DNA of 64,000 bases, taken from Xestospongia muta (taxonomy: Eukaryota; Porifera; Demospongiae; Haplosclerida; Petrosiidae). The number at the start of each line of letters is the position of its first letter. Position 1 is the first letter of the stretch. The notes under the pieces were generated by a model. That model was given only the letters and a program-made list of their open reading frames with translations. It made no database searches and was not told the DNA's origin. Below are positions 1 to 64,000 of this stretch, one piece after another. Position numbers and translations under genes: made by a program. The stretch lies in the NCBI GenBank assembly GCA_963693285.1, contig OY848917.1, forward strand, positions 23,504,245 through 23,568,244. The letters are read 5' to 3'.

Positions 1-1450
1 TGTTGCTTGAATACCTTTGATAAAAATGCTAGCTAGTTCGGCTGATGTTAATTAAGTTTGCAACGCCGATGATGCTATAGGAGCAGGTTCTCTGGTTGAG
101 CTGAGAAAGTGATGGGACAGCATTAGGGCCTACAGCTACTATCCAAATGCTATCAAGACTTTCCTGCTGATCATGGAAAATATCTTCAATAGTGCCTGTG
201 AATTGTTTGATTCTACTAGTGTTAATATTACTGTTGAAGGTGTTTATGTGTTGGGGTGTCCTGTTGAGTCTGAATATTTTGTCAATGAGCAGATTGAAGC
301 CTAGGTGAACAGTTGGTGTAAAGATGTCAGGATGTTAGCTGAAATTGCCAAGACACAACCTCAAGCTGTATATAGATCATTTGTTCACAGTGTGTTTGGG
401 AGGTAGACATACTTCTTCCGTACATGCCTGTTAGAAGAGAGTCAGCTTTCCAAGGTAGAAGATACACTTAGCAATAATTTTATATCATTGCTAACAATCA
501 GAGATTAGGTGAATGACTTAGACTGGGAATGGCTTGCCCTTCCTTCTTGTTATGGGGGGATGGGTCACACCTTCCCATTTACATTCTCTTAAACTCAGTT
601 CTCATCCTCACTTACGATAACTGAACCAATGTGGAGCTCCTGTTAAACATGAGTGACACTCTACCAACTGAAGTGATGGAGAGAATGTTGGAATTAAAGA
701 AGGAGTATTGGAGGTTTAGAGACTGTGATAACAAGAATTTGGCCGCATCTGTGCAATTGGTTTACTTCCTGATTGTTTGAGGCTTTTTGAAGCAGCAAAT
801 GAGAGAGGAGCTTCAGTATGGCTGTCCGCACTACCACTAAAAGAGCACAATTTTGACCTCCACAACGGGTCATTCCGGGATCCAATCTGTCTTCAGTAGG
901 CTTGTGACATCCTCAACTGTCAGTGTCCTGTGTATGTGGGAACTCTTTCACAGTTGATCACTCTCTTATTTGTCCTTATGGCGGGTTCCATACACTGAGA
1001 CACAATGACCTGTGGGATCCTATTGCTAATCTTTTGAAGGAGGTTTGTCCCAATGTCTGTCAACAGTCCCCTTTACAACCACTATCGGGAGAGTCACAGG
1101 ACTGCCTCTACTGATGATGGTGTCAGATTGGATGTTGCCGCAAAAGACTTCAAGGGATACCCTAGTCAGAGAGTCTACATTGACGTCAGACTTTTTAACC
1201 CTCTATCTCAACCTTACCAGGGCCATTCTCTTCAAGTGTGTTACAAGAGAAATGAGGAGGACAAGAAACGTAAATGTGACTAGCGAGTTAAAGAAATCAA
1301 AAACAGGAGTTATTCTCCTCTTATCTTTTCAATAACGGGAAGTATGAGACCCGTTGACACTCAATTTTTAAAAAGAGTATTTTCCTTTCTATCAGAGACC
1401 TTTCTCAAACCTTACAGTACACTTATGACTTTCATGAATTTTATACACTG
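1..1450 (+). pseudogene. Reverse-transcriptase element remnant (RT catalytic motif to C-terminal domain)
   Basis: The frame holding codons 62-73 reads N-A-D-D, the [YF]xDD-type reverse-transcriptase active site, followed by A-I-G-A-G-S-L and W-D-S-I-R, which I recognise from an RT family very common in sponges and cnidarians. Further on come a segment reading LPLKEHNFDLHNGSFRD (about 820-890), a C-x-C-G...H...C-P-x-G-G-F...R-H-N zinc-knuckle-like block (923-1010), and a block with GVRLDVAAKDF and VYIDVRLFNP (1115-1205). The frame is broken by stops (for example at the K-x-W-D position near 110, at about 301 and at 1279) and by a shift near 1100, where the 923-1114 frame passes to the 1053-1283 frame. 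The 5' part of the RT lies off the window. It cannot encode a working protein. Recognition is from family memory, not from a search. Confidence 0.5.
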
Positions 1451-1620
1451 TTGACTCTCATTCTCTCTTCTCTGTTCTACCATTCGTTGCCTAAGAGGAT
1501 CTTGCTCATTTGTGCCCCATTGAAACGCCAATCAATGACATAGACAGGGCGGTCTTGGATGGACATTTATAGTCTTTCTATGACTTTTAAATTAACGTCA
1601 CATAGTAGTTGATCAATTTA

Positions 1621-2236
1621 CATAAATTACAAATACAGTCCTACTATATTAATATACACAAAGAGCATATATAGGCATATTAGAGTCTAAGCTAAGGAAA
1701 CATGAATCATAATCTAAAATAAGTGCACTGTGTAGACATGTATGTATGTGACTAATTGAAGGTAGTTGTTGCACATGAACACCAGTCAGTAGACTGAATA
1801 TTAGCTCACATACGATACTTTAACAATAATGAACTGTATTCAATTAACCCTCTGAAAAGCCACTGCTATATTTAAGATTGCTGAATATGGAATCCACAAT
1901 TCTTCCTAATTACTCATTATAATTATAGTTTTGATATTTACAATGATTTTGAATTCCATATTATTCCACCTATATTAGCTGCGAATTAGTTGTGATATTG
2001 TTGTTACAGTCTGGTATGTGAACTAATTGTCAATCTACTCACATGTGTTAATGTTATTACCTTATGTATCACATACATGCCTGCAAAATATTACTAATTC
2101 TATGTTATGATTTATGTTTTCTTTAACCTTTATGGGCATAATATTTTTCAGCCATACAGCCATGAAATTGTGACTTAAAAATAAATGAATTTGTGTGTAA
2201 ATCAGCCAGGACAAACATATACATAAATGAGTACAG
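1621..2236. repeat. Dispersed duplicate, copy 1 (partner 11068-11840)
   Basis: The stretch starting with ACAAATACAGTCCTA and running through AAGTGCACTGTGTAGACATG and GCCACTGCTATATTTA is found again, same orientation, from about 11068. The match continues with small indels to about 2236/11840. Several percent divergence indicates an old segmental or transposon-mediated duplication. Confidence 0.5.
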
Positions 2237-2329
2237 GTCACGACTACCTAAACGTAATTTGATGTGTGCACATGAACATATGTCATTAGATTGTTCATAT
2301 GTATTATTTATACATCTCCAGGTATAGTA

Positions 2330-2452
2330 GTGAGTCTTAGATTTGGCACATTATCATGTCAACTACATCTACGTTGCTACTGTGGCACTAAAATTAACTA
2401 TATATCATGGCATATATGGTCTTAATTTCCAGCAGAGTGTAGGTAATGTGTA
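2330..2452. repeat. Dispersed duplicate (partner 13313-13443)
   Basis: Shares GTGGCACTAAAATTAACTAT and TTTCCAGCAGAGTGTAGG with 13313-13443 in the same order. It probably belongs to the same old duplication as 1621-2236, because the partner lies downstream of 11068-11840 as well. Confidence 0.5.
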
Positions 2453-2519
2453 CAAATGCTTCAATGAAAGATATTCCACAATAATTTTAATTACCAACAG
2501 CAAAAAACTATTTAAATTG

Positions 2520-2870
2520 GAGCCACCAGGCTTACACAGAAGTTTGATGCCTCCATAAAAAAAGTCGAAGAGCTTGGTATGGTCTTCTAGACGTTCTAAT
2601 ACATTTGTAGTGTTTGATACTCCTATGTCCATAAAAAAATGGTGAAGAGGCTGTTGTTAGGTTTTGAGTCTTGCTACTAATGGAGTCATGCTGTTCATCT
2701 TTCTTTTGAAGGTAAACTTCTCCTCTAATACTTCTTCTGTTTGAACTTCATCATGTCTTTCTCTCTCCTGTAGTTTTTCCTGCTCTTGCTCCACTAAATC
2801 AAACTCCTCCCATGGAAAGAAACGACAGTAGCAAGAAAGTAAATATTGCAACTCCTTGGCAAGTTTATTT
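2520..2870 (-). other. Two candidate coding exons, unknown product
   Basis: In reverse, 2657-2851 is open and strongly charged (a run rich in E, Q, K and R around FDLVEQEQEKLQERERHDE), as expected of a helical or coiled-coil protein. 2520-2632 in reverse reads LERLEDHTKLFDFFYGG. Base composition and residue use look more protein-like than neighbouring chance frames. I could not connect them by splice sites or find a start, so this may be a gene fragment in the duplicated mosaic. No family recognised. Confidence 0.5.
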
Positions 2871-3388
2871 TTGTATATAAATATGCTTGCTTATTATTTT
2901 TTTAGTAATGACAGTTTGTCATCTTAGTAGTATATGTAGTAAAACAACATTATAGAGATAGCCAGAGCAGCATTATAAGTAATCATCATCAAGGAATTGT
3001 GTTAGTGTTATAGTATATTAATTAAGGCATTGTGTGAATTCTTTAACTCTAGTTGGATGTCCTGTTTACTATACGGTCATACATCAAACACTTATTAGTA
3101 TTATTAGTATGTACATGTTCTATCAAAAGGTATAGATGATACTGACTAGGTTATATTAATTATTGATATTTGTATGTATATACCCAAAGAAAGAGCCAGA
3201 TGGAGGACAACATCCATACATATCATAAATTGGTGATCATCTACGATACATAATGAGACATTCATTACCAGTGATCAAAATAGATGATCAGGAGGAGAAA
3301 ATGTCTTTGTCCTTTTCATATTTTATTCAATAGTTTGTGTAGTTTGTACTTGTTATTATTGTATAACCTACAATGATATTATAGTATA

Positions 3389-3527
3389 ACGTCATGACAC
3401 GTGTAATATAGGAATGTTATTAGCCACATATTTCGACTACATGTTGCTATATATGGTGCACATGACATACAACATGTAGTTGAAATATGTGGTTAATAAC
3501 ATTTCTATATTACATGTGTCATGACGT
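3389..3527. repeat. Fold-back (MITE-like) element, 58-bp arms
   Basis: Arms 3389-3446 and 3470-3527 are reverse complements with only a few mismatches (both ends read ACGTCATGAC inward), separated by a 23-base loop. It lies about 250 bp downstream (3') of the minus-strand cysteine-rich gene. No coding capacity. Confidence 0.5.
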
Positions 3528-3539
3528 CAACATTAACTT

Positions 3540-4715
3540 CAATGAATTCAAAAATAAAATATATAAGTCTCTATAATATGTTCTGATCTCCAAATGAGTC
3601 AGTGCTTTTAATAGACAGTGTTTACATAACAATTATTAATTTTATAACTATCACAATAATACTAAAGAAAAAATCAAGTAAAGTGAACAATAAATTTTAG
3701 CTAAAAATATCAAACTGTTTACATTCCTACAAAACATTTATTCCTTTTCTGTATGATAGTTTTAAAGTTCACCATATTTATAAAATTGCCAAAAGTCCAG
3801 CTAAAATGAAGCACATAATGGCTGGAGCTACAATACTAGACCCAGAGATTGCTGATTCGCAAGGATCGATGACGGTAACGTTGCAGGAACTGACGTTTCC
3901 CAAATATGGTACTGTGCAGCATCCGGCATTGGCATTGAAGTCTGTAATGTATTGTATACACGTAGAGTTAGCACTAGAACAATCAATTCTTGCCGAGTTT
4001 ATTTTTGGACAGGCATCTACTAGTTCATTGATAAAGCGTATGCTGCTAGAGTAGCGACGTAGGTATATAACCTCGCAAAACTCGTCGCCTTGTTTTCCAC
4101 AAATCCCTCGCAGGACATAATTTATCAGGTAGTTCCTAAACTCATCCGAAATATTTAGACAGCGATAGTAATTTAAGATCGGATTAACACATTTAGCAAC
4201 ACAAACTTGGCTTATTGCGTTATTGAATGTTACCAAATGATCTTCATTAAGTGCACTAGCATTAGTCTTGATTAGATTTGTAACACCACTTGATAGTAGA
4301 GTAAGATTACACTCTGGTGGGGAGTTGTTCAATATTGCTCTGCATGACTGCTGGCGAACGTGCAGTATTTCTCTTTTAACACCGTGAACAATCCTCTCGT
4401 TAACCATATCAACTAGATTATAGGTAAAGATTCTTCCATTGACAAGTTGAAATAAAGAAAACACTGAAGTTAGGAGAAAGAATAGGCAAAGAGATTTTGC
4501 CATGGCGATTTGTCTGTAATGAAAATGCTCGACGTTTCGAATATTTATAGCATGGGTTCTACACGACTGGATGTGAAACATGACCGGATGCTAACATAAG
4601 CAATGGGCTATGACATCATTTCCTTTTGTTTATACGCGATTTACTGAGTAGACATGATTTGTAAAAGGTAAATTTATATTTGCTCCTAGTAATATAGCTG
4701 TAAATATACTTTCAT
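3540..4715 (-). repeat. Recent duplication unit, copy 1 (gene plus flanks; partner 7838-8995)
   Basis: Coding and upstream sequence up to about 4715 is almost base-identical to 8040-8990. The 3' flank 3540-3775 is clearly homologous to 7838-8040 but more diverged. Identity breaks near 4716/8985, where GTAAATATACTT meets TTAAATATATTT. Confidence 0.5.
3778..4503 (-). CDS. Secreted cysteine-rich, probably GPI-anchored protein, copy 1
   Basis: A single-exon frame of 241 residues starting at the ATG of MAKSLCLFF. I chose this start because a typical signal peptide follows directly (about 23 residues, ending near QLVNG); the frame upstream has no ATG-supported signal. The mature part has about 16 cysteines in patterns such as CVAKC, GICGKQ, ACP and GCC, and several N-x-S/T sites. 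The C-terminus is a hydrophobic segment (SIVAPAIMCFILAGLLAIL) after small residues, which fits a GPI-attachment signal or one membrane anchor. Function unknown. I believe this is a sponge-expanded family (recognition from memory). Near-identical to the copy at 8045-8785. The short upstream block containing ATATTTATAGCATGG is shared and may hold the core promoter. Confidence 0.5.
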   Translation of the reverse strand: MAKSLCLFFLLTSVFSLFQLVNGRIFTYNLVDMVNERIVHGVKREILHVRQQSCRAILNNSPPECNLTLLSSGVTNLIKTNASALNEDHLVTFNNAISQVCVAKCVNPILNYYRCLNISDEFRNYLINYVLRGICGKQGDEFCEVIYLRRYSSSIRFINELVDACPKINSARIDCSSANSTCIQYITDFNANAGCCTVPYLGNVSSCNVTVIDPCESAISGSSIVAPAIMCFILAGLLAIL

Positions 4716-5319
4716 TTTTAATATATTGCCATATGAAAATATAAATATATATAGTGATGTTTACTTCAATGCATTAGCTTTAATAAATGATTTACTTCCT
4801 AAAAATGAAAATGAACACATGGATGACAATTCAAAAAAAAATACTCTCTCGAATATAACATACTGATAATTTCTATATAAGTATACAGCAATGAAAATGT
4901 TCTCTAATTTTTTTTAAAATACACATGTAAATTTAAATACCTTAACTGTAGAATTGTTATAGAAAGCCTTAACAATGTAACTGGGACAATGACTATATAT
5001 TATATTTTTAAAAAATTGAGAATTTGACTAAGTCACTTTTTCTATGAAGTTAAAGTGATACATCCTTGTTGAGTGACATTAGTACTACTGTTATTAGTTG
5101 TTGCATAATTTTTACATTATAAAAATGTCTTTTGTTCAAATAGCAAATGTATATGTTAATTAACATATTTATATACAAACTCTAACAGTATATCTGAGCA
5201 CAAGCAATTAGTCAGCTTAAAAAGGACAATTTTAGCTAACTTCATAAAAAATTAAAGTGATTGTGTTACCTATCAGTTTGTCTTATTTTTAAGATTGAAG
5301 CAACCATGGATTGGATAGT
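4716..5319. other. AT-rich spacer, nothing recognised
   Basis: Very AT-rich, with no open frame worth reporting, no repeat structure I could define and no RNA gene recognised. Confidence 0.5.
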
Positions 5320-5745
5320 CATGCGTCCTTATATCACCACTATGACTTCAACTGTGGATAAATTCCATTGTGCCTACATGAATAAAGAAGCTTATTCTTA
5401 GCACAAAAAGTCTCAGAGACACTAAAGACTAAGATCTGGAATTTGGGCATGATAAAACGTTAGACGTGGTCTGACTTATGTACATCAAAGCACTTAAGCA
5501 TGAAGCTTTGAAACACTAAGCTTAACAACCCAAAGGTATGCTAGATGGTATAGACAATTCTGTTCATCTGATGTACTAATATAGATTGTCTGGGAATGAG
5601 ATTGCATTTACTACAGCTATCAATCCAATTATTAGTTGATGCCTTTTTTAACTACTGATTGATGTTTAAAGTTTATTAAGAAATTCCTTTTCATGTTGTG
5701 TGTCTATGAAATAGAAATAAATGGCCATAAGTTTGTTTAGATGAA
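5320..5745 (-). pseudogene. Decayed fragment of the lipid-transfer-protein gene at 56986-60371
   Basis: The plus-strand text CACAAAAAGTCTCAGAGA, TTAGCATGAAGCTTTGAAACAC-like and GTGTGTCTATGAAAT segments occur in the same order as in the large exon of the minus-strand gene at about 57565-58160. The fragment is shorter (about 425 against 595 bp), so internal pieces are lost, and the frame is broken by many stops. It corresponds to the region between the helical LPD_N domain and the C-terminal sheet. No other exon of that gene was seen nearby, so it is a partial duplication. Confidence 0.5.
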
Positions 5746-7837
5746 GATCATTACAAGAGCTTATATTTATGATGTTGAGAAAAAGCTGGAATCCACTTAA
5801 TGTGGTACATGTATGTATATGCAGAGTATAAACAAGTTGATTAATATAGTAGATTTTTTACATATGTGTTAAAATTCATTATATTACTATTACACTTAAA
5901 GTTTAGAATTTCACAACTAAACAAAAAACTTTCAACTGCGCATGCTTGGATATTATATATGGTGTACATGACAAAATTGCAAGAAGTGGTGGTCGTATAC
6001 ATGAAGATATAACCAACTATATTAAAGCTCCTCCTGTTAAAAGATGCCAAATAAAGTCAACATAAGTGAAGACAGAGGTTTTTGTACAGAAGGAAGTAAT
6101 ATCATAATCATATTGATCCCCACCCCTATATAAATTGCCACGTCGTAAACATATTTAACCCCTTTTACGATCAAATACAATTGTAGCAGGCTTTTGCAAC
6201 AATTTTTAATTTCGTCAATGAATTATCTTAAAAAAATTCAATATTGTTAAAAATCCAATATCATCTTACTACTTCCTTTAGTTCTTCCCTCCTTAATGAA
6301 TCTAAAGGATCTATGATTTGGATTGTTTCAAAATATCATATTGTTCAAGAAAAACGTAGTCTTTGTGAATAGGGTAAGTATACTTTGATATGGGGAGCCA
6401 TTTTTATCAAAAGTAAACAATTTATGGATATATAATGAAGTTTTGAGAGTTTATAAAATACGACAATAATAATAAAATAAATATAACAGAGAATTATATA
6501 AAAAACACACACTCTACAGATCTTTAAATATATCAACAGTTTATAAAATATTAAAATACACACAGGAAATACGTATAAATAATGTTAGAGATTCATTAAG
6601 ACACATGAATTTATAAGTGACCAAATATATTTTTTATTTTTTCAAAAAAAATAATGTTAGTAATCCACATATAACTGTAGTTAGCTTTAAATACACCAAA
6701 GGATATATGAATACTGCTAAGGATTTACAAATAGGGTTTGTAATTTATAAATAGTGCAGAACATTAAAAATTGCTATATGAATACAGTACTATTTTGTAA
6801 CTTTTACCAGAGGGTTAAGAATACTTAGAAGAACACTCTCTCAGCTATTCATTCTGTCACTCCTTTCCTCATTCATCCATCCAGCCATTGAGATCTTAAT
6901 GCCATTCATTGTCCATTCATCTAGGTTTCTAGTGATGTATCTATCCATCCAGCCACTTTATGTTTTAGCTTCATCAATTGTAACTCACTCATCACATGGT
7001 TATGTCATTATTATCTGTATAAATAATAAGTAGTAGCTAAGACTTAAAAAATACTAGTCTATAAGCACAATTTGTGTAATAATAGTCGCATTCTCTTTTT
7101 TGTATTACTAACTAAAGGTGTTATTTATATAATCTGTCTGATTTATTTAAGATCAAAAAGGGAGGAACTATGTTAATGAGATCAATGATGATCTAATGAA
7201 GAGAATATTGAGCTAGATAAATTCTTTCTACTGTAATTACTCACTAGCGTGTAATCAGGACAAGATGATTGATACAAACAAATCAACTTTGTAATCAGCC
7301 TAAAAAGAATTATTGCAAATACCATATTTGGAAACTTAAAACAGTATAAATATATAGTCAGCACTTGTGATCATGCACACAGTTATTCTGTATGTTTACA
7401 ACTACATTTATACATTAAACAGTTATACTAGATAGTTTATATTACTTGTAGATTTAATAGCAATATAGTTAATGCCAGTTAGTTCCAAGCTGTTTAGGAC
7501 CAAAAAGCTATATCTATTTCACATTGTTCTATTTATTTATGCAAATGTTAATACCAATTTAAATTTAAATGCATATCCTAATGGAATCTCATGTACTTGA
7601 ATAGAAAAGTTTAGGATTAGGATTAAATACATCACTAAACAATAAATTGCAGTCTTAGAAGCTAATATCTGGCATGTAGACCAGCTATCGTTAGGTGACA
7701 ATGGTAGTTTGCTTTTTACTTGTTCAGGTGGCCTGTTTACTGGCTTACTGTCATAAATGTAATTCGTAGTAACATAAAGTAAATGTAGATATGTATGCTA
7801 TATGTGGTGCAAATGACGTGCAAAATTAAGCAACATC
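5746..7837. other. AT-rich spacer with one diverged repeat block
   Basis: No supported gene. 7180-7400 in reverse is a diverged copy of a module that recurs at 15860-16110, 17700-18000 and 19400-19650 (shared reading around M-V-F-A-I-I-L-F and the texts TTTGGAAA and AATTCCTT). 6340-6600 is low-complexity AT-rich sequence. Confidence 0.5.
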
Positions 7838-8995
7838 GTTCAATTCAAAAATGAAATATGTAAGTCTCTATAATATGTTCAGATCTCTAATTTAGTCAGT
7901 ACTTTTAATGGACAATTTTTACATAGGAATTATTAATTTTATAACTATCACTATAATACTAAAGAAAACTCAAATAAAAACAACGTTACATTTTACCAAA
8001 AAAAACTGTTTGCATTCCTACAAAATATTTATTCACTTTGAGTTTTAAAGTTCACCACATGTAATAATAGCCAAAAGTCCAGCTAAAATGAAGCACATAA
8101 TGGCTGGAGCTACAATAACAGACCCAGATATAACTGACTCGCAAGGATCGATGACGGTAACGTTGCAGGAACTGACGTTTCCGATATATGGCACTGTGCA
8201 GCATCCGACATTGGCATTGAAGTCTGTAATGTATTGTATACACGTAGAGTTAGCACTAGAACAATCAATTCTTGCCGAGTTTATTTTTGGACAGGCATCT
8301 ACTAGTTCATTGATAAAGCGTATGTTGCTAGAGTAGCGACGTAGGTATATAACCTCGCAAAACTCGTCGCCTTGTTTTCCACAAATCCCTCGCAGGACAT
8401 AATTTATCAGGTAGTTCCTAAACTCATCCGAAATATTTAGACAGCGATAGTAATTTAAGATCGGATTAACACATTTAGCAACACAAACTTGGCTTATTGC
8501 GTTATTGAATGTTACCAAATGATCTTCATTAAGTGCACTAGCATTAGTCTTGATTAGATTTGTAACACCACTTGATAGTAGAGTAAGATTACACTCTGGT
8601 GGGGAGTTGTTCAATATTGCTCTGCATGACTGCTGGCGAACGTGCAGTATTTCTCTTTTAACACCGTGAACAATCCTCTCGTTAACCATATCAACTAGAT
8701 TATAGGTAAAGATTCTTCCATTGACAAGTTGAAATAAAGAAAACACTGAAGTTAGGAGAAAGAATAGGCAAAGAGATTTTGCCATGGCGATTTGTCTGTA
8801 ATGAAAATGCTCGACGTTTCGAATATTTATAGCATGGGTTCTACACGACTGGATGTGAAACATGACCGGATGCTAACATAAGCAATGGGCTATGACATCA
8901 TTTCCTTTTGTTTATACGCGATTTACTGAGTAGACATGATTTGTAAAAGGTAAATTTATATTTGCTCCTAGTAATATAGCTTTAAATATATTTTC
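7838..8995 (-). repeat. Recent duplication unit, copy 2 (partner 3540-4715)
   Basis: Same order and orientation as copy 1: 3' flank, gene, about 210 bp of upstream sequence. The near-identity of gene and upstream region points to a recent duplication or gene conversion. The two units are about 4.3 kb apart in direct orientation. Confidence 0.5.
8045..8785 (-). CDS. Secreted cysteine-rich, probably GPI-anchored protein, copy 2
   Basis: A single-exon frame of 246 residues from the same MAKSLCLFF start as copy 1. It differs from copy 1 by only a few substitutions (for example N-A-N-V-G-C-C for N-A-N-A-G-C-C, and S-V-I-V for S-S-I-V near the anchor). The stop is moved, so the tail ends ITCGEL after the hydrophobic segment. 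That short polar extension is unusual for a GPI signal and suggests either a membrane-anchored form or relaxed constraint. Cysteines, glycosylation sites and signal peptide are otherwise conserved. Function unknown. Confidence 0.5.
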   Translation of the reverse strand: MAKSLCLFFLLTSVFSLFQLVNGRIFTYNLVDMVNERIVHGVKREILHVRQQSCRAILNNSPPECNLTLLSSGVTNLIKTNASALNEDHLVTFNNAISQVCVAKCVNPILNYYRCLNISDEFRNYLINYVLRGICGKQGDEFCEVIYLRRYSSNIRFINELVDACPKINSARIDCSSANSTCIQYITDFNANVGCCTVPYIGNVSSCNVTVIDPCESVISGSVIVAPAIMCFILAGLLAIITCGEL

Positions 8996-9230
8996 TAACG
9001 TGTAATATAATGTTTGCTATGGCCATATATAAGCTTCCAACAGGTCTGCTTTAAATATAATGTGTTTTATACACTAATTTATGCCTAATGTGTATTGTGT
9101 TATTGGTGAAGAGGGTAGTTCAAATGGACTTAAAATATGTTATCATTTTCTAATATATCTAGATGTGTTAATGACGTTCTGATTTGTAGTACTATTGTAG
9201 GTCCAGTGTTTGCTGGAGAGAGATACTACT

Positions 9231-9392
9231 GTAGTGTTACTGCTATTAATGCTGATGGTTCTGAGGAAAGTCTCCAATACTACACCTACTGAAGGTAATA
9301 ACACCATATGTGTAGTGTTACTGCTATTAATGCTGATCGTACTGAGGAAAATCTCCAATATTACACCTACTGAAGGTAATAACACCATATAT
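9231..9392 (+). repeat. Two direct 81-bp repeats, FN3-like reading
   Basis: The units 9231-9311 and 9312-9392 are tandem and highly similar. The frame through the first reads YYCSVTAINADGSEE, which resembles the last strands of a fibronectin type III domain (motif xVTAINxDGS). A stop follows in each unit, so this is at most a fossil exon that duplicated; 81 bp is a multiple of three. Low confidence in the domain, high in the repeat. Confidence 0.5.
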
Positions 9393-10317
9393 GGTATATG
9401 GTAGTAATTGATAGTTAATGAAATTATGTTGTTCAATAAGTAGTTGTATGGTAGTCATTAGAACGTAATCTGTAAAATAAATAATAAATTTGTAAGTTAC
9501 ATGGTGGTTACTATACAACATGTCACACTTATAATTTAATCACTCACTACATAATTAGTTGTTATTATTAACCAACTAGTACAGTGGATGGTTAAATTGT
9601 AAGTATGACAACTATTATGCATTACAACCACACAAGTAAGTTACATACTATTATCAATATTATATATTACACAATAGGAATAACATCATTACACGAGCAC
9701 ATACCACTTTCTCATTTTTGTCAGGTGACACTTGAGGTTCATACTGTTCACCTGGTGACAATACTACATTCAAGCTAAATATATTTGTCATTAATATAAC
9801 TGATAAATATACTATACAAACTGAGAACTTATCTTTTATGAACTATACAGTAATACTAATAGTACATAGAAGTGAGATATGTTATACAAGTAAATATTTA
9901 CATAATGTTTTCTAAGAAATGAAGTAAACATTATAGGGATGGATCTTATCAGTAATACAACAAATGCAATCAAGATAGTAAGGATGGCAATTGCATAATT
10001 CTTACATAATAGCACAGCCACAGAGTGCAACAATATATTACCCATCACTATACATTTACTTCATTTTTTTGGAAAATATTTTTATTGATTTTTTGCCTCC
10101 TTATCAAGCATTTTGATAGTCAATAGCAAAAGCTGTAGCATGTTGGAAGACAATGAGATTACATATTTAACCAGATAAACAAAAATATTATTATTAATAG
10201 CTAATTAAATAAAGTTATAACAATAGTGTAGCTTGGAACTTGGAATTATTCCACATCCGTTCTTTTAACTAATATTAATTATTGATTAAAATGGCTTCCT
10301 AAAATATGGATGCTTCT

Positions 10318-10495
10318 TGGTGAACGTGACTGATGATTTAACAACCTGTCCTATGAGACATCATTATGTGTCATAGAGTTAATAATGTTAGTTCTGATTT
10401 AGCGTTTAGGTGATGTCATCAATATGATGACGTCACTAGTGTCATTTCGTTACATGATGTCATCATAGTCAAGTTGCACAAGAACCACCCAGATA
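10318..10495. repeat. Short fold-back element, copy 1
   Basis: Begins near CTTCTTGGTGAACGTGAC and ends near GTCAAGTTGCACAAGAACCA, which are imperfect reverse complements. The interior (CCTGTCCTATGA, GAGTTAATAATGTTAG) recurs in inverted orientation at 11886-12027. A MITE family is the simplest explanation. Confidence 0.5.
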
Positions 10496-10593
10496 TCTCT
10501 TCATAGAAAACTGCTGAAATCAGTAATTTTGTTTCTAAAGAGCTAAAAACGAGACCTACAAAAGGTCACACTTTGTAGTTGAGCTATTACCAC

Positions 10594-10612
10594 TGTGTGT
10601 GCGTGTGTGTGT
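10594..10612. repeat. GT microsatellite
   Basis: A short run of GT dinucleotides with one interruption (TGTGTGTGCGTGTGTG). Confidence 0.5.
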
Positions 10613-11067
10613 TCTACTAATTTTTAATACTACACAGAGTAGAGGTGAGGCTAGTCCAGTAAATCTTGGCTCAGCTTCTTATTTTTATCTGAGAGTAAAT
10701 GTCAATATTCATAGCTAGGTTTACATTTAACTACATAAACAGTCATTTCTATAGTATATAATGTAATTAGCAGTGTAAACAATTTCTGTTTTATTACCAT
10801 TATACTTATCAGTTATTTTACTATTATAGGATGCATTCTGATGAAAGAATACAAATTATTTAAATATAAATCAACCAATCAGTGATACACACACACATAG
10901 GCAAATAAATTTATACTGTGTAAAAATTATTCAGTTATTTTAGTATCAATTTGTAGCTTGCATCAGTAAATTATTATTAAATCTAGAAGTCATGTCAGTT
11001 AGTATGTTATACTATTACAAAGCAAAGAATTATACAGAGAATAATTCCCATAGTAATTCATCAATTA

Positions 11068-11840
11068 TATAAACTACAAATACAGTCCTAGTATAGTATT
11101 TTGCATATTATATTCACAAAAAGCATATATAGGTATATTAGTGTCTAAGCTAAGGAAACATGAATCATAATCAAAAATAAGTGCACTGTGTAGACATGTA
11201 TGCATGTGACTAATTGAAGGTATTTGTTGCACATGAACACCAGTTAGTAGAGTGAATATTAGCTCACATATGATACTATAACAATAATGAACTGTATTCA
11301 ATTAGCCCTCTGAAAAGCCACTGCTATATTTACAATCAGTGAATATGGAATCCAGAAGTCATCTTAATTACTCGTTGTATATTTTTGATATGTTGACATG
11401 ATTTTGAATTCCATAATGTACCACCTATGTAAGCTATAAATTAGTTGTGATGTTGTAATGTGTATATTGAACACATAAGAACACATAGGCAGAGCGTCTA
11501 GTACATATAGTGGAATATTATATTATCTCAGAATGTAGAAAAATAGAAGGTTGAATACAACTCATCATGTATATTGGGATGTTGTTACAGTCTGGTATAT
11601 GAGATGGTTGTCAATCTATAGACAGGTGTTCATGTTTAACAAATTACAATTTAACTAGTCACATACTTGCCTGCCAAGCATTACTAATTCTGTTATGTTT
11701 TACATTTCCTTTATTAAGCTTTATGAGTACAATCATGTTTATTAGCCATGGCCATACAGCCTTGAAATATGACTTATGAAGAAATGTTTTTGTGTGTAAA
11801 TCGGACAAACATATACATAAATGAATATAGGTTGTGATTA
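11068..11840. repeat. Dispersed duplicate, copy 2 (partner 1621-2236)
   Basis: Same orientation as 1621-2236 and carrying the shared blocks listed there. It has about 120 bp of extra sequence around 11455-11580, so one copy has gained or lost an insert. Confidence 0.5.
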
Positions 11841-11885
11841 CCTAAAAGTAATTTGTTGTATGCACATGATGAACATATGTCAGTA

Positions 11886-12027
11886 GATGGGGTAGTTCTT
11901 GGTGTAACGTGAATATTGACATCATAATGAAATGAAATGACACACTGTAATGTCATCAACCTAACATTATTAACTCTATGGCATATCATCATAGGACAAG
12001 TTGTTACATCAGTCAAGTTACGCCAAT
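11886..12027. repeat. Short fold-back element, copy 2
   Basis: In reverse complement it matches 10318-10495, including GACTGATG, CTTGTCCTATGA and GAGTTAATAATGTTAGG. It is about 40 bp shorter owing to an internal difference. Confidence 0.5.
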
Positions 12028-13481
12028 AAGTACCTGTAGATTGACTATCAGCTCACATATTATAAGCCCCAAGATTGTAATATAAGTGATAAATTGTATT
12101 AGTTCTTCTGAAATGTCATGGTTATCATTATTGTCATGTTGCAAATCTTGCTTTGAGCAATTCAGTGTAACTTGTAAAAGTAGATTGCTCAGTCAGACGG
12201 TATAGGTCAGTAGATTGCCGGACTATCCCATGATTTAGTAATTTCATTTTGTCATTGTTAAGGTTATGATCTGTTGATATACCTTATCATATTATATATC
12301 TCATTCTATTTTGTAAGCCACTGACTAAAGGTGTCCATGTTTGTGTACATGTATGATTAGTACTAATATACAAATTTAGTTAGCACGTGATGTCCTGTGA
12401 TAAGGTAGATATTATTTTTGGGACCAAGTACGTTTGTATTTCTACTTTTCTTCGTTTTATGATATTTTTTATAAGACTACCAATAAAATTAACCCCATAT
12501 AGCTACCGCCTACACACGTAGCAACCACAGAATATAAGTTTTACCGCAGTCGGCGTGACCGATCAAAGCTTCCGAGTACTGTTACTTCATAAAATGTCTT
12601 TGAGTAGTTCTTCAGTCTTCAAATATAGTAATAATCCAATCATTTAAAGAACAGATGTACCATTAAAATAATCTCAGAATGATTTTTACAATTATATTCT
12701 TGTAGATAAAATTATATTAATATATAGCTACAATTTTGCTTAGTGAACCACTAAGACCATAACTTAGCACTATGTACTTTAATAATAAATGCTCCTTCCT
12801 ACATTTAATGTTATTTTATAGTGAATGCAAAAACGGAGATAGTACTTTAAATGGTATCCTCACATCATCAAACTCATCCATTTCACTTTAGTATTGTTTT
12901 GTTTATAACTGCTTATAAAAGAAAATAAAAGAAAAGTTGTGTTTAAACAATGTAAAGACACTCTAGATTTATAAGGTGTAATATGAACTAACGTTGATCA
13001 CTCTAGCAACCTAATGTACAATAAAGTGCTTTCATTGATTTCTTTCTTTTATAAATTGACACCTAAATTTGACACTTACCACCTCTTACGCATTTTTACA
13101 ATCTCTGGCTACTTAAAATGCTACTTAATTTGGTTTAGTGTGTGTTTGATACCACATGACCTGATTTTGGATCCATGTGACCTGATTTTGATTCATGTAG
13201 CATATTCAGAAATTTTATGCTTTTCTCCAAATTACACCTATTTTTTACCTCTACAACCTGAACGAATATAATGATTATCTGTGGACAGTTAAATTGAAAA
13301 TAGTTATAAATCTCCAGTTAGCACTGAGTCTTAGACTTGGCACATCATCATGTCAAACACATTTATGTTGTCACAGTGGCACTAAAATTAACTATCTTGG
13401 CAAATATGGTCGTAATTTCCAGCAGAGTGTAGGTAATGTGCACATAATATATCATTCATCACAGCTATAGCAGTCCTTGGA

Positions 13482-13482
13482 T

Positions 13483-13516
<34 letters not shown>
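13482..13516. repeat. TAA trinucleotide microsatellite
   Basis: About ten consecutive TAA/AAT units. Confidence 0.5.
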
Positions 13517-13517
<1 letters not shown>

Positions 13518-13609
13518 TTTATAAATCATTACTATATTATATATAACTGCATAAGATTGATTGGTTGTTTCAACTAATATATGAATATACAGATTGTGTG
13601 TATAATATA

Positions 13610-13745
13610 CAAAATTGAAAGTAAAGATTGTATTGTTTTTGTTCCTAACATACTATCAGATTGATTAAATTGTCAATCTGACAGTACAATAGAAATGAAA
13701 ACAGCATCAAGTTTTCCTTCAGTTTCCATCACATAATTTGCTACA
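13610..13745. repeat. Fold-back element of the 23-kb family, diverged copy
   Basis: Carries CTAACATACTATCAGATTGA and its inverted counterpart around a short loop, followed by TTTCCATCACATAATTTGC, as in the copies at 23200-23335 and 23805-23945. Confidence 0.5.
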
Positions 13746-14929
13746 TACATGCAATCTATATATCATATATTGGTTATAACAATCATAACACCTTACAATG
13801 AATATGTCTGTGCCTAAATTATGCATGTGTATTATTATTATATATGTGTATTGTTATTATACTATGTATTATTATTGGGTATTTATCATATATGAGATAA
13901 TTTCCAATATGTCCTGTACTTGTATACATATACATGTATTTTGCTATTAAAATATGAAGCATGTATACATGGGAGGTTTGAGCCAGCTAGATATAATTTT
14001 AAGTTAGGTGAACATGCTTCCACTTACACTTAAACAATTTACACATTAGCTTACAATGCAGTAACCATTGTACAAAACAAATGACCATCCACCTTAGGGT
14101 GCTTCTCACACTACAAATATATGTAGATACAGAATAATTCCTTAGCTTTTTCTTTGTTATTAGTGAAATTGCATTGTGGATTCTTAATAAAAAGAGAATT
14201 TCGATAATAGTTTATTGCTGGTGAATTACCAGCTATATTAATAGCTCTATATACCATAATAGTTTGTTGAGATGAGAGTGATTATACTAAAAAAAGATTT
14301 AACTTCTAGAGTGAAGACACAGACAGTGTGAATTGTATGTGTAGAACAAGTCACATGAAGGTAACCAAAGTAATCAGGGGAGAAGTTGGCGGCAAGAAGA
14401 TCTAAGGGAACTAGATCATGTAATAGTTATGATAATGACATCATTGAATGTTTATATATATGTTTTATATTATGTATACAATTAATATAATTGTATATAC
14501 ATGTTATATGTCCAAAAAGTATAGAACTGCCTGGTTTATTTTGCAGCCTATAATCATATTATGCAGAAAAACTGTAAGCATTAAGGACTCCAGGGTTTTA
14601 GTAAGGGGTCTAGAGAACAGAAAAGATTACTATATACTACATGCTCATTCCTATCAAAACAGCAACCAACTGTGTAAGACACACGCACATACATATTATA
14701 CAGTAGTAGCAATGAATATTGTTAATATGATATTTTTGTTGTCTGGTATGATGTTTACTTAACCCACAAGTGACTGAATACCTAGTATGTTATATAACTT
14801 TTGTTTGTGTATTGTAGGTCTCTTATATACAGAACCAATTGAGCCACCGCCATTTATTTTGTCATATGCACTCCCATTTAGTTTGCCATATATACCAAGT
14901 AAAATTTCTATGCCATATAATATTGACAC

Positions 14930-15118
14930 CATATCTCATCCATTGGTCTTTGAAGATGAGGTCATTATTTGTTTGCTACCATTAATTGCAGTAGTTAATT
15001 GTCTTAATAGGGTGGCTAATACATGACATCAAAATTTGCATTCATAATATTCGTTTGGTAAGAATTGTTTTGTAAAAAGTACAATGAGACATGATAGATT
15101 AGATTGGGAGCAACACTG
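14930..15118. repeat. Dispersed duplicate (partner 56365-56555)
   Basis: TCATCCATTGGTCTTTGAAGATGAGGTC-type sequence, GGTCATTATTTGTT, TAATTGTCTTAATAGGG and TGATAGATTAGATTGG occur in the same order at 56365-56555. The two copies are about 41 kb apart and moderately diverged. Confidence 0.5.
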
Positions 15119-15464
15119 ACTATATTATAATAATGCAACTTTACCTGTTTAAAAGGGCAAAGTGGAGACATTGAAGTTAACAAATAGCATTTCATTATAA
15201 TAAACGTGTTAAGACACTGGTTTCTATATCAAACTAAAAGTATTAATTACAAGATGGAACTATTGTTTATTTAGATATGACAGTTTGGTTTTTATGGTAT
15301 GATTCAGCAGAGAGAAAAGCAGAAGGGATTGTTTAAAGGATGATTTGGGTCCCTAAAAAAAGGGAATAGAGTTGTAATATTTTATAGGTATGATGTATGC
15401 ATATTAGAGCAAATCGCATATGTAAACATAGCTGTATATAATTGTGATATAATCATGTACATAC

Positions 15465-15730
15465 CCAAAACTAAAGCCAGATCCTGGACAAGATAAAGCA
15501 TGTGTACGATAAATAGTGCCATATTGAATGCAGACATGTCTATTCATTTTTTTGTCTAAAATATAATATAAATACAATCACAATTTTCAAATATTCCTTA
15601 CTTGAAGCATATTACTATATTCAACTATCCAGATCCACATTTATAGGCTTCAATAGTGTAATATGGAGTTTCCTTGGAACTCAGGCATCCAATATAAGTT
15701 TCACAGCTGTAGTATCCACAAATGTTAAAA
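15465..15730 (-). pseudogene. Broken copy of EMI-like exon pair
   Basis: In reverse, about 15640-15720 reads CETYIGCLSSKETPYYT, then a stop where the 17-kb copy has W-W-K-R-C. The next exon (15465-15555) ends in CIQYGTIYRTHALSCPGSG but is two bases shorter than its counterpart, which throws it out of frame. Splice-like borders remain. It is a paralogue of 17358-17594 that has lost function. Confidence 0.5.
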
Positions 15731-16244
15731 ACAGTACAATTAAGTATACTATTATATTGAAGTGTTGTACACGTGTGAATTTCCACACTGAAAAGGGAAG
15801 TGAGATACTATAACAACAAGAATGAGTACACTGCAAGTCCTTGACCAGTTCATTTCTTAACTTTATACTGCTGATGATAGTTTCTTATTAATGATAATCT
15901 GAGACTGGATAGTTATATAGCAGCACAACACGATTGATATAACTAGACCAACCTTGTAATTAGTCTTAAAAGAATATTTGTAAATATAGTATTTGGAAAT
16001 GTTAAAGTTAATTAAAGAACTGTGTAAAAATTCCCTTAACTTTATAGTCATCACATATGATGATGTGGTTGTTCTGTTTACAACTACATTAATACATCAA
16101 ACACAGGTTGGTTTATATTATAAATGTACTGTAGAATTAATAGCAATATAATGCAACAGAATGCAACAATTTATCACTAGCTTTATGAGTAATTTAGACC
16201 ATCTCTACTGTCTTGTTAGTGTTGTATGTATTAAACTGATATTG

Positions 16245-16740
16245 CCACTTTTATTTTTACTTCATTTTTCAGAAAACATTTTATTTACTTGTTTGCTCAA
16301 GTTTTTTAAATGCAAAGTGTTTTGGCAGTCAATAGTGAAAGCTGTCAATAGCATGCTGGAAAGGAATGAGGTTCCATGTTTAATCAGCTCACAAAAATAC
16401 GTTCCTACGTGTTATATATGGTGAAGATATTATTATTTATTAATAACTAATTAAATAAAGCTAGCGATAACAGGAAAGTAGCCTGGTACTTGGAATTATT
16501 CCATCATAAGTTGTGGACATCAAGGAAATTCGTATGTATCGTAGCTAGTTTTACAGTCACTACTGACTTATCGGTCGTACAATAATGATCATGGATCTTT
16601 TACCTGAACATCAAAGCAGGAAAAAGAATATTTTTTGGTAGTAAACGGCTAAAATCAATAGTTTTATTTCTGAAGTGCTCAAAATGAGACCTATAAAAAG
16701 TCATACTTCGTAGTTGAACGTGTTATCTCTGTGAATTTGG
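16245..16740. repeat. Diverged duplicate of 10047-10600
   Basis: Shared blocks are TACTTCATTTTT, AGTCAATAG, TAATTAAATAAAG, TGGAATTATTCCA and GAGACCTA...AAAAG in the same order and spacing. No coding content was recognised in either copy. Confidence 0.5.
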
Positions 16741-17357
16741 TTGCCAAACTGTTTATGATTTTAGTTAATGTGATAATAAATCAAAGAGAGAGGAGAGGAG
16801 GCAGAGGAAAGATGAAGGAATCTAACATTTGACCAATTGTGTAAGAGATGCTAAGAAACCTTCTCTTAATCTATAACTAAGTCATAATGAAGGGATTATC
16901 ATAAAAAGAAATACTACAAAGAATTAAACGTTTTTGACCAGTTTTGAGTGAGATATTCATTGTTTTCAGCCAATACATTTCAATGGATAATATGGGTCAT
17001 CTCTACATAGGCAACTGCTACCTGGTACCACTTGTCTGATTAATGCAGCTATACCAGTTACCAAAATGGAGATTTCTAAGCATATAACATTTCATTAAAT
17101 TAAATTTATTGAAGCACTGGGTTCTATATCAACCTAACAATATTAATAATAACACAGAGGGATTATTTAATAATATTTAGAATATGACAGTTTGATTGTT
17201 TGTATAATGCAGCAACAAAAGAAGAGAGCACTATTTCAAGGTTGATTTGGTCCCCTAAATTAATGGAATAAAATTTGAGATATTTTCTACATGTTATGTA
17301 TCAGTGTATACATAATTATACATCTATAATATTATCATGATATTATTATGGACATAC

Positions 17358-17594
17358 CCAATACAAGAGCCAGCTCCAGGACAACATATAGCACGTGTGC
17401 GATAAAGAGTGCCATATTGAATGCAAACATAACTATACAGTTTTTTCTGTCTAAAATATAATAATACATTTACAATTTAAATATCTCATTACCTGTAGCA
17501 TCTCTTCCACCATCCACATTTATATGATGTAGTAGTGTAATATGGTGTTGACTGAGAGTTAATACATCCAGTATAAGATTGACTTTTGTAGCAT
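17358..17594 (-). CDS. Two intact exons of a secreted EMI-like-domain gene (partial)
   Basis: The upstream exon (17493-17594) has an acceptor TTTATAG and a donor CAG|GTAATG; it reads CYKSQSYTGCINSQS then YKCGWWKRCYR. The downstream exon (17358-17450) has an acceptor TTTTAG and a donor GG|GTATG; it reads LYSYVCIQYGTLYRTRAICC then PGAG. The phases agree across the 42-bp intron. The pattern W-x-x-C, then Y-x-x-x-Y-x-x-x-Y-R, then C-C-P-G resembles the EMI domain of extracellular-matrix proteins (inference). A possible micro-exon reading CGNSQ lies upstream near 17660. I could not place the signal exon or the end of the gene, so it may be a fragment. Confidence 0.5.
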
Positions 17595-17997
17595 CTATAA
17601 ATATTCAAAATAAGAGCATAATTAAGTATTATTATGTTGAAGTGTCTTACACTTGTGAGTTTCCACACTGGAAAAGAAAGAGAGATACTATCACAACTAG
17701 AAATAATACACTGCAAATCCTTGACCAGTTCATTTCTTGAGTTTATCAAAGTGAATTTGCTGATTATATTTCTTTCCTTATTAATAATAGTGTAGTAGCA
17801 CAGTAGTTATATAGCAGCACAACAAGATTGTTATGACTAGACCAACCTGTAATTAATCTTAAAAGAACTATTGTAAATACCATATTTGGAAATGCCAAAG
17901 TTAATTAAAGGACTGAGTAAAATTCCCTTAACTTTATAGTCAACACATATGATCATGTGGTTGCTCTGTTTACTACATTTATACATCAAACAGTTAT

Positions 17998-18452
17998 ACA
18001 CTCAAAATAGCATTTTTTCATTTCAACCATTGTCTTTGTTACCATAATTTCATCAATATGACGTAAGCCCAATATTGAGTTACCCCAAAGCTAAAACTGC
18101 TCTAACTCAATATGTATAAAGTTAATTAGAAGCCAAAAGGTACTCTTTGTAGTTTATGTCTAATAATTGAAGCCATGAGCAAGAGATAGATACTATTTCA
18201 ACTTAACTAATTGGATTAGGAACAGTTTAAACAGAATCTGCTTATAGTTTCAATTGAAGCCATGATTCAATTACAATAGCAAAGTGGATGTAAAAGAAAT
18301 GTGGTTGTAGATGCAACTAGTTGGCTTTATGCATATTAAGATACACTATAGTTGGCCTTGTAGCAACTTAGAATGGGTTTACATCATATTGATGAAACTG
18401 TGGTAACGAAACCTCTGTTAAAACAACAAAATGCTTTTTTCAGTGTACTAGC
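17998..18452. repeat. Non-autonomous element with about 80-bp inverted ends
   Basis: The left end (TACACTCAAAATAGCATTTT through TTTCATCAATATGACGTAAG) and the right end (CATCATATTGATGAAACTGT through AAAATGC...GTGTACTAG) are imperfect inverted repeats. The interior is about 290 bp with no open frame. A related half-copy in inverted orientation lies at 20290-20410. Confidence 0.5.
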
Positions 18453-19184
18453 TGCTTTATATCTATTATTATATGATATAATTATGTTTATTTAATACTA
18501 GCTAACACAATATAGTACCAATTACTTTCAAGAATATTTTGGACTACATTGTATGAAACTATAGCTATTTCACATTTAATACATAACTAATTAATGAAAA
18601 GCATTGAAGTGCAAACCCTTCCCACAGTTTTGCTTTTAAAACTTTGATGGGACTTCACTTTTTTAGAATGAATGAGACTAGCATTATGTGTCCTATTGCG
18701 TGGGTATGTCACAGTATTGGTGCACATGAGATACACTATACATACAGACTATAATAATAACTTTATATATAATTTGTTTTTACAGTATATTTGTGAGTGT
18801 GTGTGCAGATATGTACATATAATTTAGCTTCATTTGTCATCTTCACATATTATATTTATTTAAATTTACATTGAATATACTTTTTATAGGGTGATATTAC
18901 ACCTAGAGCACTATAGCCAAATAAAACGAACTAACCTAATTGATCAGGAAATGTCTTTGTCCTCTCTAACAAGAAAGTTAAAGTGAATTTAGATATGTTT
19001 AGATTGTAGTCAGCATTGACTGAAAGTTGAATAATGTTTTATTAGTTAGTACTTTAGTGACATTATGCATTGTACATGTAGGTGTACCGGGAAGCTGTTA
19101 TCAAAACATAGATTATTCAATATGAGATCATGTAAACTTGGTCAAGTCCATGTAGGTTTTGAAGCCACATACAATTATTAGTTA

Positions 19185-19640
19185 AGCAAATATGTTTAAT
19201 ATTGAGTTTCCTTAGAACACAAGTATCCAGTATAAGTTTTATGACTGTAGCATTTATAAATGTTTAACAATTGTAAAATTAAGTACAAAGTTGAAGTGTT
19301 ATGAACTTGTGATTTTTCACACAGAAACTAAAGAGAGATACTATGATAACAAGAAGAATAGAGTGCAAGTCCTTGCACTGCTCATTCTTGAGTTTATCAA
19401 AATGTACTGCTGATGATATTTCTTTTTATTAACAATAACAGGTCATAATGGCAGTAATTATACAGAATCATTGATATGACTAGATTAACCTTGTAAATAA
19501 TCTTAAAAGATTTATTGTAAATACCGAATTTGGAAACATCAAACTTAATTAAAACACTCTGTACAATCCTTTTAATTTTAATGTCAGCACATACAATCAT
19601 GTGGTTGTTTTGTTTACAGGTACATTTATACATGAAATAG
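19185..19640 (-). pseudogene. Third, strongly decayed copy of the EMI-like module
   Basis: TTGAGTTTCCTTAGAACACAAG and TCCAGTATAAGTTT recall the first EMI-like exon, and 19400-19640 recalls the segment upstream of it at 17700-18000. Stops occur in every frame of the exon part. Confidence 0.5.
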
Positions 19641-20289
19641 TTATACTAGCTGGTGAATATTGTACACGTACTGTAGAATTAATAGCAATATAGTTAATGG
19701 CAGTTAGTTCCAAGAACCACGCTGTATGTAACAGGAATCTATTCTGTGTATAACTTTATCTACTTCTCATTGTTCTATTCATATATACAAATATCAATAC
19801 AATTTATATAAAATAAAGTTTAAATACATATGCTCAAGAAACATCATGTACCTAAATCGTAATCTTTGGAATTTAGGATTAGACATTTTATAAGCAATAA
19901 ATTGGATTATTAGAGCCTAATATCTGGCATATAGACCAAATATCATCAAGTGGTAATGGTAGTTAGCTTTTTGTCACACATATACAAATATATAACTTAA
20001 TACAACAACAGAGAAAGATTACAAAAGTAGCCATAATTAAAACAGATCTGAGCATGTTCTAACAAAACAAACAACAAAAATATTTACATAATTAATAATA
20101 CCTTTCAATACGTAACAAATCTAAAACAAAGCTAGATAATATGTACAAAGCTAATTAGCAACAAAAAAGATAATCGCTTTCTCATAGCTACAATTTGAAG
20201 TTATTATTTCGTCTGAACTAACCTGGCTAGTTTTGAGTATCCACCTTTTGCTCATAGTTTCATTTATTGGACAATAAACTATGTATACA

Positions 20290-20410
20290 AAGGTTACTTT
20301 TTGGCTTCTAGTTGGCTTTAAACATATTGAATTAGACTAATTTTAACTTTGTGGTAAATTGATATTAGGCTTACATCATATGATGAAACTATGTTAACTG
20401 AAAGACCTTG
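20290..20410. repeat. Partial copy of the 17998-18452 element, inverted
   Basis: Shares TTTTTGGCTTCTA, ATATTGAATTAGA and GGCTTACATCATAT with the reverse complement of about 18030-18150. Confidence 0.5.
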
Positions 20411-20625
20411 AACAAAGTGTTATTTGATGTATTATAACTACTGAATTTATTAATATATAAGTTTCTATAGTATTTTCTAATCTCAAATTCATTCAATAGT
20501 TTAATTTTTACAATCAAAATAATTCTAAAAGAAAATTGAAGTAAAAATCAACATTACATTTTAGCTAAAATTTAGCGAACTCTTTCAAAACATTTATTCC
20601 CTTTCTCTAGGCAAGTTTTATAGCT

Positions 20626-21242
20626 CACTACATGAAGAAAATTGCCAAAAATGCAGCTAAAAGTAGGTACAAAATGGCTGGGACTACAATAATAGACCCA
20701 AATATTCCTGATTCACATCGGTTGACAACATTAACTTTGCATAAACTGACATCTCCAAAATATGGTATATAGAAATAATACAATTATTACCGCTGATCAG
20801 ATAGCTAATCAGGAGGAAACCATGTATTTGTCCTTTTGTAGTTTAGTGCGGTGGCCTGGTAGGTCGCGTTTTGGGCCTATCTTAAGATCTAAACCCTAAA
20901 CCCTAAACATGACCTACCGGGCCACTGCAGTTTAGATCTTAAGATAGGCCCAAAACGCGACCTACCATGCCATCACAGTAACTGCACTAGGATTGATATT
21001 AATCTTATCTGTTATTTTATCACCAACTAGCAGAAGAATATTGCACTCCGTTGGGTAGTTGTTCAATATTGTTTGGCAAGACTACTTGCTTTTTCGTAAC
21101 ATTTCTCTTTTAATACTGTGAACAATCCTCTGGTGACCAATTCAACTGGATTGACGGTAAAGATATTTGTGTTGACAAGCTTAAAAGAAGAAAACACTAA
21201 AGTTACAACAAAGAATAGATTAGAATAGAGAGTTTTTGCCAT
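20626..21242 (-). pseudogene. Broken fourth copy of the cysteine-rich gene
   Basis: The 5' part (about 20980-21242) starts with ATG and reads MAKTLYSNLFFVV, a signal peptide like its paralogues, then shifts frame near the R-I-V-H-S-I-K-R-E block and meets a stop. The 3' part (20626-20770) still reads the C-terminal anchor region. The middle third, with most cysteines, is missing and its place is taken by AT-rich sequence plus a fold-back element (20845-20979). Confidence 0.5.
20845..20979. repeat. GC-richer fold-back element with perfect 37-bp arms
   Basis: Arms 20858-20894 and 20930-20966 are exact reverse complements (each contains GGTAGGTCGCGTTTTGGGCC or its complement). A weaker match extends about 13 bp outward (GTGGCCT / ATGCCAT). 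The 35-base centre holds CCCTAAACCCTAAAC and a partial third copy of the arm tip. Perfect arms suggest recent activity. Confidence 0.5.
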
Positions 21243-21729
21243 AGCGCTTTATATATATGTTCGACGTTTCACGTATTAATATATACTCAGTCAAGCCAAT
21301 AGGGAGTGGGATTATTCCATACTTTCATAACACATAGGTGCGCGAACCTACCATGATTATCAAAGTTATCATAAAGTTCATCCTATATCTTTGAATTTAA
21401 CATCTTTTGTTGATAGGAATATTTCAACTGATTAGCTTCATAGCTATATAACTTTGAATGAATGCTATGTAAGGTGTACATGACCACTTGCAATGAATTC
21501 AAAAATTAAATATGTATGGCTCTATAATGTGTTTCGATTGAATCAATCAAAAATCAAATAAATCAAATTGGTTGTTTTAATTGACAGTGTTCACATGATA
21601 ATGTTTTTATAATCAAAATAATTCTAAAGAAAAATTCAAAAAAAAAACATTATATTTTAACTAAATACTACATTGTTTAGATTCCTACACAGCAGTTATT
21701 CACTTTCTGTATGTTAGGTTCAAAGTTCA

Positions 21730-22461
21730 CTACATGTAAAAAATTGCCAAAAGTGCAGCTAAAATTAGGCATACAATGGCTGGAGCTACAATAATAGACC
21801 CAGATATTGCTGATACGCATGGATCGACGACGTTAACGTTGCAGGAACTAACGTTTCCCAAATATGGCACTGTACAGCATCCTAAGTTGGTAGTGAAGTT
21901 TAAAACGTATTGTCGGCACGTAGAGTTGGCACTAGAACAATCAACTCTTGTCGAGTTTATTATTGGACAGGCATCTACTAGTTCATTGATAAAGCGTATG
22001 TTGTTAGAGTAGCGACGTAGGTATAAAACCTGGCAAAAATCATTGCCTTGTTTTCCACAGACCCCTCGTTGGACAAGATTTGTCAGGTAGTTTTTAAAGT
22101 CATCTGGAATATTAAGACATCGATAATAATTTAGGACTGGACTAACACATTTAGAAACACAAATCTGACTGTATGCATTATTGAGTTGTGCAAAATCATC
22201 TTCAGTAAGTGCACTAGCATTATTGATGATCGTATTTGTAATATTACCCACTAGTAGAGTAACATTGCACTCTGGTGGGGTGTCGTTTAAAATAGGTAGG
22301 CAGGACTGCTGGCGTTTTTGTAGTATTTCTCTTTTAATACTATGAACAATCCTCTGGTGAACAAATTTAATTGGATTATGGACAAACATTTTTGCGTTGA
22401 CAAGCTCGATTGAATAAAACACTGAAATTAGGACAAACACTAGGCAGAGGGATTTTGCCAT
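21730..22461 (-). CDS. Secreted cysteine-rich, probably GPI-anchored protein, diverged paralogue
   Basis: A single-exon frame of 243 residues from the ATG of MAKSLCLVFVL, with a signal peptide ending near ELVNA, the same cysteine spacing as the 3778-4503 copy (CVSKC, GVCGKQ, ACP, GCC) and a hydrophobic tail (SIIVAPAIVCLILAALLAIF) ending in YM. Sequence differs throughout from the two near-identical copies while cysteines are kept, so it is an older paralogue under constraint. The pseudogene at 20626-21242 lies 3' of it in the same orientation, which suggests tandem origin. Function unknown. Confidence 0.5.
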   Translation of the reverse strand: MAKSLCLVFVLISVFYSIELVNAKMFVHNPIKFVHQRIVHSIKREILQKRQQSCLPILNDTPPECNVTLLVGNITNTIINNASALTEDDFAQLNNAYSQICVSKCVSPVLNYYRCLNIPDDFKNYLTNLVQRGVCGKQGNDFCQVLYLRRYSNNIRFINELVDACPIINSTRVDCSSANSTCRQYVLNFTTNLGCCTVPYLGNVSSCNVNVVDPCVSAISGSIIVAPAIVCLILAALLAIFYM

Positions 22462-22561
22462 AGCGATTTTTCTGCAATCAAGATGTTCGACTTTCCTGTA
22501 TTTATATATACTCCGTCTGTATAATAGGGTGGGGCTCACTTCAGACGTATACAGATGTCAT

Positions 22562-23199
22562 AAAGCTCATCCTATTGTAGAAAAAGAGCACTTAAAGATC
22601 AGATTGTTTACATAATATAATGTGTTTTGTATGGTATATGTGTACATGAATATTCAGTGTACAAGCACATGTATGATTTGCTAGAACATTCTATCACGTG
22701 GTGTATCTAGAATATTTTTTTCTTTGTTACGTTTTGATATATATATTATTGAGTTTTGTTTCCAAGTCGGTCTTCGTCAATCTTACAAATAAAACTATCA
22801 CTTATATCTTCTATTTTAACATTTTTTGTAGATAGGAATATTTACACTGATTAGCTTCATAGCTATTTAACTTGTTTCTCACTTCTTTGCCTTTTAACAT
22901 TTCATAAGTTATAACCTTATTAACATGTTCAACTGCACCAAATCCACATAACATGTAAAGTAAGAAACAGTAGATGTCATTACTATAATTGCTGCTGTAC
23001 GTTATAATAATTCCATGTATTTTAAAGTAAGTACTAACATATGCCAATATTTTACTCGTCACAGCTAGAGGACTCCTTGGATAATAACTTATATAATTAG
23101 GATAATTTATTGCTATAAATATAACTGTAACGATTAATTGGTTGATTTAACCAAGATATGAAGATACAAATTGTGTGTATATAGCAAATTATTCGATGC
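22562..23199. other. Intergenic stretch, one doubtful open frame
   Basis: 22811-23062 in reverse is open for 83 codons and reads GAVEHVNKVITYEMLKGKEV in its middle, which looks protein-like. No splice-linked partner or family was found, and the adjoining text (GATAGGAATATTT...GATTAGCTTCATAGCTAT) recurs at 21415-21450 near the other paralogue. Otherwise nothing recognised. Confidence 0.5.
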
Positions 23200-23335
23200 A
23201 AACTGAAAATAAAGATCATATTGTGTTCATTCCTAACATACTATCAGATTGACTAAACTGTCAATCTACTGGAATGTTAGAAATGAAAACAGTATCATCT
23301 TACCTTTAGTTTCCATCACATAATTTGCTACATAC
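23200..23335. repeat. Fold-back element, copy 2 of the 23-kb family
   Basis: Same outer text as 23805-23945, but the right arm has lost part of its complementarity (CAATCTACTGGAATGTTAG). Confidence 0.5.
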
Positions 23336-23804
23336 AAACAATCTGTCTATTCATACATTGGTTAAAACAATCAATAACGTCTTACAGTAAATATCTGTGC
23401 CTAAATTATGCATGTGTAATATTATTTTATATGTGTACTCATATATGATATAATTCCAATATGTCTTGTATTTGTATATGTATACATGTATACTGCTATC
23501 CAATTACAGGAAGATAAATTAGTTTTATTGTTAATAATAATAATTAACATTAGTAACAATTATAAGTAATAGATAAAATAGAAGCATTTAAAATTATTGA
23601 TAGAAGTGGAACAAATATATTTTGTAAAATAAAATATAATAAGTTTCAAGTTATTTTAAAGGTATACAAGCACAATCCTTCATCACAACTCCACTCTTCC
23701 ATTTTATCTGTAAAACCACCTAATTTGGTAAATTAAAAAGGACAATGTAGCTTGAACCCATCCTATAATCTGACTATATGGCTTATACCACTGCATTGAT
23801 AGCA

Positions 23805-23945
23805 AATTGTTAATGTAAACCGAAAGTAAAGATCATACTGTTTTCATTACTAACGTACTATCAGATTGACTAAACTGTCAATCTGATAGTATGTTAGAAA
23901 TGTAAACAATATCATCTTTACCTTCAGTTTCCATCACATAATTTT
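23805..23945. repeat. Fold-back element, best copy, about 52-bp arms
   Basis: Arms about 23817-23869 and 23878-23930. The inner 20 bases (CTAACGTACTATCAGATTGA against TCAATCTGATAGTATGTTAG) pair with one mismatch around an 8-base loop. Three copies in this window (13610, 23200, 23805) share flanking text beyond the arms, so larger segments were copied. Confidence 0.5.
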
Positions 23946-25153
23946 CTACATACATACAATCTGTATAATCATATATTGGTTAAAACATTCAATAACGTCT
24001 GACAGTGAATATGTCTGTGCCTAAATTATACATGTATATTATTATATGTGTGTACTCATATATGATATAATTCCCAATATGTCTTGTACATGTATGTTGC
24101 TATCCAAGTATAACAAATAAACTATTTTTTTATTTTAAATAATAACATTAGTAACAATTGTAAGTAAAAGATAAAAAAGAAACATTCAAAAATATTGCCA
24201 GTAGTGGAAGAAATGTATTATGTACAATAAAACATAATAAATTTCAAGATATGCTAAAGTTATAATGGCACCATCCCCCATTCCAACTTCACTCATCCAT
24301 TTTATCTGTGAAACCACGTACACATAATTTGGTAGCATGTATAATTGAAAAGGACAATGTAGCGTGAACCCAACACATACTCTGACTATATGGCTAACTC
24401 TACTTCTTCGATAGCCTTTCAGGAAATGTTCTTAACTCCTAGCTTACCTTACAGTCTAAAATACAATCCACAAATAATGCAAAAGGGGTAAAATAGGCCT
24501 GTCTGGCTTTGACAAACTCAAAATATTTAACATTTTCTCTCTTTCTGTTGATACTAGAATGGCTTTAACATGTCTATGGAGATACAACTGGCCATCAGTA
24601 TCTACAACAAGTATATCGATCGATGACTCATTTTGTGGCTACAATATAGAGTAATAAATCAGTTTTCGGACGTCACGTATATTTGGACACTGTGTTTGAA
24701 TGCTAACAGTGACTGATGAAAACTACTAGCATCTTAAATGCTTAACGCTTAAGTAGTGGCACTTCAAACATGGCTTGCAGAAATTTCGGAATATCGGACA
24801 GAAGACTGTATTTTCGTAGGTTGTTATCTAGATTGTTTACAAGTATGGTCCTACATGACAACATTCAAACACTAATCATCGCTCTGTAGAATGATGCAGT
24901 TGTCCATTGAAATCTTTTTCCTTCAAAATAGTATGGATAATCTAAAAATGCGTACCCCGAGTGCTGTATAATCGGACACGCCCATTATTAAAATAGCATC
25001 GGAGTGATCTGATAGTATCAGTGTTTTATTACTAAACAAAACTTAGACTTCACATTCACAACAAAACCAAATCATTATATGAATTTTAGAGTACATTTCT
25101 AATGGACTACTCGTGCACTCTACGTAGAACCAAGTGTCACACCTATCACAAGC
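23946..25153. other. Left flank of the nested transposon, nothing recognised
   Basis: No supported gene or RNA. 23520-23760 and 24105-24370 are diverged direct duplicates (shared AAGGACAATGTAGC, ACTTCACTC-type text). Confidence 0.5.
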
Positions 25154-25162
25154 CACCCAACT
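25154..25162. repeat. Target-site duplication of element B, left
   Basis: CACCCAACT, directly before the terminal repeat; exact copy at 52695-52703. Confidence 0.5.
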
Positions 25163-25202
25163 ACTCTGTTGAAGTTAGCAGCACATTCGTGCAGCAGCAC
25201 AT
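25163..25202. repeat. Terminal inverted repeat of B, left
   Basis: 40 bp, identical to 25320-25359 and to the reverse complements of 38304-38343 and 52655-52694. It contains the motif GCAGCACATTCGTGCAGCAG. Confidence 0.5.
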
Positions 25203-25310
25203 TCCTCAGGTACTAGATAACCACGCCTTATTAAATATTTGTGGTTTCAAGTATTTTTGATAGGGTGGAGCTGCAGTTGCTGTTCGCTGTATACTGAAAA
25301 CTTACAACAA

Positions 25311-25319
25311 CATTGTGTG
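25311..25319. repeat. Target-site duplication of element A, left
   Basis: CATTGTGTG, exact copy at 38344-38352. The uninterrupted homologous site within element A itself (near 38185, reverse complement) reads GATTGTGTG, which confirms that A landed inside B sequence. Confidence 0.5.
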
Positions 25320-25359
25320 ACTCTGTTGAAGTTAGCAGCACATTCGTGCAGCAGCACAT
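25320..25359. repeat. Terminal inverted repeat of A, gene end
   Basis: 40 bp. Two further copies of a TG(C/T)TGCTGCA core lie just inside, at about 25386-25397 and 25424-25434; these are candidate transposase-binding sites. Confidence 0.5.
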
Positions 25360-25615
25360 ACTTGTAGGCGGACCTTAAAACCGCGGTATGTGTTGCTGCA
25401 CTTAATGTACATTCCTCATTTGAATGTGCTGCTGCAGAAGCCTAATTAATGTCCCATCACCACATGACACTGCAACAAGGAAACTTGTGTTATTTTGAAA
25501 AGAAGTCTGAAGGTCAGTGTTTTTGTTAGAACACGTAAGAAGATTTAGAAGCATATAATTTACAAATGAACTATTTTTCAATAAGTTGCTTAATCTAAAA
25601 TCAATAATTTTGTGT
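25360..25615. promoter_or_regulatory. Subterminal region of A, gene end
   Basis: Between the terminal repeat and the stop of the protease gene. It carries clustered TGCTGCTGCA-like motifs, including a GC-rich piece (GGACCTTAAAACCGCGG), and must also contain the 3' end of the transcript. The same motifs occur at the right end of B (52560-52655). Confidence 0.5.
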
Positions 25616-28600
25616 TTATATACAGGGAAGTTGTTTTTGTAGAAGGCACTTAACAGCTATTTCGTATGAAAAGTGAAATTTCTCCATTATTAACAAAGTG
25701 AGAACCTACAAGTATAATTCAATGAGGTTATGTCTTGTAATTATTATCTGGAATTACCTCTGGCCAGATGATTGATTTCATAAAATCACTTAAATAGAAT
25801 GCAGGTTTTTTTAGACAATCACTCACCAAAGCAAGTAAATAATAATCAATTTCCATTAGCTACATGAAACTTGTATGAAATAATTGTTTGTTAGACTGAT
25901 ATTCTCACCATATCATCAAGGTCAATTGGCCAGCCATCATCTAAATACTTCACTTTACCAAAATCACTGCAACATTCTCCATTTATTAATTGTCTGATTG
26001 TGTGCTGTTTGTATATCATAAACACATGATTTTTTAAATTTTAAATGATAATTGTAAACATACTTCATTTGCTTTGATTGTTGTTCTAATGAACCTTCTT
26101 GTAAATATGCTGTCACTGATAGAATGATAGAGTATTAGATATAGTATTCACATATATGAATAACATACTGATCTGATTTGTCACGTCTAAAATTCGGATA
26201 ACTTTTAAGGTAAAACTCCTTGCCCCATTTTTGTTTAGTACAAAAGATGTCATCCTTATCTGTTACTGGTTGAGATGTAAATGATGGAAGTAGTATGTCA
26301 TTGTCCTCTAAATCTTCTTCTAAATATCAATAAACATAGAATTTATAGAACTATATGCTTACGATCCATTATATAATTAACTTCATTTTCTCCATCACAA
26401 CCTAAAGTTAACAAAGATTGAAATTACAATCATTCAGTAATCATGTAGTTTATAATGTACCTGGGTTGACATAAGTTTTAATGGTTTCTACGTAATCTGG
26501 AGGAACATTTTCCATATGCACTTCTGCTACTGAACAGCTAGGAATTAACAGACAATGTATTAATATACATTATTTCATGGACAACATACCTTATTTTAAG
26601 GATCCACTTCTTGTAAGTTGTCAGCTATTTTTATAGATAATGTCAACATGTAATAAACAGTCTCTACCTCAAAATTATCCTCATCGTATGGTATTCTGAA
26701 ATAACTTGCCACATACTGTTAAATTTAATTATCTGATGTAAATGTTAAATCTTAGCTATGCTTTTCACATACCTTACATATATATACATTTCTGTACATG
26801 TCAGGGCATGTGTCCTTATGATTAAATATGTCAGGGTACCCATTTTTAATTAAATCGTTTACCAACCTTCACCACATTGATTTTCCAATTGTTATATCTT
26901 CTTGCTTCCTTCATTACTGTTGCCCTCCACGTAGCAACTGCTTTCCTGTAAGTTTGTCTCAATCATGTGCAGTATCACATGTGAATATACCTGAAAGTTT
27001 CAATGAGTTCATTTGCTTTATCACTTATTTTGTCATGAATAGTATATACCAATACATCCTTATTCTCATGTTGGCTGAACTGTAATAGATAAAGTGATGA
27101 TAGTGCATGTGTTTTATTAGTTTTCACTCACTAGAACCATGTCCTCTTCCAAAATAGGACAAATTATCAGGAATATCTCTCCATATCGTTGGTGTCCACT
27201 AGACCTCTGTTGTATATATGGTACATAGTCAAGACTTCTTCATTATAACTTACTTTCATGTAAAAACATGGATTCACTCTATCAAATTCTGACATGGATT
27301 TTCTTGTCATGCAAATTTGTAAGTCAGCACTGTTTATGACTTCAACATAACCCAAATCCTTTATAATAGAGTATTGTTCAAACATGACATATTTGATTAT
27401 TTCAATTACTGACTGTATAAAAGGTTTCAAATTTGTTGTTACTAATTGTCTTCAAAACATTTATAAAAAAGTATACTGTCTACATTTATTTGAGTGTATT
27501 ATTAATGATTAGGCATTTGAGATGGACTGTACCTTAGATGAAATAAATTTTTCACTGTTTGTTAATTCTTTTATGTCTTTTAAATTGAGGTTTACATCAT
27601 CCAATGACAACACAGTCAAACTATCGTCAATGGATAATATTGTTTTAAGTGCCAAACCATTGCTCTTATTCAGTGGGATTTTGTGGGTATTAATAACTGA
27701 CATTTCTGATTGCATTGTTTCACTTGTCTCTGTTTTGGTGTTAACTACTAAATAGAACAAACTGGAATGGAATGTTTTGTGTTTAACAACTCACAATTAG
27801 AGTTAAAGTGTACTGGTGGAAATTCATTATCATCATCACTGTTGCTTTCAGACATAGTGTACAAAACTGGTTATCAATAAGAAATGACTTATCTAAGCAT
27901 TTTGTGTGAATCACTAACTTTCTTGCTTTTGAAGATTATTTAGCTCCAACAAGATCATTGTTCGAGCTATTTGAGCTTCACTCTATGATTTATGTAACCT
28001 GTCTATGCAAGTAGGCATTTTTTACACTTACTTCTTTAAAATTTAATTTTCTCTTCTCGATGAAACACTTTGCTGCCTGTAAACGTAAATGAACATTATA
28101 CAAGTTAATGAAGTCTTACCATGCAGACAAATACCCCACAATCACAGGCATTACTCTGTGTTGGACTGTTGCACATCTATGGATGTACAAGTACTATAAA
28201 AATGAATTAGTGTAACATACTTTGGAATCACAGTATCTCCACTCACGAATGGATAGTTTAAACTTTGACAGTCTACACAAATATAGCCTGCTTTTTTCAA
28301 ATGTTATCTTATGCAATAATTCCTTACCATATGCTATTAATTAAATGAGGCCGACTATTATGATATGAATCGACTTCATATATGATCTTATCATTTACAT
28401 CAACAACCTGTGTAATTAATGTATCCCAAACATATATTATGTTGATTAAGGCACTGACAATGAGAATCCAATGTTGTGGACGATGAACTGGAAATATGAT
28501 CATGTCTTTCTCTAACAGATTTTTGCCCTAGAATTTATTACTTTTTGTTTAATTTTAAAGTTATAAAATCCTTACATATTTTGTGACACCACTAAAGCCT

Positions 28601-30855
28601 CTTGCTTTTAATAATGGAAGGAATATGGAGTCGACAACAGCAATATTCCTCTAGTTTTAACAATTTCTGTGACATGCATGTAAAATTATTTGACTTACAT
28701 CCTTTGCTAACAATATTAAGTAATTCATTATTACCTACACAAGTAGATACTATTATATAATATATACAATAATTATATATGTATATGTATACTTATGTGT
28801 GTGTATGTATATATAATAATTTATGAATACATATATATAGTTTACTTCTGCAGTTAGCCACACTCCTGGCTGTAAGGTGTTGTACGGTGCCTTGATCTCT
28901 TTCCAGTCCTTTATCATATATATAGAATAAATTCTTTGCTAGCAATGCACTTACTATTTCCTTGTCTTCATTAACAACTAATGGACTCTGATAGAAATAT
29001 ATTGTAACAGTAAAGCATGCACATTTTAACAACAGACTGACTTCTCTCCATGATAAAATTGGTGGACAATCATCAATCGCTTCCAATACGGTCTATACAA
29101 GTTTAGTTAGTATAATCAATTACAATATGTATTATGTGATATGAAATAATTTCATACTAACCTCCGACTCATCCGACTTGTATATAGCTAGACATACATT
29201 TCTCTAAGAGGCAATCATAATGATGTATTGTTTTCATTAGCTTTACTCACAGAAATATAGTCTATATTTTTGTTGTAATCATAGTTAGTAATTATGTTAT
29301 TGTCATCATATTCAATCCACTCTCCACCAGGTGTTTTCACTAATGCTGTGTCTATTGTTTTTGTTTGTTTTAATATAGGTAACTTATAGCTGTATAATAA
29401 CTTACAGTGACCTGTGTCTACAGATGTTGGACGTCCATGATGAACCTACACAGCGATAGGATTAAATGGAAACTTTCATTGTAATCAGTACTAACAGCTA
29501 TTCCAAGTAATCGGTAAGTTCTTGAGGTGTAATCATGTTTGGTAGTATTTTCAATTGTAATTGTCCTATTAGATATAATGTCAGATTGATTACATTGCTT
29601 ACAACTTACTCTTGTAGCAACAATGGCTGGTTTGATTTTTTACTTGAATATGTGTTTCGAGAAATGCCTAGTATCTGTACATCTGGTAGTGAAGCAACAT
29701 TTGTGCTAACAGTCATTAGACGTTCATTGCAAGGTATGCATCTGTAAGCTTTATTATGACATTATTGTTTACAATATATAGCTTACAAATGATGGGATGT
29801 TTCATCTGAGTAGCAAGATATTTTCTTTCGCCACAATTCTGATATACAGTCTTCTTTTTGTCCAACCACTGAAATTAATAGTATTTTTGTGTACTCTTCT
29901 CCAACATATATCTAATTGTTAATATAAACAACACTGTCATCGTCACAATAACAGACCTCCTTGCAGATAGGACATTGTTTCTTAGTGATTGTATGTATGT
30001 TAAACAGTTTCTGTTTATTAGACAAACATTCTTAGTAGATTACAGTTGTACATTGCTTAAATCTCCATTACCTGCATTGATTGAACACTAACAGCATCAA
30101 TAAGTAATTCTATTCCTTCTATTACATCATTCTGGCCACCAAAAGCTATGTGTGTTGATGTCATCAATGCCTATTAAATTACATAAATCATATCATATTG
30201 CCTGAAATAAATGAATACTGTTATCATCTGTGAATTAGCAACGTTATCTTCTACTGTGCACTCAATGTTTAAGTATTCTTTTTGGACTGGTGTTAATTCC
30301 ACTTGTGGTATACCTATTATAATAATTCATCAATACTTCAAAGTTTGGGGTTTCTAATTACCACATAGATGTTTTGCCAGGGGGGTTACATGCAATAACT
30401 GGAGGACGCTGTTTATCCAACATAGGTTGCTGGTTTCATTTCCAAAACCCTTGTTGGGTGTATAGCATAACTCCAGTGGCGCTCCAGTCTCATAGATCTG
30501 TCATATATATACAAACACCTTGTCAAAGATGAGTGTTTATTAACTCACAGGTGTTGATGGTAACAACCAAGGTTGAAAAGATGTTATAATGACATCATCA
30601 TCATCATCATTGTGTTCATCACTCCTAGAGAATTTCAACTTTTCACTATCATTAATGACTTCTTGTTTTTCCTGCATTAAAGTGAGTACATAGTACATTA
30701 AACACTTAATTAATCATACATTGCATTCTACGGACAATGTTTCATCACAGCCTCCCCTATAGGAGATTATAATATGTATTTGTGTAAATATCGTTAGTCA
30801 TCTGACTTTGGTTTGATGGACACTTGAGATGATTTTGTATTGCTAAATTCATCAT
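25616..30855 (-). CDS. USP-Ulp1 double protease of transposon A (39 exons, 1048 residues)
   Basis: Spliced by hand, all junctions agree in phase: 30824-30855, 30720-30756, 30549-30671, 30362-30497, 30219-30313, 30072-30170, 29935-30010, 29787-29868, 29610-29741, 29496-29565, 29406-29445, 29251-29351, 29162-29203, 28955-29092, 28846-28890, 28699-28734, 28576-28650, 28459-28527, 28328-28407, 28221-28287, 28120-28176, 28032-28076, 27919-27982, 27795-27866, 27533-27747, 27254-27412, 27132-27206, 26991-27079, 26867-26945, 26773-26814, 26668-26715, 26590-26609, 26461-26537, 26363-26401, 26169-26319, 26064-26115, 25909-26004, 25758-25859, 25616-25705. Residues about 65-355 are a USP (C19) fold: Cys box NLCWINSVLQLL (Cys90), GGQNDVIEGIELL as the QQDAHEF-like motif, CPIC and CIPC zinc pairs, and His box GHYTALVKTPGGEWIEYDD (His307, Asp323/324). 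Residues about 400-580 are Ulp1 (C48): GVWLTAEVIMNYL, HW (His472), EVDS (Asp489), Gln532 and DCG (Cys538). Residues 580-1048 match nothing I know. Start is the first of two ATGs, 34 bp after the transposase stop. Two internal stops are avoided only by splicing (donors near 27918 and 26667). Confidence 0.5.
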
Positions 30856-30889
30856 ATTGGGACCTAAGTGAGAAAACTGAAAGTTATCT

Positions 30890-33800
30890 CTAAACATATT
30901 TCTGTGCATACAGCAATATAAAATCCTTCTTTGGAGGCTTTTGGTAGTGACCCATTAGGTTTTGTCCTGGCTTCTTAGATCTTTTTGACCACTTCTCCTC
31001 AAGCAGTTTTGTTTTTGGTTTATCTAGCTGTTTCTGAATACATGTATATATATATATATATTGTATATATAGACAAATAATGTACTTTACCTTTAGCCTC
31101 TGTCTGTCTTTAGTAGAAACATTGTCAATATAAGCCAGCTGCCTTCCAAAGTGAATTGAGTAGTGCTCCTTTAAAAAAAGATCTGGTCGCTTTCTGTGCT
31201 TTGGATGGTCACTTCTTTTCAATATGAGGTTCCAGGCCTCAATTGTTCCAGCAGTTCGATTTCTGCTTGTTGACATATCTCCTGAATTAACACTCCTCAG
31301 TATATTTGTCCAAAAAGGAACCATAGACAACCATTTCCGTTCCATTGTTTCGATCCATTTAGGTTGAAAAATTGGGTTTGGAGGACATGTTTTGTCAGTA
31401 CAATACTTCAAACTTGACAACTTTTGCTTAAAAAAAGCAAAGAATGGCTTCTTACATGATGAAAGGATCATTGCTTCTTCTGAATTGGTAGTACTTTCCA
31501 GTATATTCTCTGCTAGCTCTTCGTTAATGTTGTCAATGTTGCTGTCGATTAACTGGGGAACCTCTCCAAGTTTTTTGAAAGTATCTTCAAGCTCATTAAT
31601 TGCACATTGCACTTCATTGTTGACATACTCCGAGCCAAAGATTAGAGCACATCTCTTGAGATTTATTAAAAAAATTTCAATTGATGTAGAATTTAACAAA
31701 ACTGAAAAGCAGTACATTGAGAAGCTGTACTGCTCTTTTATGGCACTAAAGTAATGTAAATATACTAACAAATTGTATGCTGTGATAAACTTACAACAAT
31801 TTTTTCATGTCATACTTGGCACTCTTCATAACATGACTTATGCATGCATGTACGAAACACTTGTTGAAATCTGAGCTTGTTGAGCACCTGTTTGCCACAC
31901 GAAAACAGCGGTGTAAATAATCTGATAATGTCTCCAAGTTAAAAACTCTTAAAAAGCTGAGAAGAAGGACTAGGCTTCTATCAATAATGATGTACTTAGG
32001 AACAACGATGTTTTGATGCCCATACAACAATGCTTCATGTCGTCGGAAGTCTTCAAGAAAATGGGAAATGGCCATTACAGAATGCTCTGTCGAAATAAGT
32101 TCAGCCACAGCAATAGGTGGCTGACCTTTCTTTGGGTGTCCAACAACAAGAGCATAGTATAAGGATGTGTTAGACTCATAGTCAGTACCCTTTAAACTAA
32201 TAACTGTACCTGTCGCATCCAAGTACAAAACTTGGTCTTTGGCAAAATTGTGATATATTCTTACTCCTTCCTCAGTAAAGAAAGAAACACTAAATGGTTT
32301 TGCTACAATCCGTTGAATGTATCCGCAAATGTTTCTTTTGCAGCCAAAGGATTCTGTGATCTCTTTGTCTATAACTTTCAGAGACATAACAAGATCCAAG
32401 TGTGGAAATTGGTCTCTTTGACCCTCTGATGAAATTTTTCGAAGAACGTGCTGACTACTGCCAACCTTGTCCCTCTTTCCTGACTCCAGCTCTGCTAACG
32501 TTAAAGACGAAAACTTTTTGTTATAAAGACAAGATGGTGTTAAGGAAAGTACTTCTGTTTTGGCAATTGTTCTATTGCTTGAGCGTATTTGCCTGGATCG
32601 TCTCTCGTCTGTGGCATGCTTAACGAAGGGGGATGTAAAATTTATAAAGACATTTAATGTTATTGGAGGATTACTCTGACAAAAGGACATTATCTTGAGA
32701 TGAAACTGTACAGGGCAATCAGTAAATGTACACTTTCCTGAACAACGAAATGAATAATGAGATGACTTTCTTGAATGTTTTCTTTTCATCCAACGGTTTT
32801 TCATAGCAAAAGAGCAGTATGGATTGTGAGGAGACAGAATATTGATGATTGGGTTTTGCCAGTCAGTCTTAGTAGATAACTCTGGCCATATACTTGATGG
32901 TATGGTAGTCATCACATTTGCAGGAACTGAAGCATAAAAGAAACGACTGTTTTGATTCCCTCCTATAGTTGACATCTACATAATAATAGACAATGCTTTT
33001 GAGTTTGAGTAGATGCAGCATATTTTACCTGAAGTTGTCGTTCAGTCCAGTATGCAGGCGAAACAATGAAACTAGGCAACTCTTTCCTTTCCTGTTTTAT
33101 TGTAATAGTATCCTCTTAAAAATGAACTTTTCACATACCTGCTGTTCTCCAAATGCCAGTTCAAGAGCTCTCTTTTGTGGATGTTCTATTTTGAAGTTTG
33201 TATGTATGTAGCACGTTTCCAATTTCAAACTTACCTTCTTCATACATAAGTTCATCCATCCCTTTACTAATGCATACTTGACATTTATATGTATCAATGC
33301 CTTTTGCTAAGACATCATCAATACCTACACAATCATAATGATACCAATCTCCACAATAATCACACATGATCATGTCCCTAGCAGGAAATAAAAAGTTAAC
33401 ATTGAAAAATTATGTATACATAATATAAACACACACATATATACCTAGTCTCATCATATCTTTTTTTGCATATGCAGTATATTGTTGTAGAACCCTATTA
33501 TGTTTTATGTAAGAAATGTTACAACAGCGCTTTTAGACTTACAAATAAAGATGCTGTTGAAGAGAGAGGAGTGACAACATTGGTAGTCTATAAATGTCCA
33601 GGTAAACATTTCATGTCATTAACATAATTATAATTTACTATGGTGTCATAACAGAGAGAGAGGGAAGTTTCTTTTGTGGCAACAGCCTACATGTTATACA
33701 AGTACATGTCAAAGTCAATGCATCATTTCCTTAATCTTACATGATTGGAATTATGAGTACACGATAATACTGTGTTTCGGATTGAATATGAACATAACTT

Positions 33801-34660
33801 GTCATCCTATTAAGAATGGTTCATGGACAATTTGAACTAGTTTATGACACTTACGGAAAGTTGTTCAAATGTATTATTAATAAGCAATGATGTGTCTGCA
33901 TGTTTGTGAAGGCCATCTTGTGTTGGAGAGTTAGCTTGCATCAGCTCAGTGATAATGTGAGTGTCCTATTTTAAATCGTTAATAACTGCACATGTCATCT
34001 ACAGGTCCACTTACTGTGTTGAGACATTGTTGGGGTGAAGTAGTAACTTGTGATACCTTAGGGAGAGTATAATCATCCTATATTAAATACTTAACTGTAC
34101 CTTGTTATTACATGTCTACTTACCTTGTTGAGACATTGTTGGGGTGAAGTAGTAGCTTGCGATTTATTAGGGAGAATATATCCATCCTATTATATATATA
34201 TTAACTATATTATGTCATCTACAGGTCCACTTACTGTGTCAAGGCCTTGTTGAGGTGAAGTTGCAGTAGCAACAGGAGTAGCTTGATAGTTGGTAATCTA
34301 TATAATATAGTTGAAGATAATGATGTATGTACATTTATATAGAAAGTGCATGTATGTGTCATATAAATATGCTATATATCTGTTATCTTACCAGCTTTAT
34401 GATATTAGTCCTGAAGTTGTTTACATTTTTATACCAATGATTGCTTACAGCTTTGATAAGTCTTGGCGATGGATTGGTTTTACCACATGCACTGATTGCG
34501 GCCTGGACCCAATAGCCATGTCCTTTGCAGGACGCTTTTTTTGGTGGAAGCCCATTTAGACAAATGTAATTAGCAAGAGCATTACTGTTAACATGAAACT
34601 TCACTTTGGGCGGCTAAAGAAAAAGAAAAGCAACGATTACATACATGCATTCCTTACCAT
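30890..34660 (-). CDS. PHD-finger MULE-like DDE transposase of transposon A (14 exons, 950 residues)
   Basis: Exons: 34658-34660 (ATG alone), 34392-34613, 34235-34297, 34124-34186, 34015-34077, 33855-33965, 33543-33587, 33445-33494, 33235-33377, 33139-33185, 33029-33091, 31795-32975, 31091-31745, 30890-31033. Phases agree and the sum is 951 codons. Residues about 196-242 are a C4HC3 PHD finger (YCIC, CDYCGDWYHYDC, CQVC). About 369-383 is a C-x3-C-x4-C-x4-H cluster that may bind DNA. The catalytic core reads VLYLDATG (Asp544), YIIIDRS (Asp623), the CxxH motif CFVH (664-667) between second Asp and Glu as in MULE and hAT transposases, and GTIEAWNLILKR (Glu854). Three consecutive 63-bp exons (34015-34297) are copies of one another with the motif TSPQQ. 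It would bind the 40-bp ends and make the 9-bp staggered insertions. The one-codon first exon is inferred from an ATG sitting on a GTAAGG donor; the alternative is a start further upstream. Confidence 0.5.
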
Positions 34661-34704
34661 GCTATCCACTTAGTTATAAGAAACAGGATATTGAAGGTTA
34701 GAAA
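34661..34704 (-). promoter_or_regulatory. 5' leader of the transposase gene abutting the repeat array
   Basis: Only about 45 bp separate the proposed start codon from the first (diverged) 153-bp repeat, so the promoter must lie in this leader or in the array. I see no clear TATA box. Confidence 0.5.
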
Positions 34705-37700
34705 AATGTAAACAATAATATCATATTCAAGTGTCTCAAGTTAGTATAAATACTATCGTCAGTTGTTATGATGTGGGTGTGACTTTCTCGGCCAGCAATA
34801 AGACCATTTATTCATTTTTTAGTACATTTCTTTTTATTGCTGGCTATTGAGAGTACAGATGTAAATGACAATATTATATTCAAGTGTGTCAAGTTAGTGC
34901 AAACACTATCGTCAGTTGTTTTGATGTGGGCGTATCTTCCTCGCCCAGCAATAAGACCATTTGTTCATTTTTTAGTACATTTCCTCTTATTGCTGGCTAT
35001 TGAGACTTTGAATGTAAACGGCAACATGATATTCAAGTGTGTCAAGTTAGTGCAAATACTATCGTCAGTTGTTTTGATGTGGGTGTGTCTTCCTCGCCCA
35101 GCAATAAGACCATTTATTCATTTTTTAATACATTTATTCTTATTGCTGGCTATTGAGAGTACAGATGTAAATGACAATATGATATTCAAGTGTGTCAAGT
35201 TAGTGCAAACACTATCGTCAGTTGTTTTGATGTGGGCGTATCTTCCTCGCCCAGCAATAAGAACATTTGTTCATTTTTAGTACATTTCCTCTTATTGCTG
35301 GCTATTGAGACTTTGAATGTAAACGGCAACATGATATTCAAGTGTGTCAAGTTAGTGCAAATACTATCGTCAGTTGTTTTGATGTGGGCGTATCTTCCTC
35401 GCCCAGCAATAAGACCATTTGTTCATTTTTTAGTACATTTCCTCTTATTGCTGGCTATTGAGACTTTGAATGTAAACGACAACATGATATTCAAGTGTGT
35501 CAAGTTAGTGCAAATACTATCGTCAGTTGTTTTGATGTGGGTGTGTCTTCCTCGCCCAGCAATAAGACCATTTATTCATTTTTAGTACATTTCTTTTTAT
35601 TGCTGGCTATAGAGACTTCGAATGTAAATGACAATATGATATTTAAGTGTGTCAAGTTAGTGCAAATACTATCGTCAGTTGTTTTGATGTGGGCGTGTCT
35701 TCCTCGCCCAGCAATAAGACCATTTGTTCATTTTTTAGTACATTTCTTCTTATTGCTGGCTATTGAGAGTACAGATATAAATAACAATATGATATTCAAG
35801 TGTGTCAAGTTAGTGCAAATACTATCGTCAGTTGTTTTGATGTGGGCGTGTCTTCCTCGCCCAGCAATAAGACCATTTGTTCATTTTTTAGTACATTTCT
35901 TCTTATTGCTGGCTATTGAGAGTACAGATGTAAATAACAATATGATATTCAAGTGTGTCAAGTTAGTGCAAATACTATCGTCAGTTGTTTTGATGTGGGC
36001 GTATCTTCCTCGCCCAGCAATAAGACCATTTGTTCATTTTTTAGTACATTTCCTCTTATTGCTGGCTATTGAGACTTTGAATGTAAACGACAACATGATA
36101 TTCAAGTGTGTCAAGTTAGTGCAAATACTATCGTCAGTTGTTTTGATGTGGGTGTGTCTTCCTCGCCCAGCAATAAGACCATTTATTCATATTTAGTGCA
36201 TTTCTTCTTATTGCTGGCTATAGAGACTTTGAATGTAAATGACAATATGATATTTAAGTGTGTCGAGTTAGTACAAATACTATCGTCAGTTGTTTTGATG
36301 TGGGCGTGTCTTCCTCGCCCAGCAATAAGACCATTTGTTCATTTTTTAGTACATTTCTTCTTATTGCTGGCTATTGAGAGTACAGATGTAAATGACAACA
36401 TGATATTCAAGTGTGTCAAGTTAGTGCAAATACTATCGTCAGTTGTTTTGATGTGGGTGTGTCTTCCTCGCCCAGCAATAAGACCATTTATTCATTTTTT
36501 AATACATTTATTCTTATTGCTGGCTATTGAGAGTACAGATGTAAATGACAATATGATATTCAAGTGTGTCAAGTTAGTGCAAATACTATTGTCAGTTGTT
36601 TTGATGTGGGTGTGTCTTCCTCGCCCAGCAATAAGACCATTTATTCATTTTTGGTACATTTCTTCTTATTGCTGGCTATAGAGACTTCGAATGTAAATGA
36701 CAATATGATATTTAAGTGTGTCAAGTTAGTGCAAATACTATCGTCAGTTGTTTTGATGTGGGCGTGTCTTCCTCGCCCAGCAATCAGACCATTTGTTCAT
36801 TTTTTAGTACATTTCTTCTTATTGCTGGCTATAGAGACTTTGAATGTAAATGACAATATGATATTTAAGTGTGTCAAGTTAGTGCAAATACTATCGTCAG
36901 TTGTTTTGATGTGGGCGTGTCTTCCTCGCCCAGCAATAAGACCATTTGTTCATTTTTAGTACATTTCTTCTTATTGCTGGCTATAGAGACTTCGAATGTA
37001 AATGACAATATGATATTTAAGTGTGTCAAGTTAGTGCAAATACTATCGTCAGTTGTTTTGATGTGGGTGTGTCTTCCTCGCCCAGCAATCAGACCATTTG
37101 TTCATTTTTTAGTACATTTCTTCTTATTGCTGGCTATAGAGACTTTGAATGTAAATGACAATATGATATTTAAGTGTGTCAAGTTAGTGCAAATACTATC
37201 GTCAGTTGTTTTGATGTGGGCGTGTCTTCCTCGCCCAGCAATAAGACCATTTGTTCATTTTTTAGTACATTTCTTCTTATTGCTGGCTATTGAGAGTACA
37301 GATGTAAATGACAATATTATATTCAAGTGTATCAAGTTAGTGCAAATACTATCGTCAGTTGCCTTGATGTGGGCGTATCTTCCTCGCCCAGCAATAAGAC
37401 CATTTGTTCATTTTTTAGTACATTTCCTCTTATTGCTGGCTATTGAGAGTACAGGTGTAAATGACAATATGATATTCAAGTGTGTCAAGTTAGTGCAAAT
37501 ACTATCGTCAGTTGTTTTGATGTGGGTGTGTCTTTCTTGCCCAGCAATAAGACCATTTGTTCATTTTTCAGTACATTTCTTCTTATTGCTGGTTATTGAG
37601 AGTACAGATGTAAATGACAATATGATATTCAAGTATGTCAAGTTAGTGCAAATACTATCGTCAGTTGATTTGATGTGGGTGTGTCTTCCTCGCCCAGCAA

Positions 37701-37755
37701 TAAGACCATTTGTTCATTATTTAGTACATATCCTTTTAATGCTTGTTATTATGAC
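34705..37755 (+). repeat. 153-bp tandem array of element A (about 20 units)
   Basis: The conserved text GTCAGTTGTTTTGATGTGGG recurs every 153 bp (for example at 34911 and 35064), with occasional units changed by one or two bases in a T run. Each unit contains CCAGCAATAAGA and, about 28 bases on, its exact complement TCTTATTGCTGG, so every unit can form a 12-bp hairpin. Because 153 is a multiple of three, long open frames run through the array (51-residue period, reading LPRPAIRPFVHF). They are broken wherever the T run changes length, have no common start and run against the gene strand, so I do not call them genes. Confidence 0.5.
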
Positions 37756-38303
37756 TTTTTGAATGTAAACTGTTGTAATGATCTATATTAAGAAATCACA
37801 TTGAATAATGGTGTCATCTTTGTATATGACAAACCATTATAATTTTATATTTGCATGCAAGAGTGTTAAACTTGTCACTGTGAGATGAACTTAAACTATC
37901 TGTGTCAATTTAGTAATAAAAGTCACGTAAATATTTATAATAACCTAACTTTTTAGACTTGTTTGCAAAAAATCTAGTATAAGGAATTAAGGCCAAGTTT
38001 TGCTGGAGGCCAGTGCCTGTAGTGCTAGTTTTATTGATTATTTATGCTAACAATTTCATGCTAAAAATTTTGTTCTTAAAATATAAAAAGTAATTGATTA
38101 CAATTTATTAAACAAAGTATTTTGAAAGGATTTAATTGGCTATCATTTATAATATATTAACTAAATGGATTGAATTTTCTGTTCTACACACAATCTTGTT
38201 GTAAGTTTTCAGTATACAGCGAACAGCAACTGCAGCTCCACCCTATCAAAAATACTTGAAACCACAAATATTTAATAAGGCGTGGTTATCTAGTACCTGA
38301 GGA
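37756..38303. other. Unique inner arm of A at the array end
   Basis: About 430 bp (37760-38190) pairs as an imperfect inverted copy with 38353-38744 of B, because A and B are the same family in opposite orientation. 38190-38303 matches the reverse complement of 25203-25310, the left end of B. Long AT runs, no coding frame. Confidence 0.5.
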
Positions 38304-38343
38304 ATGTGCTGCTGCACGAATGTGCTGCTAACTTCAACAGAGT
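38304..38343. repeat. Terminal inverted repeat of A, array end
   Basis: Exact reverse complement of 25320-25359; ends CTTCAACAGAGT. Confidence 0.5.
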
Positions 38344-38352
38344 CATTGTGTG
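38344..38352. repeat. Target-site duplication of element A, right
   Basis: CATTGTGTG, identical to 25311-25319. Confidence 0.5.
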
Positions 38353-38744
38353 TAGTACAGAACATTCCATCCGTTTAGTTAATATATTATAAATGATAGC
38401 CAATTAATTCCTTTCAAAATACTTTGTTTAATAAATTGTAATCAATTATTTAAGAACAACATTTTTAGCATGAAATTGTTAGCATAAATAATCAATAAAA
38501 CTAGCACTACAGTCACTGGCCTCCAGTAAAACTTGCCCTTAATTCCTTACACTAGATTTTTTGCAAACAAGTCTAAAAAGTTAGGTTATTATAAATATTT
38601 ACGTGAATTTTATTACTAAATTGAAACAGATAGTTTAAATTCACCTCACAGTGACAAGTTTAACACTCTTGCATGCAAATATAAAATTATAATGGTTTGT
38701 CATATACAAAGATGACACCATTATTCAATATGATTTCTTAATAT
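38353..38744. other. Unique inner arm of element B
   Basis: Continuation of B after the inserted A. Its reverse complement matches 37760-38190 with substitutions and small indels, giving a direct measure of divergence between the two elements outside the repeats. No gene. Confidence 0.5.
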
Positions 38745-41700
38745 ACCAACTAACTGATGATAGTATTTGCACTAACTTGACACACTTGAATATCATATTG
38801 TCATTTACATCTGTACTCTCAATAGCCAGCAATAAGAAGAAGTGTACTAAAAAATGAATAAATGGTCTTATTGCTGGGCGAGGAAGACACACCCACATCA
38901 ACTCAACTGACGATAGTATTTGCACTAACTTGACACACTTGGATATCGTATTGTCATTTACATCTGTACTTTCAATAGCCAGCAATAAGAAGAAATGTAT
39001 TGAAAAATGAACAAATGGTCTTATTGCTGGGCGAGGAAGACACACCCACACCAACTCAACTGACGATAGTATTTGCACTAACTTGACACACTTGATTATC
39101 ATATTGTCACTTACATTCAAAGTCTCCATAGCCAGCAATAAGAGGAAATGTACTAAAAAATGAACAAATTGTCTTATTGCTGGGCGAGGAAGACACACCC
39201 ACATCAAATCAACTGACAATAGTATTTGTACTAACTTGACACACTTGAATATTGTATTGTCGCTTACATTCAAAGTCTCTATAGCCAGCAATAAGAGGAA
39301 ATGTACTAAAAAATGAACAAATGGTCTTATTGCTGGGCGAGGAAGACACACCCACATCAAAACAACTGACGATAGTATTTGCACTAACTTGACACACTTG
39401 AATATCATATTATCATTTACATCTGTACTCTTAATAGCCAGCAATAAGAAGAAATGTACTAAAAAAATGAATAAATGGTCTTATTGCTGGGCGAGGAAGA
39501 CACACCCACATCAAAACAACTGACGATAGTATTTGCACTAACTTGACACACTTGAATTTTGTATTGTCACTTACATTCAAAGTCTCTATAGCCAGCAATA
39601 AGAGGAAATGTACTAAAAAATGAACAAATGGTCTGATTGCTGGGCAAGGAAGACACACCCACATCAAAACAACTGACGATAGTATTTGTACTAACTTGAC
39701 ACACTTGAATTTCGTATTGTCACTTACATTCAAAGTCTCTATAGCCAGCAATAAGAGGAAATGTACTAAAAAATGAATAAATGGTCTTATTGCTGGGCGA
39801 GGAAGACACACCCACATCAAAACAACTGACGATAGTATTTGCACTAACTTGACACACTTGAATTTTGTATTGTCACTTACATTCAAAGTCTCTATAGCCA
39901 GCAATAAGAGGAAATGTACTAAAAAATGAACAAATGGTCTTATTGCTGGGCGAGGAAGACACACCCACATCAAATCAACTGACGATAGTATTTGCACTTA
40001 CTTGACACACTTGAATATCATATTGTCATTTACATCTGTACTCTCAATAGCCAGCAATAAGAAGAAATGTACTAAAAAATGAATAAATGGTCTTATTGCT
40101 GGGCGAGGAAGACACACCCACATCAAAACAACTGACGATAGTATTTGCACTAACTTGACACACTTGAATTTCGTATTGTCACTTACATGCAAAGTCTCTA
40201 TAGCCAGCAATAAGAGGAAATGTACTAAAAAATGAATAAATGGTCTTATTGCTGGGCGAGGAAGACACACCCACATCAAAACAACTGACGATAGTATTTG
40301 CACTAACTTGACACACTTGAATTTTGTATTGTCACTTACATTCAAAGTCTCTATAGCCAGCAATAAGAGGAAATGTATAAAAAATGAACAAATGGTCTTA
40401 TTGCTGGGCGAGGAAGACACACCCACATCAAATCAACTGATGATAGTATTTGCACTAACTTGACACACTTGAATATCATATTGTCATTTACATCTGTACT
40501 CTCAATAGCCAGCAATAAGAAGAAATGTACTAAAAAATGAATAAATGGTCTTATTGCTGGGCGAGGAAGACACACCCACATCAAAACAACTGACGATAGT
40601 ATTTGCACTAACTTGACACACTTAAATATCATATTGTCATTTACATCTGTACTCTCAATAGCCAGCAATAAGAAGAAATGTACTAAAAAAATGAATAAAT
40701 GTCTTATTGCTGGGCGAGGAAGACACACCCACATCAAAACAACTGACGATAGTATTTGCACTAACTTGACACACTTGAATTTTGTATTGTCACTTACATT
40801 CAAAGTCTCTATAGCCAGCAATAAGAGGAAATGTACTAAAAAATGAACAAATGGTCTTATTGCTGGGCGAGGAAGACACACCCACATCAAATCAACTGAC
40901 GATAGTATTTGCACTTACTTGACACACTTGAATATCATATTGTCATTTACATCTGTACTCTCAATAGCCAGCAATAAGAAGAAGTGTACTAAAAAATGAA
41001 TAAATGGTCTTATTGCTGGGCGAGGAAGACACACCCACATCAACTCAACTGACGATAGTATTTGCACTAACTTGACACACTTGGATATCGTATTGTCATT
41101 TACATCTGTACTCTCAATAGCCAGCAATAAAAAGAAATGTATTGAAAAATGAACAAATGGTCTTATTGCTGGGCGAGGAAGACACACCCACACCAACTCA
41201 ACTGACGATAGTATTTGCACTAACATGACACACTTGATTATCATATTGTCACTTACATTCAAAGTCTCCATAGCCAGCAATAAGAGGAAATGTACTAAAA
41301 AATGAACAAATTGTCTTATTGCTGGGCGAGGAAGACACACCCACATCAAATCAACTGACAATAGTATTTGTACTAACCTGACACACTTGAATATTGTATT
41401 GTCGCTTACATTCAAAGTCTCTATAGCCAGCAATAAGAGGAAATGTACTAAAAAATGAACAAATGGTCTTATTGCTGGGCGAGGAAGACACACCCACATC
41501 AAAACAACTGACGATAGTATTTGCACTAACTTGACACACTTGAATATCATATTATCATTTACATCTGTACTCTTAATAGCCAGCAATAAGAAGAAATGTA
41601 CTAAAAAAATGAATAAATGGTCTTATTGCTGGGCGAGGAAGACACACCCACATCAAAACAACTGACGATAGTATTTGCACTAACTTGACACACTTGAATT

Positions 41701-44700
41701 TTGTATTGTCACTTACATTCAAAGTCTCTATAGCCAGCAATAAGAGGAAATGTACTAAAAAATGAACAAATGGTCTGATTGCTGGGCAAGGAAGACACAC
41801 CCACATCAAAACAATTGACGATAGTATTTGTACTAACTTGACACACTTGAATTTCGTATTGTCACTTACATTCAAAGTCTCTATAGCCAGCAATAAGAGG
41901 AAATGTACTAAAAAATGAATAAATGGTCTTATTGCTGGGCGAGGAAGACACACCCACATCAAAACAACTGACGATAGTATTTGCACTAACTTGACACACT
42001 TGAATTTTGTATTGTCACTTACATTCAAAGTCTCTATAGCCAGCAATAAGAGGAAATGTACTAAAAAATGAACAAATGGTCTTATTGCTGGGCGAGGAAG
42101 ACACACCCACATCAAATCAACTGATGATAGTATTTGCACTTACTTGACACACTTGAATATCATATTGTCATTTACATCTGTACTCTCAATAGCCAGCAAT
42201 AAGAAGAAATGTACTAAAAAATGAATAAATGGTCTTATTGCTGGGCGAGGAAGACACACCCACATCAAATCAACTGATGATAGTATTTGCACTTACTTGA
42301 CACACTTGAATACCATATTGTCATTTACATCTGTACTCTCAATAGCCAGCAATAAGAAGAAATGTACTAAAAAATGAATAAATGGTCTTATTGCTGGGCG
42401 AGGAAGACACACCCACATCAAAACAACTGACGATACTATTTGCACTAACTTGACACACTTGAATATCATATTGTCATTTACATCTGTACTCTCAATAGCC
42501 AGCAATAAGAAGAAATGTACTAAAAAAATGAATAAATGGTCTTATTGCTGGGCGAGGAAGACACACCCACATCAAATCAACTGACGATAGTATTTGCACT
42601 AACTTGACACACTTGATTATCATATTGTCACTTACATTCAAAGTCTCCATAGCCAGCAATAAGAGGAAATGTACTAAAAAATGAACAAATCGTCTTATTG
42701 CTGGGCGAGGAAGACACACCCACATCAAAGCAACTGACAATAGTATTTGTACTAACTTGACACACTTGAATATCGTATTGTCACTTACATTCAAAGTCTC
42801 TATAGCCAGCAATAAGAGGAAATGTACTAAAAAATAAACAAATGGTCTTATTGCTGGGAGAGGAAGACACACCCACATCAAATCAACTGACAATAGTATT
42901 TGTACTAACTTGACACACTTGAATATCATATTGTCACTTACATTCAAAGTCTCTATAGCCTACAATAAGAGGAAATGTACTAAAAAATAAACAAATGGTC
43001 TTATTGCTGGGCGAGGAAGACACACCCACATCAAAACAACTGACGATAGTATTTGCACTAACTTGACACACTTGAATTTTGTATTGTCACTTACATTCAA
43101 AGTCTCTATAGCCAGCAATAAGAGGAAATGTATAAAAAATGAACAAATGGTCTTATTGCTGGGCGAGGAAGACACACCCACATCAAATCAACTGATGATA
43201 GTATTTGCACTAACTTGACACACTTGAATATCATATTGTCATTTACATCTGTACTCTCAATAGCCAGCAATAAGAAGAAATGTACTAAAAAATGAATAAA
43301 TGGTCTTATTGCTGGGCGAGGAAGACACACCCACATCAAAACAACTGACGATAGTATTTGCACTAACTTGACACACTTAAATATCATATTGTCATTTACA
43401 TCTGTACTCTCAATAGCCAGCAATAAGAAGAAATGTACTAAAAAAATGAATAAATGGTCTTATTGCTGGGCGAGGAAGACACACCCACATCAAATCAACT
43501 GACGATAGTATTTGCACTAACTTGACACACTTGATTATCATATTGTCACTTACATTCAAAGTCTCCATAGCCAGCAATAAGAGGAAATGTACTAAAAAAT
43601 GAACAAATGGTCTTATTGCTGGGCGAGGAAGACACACCCACATCAAAAGAACTGACGATAGTATTTGCACTAACTTGACACACTTGAATTTTGTATTGTC
43701 ACTTACATTCAAAGTCTCTATAGCCAGCAATAAGAGGAAATGTACTAAAAAATGAACAAATGGTCTTATTGCTGGGCGAGGAAGACACACCCACATCAAA
43801 TCAACTGACGATAGTATTTGCACTTACTTGACACACTTGAATATCATATTGTCATTTACATCTGTACTCTCAATAGCCAGCAATAAGAAGAAGTGTACTA
43901 AAAAATGAATAAATGGTCTTATTGCTGGGCGAGGAAGACACACCCACATCAAATCAACTGACGATAGTATTTGCACTTACTTGACACACTTGAATATCAT
44001 ATTGTCATTTACATCTGTACTCTCAATAGCCAGCAATAAGAAGAAATGTATTGAAAAATGAACAAATGGTCTTATTGCTGGGCGAGGAAGACACACCCAC
44101 ACCAACTCAACTGACGATAGTATTTGCACTAACATGACACACTTGATTATCATATTGTCACTTACATTCAAAGTCTCCATAGCCAGCAATAAGAGGAAAT
44201 GTACTAAAAAATGAACAAATTGTCTTATTGCTGGGCGAGGAAGACACACCCACATCAAATCAACTGACAATAGTATTTGTACTAACTTGACACACTTGAA
44301 TATTGTATTGTCGCTTACATTCAAAGTCTCTATAGCCAGCAATAAGATGAAATGTACTAAAAAATGAACAAATGGTCTTATTGCTGGGCGAGGAAGACAC
44401 ACCCACATCAAAACAACTGACGATAGTATTTGCACTAACTTGACACACTTGAATATCATATTATCATTTACATCTGTACTCTTAATAGCCAGCAATAAGA
44501 AGAAATGTACTAAAAAAATGAATAAATGGTCTTATTGCTGGGCGAGGAAGACACACCCACATCAAAACAACTGACGATAGTATTTGCACTAACTTGACAC
44601 ACTTGAATTTCGTATTGTCACTTACATTCAAAGTCTCTATAGCCAGCAATAAGAGGAAATGTACTAAAAAATGAACAAATGGTCTGATTGCTGGGCAAGG

Positions 44701-46345
44701 AAGACACACCCACATCAAAACAATTGACGATAGTATTTGTACTAACTTGACACACTTGAATTTCGTATTGTCACTTACATTCAAAGTCTCTATAGCCAGC
44801 AATAAGAGGAAATGTACTAAAAAATGAATAAATGGTCTTATTGCTGGGCGAGGAAGACACACCCACATCAAAACAACTGACGATAGTATTTGCACTAACT
44901 TGACACACTTGAATTTTGTATTGTCACTTACATTCAAAGTCTCTATAGCCAGCAATAAGAGGAAATGTACTAAAAAATGAACAAATGGTCTTATTGCTGG
45001 GCGAGGAAGACACACCCACATCAAATCAACTGATGATAGTATTTGCACTTACTTGACACACTTGAATATCATATTGTCATTTACATCTGTACTCTCAATA
45101 GCCAGCAATAAGAGGAAATGTACTAAAAAATGAACAAATGGTCTTATTGCTGGGCGAGGAAGACACACCCACATCAAATCAACTGACGATAGTATTTGCA
45201 CTTACTTGACACACTTGAATTTCGTATTGTCACTTACATTCAAAGTCTCTATAGCCAGCAATAAGAGGAAATGTACTAAAAAATGAACAAATGGTCTGAT
45301 TGCTGGGCAAGGAAGACACACCCACATCAAAACAATTGACGATAGTATTTGTACTAACTTGACACACTTGAATTTCGTATTGTCACTTACATTCAAAGTC
45401 TCTATAGCCAGCAATAAGAGGAAATGTACTAAAAAATGAATAAATGGTCTTATTGCTGGGCGAGGAAGACACACCCACATCAAAACAACTGACGATAGTA
45501 TTTGCACTAACTTGACACACTTGAATATCATGTTGTCGTTTACATTCAAAGTCTCAATAGCCAGCAATAAGAGGAAATGTACTAAAAAATGAACAAATGG
45601 TCTTATTGCTGGGCGAGGAAGATACGCCCACATCAAAACAACTGACGATAGTATTTGCACTTACTTGACACACTTGAATATCATATTGTCATTTACATCT
45701 GTACTCTCAATAGCCAGCAATAAGAAGAAATGTACTAAAAAATGAATAAATGGTCTTATTGCTGGGCGAGGAAGACACACCCACATCAAAACAACTGACG
45801 ATAGTATTTGCACTAACTTGACACACTTGAATATCATATTGTCATTTACATCTGTACTCTCAATAGCCAGCAATAAGAAGAAATGTACTAAAAAATGAAT
45901 AAATGGTCTTATTGCTGGGCGAGGAAGACACACCCACATCAAATCAACTGACGATAGTATTTGCACTAACTTGACACACTTGATTATCATATTGTCACTT
46001 ACATTCAAAGTCTCCATAGCCAGCAATAAGAGGAAATGTACTAAAAAATGAACAAATCGTCTTATTGCTGGGCGAGGAAGACACACCCACATCAAAGCAA
46101 CTGACGATAGTATTTGTACTAACTTGACACACTTGAATATCGTATTGTCACTTACATTCAAAGTCTCTATAGCCAGCAATAAGAGGAAATGTACTAAAAA
46201 ATAAACAAATGGTCTTATTGCTGGGAGAGGAAGACACACCCACATCAAATCAACTGACGATAGTATTTGTACTAACTTGACACACTTGAATATCATATTG
46301 TCATTTACATTCAAAGTCTCCATAGCCAGCAATAAGAGGAAATTT
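38745..46345 (-). repeat. 153-bp tandem array of element B (about 50 units) with higher-order structure
   Basis: Same 153-bp unit as in A, in the opposite orientation. Two main unit variants alternate (one reading IESTDVND, one reading IETLNVSD in the long frame). Blocks recur as higher-order repeats: 38725-39997 is repeated at a shift of 2142 bp (14 units), and again about 2909 bp further (about 19 units). This shows growth by unequal exchange of multi-unit blocks. The hairpin motif is present in almost all units. Confidence 0.5.
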
Positions 46346-46544
46346 TACAACTACTAGACATAAATAATAACAAGAACAGTTGAGAGAACATAACATTTGA
46401 CTTTTTATAATATACATGGTTGTTCATCAATCAATTAATTAATCAAAGATACAACCTACACAATCCACAACATGTAGTACATTCATGTAAAATTATGACT
46501 GTCTCATTTTAACTGTTCTATTAATGGGAAACGTTTGAGGGTTA
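46346..46544. other. Deletion junction in B
   Basis: About 200 bp of AT-rich sequence without homology to A lies between the array and the surviving tail of the transposase core. In A the corresponding space (31925-34700) holds the PHD exons and most of the DDE core, so B lost about 2.8 kb here and gained filler DNA. Confidence 0.5.
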
Positions 46545-47345
46545 CAGACTATTTACAGCGCTGTTTTCATGTGGCAAACAGGTGCTCAACAAGCTCAGAT
46601 TTCAACAAGTGTTTTGTACACGCAAGCATAAGTCATGTTCTAAAGAGTGCCAAGTATGACATGAAAAAATTGTTGTAAGTTGATCACAGCATACAATTTG
46701 TTTGTATATTTTCATTACTTTAGTGTCATAAAAGAGCAGTACAGCTTCTCAATGTACTGCTTTTCAGTTTTGCTAAATTCTACATTAATTGAAACTTTTT
46801 TAATAAATCTCAAGAGATGTGCTCTAATCTTTGGCTCGGAGTATGTCAACAATGAAGTGCAATGTGCAATTAATGAGCTTGAAGATACTTTCAAAAAACT
46901 TGGAGAGGTCCCCCAGTTAATCGACAGCAACACTAACAACATTAACGAAGAGCTAGCAGAGGATATACTGGAAATTACTACCAATTCAGAAGAAGCAATG
47001 ATCCTTTCATCGTGTCAGAAGCCATTCTTTGCTTCTTTAAAGCAAACGTTGTCAAGTTTGAATATTGTACTGACAAAACATGTCCTCCAAACCCAATTTT
47101 TCAACCTAAATAGATCAAAACAATGGAACAGAAATGGTTGTCGATGGTTCCTTTTTGGACAAATATACTGAGGAGTGTTAATTCAGGAGATATGTCAACA
47201 AGCAGCAAATGAACTGCTGGAACAATTGAGGCCTGGAACCTCATATTGAAAAGAAATGACCATCCAAAGCACAGAAAACGACCAGATCTTTTTTTAAAGG
47301 AGCACTACTCAATTCACTTTGGAAGGCAGCTGGTTATATTGACAA
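46545..47345 (+). pseudogene. Transposase remnant of element B
   Basis: Corresponds to the last 40 codons of exon 12 (31795-31925 of A) and to exon 13. The frame is open through SCQKPFFASLKQ, then shifts by one base near 47065; it has a stop at about 47109 (TAG) and another at 47209 (TGA in place of an Arg codon just before T-A-G-T-I-E-A-W). The first two catalytic acids and the PHD finger are gone; the Glu region remains. The final exon is also deleted (junction near 47345-47370). Confidence 0.5.
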
Positions 47346-47399
47346 TGTTTCTACTAAAGACAGACACAGGCTATCCATCAAACCAAAGTCAGATGACTA

Positions 47400-50105
47400 A
47401 CGATATATACATACATATTATAATCTCCTATAGGGAAGGCTGTGATGAAACATTGTCCGTAGAATGCAATGTATGATTAATTAAGTGTTTAATGTACTAA
47501 GTTCTCACTTTAATAAAAAGTCATTAATGATAGTGAAAAGTTGAAATTCTCTAGGAGTGATGAACACAATGATGATGATGAAGATGTCATTATAACATCT
47601 TTTCAACCTTGGTTGTTACCATCAACACCTGTGAGTTAATAAACACTCATCTTTGAGAAGGTGTTTGTATATATATGACAGATCTATGAGACTGGAGTGC
47701 CACTGGAGTTACGTTATACACCCAACAAGGGTTTTGGAAATGAAACCAGCAACCTATGTTGGATAAACAGTGTCCTCCAGTTATTGCATGTAACCCCCCT
47801 AGCAAAACATCTATGTGGTAATTAGAAACCTCAAACTTTGAAGTATTGATGAATTATTTTAATAGGTATACCACAAATGGAATTAACACCAGTCCAAAAA
47901 GAATACTTAAACATTGAGTGCACAGTAGAAGATAACGTTGCTAATTCACAGATGATAACAGTATTCATTTATTTCAGGCAATATGATATGATTTATGTAA
48001 TTTAATAGGCATTGATGACATCAACACCTATAGAGTTTGGTGGCCAGAATGATGTAATAGAGGGAATAGAATTACTTGTTGATGCTGTTAGTGTTCAATC
48101 GATGCAGGTAATGGAGATGTAAGCAATGTATAACTGTAATCTATTAAGAATGTTTGTCTAATAAACAGAAACTGTTTAACATACATACAATCACTGAGAA
48201 ACAATGTCCTATCTGCAAGGAGGTCTGTTATTGTGATGATGACAGTGTTGTTTATATTAACAATTAGATATATGTTGGAGAAGAGTACACAAAAATACTA
48301 TTAATTTCAGTAGTTGGACAAAAAGAAGACTGTATATCAGAATTGTGGTGGAAGAAAATATCTTGCTACTCAGATGAAACATCCCATCATTTGTAAGCTA
48401 TATATTGTGGACAATAATGCCATAATAAAGCCTACAGATGCATACCTTCAATGAATGTCTAATGACTGTTAGCACAAATGTTGCTTCACTACCAGATGTA
48501 CAGATACTAGGCATTTCTCGAAACACATATTCAAGTAAAAAATCAAACCAGCCATTGTTGCTACAAGAGTAAGTTGTAAGCAATGTAATCAATCTGATAT
48601 TATATCTAATAGGACAATTACAATTGAAAATACTACCAAACATGATTACACCTCAAGAACTTACAGATTACTTGGAATAGCTGTTAGTACTGATTACAAT
48701 GAAAGTTTCCATTTAATCCTGTCACTATGTAGGTTCATCATGGACATCCAACATCTGTAGATACAGGTCACTGTAAGTTATTATACAGTTATAAGTTACC
48801 TATATTAAAACAAAAACAATAGACACAGCATTAGTGAAAACACCTGGTGGAGAGTGGATTGAATATGATGACAATAACATAATTACTAACTATGATTACA
48901 ACAGAAATATAGACTATATTTCTGTGAGTAAAGCTAATGAAAACAATACATCATTATTATTGCCTCTTAGAGGAATGTATGTCTAGCTATATACAAGTTG
49001 GATGAGTCGGAGGTTAGTATGAAATTATTTCATATCACATAATACATATTGTAATTAATTATACTAACTAAACTTGTATAAACCGTATTGAAAGTGATTG
49101 ATGATTGTCCACCAATTTTATCATGGAGAGAAGCCAGTCTGTTGTTAAAATGTGCATGCTTTACTGTTATAATATTTCTATCAGAGTCCATTAGTTGTTA
49201 ATGAAGACAAGGAAATAGTAAGTGCATTGTTATCAAAGAATTTATTCTATATATATGATAAAGAACTGGAAAGAGATCAAGGCACCGTACAAAACATTAC
49301 AGCCAGGAGTGTGGCTAATTGCAGAAGTAAACTATATATATATATTCATAAATTATTATATATACATACACACACATAAGAATACATATACATATACATA
49401 TATAATCATTGTATATATTATATAATAGTATCTACTTGTGTAGGTAATAATGAATTACTTAATATTGTTAGCAAAGGATGTAAGTCAAATAATTTTACAT
49501 GCATGTCAAAGAAATTGTTAAAACTGGAGGAATATTGCTGTTGTCGACTACATATTCCTTCCATTATTAAAAGCAAGAGGCTTAGTGGTGTTACAAAATA
49601 TGTAAGGATTCTATAACTTTAAAAAAGTACAAAAAGTAATAAATTCTAGGGCAAAAATCTGTTAGAGAAAGACATTTAATTAATAGCATATGGTAAGGAA
49701 TTATTGCATAAGATAACATTTGAAAAAAGCAGGCTATATTTGTGTAGACTTTAAAAGTTTAAACTATCCATTCGTGAGTGGAGATACTGTGATTCCAAAG
49801 TATGCTACACAAATTCATTTTTATGGTACTTGTACATCCATAGATGTGCAACAGTCCAACACAGAGTAATGCCTGTGATTGTGGGGTATTTGTCTGCATG
49901 GTAAGACTTCATTAACTTGTATAATGTTCATTTACGTTTACAGGCAACAAAGTGTTTCATCAAGAAGAGAAAATTAAATTTTAAAGAAGTAAGTGTAAAA
50001 AATGCCTACTTGCATAGGCAGGTTACATAAATCATAGAGTGAAGCTCGAATAGCTCGAACAATGATCTTGTTGGAGCTAAATAATCTTCATAAGCAAGAA
50101 AGTTA
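47400..50105 (+). pseudogene. USP-Ulp1 remnant of element B
   Basis: All USP landmarks survive in readable form (Cys box at about 47740-47775, His box exons near 48735-48880), and most splice sites match A. The Ulp1 part is destroyed: at about 49674 the exon reading G-K-N-L-L-E-K-D is joined directly to the end of the next exon, removing the catalytic His and Asp. The preceding exon has lost its AG acceptor (CTGG for CTAG) and one base (AGGCTTAGTGG). The DCG cysteine exon (49845-49900) is still present. Confidence 0.5.
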
Positions 50106-50153
50106 GTGATTCACACAAAATGCTTAGATAAGTCATTTCTTATTGATAACCAG

Positions 50154-52398
50154 TCTTGTACACTATGTCTGAAAGCAACAGTGATGATGATAATGAATTT
50201 CCACCAGTACACTTTAACTCTAATTGTGAGTTGTTAAACACAAAACATTCCATTCCAGTTTGTTCTATTTAGTAGTTAACACCAAAACAGATATAAGTGA
50301 AACAATGCAATCAGAAATGTCAGTTATTAATGCCCCCAAAATCCCACTGAATAAGAGCAATGGTTTGGGACTTAAAACAATATTATCTATTGATGATACT
50401 TTGAATGTGTTGTCATTGGATGACGTAAACCTCAATTTAAAAGACATAAAAAAATTAACAAACAGCGAAAAATTTATTTCATCTAATGTACAGTCCATCT
50501 CAAATGTCTAATCATTAATAATACACTCAAATAAATGTAGACAGTATACTTTTTTATAAATGTTTTGAAGACAATTAGTAACAACAAATTTGAAACCTTT
50601 TATAGAGTCAGTAATTGAAATAATCAAATATGTCATGTTTGAACAATACTCTATTATAAAGGATTTGGGTTATGTTGAAGTCATAAACAGTGCTGACTTA
50701 TAAATTTGTATGACAAGAAAATCCATGTCAGAATTTGATAGAGTGAATCCATGTTTTTACATGAAAGTAAGTTATAATGAAGACGCCTTGAGTATGTACA
50801 ATATATACAACAGAGGTCTAGTGGAGACCAACGATATGGAGAGATATTCCTGACAATTTGTCCTATTTTGGAAGAGGACATGGTACTAGTGAGTGAAAAC
50901 TAATAAAACACATGCACTATCATCACTTTATCTATTACAGTTCAGCCAACATGAGAATAAGGATGTATTGGTATATACTATTCATGACAAAATAAGTGAT
51001 AAAGCAAATGAACTCATTGAAACTTTCAGGTATATTCACATGTCATACTGCACATGATTGAGACAAACTTACAGGAAAGCAGTTGCTATGTGGAGGGCAA
51101 CAGTAATGAAGGAAGCAAGAAGATATAACAATTGGAGAATTAATATGGTGAAGGGTTGGTAAACGATTTAATTAAAAATGGGTACCCTGACATATTTAAT
51201 CATAAGGACACATGCCCCGACATGTACAGAAATGTATATATATGTAAGGTATGTGAAAAGCATAGCTAAGATTTAACATTTACATCAGATAATTAAATTT
51301 AACAGTATGTGGCAAGTTATCTCAGAATACCATATGATAATTTTGAGGTAGAGACTGTTTATTACATGTTGACATTATCTATAAAAATAGCTGACAACTT
51401 ACAAGAAACGGATCCTTAAAATAAGGTATGTTATCCATGAAATAATGTATATGAATACATTGTCTGTTAATTCCTAGCTGTTCAGTAGCAGAAGTGCATA
51501 TGGAAAATGTTCCTCCAGATTATGTAGAAACCATTAAAACTTATGTCAACTTAGGTACATTATAAACTACATGATTACTGAATGATTGTAATTCCAATCT
51601 TTGTTAACTTTAGGCTGTGATAGAGAAATGAAGTTATTTATATAATGGATCGTAAGCATATAGTTCTATAAATTCTATGTTTATTGATATTTAGAAGACG
51701 ATTTAGAGGACAATGACATACTACTTCCATCATTTACATCTCAACCAGTAATAGATAGGGATGACATCTTTTGTACTAAACAAAAATGGGGCAAGGAGTT
51801 TTACCTTAAAAGTTATCCGAATTTTAGATGTGACAAATCAGATCAGTATGTTATTCAGATATGTGAATACTATATCTAATACTCTATCATTGTATCAGTG
51901 ACAGCATATTTACAAGAAGGTTCATTAGAACAACAATCAAAGCAAATGAAGTATGTTTACAAGTATCATTTAAAATTTAAAAAATCATGTGTTTATGATA
52001 TACAAACAGCACACAATCAGACAATTATTAAATGGAGAATGTTGCAGTGATTTTGGTAAAGTGAAGTATTTAAATGATGGCTGGCCAATTGACCTTGATG
52101 ATATGGTGAGAATATCAGTCTAACAAACAATTATTTCATACAAGTTTCATGTAGCTAATGGAAATTGATTACTATTTACTTGCTTTAGCGAGTGATTGTC
52201 TAAAAAAACCTGCATTCTATTTAAGTGATTTTACGAAATCAATCATCTGGCCAGAGGTAATTCCAGATAATAATTACAAGACATAACCTCATTGAATTAT
52301 ACTTATAGGTTCTCACTTTGTTAATAATGGAGAAATTTCACTTTTCATACGAAATAGCTGTTAAGTGCCTTCTACAAAGACAACTTCCCTCTATATAA
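50154..52398 (+). pseudogene. C-terminal-half remnant of the B double-protease gene
   Basis: Same exon order as the last 16 exons of the A gene, ending in QLPSI before TAA at 52396-52398. Damage includes a TAA at 50701-50703 (GAC-TTA-TAA where A has CAA), an altered acceptor near 50606, and a lost base near 51635 that shifts the frame. The donors that fuse the coding parts in A (GAAA|GTTAGT and GAG|GTAGAG) are kept here too, which supports the single-gene model. Confidence 0.5.
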
Positions 52399-52654
52399 AC
52401 ATAAAATTCTTGATTTTAGATTAAGCAACTCATTGAAAAATAGTTCATTTGTAAATTATATACTTCTAAATCTTCTTACGTATTCTAAGAAAAACACTGA
52501 CCTTCAGACGTCTTTTCAAAATAACACAAGTTTCCTTGTTGCAGTGTCATGTGGTGATGGGACATTAATTAGGCTTCTGCAGCAGCACATTCAAATGAGG
52601 AATGTACATTATGTGCAGCAACACATACCGCGGTTTTAAGGTCCGCCTACAAAT

Positions 52655-52694
52655 ATGTGCTGCTGCACGAATGTGCTGCTAACTTCAACAGAGT
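52655..52694. repeat. Terminal inverted repeat of B, gene end
   Basis: Exact reverse complement of 25163-25202. The inner flank 52560-52654 repeats the subterminal TGCTGCTGCA motifs seen at 25360-25440. Confidence 0.5.
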
Positions 52695-52703
52695 CACCCA
52701 ACT
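52695..52703. repeat. Target-site duplication of element B, right
   Basis: CACCCAACT, identical to 25154-25162. Confidence 0.5.
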
Positions 52704-52789
52704 TTATTGAAGTTGGTGTCACAAGCTGGACAAACTATATCACTTCTGGCACTAAGAGCAGGAGATAAAGAGACATCTAGTACATTGTG

Positions 52790-53345
52790 TATGTCAATAT
52801 TGATATGCTGGTACAATATGCTAGTATATTAAATTGGTACATTATGCTGGCACATTATGATTATACATTATACTAGTACCTTATGCTGGTACAGTATGTT
52901 AGTATGTTATATTAATAAATTATACTGGCACATTAGGATTGTACATTATAATAATACATTATGCTGGTACAATATGTTAGTATATTATATTGGTGCATTA
53001 TGCTGGCATATTATGATTGTACATTATAATAGTACATTATGCTGGTACAATATGTTAGTATATTATATTGGTGCATTATGCTAGCATATTATGATTGTAC
53101 ATTATAATTGTACATTATGCTGGTACATTATGTTAATATATTATATTAGTACATTGTGCTGGCACATTATGATTGTACATTATAATAATACATTATGCTG
53201 GTACAACATGCTAGTATATTATATTGGTACATTATGCTGGTATATTGTGCTAATACATTATGCTGGTATATTATTTTGATGATACACTATAATACATTAT
53301 GATAATGTATTATACTAGTACATTATGCTAATACATTATGATATC
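52790..53345. repeat. AT-rich satellite, about 78-bp period, block 1
   Basis: ATGATTGTAC recurs at about 53013, 53091 and 53169, a 78-bp period. Within it, 13-bp pieces of the type ACATTATGCTGGT / ATATTATATTGGT recur, so the unit is probably six 13-mers. No gene; open frames here are repeat artefacts. Confidence 0.5.
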
Positions 53346-53739
53346 AATAATAATGCTTGTATTACTTATCGACATAGAAATTATATTAATTTTATATTAA
53401 GTTTATCAATAATTCACTTTAACTGTCTAAACCAGATTTCTTAAAATAGTTACATTATAGTGAATATGTCATTAGTTTAAAATTGTTATTTAAGCCTACT
53501 GTCTATTTTAAACTCTGCAATAATGATATAAGTATTAGAGAAAAGACTATAAGTCAAACATGAAAGTGTAAAACATCCTTGTTTATTTGGATATAAGTGT
53601 ATGTGTATTACAATAATTGTCTATATTATAGCTAAACTTACAAAAGAGTACAAAATTACATAACATGAATACATGAATAATTGGAAGAATAATTGAACAG
53701 ATAAGTTGGTACATCCTTTAGAATGGAGTGAACATGTAT
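53346..53739. other. AT-rich gap between satellite blocks
   Basis: Nothing recognised. Confidence 0.5.
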
Positions 53740-54770
53740 TAATATATAGATATATTATGCTGGTATATTATGACAATTTATTGGATTAGTCCATTATGCA
53801 ATTACATTATAATGTTACAATTTATTAGTATATTGATACGTTATGTTTGTACAACTGTACTCTTTCATTATGCTAGTATAGCATATTAGTACATTATGCT
53901 GGACATTATGATTGTACATTATACTAGTACAATATGCTGATACAATATGCCAGTACATTATATTAGTACATTTTGCTGGACATTATGATTGATATTAAAC
54001 TAGTACATTATGTTGGTATAATATGCTAGTATATTATATTGGTATATTATGCTGGCACGTTATGATTGTACATTATTATAGTATATTATTCTGGTACAAT
54101 ATGCTAGTATATTATATTAGTACATTATGCTGGAGATTATGATTGTACATTACACTACTACATTATGCTGGTATAATATGCTAGTATATTATATTGGTAT
54201 ATTATGCTGGCACATTATGATTGTACATTATTATAGTATATTATTCTGGTACAATATGCTAGTATATTATATTAGTCATTATGCTGGCACATTATAATTG
54301 TATATTAAACTAGTACATTATGCTGGTATAATATGCTAGCATATTATATTAGTACATTATGCTGGCACATTATGATTGTACATTATAATAGTACAATATG
54401 CTGGTACATTATGCTAGTATATTATATTGGTACATTATGCTGGCACATTATGATTATACATTATACTAGTACAATATGCTGATACAATATGCTAGTATAT
54501 TATATTAGTACCTTATGCTGGACATTATAATTGTATATTAAACTAGTACATTATGCTGGTATAATATGCTACTATATTATATTGGTACATTATGCTGGAC
54601 ATTATAATTGTACATTATACTAGTACATTATGCTGGTATTATGCTAGTATATTATATTGGTACATTATGCTGGCACGTTATTATTGGTACATTATGCTTT
54701 CACACTAGGATGCTGGTACAATATGCTAGTATATTATATTAGTACCTTATGCTGGCACATTATGACTTGT
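53740..54770. repeat. AT-rich satellite, block 2
   Basis: Same 13-bp and 78-bp pattern (ATTATGCTGGTA, ATATGCTAGTATATTATATT) as block 1, more diverged and with indels. Confidence 0.5.
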
Positions 54771-55340
54771 CTTTAACCATTACATTCCTGCATTTTATAG
54801 TCATAATCTTTCACATATACTGTGCTAATTACACACTCCTTTATAATTCTAGTCATTGTTTCACTGTAAAGACAGTATATTCTAAAGCAATGCATTATAT
54901 TATTGTAGTTACTTTTGCATTGTATGTCAGCTTCAAATTATAGCTCTTATGTTAGTCACATTTTAGTCAAAAAAATTTTTTTTTCTAATTCTCACAAAAT
55001 TATTATATAATTATGAAGGCGTCTTCCTAACAGTTCATGTGTAAGGTAGTAGTATATTTAGTCAATTGATGTAAAAATTGTGATTAGTTTATCTAAAACT
55101 CCCTACCCTTGATAAATAGTACACATCTTCCAACAAATTCTTCAGATGGTTTTATAGATATACCTGCACCTGTTAATTAAGATAAGTGAGCATTATTAGT
55201 ACTGCTACTTCTTCCTCTATTATAACTTGCACCTATTCCAACTGATATACTTGGTAAGACAAAAACATAAGCTTATGCATTCATTACATTAGTAGCAGAG
55301 GGTTTTAAATTAAATCTTAAAAAAAATATTTAATTTGTTG
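54771..55340. other. Non-repetitive interruption in the satellite
   Basis: AT-rich, no supported gene. The 64-codon plus frame at 54749-54943 is partly satellite-derived and has no family resemblance. Confidence 0.5.
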
Positions 55341-55585
55341 TACTTCTATATTATTACAGTATATTATTCTGGTAAAATATGCTAATACAATATATTAGTG
55401 CACTATACTGGACATTACAATTGTACATTGAAATAGTATATTATGTTGGTAAAATATGCTAGTATATTATATTGGTACATTTATGCTGACACGTTATTAT
55501 TGGTACATTATGCTGCCTCATTAGGATTGTACATTATAGTACATTATGCTGGTGCACTATGCTAGTATATCATATTATGTACAAT
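55341..55585. repeat. AT-rich satellite, block 3
   Basis: Short block with the same ATTATGCTGG / TGCTAGTATATTATATT motifs. Confidence 0.5.
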
Positions 55586-56985
55586 AAATTTTTATCATGA
55601 GTTTGTATCTGGCTCAAATAAATGGTAGATGACTATTTATTAATGGTCAAAATATATATTATTAACCATACAATTTATTTTGTATTTATAAGTACATGTC
55701 ACAAATTAATGCTATATTCAACAATATACATTCCGACTAACTCTAAGAACAAAATAATCATAAACTTGGAAATACGTGTAATGTTATTTGATGCTAACTG
55801 AAACTAAAAAAATGCTTCATACTGTTTTAATTGTTAATGTACTGCTGCTTATGTAGCTAATGGTTAGAACTAATATATAATGATTTATAATGTATTTTGT
55901 TATGGATACAAGCAAACTAAACAGTGTTCATAAATGGATTGAAATGACTTTACCTCTTTTAAAGCATTGTATTGGTATATTATGATGAAAATAGTAACAT
56001 TGGAAATTATAATAAATAATTATTATTATATTTATAATTTTCACATTATTACATGCACATGAGTTGACAGATAGAATAGGTTTGGTTGATTTTTATAAAT
56101 TTCCTTAATGTCAAGTAACTGTTATCTTACAGTGTTACATAAACCATTGTTTTACTTATTAAATAGTAATAGAGTAATAACTTTATTGGTTGAAACAACA
56201 AAAATGATGTTGTCAAAACGAAAACACATTTAACATCTGAGTTTCAATTTTCAAGATCATTTATGAATATAGACACTTATTAGTGTAACATGTGATAAAT
56301 AAAGTGTCACTGCATTATCATTTAGTTATCTAGAGATTATATTATCTTTTAAATGTTTAATGTCTTCATCCATTGGTCTTTAATAAATGAGGTCATTATT
56401 TGTTAACCACCATTAATAGCAGCCGATAATTGTCTTAATAGGGGGAGTAATATATGACATCACAATTGGCAATTTGTAGTATTTGTTTTGTAAGAATTAT
56501 ATTGTTCTTAATGTAAAAAGTACAATGAGTCATGATAGATTAGATTGGACAACAATATCCTTACAATGGAATTTTAGCCAATACAAGGTTGATCAACTTA
56601 GATCTGAAGTGATTTAAATCACCCATATTCAAATAAATATTATAAGGGAACAAAATTATGAAAATAATATCAGACATACAAGTGTACAGAAGATTAACAA
56701 TGTTTTCTATAGATAAGCTTTGATACTGATTGACTACAAGAATAATTGTCTAGATATGATCTATCTATATAACCACATCAAGTTCACACATCACATTTAT
56801 TTCTGTTGATATTCAATTGAATCAAAATAATTTGAAAGTAGCAAAAAGAAAAAAATTTATTTCAAAAAAGTAGCAGCAAAACAAGGGGAATAAGTTTTCA
56901 GTTCTCTAACAATAGTTATCACTTATACAAAAAGAAACTAATTTTATTTCAAATATTAGCAGCAACATGGTAGCAGTTATTTATT
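55586..56985. other. Intergenic, includes a dispersed repeat
   Basis: 56365-56555 is the partner of 14930-15118. 55790-56230 is a diverged duplicate of 60540-60960 (shared TTATGTAGCTAATGGTTA, AGAGTAATAACTT). No gene was seen. Confidence 0.5.
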
Positions 56986-59900
56986 TTATACTGTTTTACA
57001 CATACAATCAGAGTCACCAGATGAGTATCCTGATTGACTGTTACAATAATTTCCAAGCAGACCACCAATACAATCACATGCCCTGCAGCTACCCCATAAC
57101 AGTCTTGGAGAGTGTGAAGAAAACAGACTTTTACTGTAAGAAAGAGAGGACCACTTCTTCTTTGAACCCCACTACAAAGCATGTTAGTAGTTATTACAAA
57201 TGTATTTAAAAGTTACCTTGCAGCTACACCTAATTTTCCATCTCCTTATTGAACATGAACAACTGTACTTTTGGTGATAGGCATAAATGTTTATTGATCC
57301 TCCTGGTTTTGTGTACACATTAAAGCAGGCAGTTGCATCTCCTACTGGATCATCATCACAGAGTGTGGTTGATGCTATAGGTTTAATGTAGTAACCAATA
57401 GAACAGGATGCTGCCATACCAATTCGAAAGACACCCTATTATATTTACATACAATTAACATGTACTAAAATTTATTTGACTCACTAGCAATTTCACTGAT
57501 GCATCTCCAGTAATTGTGACGGTTGGTCCTACATTCAAACTACATTCTGCATGTTTGAAATCAAGACTCATATCAAATGTCATAGTACCACTAAGACTTC
57601 CACTGAGCGTTATATCCAGTGTGCCTACATAGATGAAGAAGCTCATTCTTAACACAAAAAGTCTCAGAGATACCAAATTCCATGACCTGGAATATAAGTA
57701 TGGTAAAAGATTAGAAGTGTCCTGATTTATGTAGGTTGAACCACATATCTTTCCATATTTAACAGTAATGCCAGATAAAATATTTTGATGACTAAGATAC
57801 TTGACATCGACAGCTCTATATGTGTAACCCCAAGCGTAAAGTTCAACAATTGCTCTTGCAAATACTTTATAGCCAGATGAACCTAGTCCTCCAAATCCAC
57901 CAGCAGCCACTTTAGCATGAAGCTTTGAAACACCAAGCTCATCAACCCAAAGGTACGCTCGATGGTAGGGGTAATTCTCTTCGTCTGACGTTCTACTAGA
58001 TTGACTAGCGATGAGATTGTATTTATAATAGCCATCATTCCAATTTGTAGTTGATTCCCTTTTTGATCTTCTGATTGAGGTTTGAAGTTTATTTAGAAGT
58101 TCTTTTGCATATTGTGTGTCTATGAAATTGAGATAATTGGCCATGAGTTTATTTAGATCCACGTTCTTAAACTTGATAGCAGATTCAACAAGAACACTCA
58201 TTAGCTCTTTTTCGGTCGAACGTTCTCCTGCATTATCAGGATGATCAGAGAAATAAATTGATTGCTTGAAAGGAAAGATTAAGCTTTCTACAACTTCAAT
58301 TACTGTCTCAACAATTGTAGAATATTTCACTAAAGATGTAAAAGCTGTTTGTACTTTTTCATCATGAGATACAGTTCTTAATGCATCAATAGTTGGTGCT
58401 AGAAGACTGGACTGATTAGAGTGTATTAAAGGTAAAAGTAAAGGAATGATTTTCTTTGAACCAGTGTTACCTAGTGCATGTATAATATGAATGATATAAG
58501 TAGAATCGTTTGTTAACTGAAAGACTTTTTTTGCTTTTTCAAGCTCCTTTGCAAGTGTATTAGTGATACGATTTTCTACATTACTATGACGACCAAGGGT
58601 GGCATAAAATAAAATTACTTGATTTGTATGGTTTAAATGCTTCAAATAGTCCTCAAGGTATTCCGCAGTGGAATGATGAACAGAAGATAGTAGTGCAATT
58701 TGTAGGAGTAGGACAAAATGTTCATCTTCTTCAAGTGGTAAATGAAGCATATCAAGTAATACCTGTGTCATTTATAAACATTTTAAGTTATGTAGTATTA
58801 TCATCATATTGTATACCTTCTGTGCTTCAACACTTCCTTCTGAACTCAGTAAATCATAAAGTATTCTTCTTTCTTGGCTTGCAAATGGGCTTGCACTGAA
58901 AGTCTTAGCAAATATTGGTTACATTTAATGTAATTAAAAGTATATATATTTACCTTCTCCTTTAACTTTCTGATGAGCATAGGTAGCTTATGTTGGGTTC
59001 CAGGAAGAGGTCCATACTTTGCTTCCATTTGTAGTAGCTGCCTCCATTGTCTTAACGATGCTTCTACAGCATGTATCAAGTCATTTAAAATGTCATTATT
59101 AAATTACCTGCACGTTTTGGTTCTGTATTGCGTGTTGCTCTTGTGAGGGTATCATCAAGTGATGGCAAGTCATCATGAAGTTCCTTCATCAACATTTGAT
59201 TGTGTTTTTCTGTGAAAAAGAAATAATAACAAAGAAACATAAACCAAGTTAAATGTACCTTGATCAGTTTTGACCAGGATATCGTCAATAATTCCTTCTT
59301 GTTTAATCAGTTCCTCTAAACTGCGAGCATAACGACTTTGACTGTAACGCTCACATCGAATTAAATTCAGTTCATACATAGTTGAAGCTCCTAAGGAAGG
59401 TACATTATCAAACGTATTTCTTGAATCAGTGTCGTTGGCCTTAGTGTTTCCTCTCACATCAACAGTAGTATGTCCTGTAGATAAATGAATTGTTTTTTTG
59501 TCATCCATTTCTATTTTCTCTTCTTGATGGAAATGCAGCGATTTGGTTGGAACTCCAGAGTTCCCAGCATACTGAATGACATCACCCTCATCTATTGTTC
59601 TCTGTTGTATCTGTCGATTATTCTTTGAATAGTATCTGATCAGATATTAACAATATCATCACTAATGATATTTAGATACCTGTAATGCGAGTGATGAAAA
59701 GACTGAGAATCTCTCTCTTCTTCCTTAGCAGTTCCCTTAAAATTTGCTTGAAATGAGGCTGATATACTTTTCTTTAAATTGATAATGTCTTCCTTCTCAT
59801 CTTTGGGATAAAACACAGCTACTATTTTACCAGTAGTGCTTTGTGCAAAACAAAACCACTTGCTCATATCAATGCTATATTGATAGCTTCCATCATCACT

Positions 59901-60371
59901 TCAAAGTAAGTGAAAATATAAATGACATAATTATATGTAGATCTAAATTGGTAGTTACCTGAACCCAGATCCACTTGGTTGTTCCTCTGTGACATTAACA
60001 ATCATAGCCTTAAAATTTGATACAGTAATACAATATAGTGTTACTGAGTCACGTCTAAGAAAACCAACTATACAAAGAACAGATTAATATCACTACAGAG
60101 TGTATGTATACCTGATTTACAGGCTCTCTTGACATTAGAAGAGAGGATTACAGTTTTTCCATTACTAAGTTGGACTTTAACAGAATAATCATATGTACAT
60201 ATGTTGTTCTCCTATATTAAAAGCATACACAAGCATAAATGTATATAATAGAAAGAAATTTACCTTGCAGTTGTCAGTTTTGATAAAACTCTCAAATCTA
60301 TCATCATTTGCTTTGCAAAGAGGAACCATTAATATGACACCTGCAACTGCAAATGATGTAAGCAGTAACAT
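56986..60371 (-). CDS. Large lipid transfer protein, MTP-like (11 exons, 952 residues)
   Basis: Exons: 60264-60371, 60112-60211, 59959-60043, 59680-59898, 59259-59635, 59108-59209, 58954-59063, 58817-58903, 57485-58762, 57217-57435, 56986-57159; phases agree and the sum is 953 codons. Start is the ATG of MLLLTSFAVAGVILMVPLCKA, a signal peptide. Early exons show the vitellogenin-N (LPD_N) beta-barrel pattern (TGKIVAVFYPKDEKEDIINL, then SASFQ); exons 7-9 are the helical repeats (LEDYLKHLNHTNQVILFYATLG). Later residues form the sheet region (YAWGYTYRAVDVKYLS). The length fits microsomal triglyceride transfer protein (about 900) rather than vitellogenin or apoB, and no vWD domain is seen. It would load lipid onto secreted lipoprotein in the ER lumen. 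Odd: a cysteine-rich tail (CSCSIRRWKIRCSCK, then SCRACDCIGG and DCMCKTV) not known to me from MTP. The last acceptor (GTTCAAAG) was chosen because the stronger TTACAG would give an immediate stop. Introns are mostly 45-70 nt. Confidence 0.5.
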
Positions 60372-61229
60372 TGTGTTTATCTTCAACAAAGAGTTAGGTA
60401 AGGTAGTAGGTACACCTTACTGTAGCTGCAGTAACTCTTACAGCTTTTATAGGCAAATTTTCTCTTTAATCTGATTGGTCAATAGTTAATACTATAGTAG
60501 GAAATACAATGTAACATATTGAATAGTTTAATTACTCATATATTGTTACATTGTTTTGATTACTAATGACTACTGTTTATGTAGCTAATGGTTACATAGA
60601 ACCAATATATAATTATTTGTTATTGGTATTTTGCATGGATGCATGCAAACAGATTATTTTCATGAATGGGTTAAAAAGACTTAACACAACTTTTAAATTA
60701 TCTCATTAAAGCATTCTATTGTGATAATATGACGAAATAGCAACATGGAAATTATAATGTATTATTATGTAATAATATGCACATCATTATTTCGTTTACA
60801 TTAATGTCAAAAAGAGAGTTAACGGGTAGGATAGTTTTCGTTGCTTTTAATTAAATTTTCTTTAATGCCAATGCAAATTTTCTATTTATTAATAATGATA
60901 GAGTAATAACTTGATCTGTTAAAACATCTATCAAGTTATAACGAAACTTAACATTGTAATGTTTGAGTTGCTTTGATCCTCAATATTGAATCTATTGAGT
61001 GGTGACCGATAGCAATTATATTATAATTATAGGCATATGAATGGTATAATATCATTGACATAACTGAAGAGTAGGTTACTCCACTATTTTTGTCAAGACT
61101 AGTTATATACATTAAAGAAGATACAGGTTTCATTTAGTTGTTACAAAAATTACATGACATAATAGACAACATTATTACACAGTCGTATGATAACTAAATA
61201 TATATTATCATTAACAAACCAGTAAAGCT
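60372..61229. other. Upstream region of the lipid-transfer gene
   Basis: Presumed promoter side. No TATA box stands out. 60540-60960 resembles 55790-56230, so the gene is bracketed by two diverged direct copies of the same sequence. Confidence 0.5.
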
Positions 61230-61510
61230 TTCCTTTTGAATTTGTCCTTCTGGTGGAACAAGGTATTTGTGATGACAAGCTGGTGTTCCACACATTTGGT
61301 GAGGAAGAGGGATCCATTGGAGTTGTGGTTTCCTACTGTTTCCCTTACCATGGTCTCATTTCACAATTGGAAATTCTTTCTGACTCTAGCATTAAAGTCT
61401 CCTAGTATGATGATTTTGTCTTTTTTTATGATTTTTTAGAGGATGAAGTCCCAATTGGAGTAGAAGCCTTCTTTAGTCTCATTGTCAGAAACCAGAGTTG
61501 GGTGTACACA
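61230..61510 (-). pseudogene. LINE endonuclease (EEP) fragment
   Basis: In reverse it reads HPTLVSDNETKEGFYSNWDF, then IIILGDFNARV, then NHNSNGSLFLTKCVEHQL and VITNTLFHQKDKF. LGDFNARVG and (C/H)NSNG...LLxxC...L.ITNT.F are hallmarks of the APE-type endonuclease of CR1/Jockey/RTE-like LINEs. There are two in-frame stops (before KIIKKDK and in NFQL-x-NET), and it is cut off after KDKFK, so only a dead fragment remains. Confidence 0.5.
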
Positions 61511-61520
61511 CTCATGACTG

Positions 61521-62364
61521 TGTCTGTTGGTTCTTGGAGAGTTGGAGTCGGAGAGACATGAGACATTACTTAATGCCAACTCAGAGATCCAGGAGATGGT
61601 TGGCAAGCACATTCTTCATGGTGAATCCAACTACATGTATCCTTGGTGGATCTTGGGATTCCCTTTCAGAAGAACGTGTAACCACCACTTGTCTGTTGGT
61701 TCTTGGAGAGTTGGTGTCGGAGAGACATGAGACATTACTTAATGCCAACTCAGAGATCCAGGAGATGGTTGGCAAGCACATTCTTCATGGTGAATCCAAC
61801 TACATGTATCCTTGGTGGATCTTGGGATTCCCTTTCAGAAGAACGTGTAACCACCACTTGTCTGTTGGTTCTTGGAGAGTTGGTGTCGGAGAGACATGAG
61901 ACATTACTTAATGCCAACTCAGAGATCCAGGAGATGGTTGGCAAGCACATTCTTCATGGTGAATCCAACTACATGTATCCTTGGTGGATCTTGGGATTCC
62001 CTTTCAGAAGAACGTGTAACCACCACTTGTCTGTTGGTTCTTGGAGAGTTGGTGTCGGAGAGACATGAGACATTACTTAATGCCAACTCAGAGATCCAGG
62101 AGATGGTTGGCAAGCACATTCTTCATGGTGAATCCAACTACATGTATCCTTGGTGGATCTTGGGATTCCCTTTCAGAAGAACGTGTAACCACCACTTGTC
62201 TGTTGGTTCTTGGAGAGTTGGTGTCGGAGAGACATGAGACATTACTTAATGCCAACTCAGAGATCCAGGAGATGGTTGGCAAGCACATTCTTCATGGTGA
62301 ATCCAACTACATGTATCCTTGGTGGATCTTGGAATTCCCTTTCAGAAAAAGGTGTAACCACCAC
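61521..62364. repeat. Five tandem copies of a 169-bp unit
   Basis: TGTCTGTTGG starts units at 61521, 61690, 61859, 62028 and 62197. Units are almost identical, the last one slightly diverged at its end (GAAAAAGGTGTAACC). 169 is not a multiple of three, so the overlapping open frames here are repeat artefacts. The array lies directly upstream of the LINE endonuclease fragment on the LINE strand. Confidence 0.5.
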
Positions 62365-62830
62365 CTTTTTCCTCAGCTGCCCTTCACCAGCCTTACGAGC
62401 TCTTGAAGTGAGCCACATTAATGCTGAAATGTTTCAGCTTCCAGGCAATAAGTGCAGCTTTAGTCAACCATGTTGTCATTGTCTATGAGAGTCCAAATGT
62501 TTCGGGTTTGAAAATTGAGCTTGATTTGATCTTCTTACTACTAGAAGGGGACAGTAATTGCAAGTGGACATGCTGTTGCACACCTGCAAATACACAATCC
62601 TTAACAGTAGGTAGGTCAAGTTTCTGTGGCAAGAGATACCTTGATGGCTGGAATCTTCCAACTGCTACCGCCTTCATTATCCTTCATAGCCATTAATATT
62701 GTGTTAACACAATCTGCCTAATCTGCTATTGAGGATTTGGTGGGAACTGGTGGATTCCCTTTGTCTAATTTCTTTCCTCCAACCTTGCCACCATGGGTGA
62801 CCCTCCAGAAGTTTTAGACTCCAAAATGTA
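62365..62830 (-). other. Probable LINE-related sequence upstream of the 169-bp array
   Basis: Less AT-rich than the surroundings. In reverse, 62483-62677 is open (GRFQPSRYLLPQKLDLPTVK) and 62700-62830 is another open stretch. Base composition and position suggest the 5' part of the same LINE, but I recognise no domain, so the assignment is inference. Confidence 0.5.
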
Positions 62831-64000
62831 CACCAGTATAAATTAACATTATGTTACATTATAAATAATTAAATTTATTAATTCAATTGTCTGTTAACTA
62901 AATAGCAATTTAATGTATAAAAAGAAGACATATCACTACAAGAAAAACCTATATTGAAATATGACGTCAGAACTGTACATGCATATAGTTTTGATACACA
63001 TAAAAAAAACAGATAATGTATTGTTAAATAATTGATTTTTATTAACACATGAAATAAATGAAAACCAAAATCTCCTAACTGTCTGTTATAGGCATGTACT
63101 GATTGTTTATAGAAAAGGGAATATCTTATATTGCTTGTCTTTAACCATTCATTACAGTTGTTACAAAAAATCACATACAACAATAAACAACGTCATAATT
63201 ACATGATCATATGATAACTAAATGTATACATTTATTAATGTACCGGTAAAGCTTTCTCTTATATATCTAGTATCAATAATATTATAAAATTTATAATATT
63301 TCAACAATATTATAAAACTAATGTCCATGAATTCTAATCAGTAAGGATGAATTACTTATCAAGACCTACCATTGTTGTGTTTTATCTAATCATAAGATTT
63401 ACATGGTCCATATGTGCATTCAAATTGTCAATTATGGATATATAGTCAAACAAGCCAATCAAATTTTATGGTTTCTAGGAATGATTTCAAAATACAAAAC
63501 ATTCTGTCTTTTTAATGTATATAACAACCGTTAATGCTTCAACAGGAATCTTTAATATACAATTAAAATAAGTTATATATAATATAGCTAGCTGGTTTTG
63601 TTTAATGTATTATTAAATAGTCTAAAAAGTGAGTCAAAATAACAAAACAATTTGTGATATCATTAAAAATATACTCACTTATACAAGAGACATTCTTATC
63701 TTTATTTTGTTCATGGCAGTAAGAGTTTACATTGTAACATAATTAAAATTTTTTCTTAATATAATACATAGCATATATTTAAAAGGCTACAGTTACTGGT
63801 ACTATGTTACCATAACAGTTATTGTAAAGGAAAATTAATTTTAAAGATGCAAGATCATTCCTAGAAACAATTAAGTAACACTTAGTGATTGGCAGTATAA
63901 ATGTATTAACCAGGACAAGTGTCAATGCTATCGTGAATGAGTGGAAAATTGGTAATTGGCTTAGCATGATCAATTGACCATAAGTTTGAAGAGAAAAGAC
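62831..64000. other. AT-rich end of the window, nothing supported
   Basis: 61140-61220 and 63150-63250 are diverged duplicates (GTTACAAAAAAT...CAACAATAAACAACGT... and AAAGCTTTCTCTT). No gene is supported; the 101- and 64-codon minus frames here (62878-63183, 63779-63973) have no splice or family support. Confidence 0.5.

What the first reader, a model, noticed from the sequence alone, without database searches (positions are those of the whole stretch)
27919..30855. A transposon-borne fusion of a USP deubiquitinase and a Ulp1 SUMO protease
All canonical residues of both protease families are readable: USP Cys90, His307 and Asp323/324 with zinc CxxC pairs; Ulp1 His472, Asp489, Gln532 and Cys538. 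Ulp1 capture by MULEs is known in plants; a full USP domain in a MULE, and a USP-Ulp1 fusion, are new to me. It could remove ubiquitin and SUMO from transposase or silencing factors.
Basis: partly seen in the sequence, partly recalled or inferred. Interest (0 to 1): 0.95.

Follow-up and report, generated by a model that had tools for sequence, protein, structure and literature searches.

The report
Transposase carrying ubiquitin and SUMO proteases
A jumping gene here encodes what looks like one long protein joining a chromatin-reading finger and a DNA-cutting enzyme to two proteases of the kinds that remove ubiquitin and SUMO tags; a similar protease pair also sits in other jumping-gene families of this genome, which suggests that mobile DNA uses it, perhaps to resist host control.

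Summary
A spliced frame at 27914-30863 (minus) encodes a complete USP (UCH E 3.4e-18) followed by a Ulp1/SENP domain (C48 E 2.5e-19) with all catalytic residues. It lies in a transposon, 25320-38343, with 40-bp inverted ends and a 9-bp target duplication. Of 8 full-length copies of the segment, 5 keep an intact USP-Ulp1 frame, its splice sites and seven catalytic residues. Correction: splice phase and the lack of a Met make it most likely the C-terminal part of the transposase: PHD - DDE - USP - Ulp1, 1566 aa. The PHD finger is closest to PHF2/PHF8/BPTF. Unexpected: a second dispersed family carries USP-Ulp1 in the same order (UCH 5.8e-19, C48 3.6e-13; 25% identical to the first, E 8e-18) before a MULE transposase (PF10551 E 2.7e-9, read across one stop), at 5 loci; one locus of a third, diverged family shows USP and the Ulp1 start. 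So the tandem looks like a recurrent MULE module. Copies decay almost neutrally. Function is inferred, not shown; no transcripts were available.

The parts
25320..38343 (-). Inner (younger) transposon copy, 13,024 bp; sense strand is minus
   Evidence: Identical 40-bp inverted ends (ACTCTGTTGAAGTTAGCAGC...), flanked by the 9-bp duplication CATTGTGTG at 25311-25319 and 38344-38352
25163..52694 (.). Outer (older) copy of the same family, interrupted by the inner copy 148 bp from its end; its own pieces are 25163-25310 and 38353-52694
   Evidence: 9-bp duplication CACCCAACT at 25154-25162 and 52695-52703; body 95.5-97% identical to the inner copy with deletions; protease frame broken
27914..34660 (-). 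Predicted 40-exon gene, 1566 aa: N-terminal region, PHD, DDE transposase, USP, Ulp1; the first exon (3 bases) is uncertain
33235..33494 (-). PHD finger, aa 235-280
   Evidence: PF00628 E 6.4e-8; PHF2 E 3.7e-14, PHF8, BPTF in PDB
31795..32975 (-). Main transposase exon: WRKY-like N-terminal part plus RNase H-like core with D582 and D661
30912..31745 (-). Transposase C-terminal exons
30720..30863 (-). Junction exons 30863-30807 and 30756-30720 joining transposase to USP
   Evidence: Donor GTATGC (30911), acceptor before 30863, donor GTCAGA (30806) kept in L039-L044 and L046; GTCAGA lost in L045
29162..30497 (-). USP (UCH, peptidase C19) domain, exons 30497-29162, Pfam aa 1076-1324
   Evidence: PF00443 E 3.4e-18; PDB USPs
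28955..29092 (-). Linker between USP and Ulp1, no Met in frame
27914..28908 (-). Ulp1/SENP (peptidase C48) domain, Pfam aa 1397-1551, and stop codon
   Evidence: PF02902 E 2.5e-19; SENP2 E 1.1e-12
25616..27855 (-). Possible third reading frame of the element (about 440 aa), function unknown; splice model uncertain
   Evidence: RTC4-like match E 0.017, below the family's cut-off
34705..37757 (-). 153-bp minisatellite, 20 copies, 5' of the transposase in the inner copy
38752..46343 (+). The same 153-bp minisatellite, 49.6 copies, inverted, in the outer copy
46545..52694 (+). Decayed protease-side part of the outer copy

Best explanation
Shown from sequence: a Mutator-like DNA transposon encodes a USP and a Ulp1/SENP domain in one open spliced frame, most likely as the C-terminal part of its PHD-DDE transposase. 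The same USP-Ulp1 order recurs in a second family (all seven catalytic residues present) and at one locus of a third (USP Cys, His, Asp and Ulp1 His seen; the rest not read). Inferred mechanism: the PHD finger docks the transposase on H3K4me3-marked open chromatin, the DDE domain cuts and joins DNA, and the tethered USP and Ulp1 strip ubiquitin and SUMO (possibly mixed SUMO-ubiquitin chains) from the transposase itself or from host silencing and repair proteins at donor and target sites, keeping the complex stable and the element expressed. My estimates: both domains in one frame inside a transposon about 0.95; single polypeptide with the transposase about 0.8; both proteases catalytically active about 0.75; protection or anti-silencing role about 0.5.
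For: UCH and C48 far above cut-off. Seven catalytic residues present in 5 of 5 intact copies. 9-bp duplications perfect in 5 of 7 elements tested. Transposase and protease part contiguous at C8:1691040-1697784 and C7:5616137-5622724 with the window's 56-bp spacing. Frame open through the transposase-USP junction with intact splice sites in L039, L040, L041 and L043, 4 of 8 full-length copies. Second family: USP, Ulp1 and MULE segments in the same order and spacing at 5 loci, Pfam UCH, C48 and MULE, collinear with the first across the domain boundary. Third family: L079 and L080. Non-synonymous deficit in the USP on changes shared by L058-L060 (39:31 against 74% expected, p 0.001; with L068 36:31, p 0.0004). 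PHD closest to PHF2/PHF8/BPTF (that these read H3K4me3 is recalled).
Confidence: 0.6

Rival explanations
1. Passenger capture: the transposon picked up host USP and SENP gene pieces that have no role and are decaying.
For: Copies decay at a near-neutral rate after insertion; no constraint seen on the Ulp1 part of the window family; plant MULEs carry captured Ulp1 (PMC13317346, passages).
Against: Same USP-Ulp1 order in families only 25% identical, with all seven catalytic residues in both; five intact copies; USP deficit in one diverged group.
Confidence: 0.13
2. USP-Ulp1 is a separate gene of the element (own start at ATG 30855), an accessory protein next to the transposase rather than its tail.
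For: An ATG at 30855 can be spliced in frame; the transposase has its own stop if the intron is retained.
Against: Needs a weak donor (GTGTCC) that is lost in L046, where the transposase-to-USP splice sites are kept; the intrinsic splice search prefers one gene.
Confidence: 0.17
3. The proteases serve to cleave a transposon polyprotein rather than host conjugates.
For: USP and Ulp1 cut after Gly-Gly (recalled), and the window copy has KGG at the transposase-USP junction.
Against: L046, L050, L051 and L052 differ there and read Lys-Glu-Gly, so the motif is not conserved.
Confidence: 0.06
4. A host gene (domesticated USP-Ulp1) that merely lies beside transposon remains.
For: UCH and C48 matches occur elsewhere in this genome.
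Against: The frame lies between the element's inverted ends and target duplications and is present in 8 full-length copies.
Confidence: 0.02

Closest known systems
Ginger1 transposases, and Mutator elements of hydra, lancelet and plants, with Ulp1 (PMC2836005, passages read)
   Same: Transposon encodes a Ulp1 domain; one Ginger1 family is listed with Ulp1 and PHD, and a figure legend names Ulp1/PHD alignments of Ginger1 and Mutator transposases; the paper suggests a link between transposition and ubiquitin/SUMO
   Different: Tabled Ginger1 families have OTU or Ulp1 (one not assigned), no USP and no USP-Ulp1 tandem; Ginger1 uses an integrase-like transposase
Trichomonas transposase_11 + Peptidase C19 protein (XP_001314237.1, named in PMC2836005)
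   Same: A USP (C19) domain joined to a transposase
   Different: Different transposase domain as described; no Ulp1 mentioned in the passage
Plant MULEs with KAONASHI/ULP-like genes (PMC13317346, passages read)
   Same: MULE carrying Ulp1
   Different: Described with Ulp1 only, as one of three coding genes in the element, in plants
Rehavkus (PMC6446971, passages read)
   Same: PHD finger in the transposase, minisatellite, 9-bp duplication, inverted ends
   Different: One ORF, no protease in the passages; minisatellite described before the 3' end, here 5' of the transposase; reported from arthropods and annelids
SENP1/SENP2 and USP15-type USPs
   Same: Catalytic domains align by sequence
   Different: Separate host enzymes, not fused to each other or to a transposase (recalled)

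Membership tests
USP deubiquitinases (peptidase C19, PF00443) | Family profile over cut-off with Cys, His and Asp boxes | tested here: met
   66.6 bits against 23.9; C1080, H1304, D1320
USP deubiquitinases (peptidase C19, PF00443) | Deubiquitinating activity | not testable with these tools
   no bench
Ulp1/SENP (peptidase C48, PF02902) | Family profile over cut-off with His-Asp-Gln-Cys | tested here: met
   70.4 bits against 20.7; H1457, D1474, Q1517, C1523; SENP2 alignment
Ulp1/SENP (peptidase C48, PF02902) | SUMO rather than NEDD8 or ubiquitin specificity | not testable with these tools
   no bench
Mutator superfamily (MULE), window family | 9-bp target-site duplication and terminal inverted repeats | tested here: met
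   5 of 7 elements with a perfect 9-bp duplication
Mutator superfamily (MULE), window family | MULE transposase profile PF10551 | tested here: inconclusive
Mutator superfamily (MULE), second family | MULE transposase profile PF10551 | tested here: met
   37.8 bits against 27.6, E 2.7e-9, in two same-frame ORFs joined across one stop; ZSWIM1-3 RNase H-like E 7.3e-9 lies in the first ORF alone
Mutator superfamily (MULE), second family | Terminal repeats and target duplication | not tested
   element ends not fetched
Rehavkus | PHD finger in transposase, minisatellite, 9-bp duplication, inverted ends | tested here: inconclusive
   all present, but the minisatellite is on the 5' side against 'prior to the 3' TIR' in PMC6446971
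Rehavkus | Homology to known Rehavkus transposases | not tested
   no Rehavkus sequence available in the tools
H3K4me3-reading PHD fingers (PHF2/PHF8 type) | Closest solved relatives and H3K4me3 binding | tested here: inconclusive
   closest relatives PHF2, PHF8, BPTF; binding not testable

The most novel reading that the evidence does not exclude
A class of MULE-type transposases that are self-contained chromatin-modifying machines: a PHD finger that reads active promoters, a DDE domain, and a tandem USP-Ulp1 that dismantles ubiquitin, SUMO and mixed SUMO-ubiquitin chains laid down by host silencing or repair, kept across deeply diverged families because it lets the element escape SUMO- and ubiquitin-dependent control.
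Probability: 0.3. Interest if true: 0.9.

Novelty: new variant of a known kind. Interest (0 to 1): 0.76.

Why it matters
Single ubiquitin or SUMO proteases on transposons have been reported without a settled function (PMC2836005, PMC13317346, passages). A tandem of both, apparently joined to the transposase, with active sites kept in families only 25% identical and a PHD finger in each of these two families, argues that removing these modifiers matters to transposition and gives a testable protein. It may also reveal which silencing step in this host depends on SUMO or ubiquitin.

Tried and rejected

Literature: ten searches; I saw no title or abstract start on a transposon with a USP-Ulp1 tandem in the lists shown, which were cut. 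Repbase reports and most subscription journals are not held, so this is no proof of absence. Passages were read of PMC6446971, PMC2836005, PMC13359780, PMC13317346, PMC6875170 and PMC4671723; a term search in PMC12062965 found none of the terms; all other papers were seen only as listings.
Full report
1. The thing itself. The window lies in an unnamed 158-Mb genome in 28 contigs. On the minus strand, joining 24 exons at 30855-27914 first gave a 563-aa frame with a USP and a Ulp1 domain. Pfam reports UCH E 5.7e-19 and C48 E 1.6e-15 in an earlier 598-aa version and 3.4e-18 and 2.5e-19 in the final model. Introns in this part are mostly 40-70 nt with GT-AG borders. The Ulp1 domain aligns with SENP2 (E 1.1e-12); the USP matches solved USPs more weakly (best E 2.6e-6, USP15 4.6e-5). 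Final residues: USP C1080, H1304, D1320/D1321 and two zinc pairs; Ulp1 H1457, D1474, Q1517, C1523.

2. It is inside a transposon. The inner element is 25320-38343 with identical 40-bp inverted ends and the 9-bp duplication CATTGTGTG. It sits 148 bp inside an older element of the same family, whose ends at 25163 and 52694 are flanked by CACCCAACT. The older copy is 95.5-97% identical but broken. The element in C2:359900-369400 has the duplication CATTAGGAG; of four others tested, two have perfect 9-bp duplications and two do not but share one 3' flank, so 5 of 7 in all. A 147-bp end sequence gives 52 matching rows in the genome, 21 of them full length.

3. Copies. A DNA search with 27914-30855 gave 49 rows, 8 of which cover the whole query at 92-100%. 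Of these 8, five (L039-L043, L039 being the window) have an open USP-Ulp1 frame, gaps only in multiples of three, and intact splice sites; three do not. All five keep USP Cys, His, Asp and Ulp1 His, Asp, Gln, Cys; L041 has Arg for the Gly after the Ulp1 cysteine, and L043 has Leu for Pro inside the second zinc pair. Four of the 8 (L039, L040, L041, L043) are also open from the transposase C-terminus through the junction. The transposase part is complete in the window and at C8:1691040 (100%) and nearly so at C7:5619140 (98%, query 140-3749), each directly before the protease part with the window's 56-bp spacing. The C2 copy lacks the transposase core but keeps the protease frame.

4. One polypeptide. 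A splice search from codon use and splice signals alone joins 34660 to the Ulp1 domain in one frame; I split two of its exons by homology and closed it at the TAG ending at 27914. There is no Met in frame before the USP cysteine (from the junction on) or between the two domains. The junction donors and acceptors stay intact in L046, where the donor needed by the ATG-30855 model is lost; one of them is lost in the broken copy L045. The protein then reads: N-terminal region with repeats coded by a 109-bp tandem, PHD finger, DDE transposase, USP, Ulp1. This is a prediction; no transcripts were available.

6. Selection. Among the four young intact copies against the window, unique codon changes are 27 nonsynonymous, 5 synonymous and 0 stops (1.9 stops expected), not below neutral; all 29 copies pooled give 322:134, ratio 0.83 of an intron-calibrated neutral rate, p 0.077, with 30 stops against 29.2 expected. 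So copies decay freely after insertion. On changes shared by the diverged group L058-L060, the USP shows a nonsynonymous deficit (39:31, p 0.001; with L068 36:31, p 0.0004), though 6 shared stops show that part of this change came after decay; other groups gave p 0.43, 0.04 and 0.21 for the USP, and the Ulp1 part shows no deficit (28:10, p 1.0). Constraint is thus suggested for the USP and not shown for the Ulp1 part within the window family.

7. The tandem recurs. One search showed 132 UCH matches. One of them, at C8:1096787, belongs to a repeat with 46 matching rows. Its spliced frame (C8:1096781-1099036) has a full USP (Cys box SNCYASSVLQ, QDAHEYY, zinc pairs, RHYSSF, YISDT) followed by Ulp1 (YLTDEVI, CHWTLLV, YFDSY, LQTNGVDCGVF): UCH E 5.8e-19 over the whole profile, C48 E 3.6e-13, SENP1 E 3.9e-14. 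Downstream lies a MULE transposase (PF10551 E 2.7e-9 in two same-frame ORFs joined across one stop; ZSWIM1-3 RNase H-like E 7.3e-9 within the first ORF) and a PHD-like finger (E 4.6e-5, 23.8 bits against a cut-off of 24.0); a SWIM-like motif between them was read by eye and was not reported by Pfam. USP, Ulp1 and MULE segments occur in the same order and near-equal spacing at five loci (C8:1.096 Mb, C6:4.18 Mb, C1:8.90, 18.64 and 33.89 Mb). The two families' proteins align collinearly from the USP finger across the domain boundary to the Ulp1 cysteine (25% identity over 322 aa, E 8e-18). At five more places Ulp1 and MULE segments match at only 65-78% and lie in the same order. I fetched part of one (C1:12394400-12396600): it has the USP Cys box, fingers, GRHYTCF and INDSS, then YLTDEV and the HCHW of Ulp1; the rest of its Ulp1 was not read. 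Whether protease and transposase form one protein in these families was not tested.

8. Interpretation. A catalytic pair in the same order in two families only 25% identical, after the transposase in one and before it in the other, and again in a third, is hard to explain as a passenger. The simplest reading is that MULE-type elements in this host use a combined deubiquitinase and deSUMOylase during transposition, either to protect the transposase or to undo SUMO- and ubiquitin-dependent silencing or repair responses near the element; the PHD finger would place it on active chromatin. A domesticated transposase that antagonises Polycomb is a published parallel for the anti-silencing idea (PMC4671723, passages). 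Activity, target and benefit are not shown.

9. Known and new. Ulp1 in Ginger1 (one family with PHD) and in Mutator elements, and a transposase with Peptidase C19, are already reported, with the suggestion that the ubiquitin pathway is involved in transposition (PMC2836005, passages). PHD plus minisatellite plus 9-bp duplication resembles Rehavkus (PMC6446971, passages), but homology could not be tested. New, as far as the lists of ten literature searches show (see Tried and rejected), are the USP-Ulp1 tandem, its fusion to the transposase, and its recurrence in several families.

Noticed in passing
L077/L074/L076/L078 (C8:1094600-1102600) and five loci listed in section 7: Second MULE family with USP-Ulp1 upstream of a MULE transposase; a Death-domain-like stretch further upstream was seen by eye but gave no Pfam match. 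The transposase frame of this C8 copy has one in-frame stop (or an unrecognised intron).
   Followed up: partly
   Followed up: partly
window 25616-27855: A further spliced frame of about 440 aa in the element after the Ulp1 domain, without a confident family; a splice from the protease frame into it is possible.
   Followed up: partly
window 34705-37757 and 38752-46343: 153-bp minisatellite in both nested copies, 20 and 49.6 units, so its length differs greatly between copies.
   Followed up: no
window 3521-4728, 7813-9012, 21486-22506: Three related stretches (78-94% identical); the last overlaps an ORF for a cysteine-rich protein with hydrophobic ends (21730-22557, minus).
   Followed up: no
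window 61521-62364: Five nearly identical 169-bp tandem units (99%).
   Followed up: no
L071 and L073 (3' ends of two C8 copies): Two full-length copies without matching target duplications share the same 3' flank, suggesting a segmental duplication or recombination.
   Followed up: no
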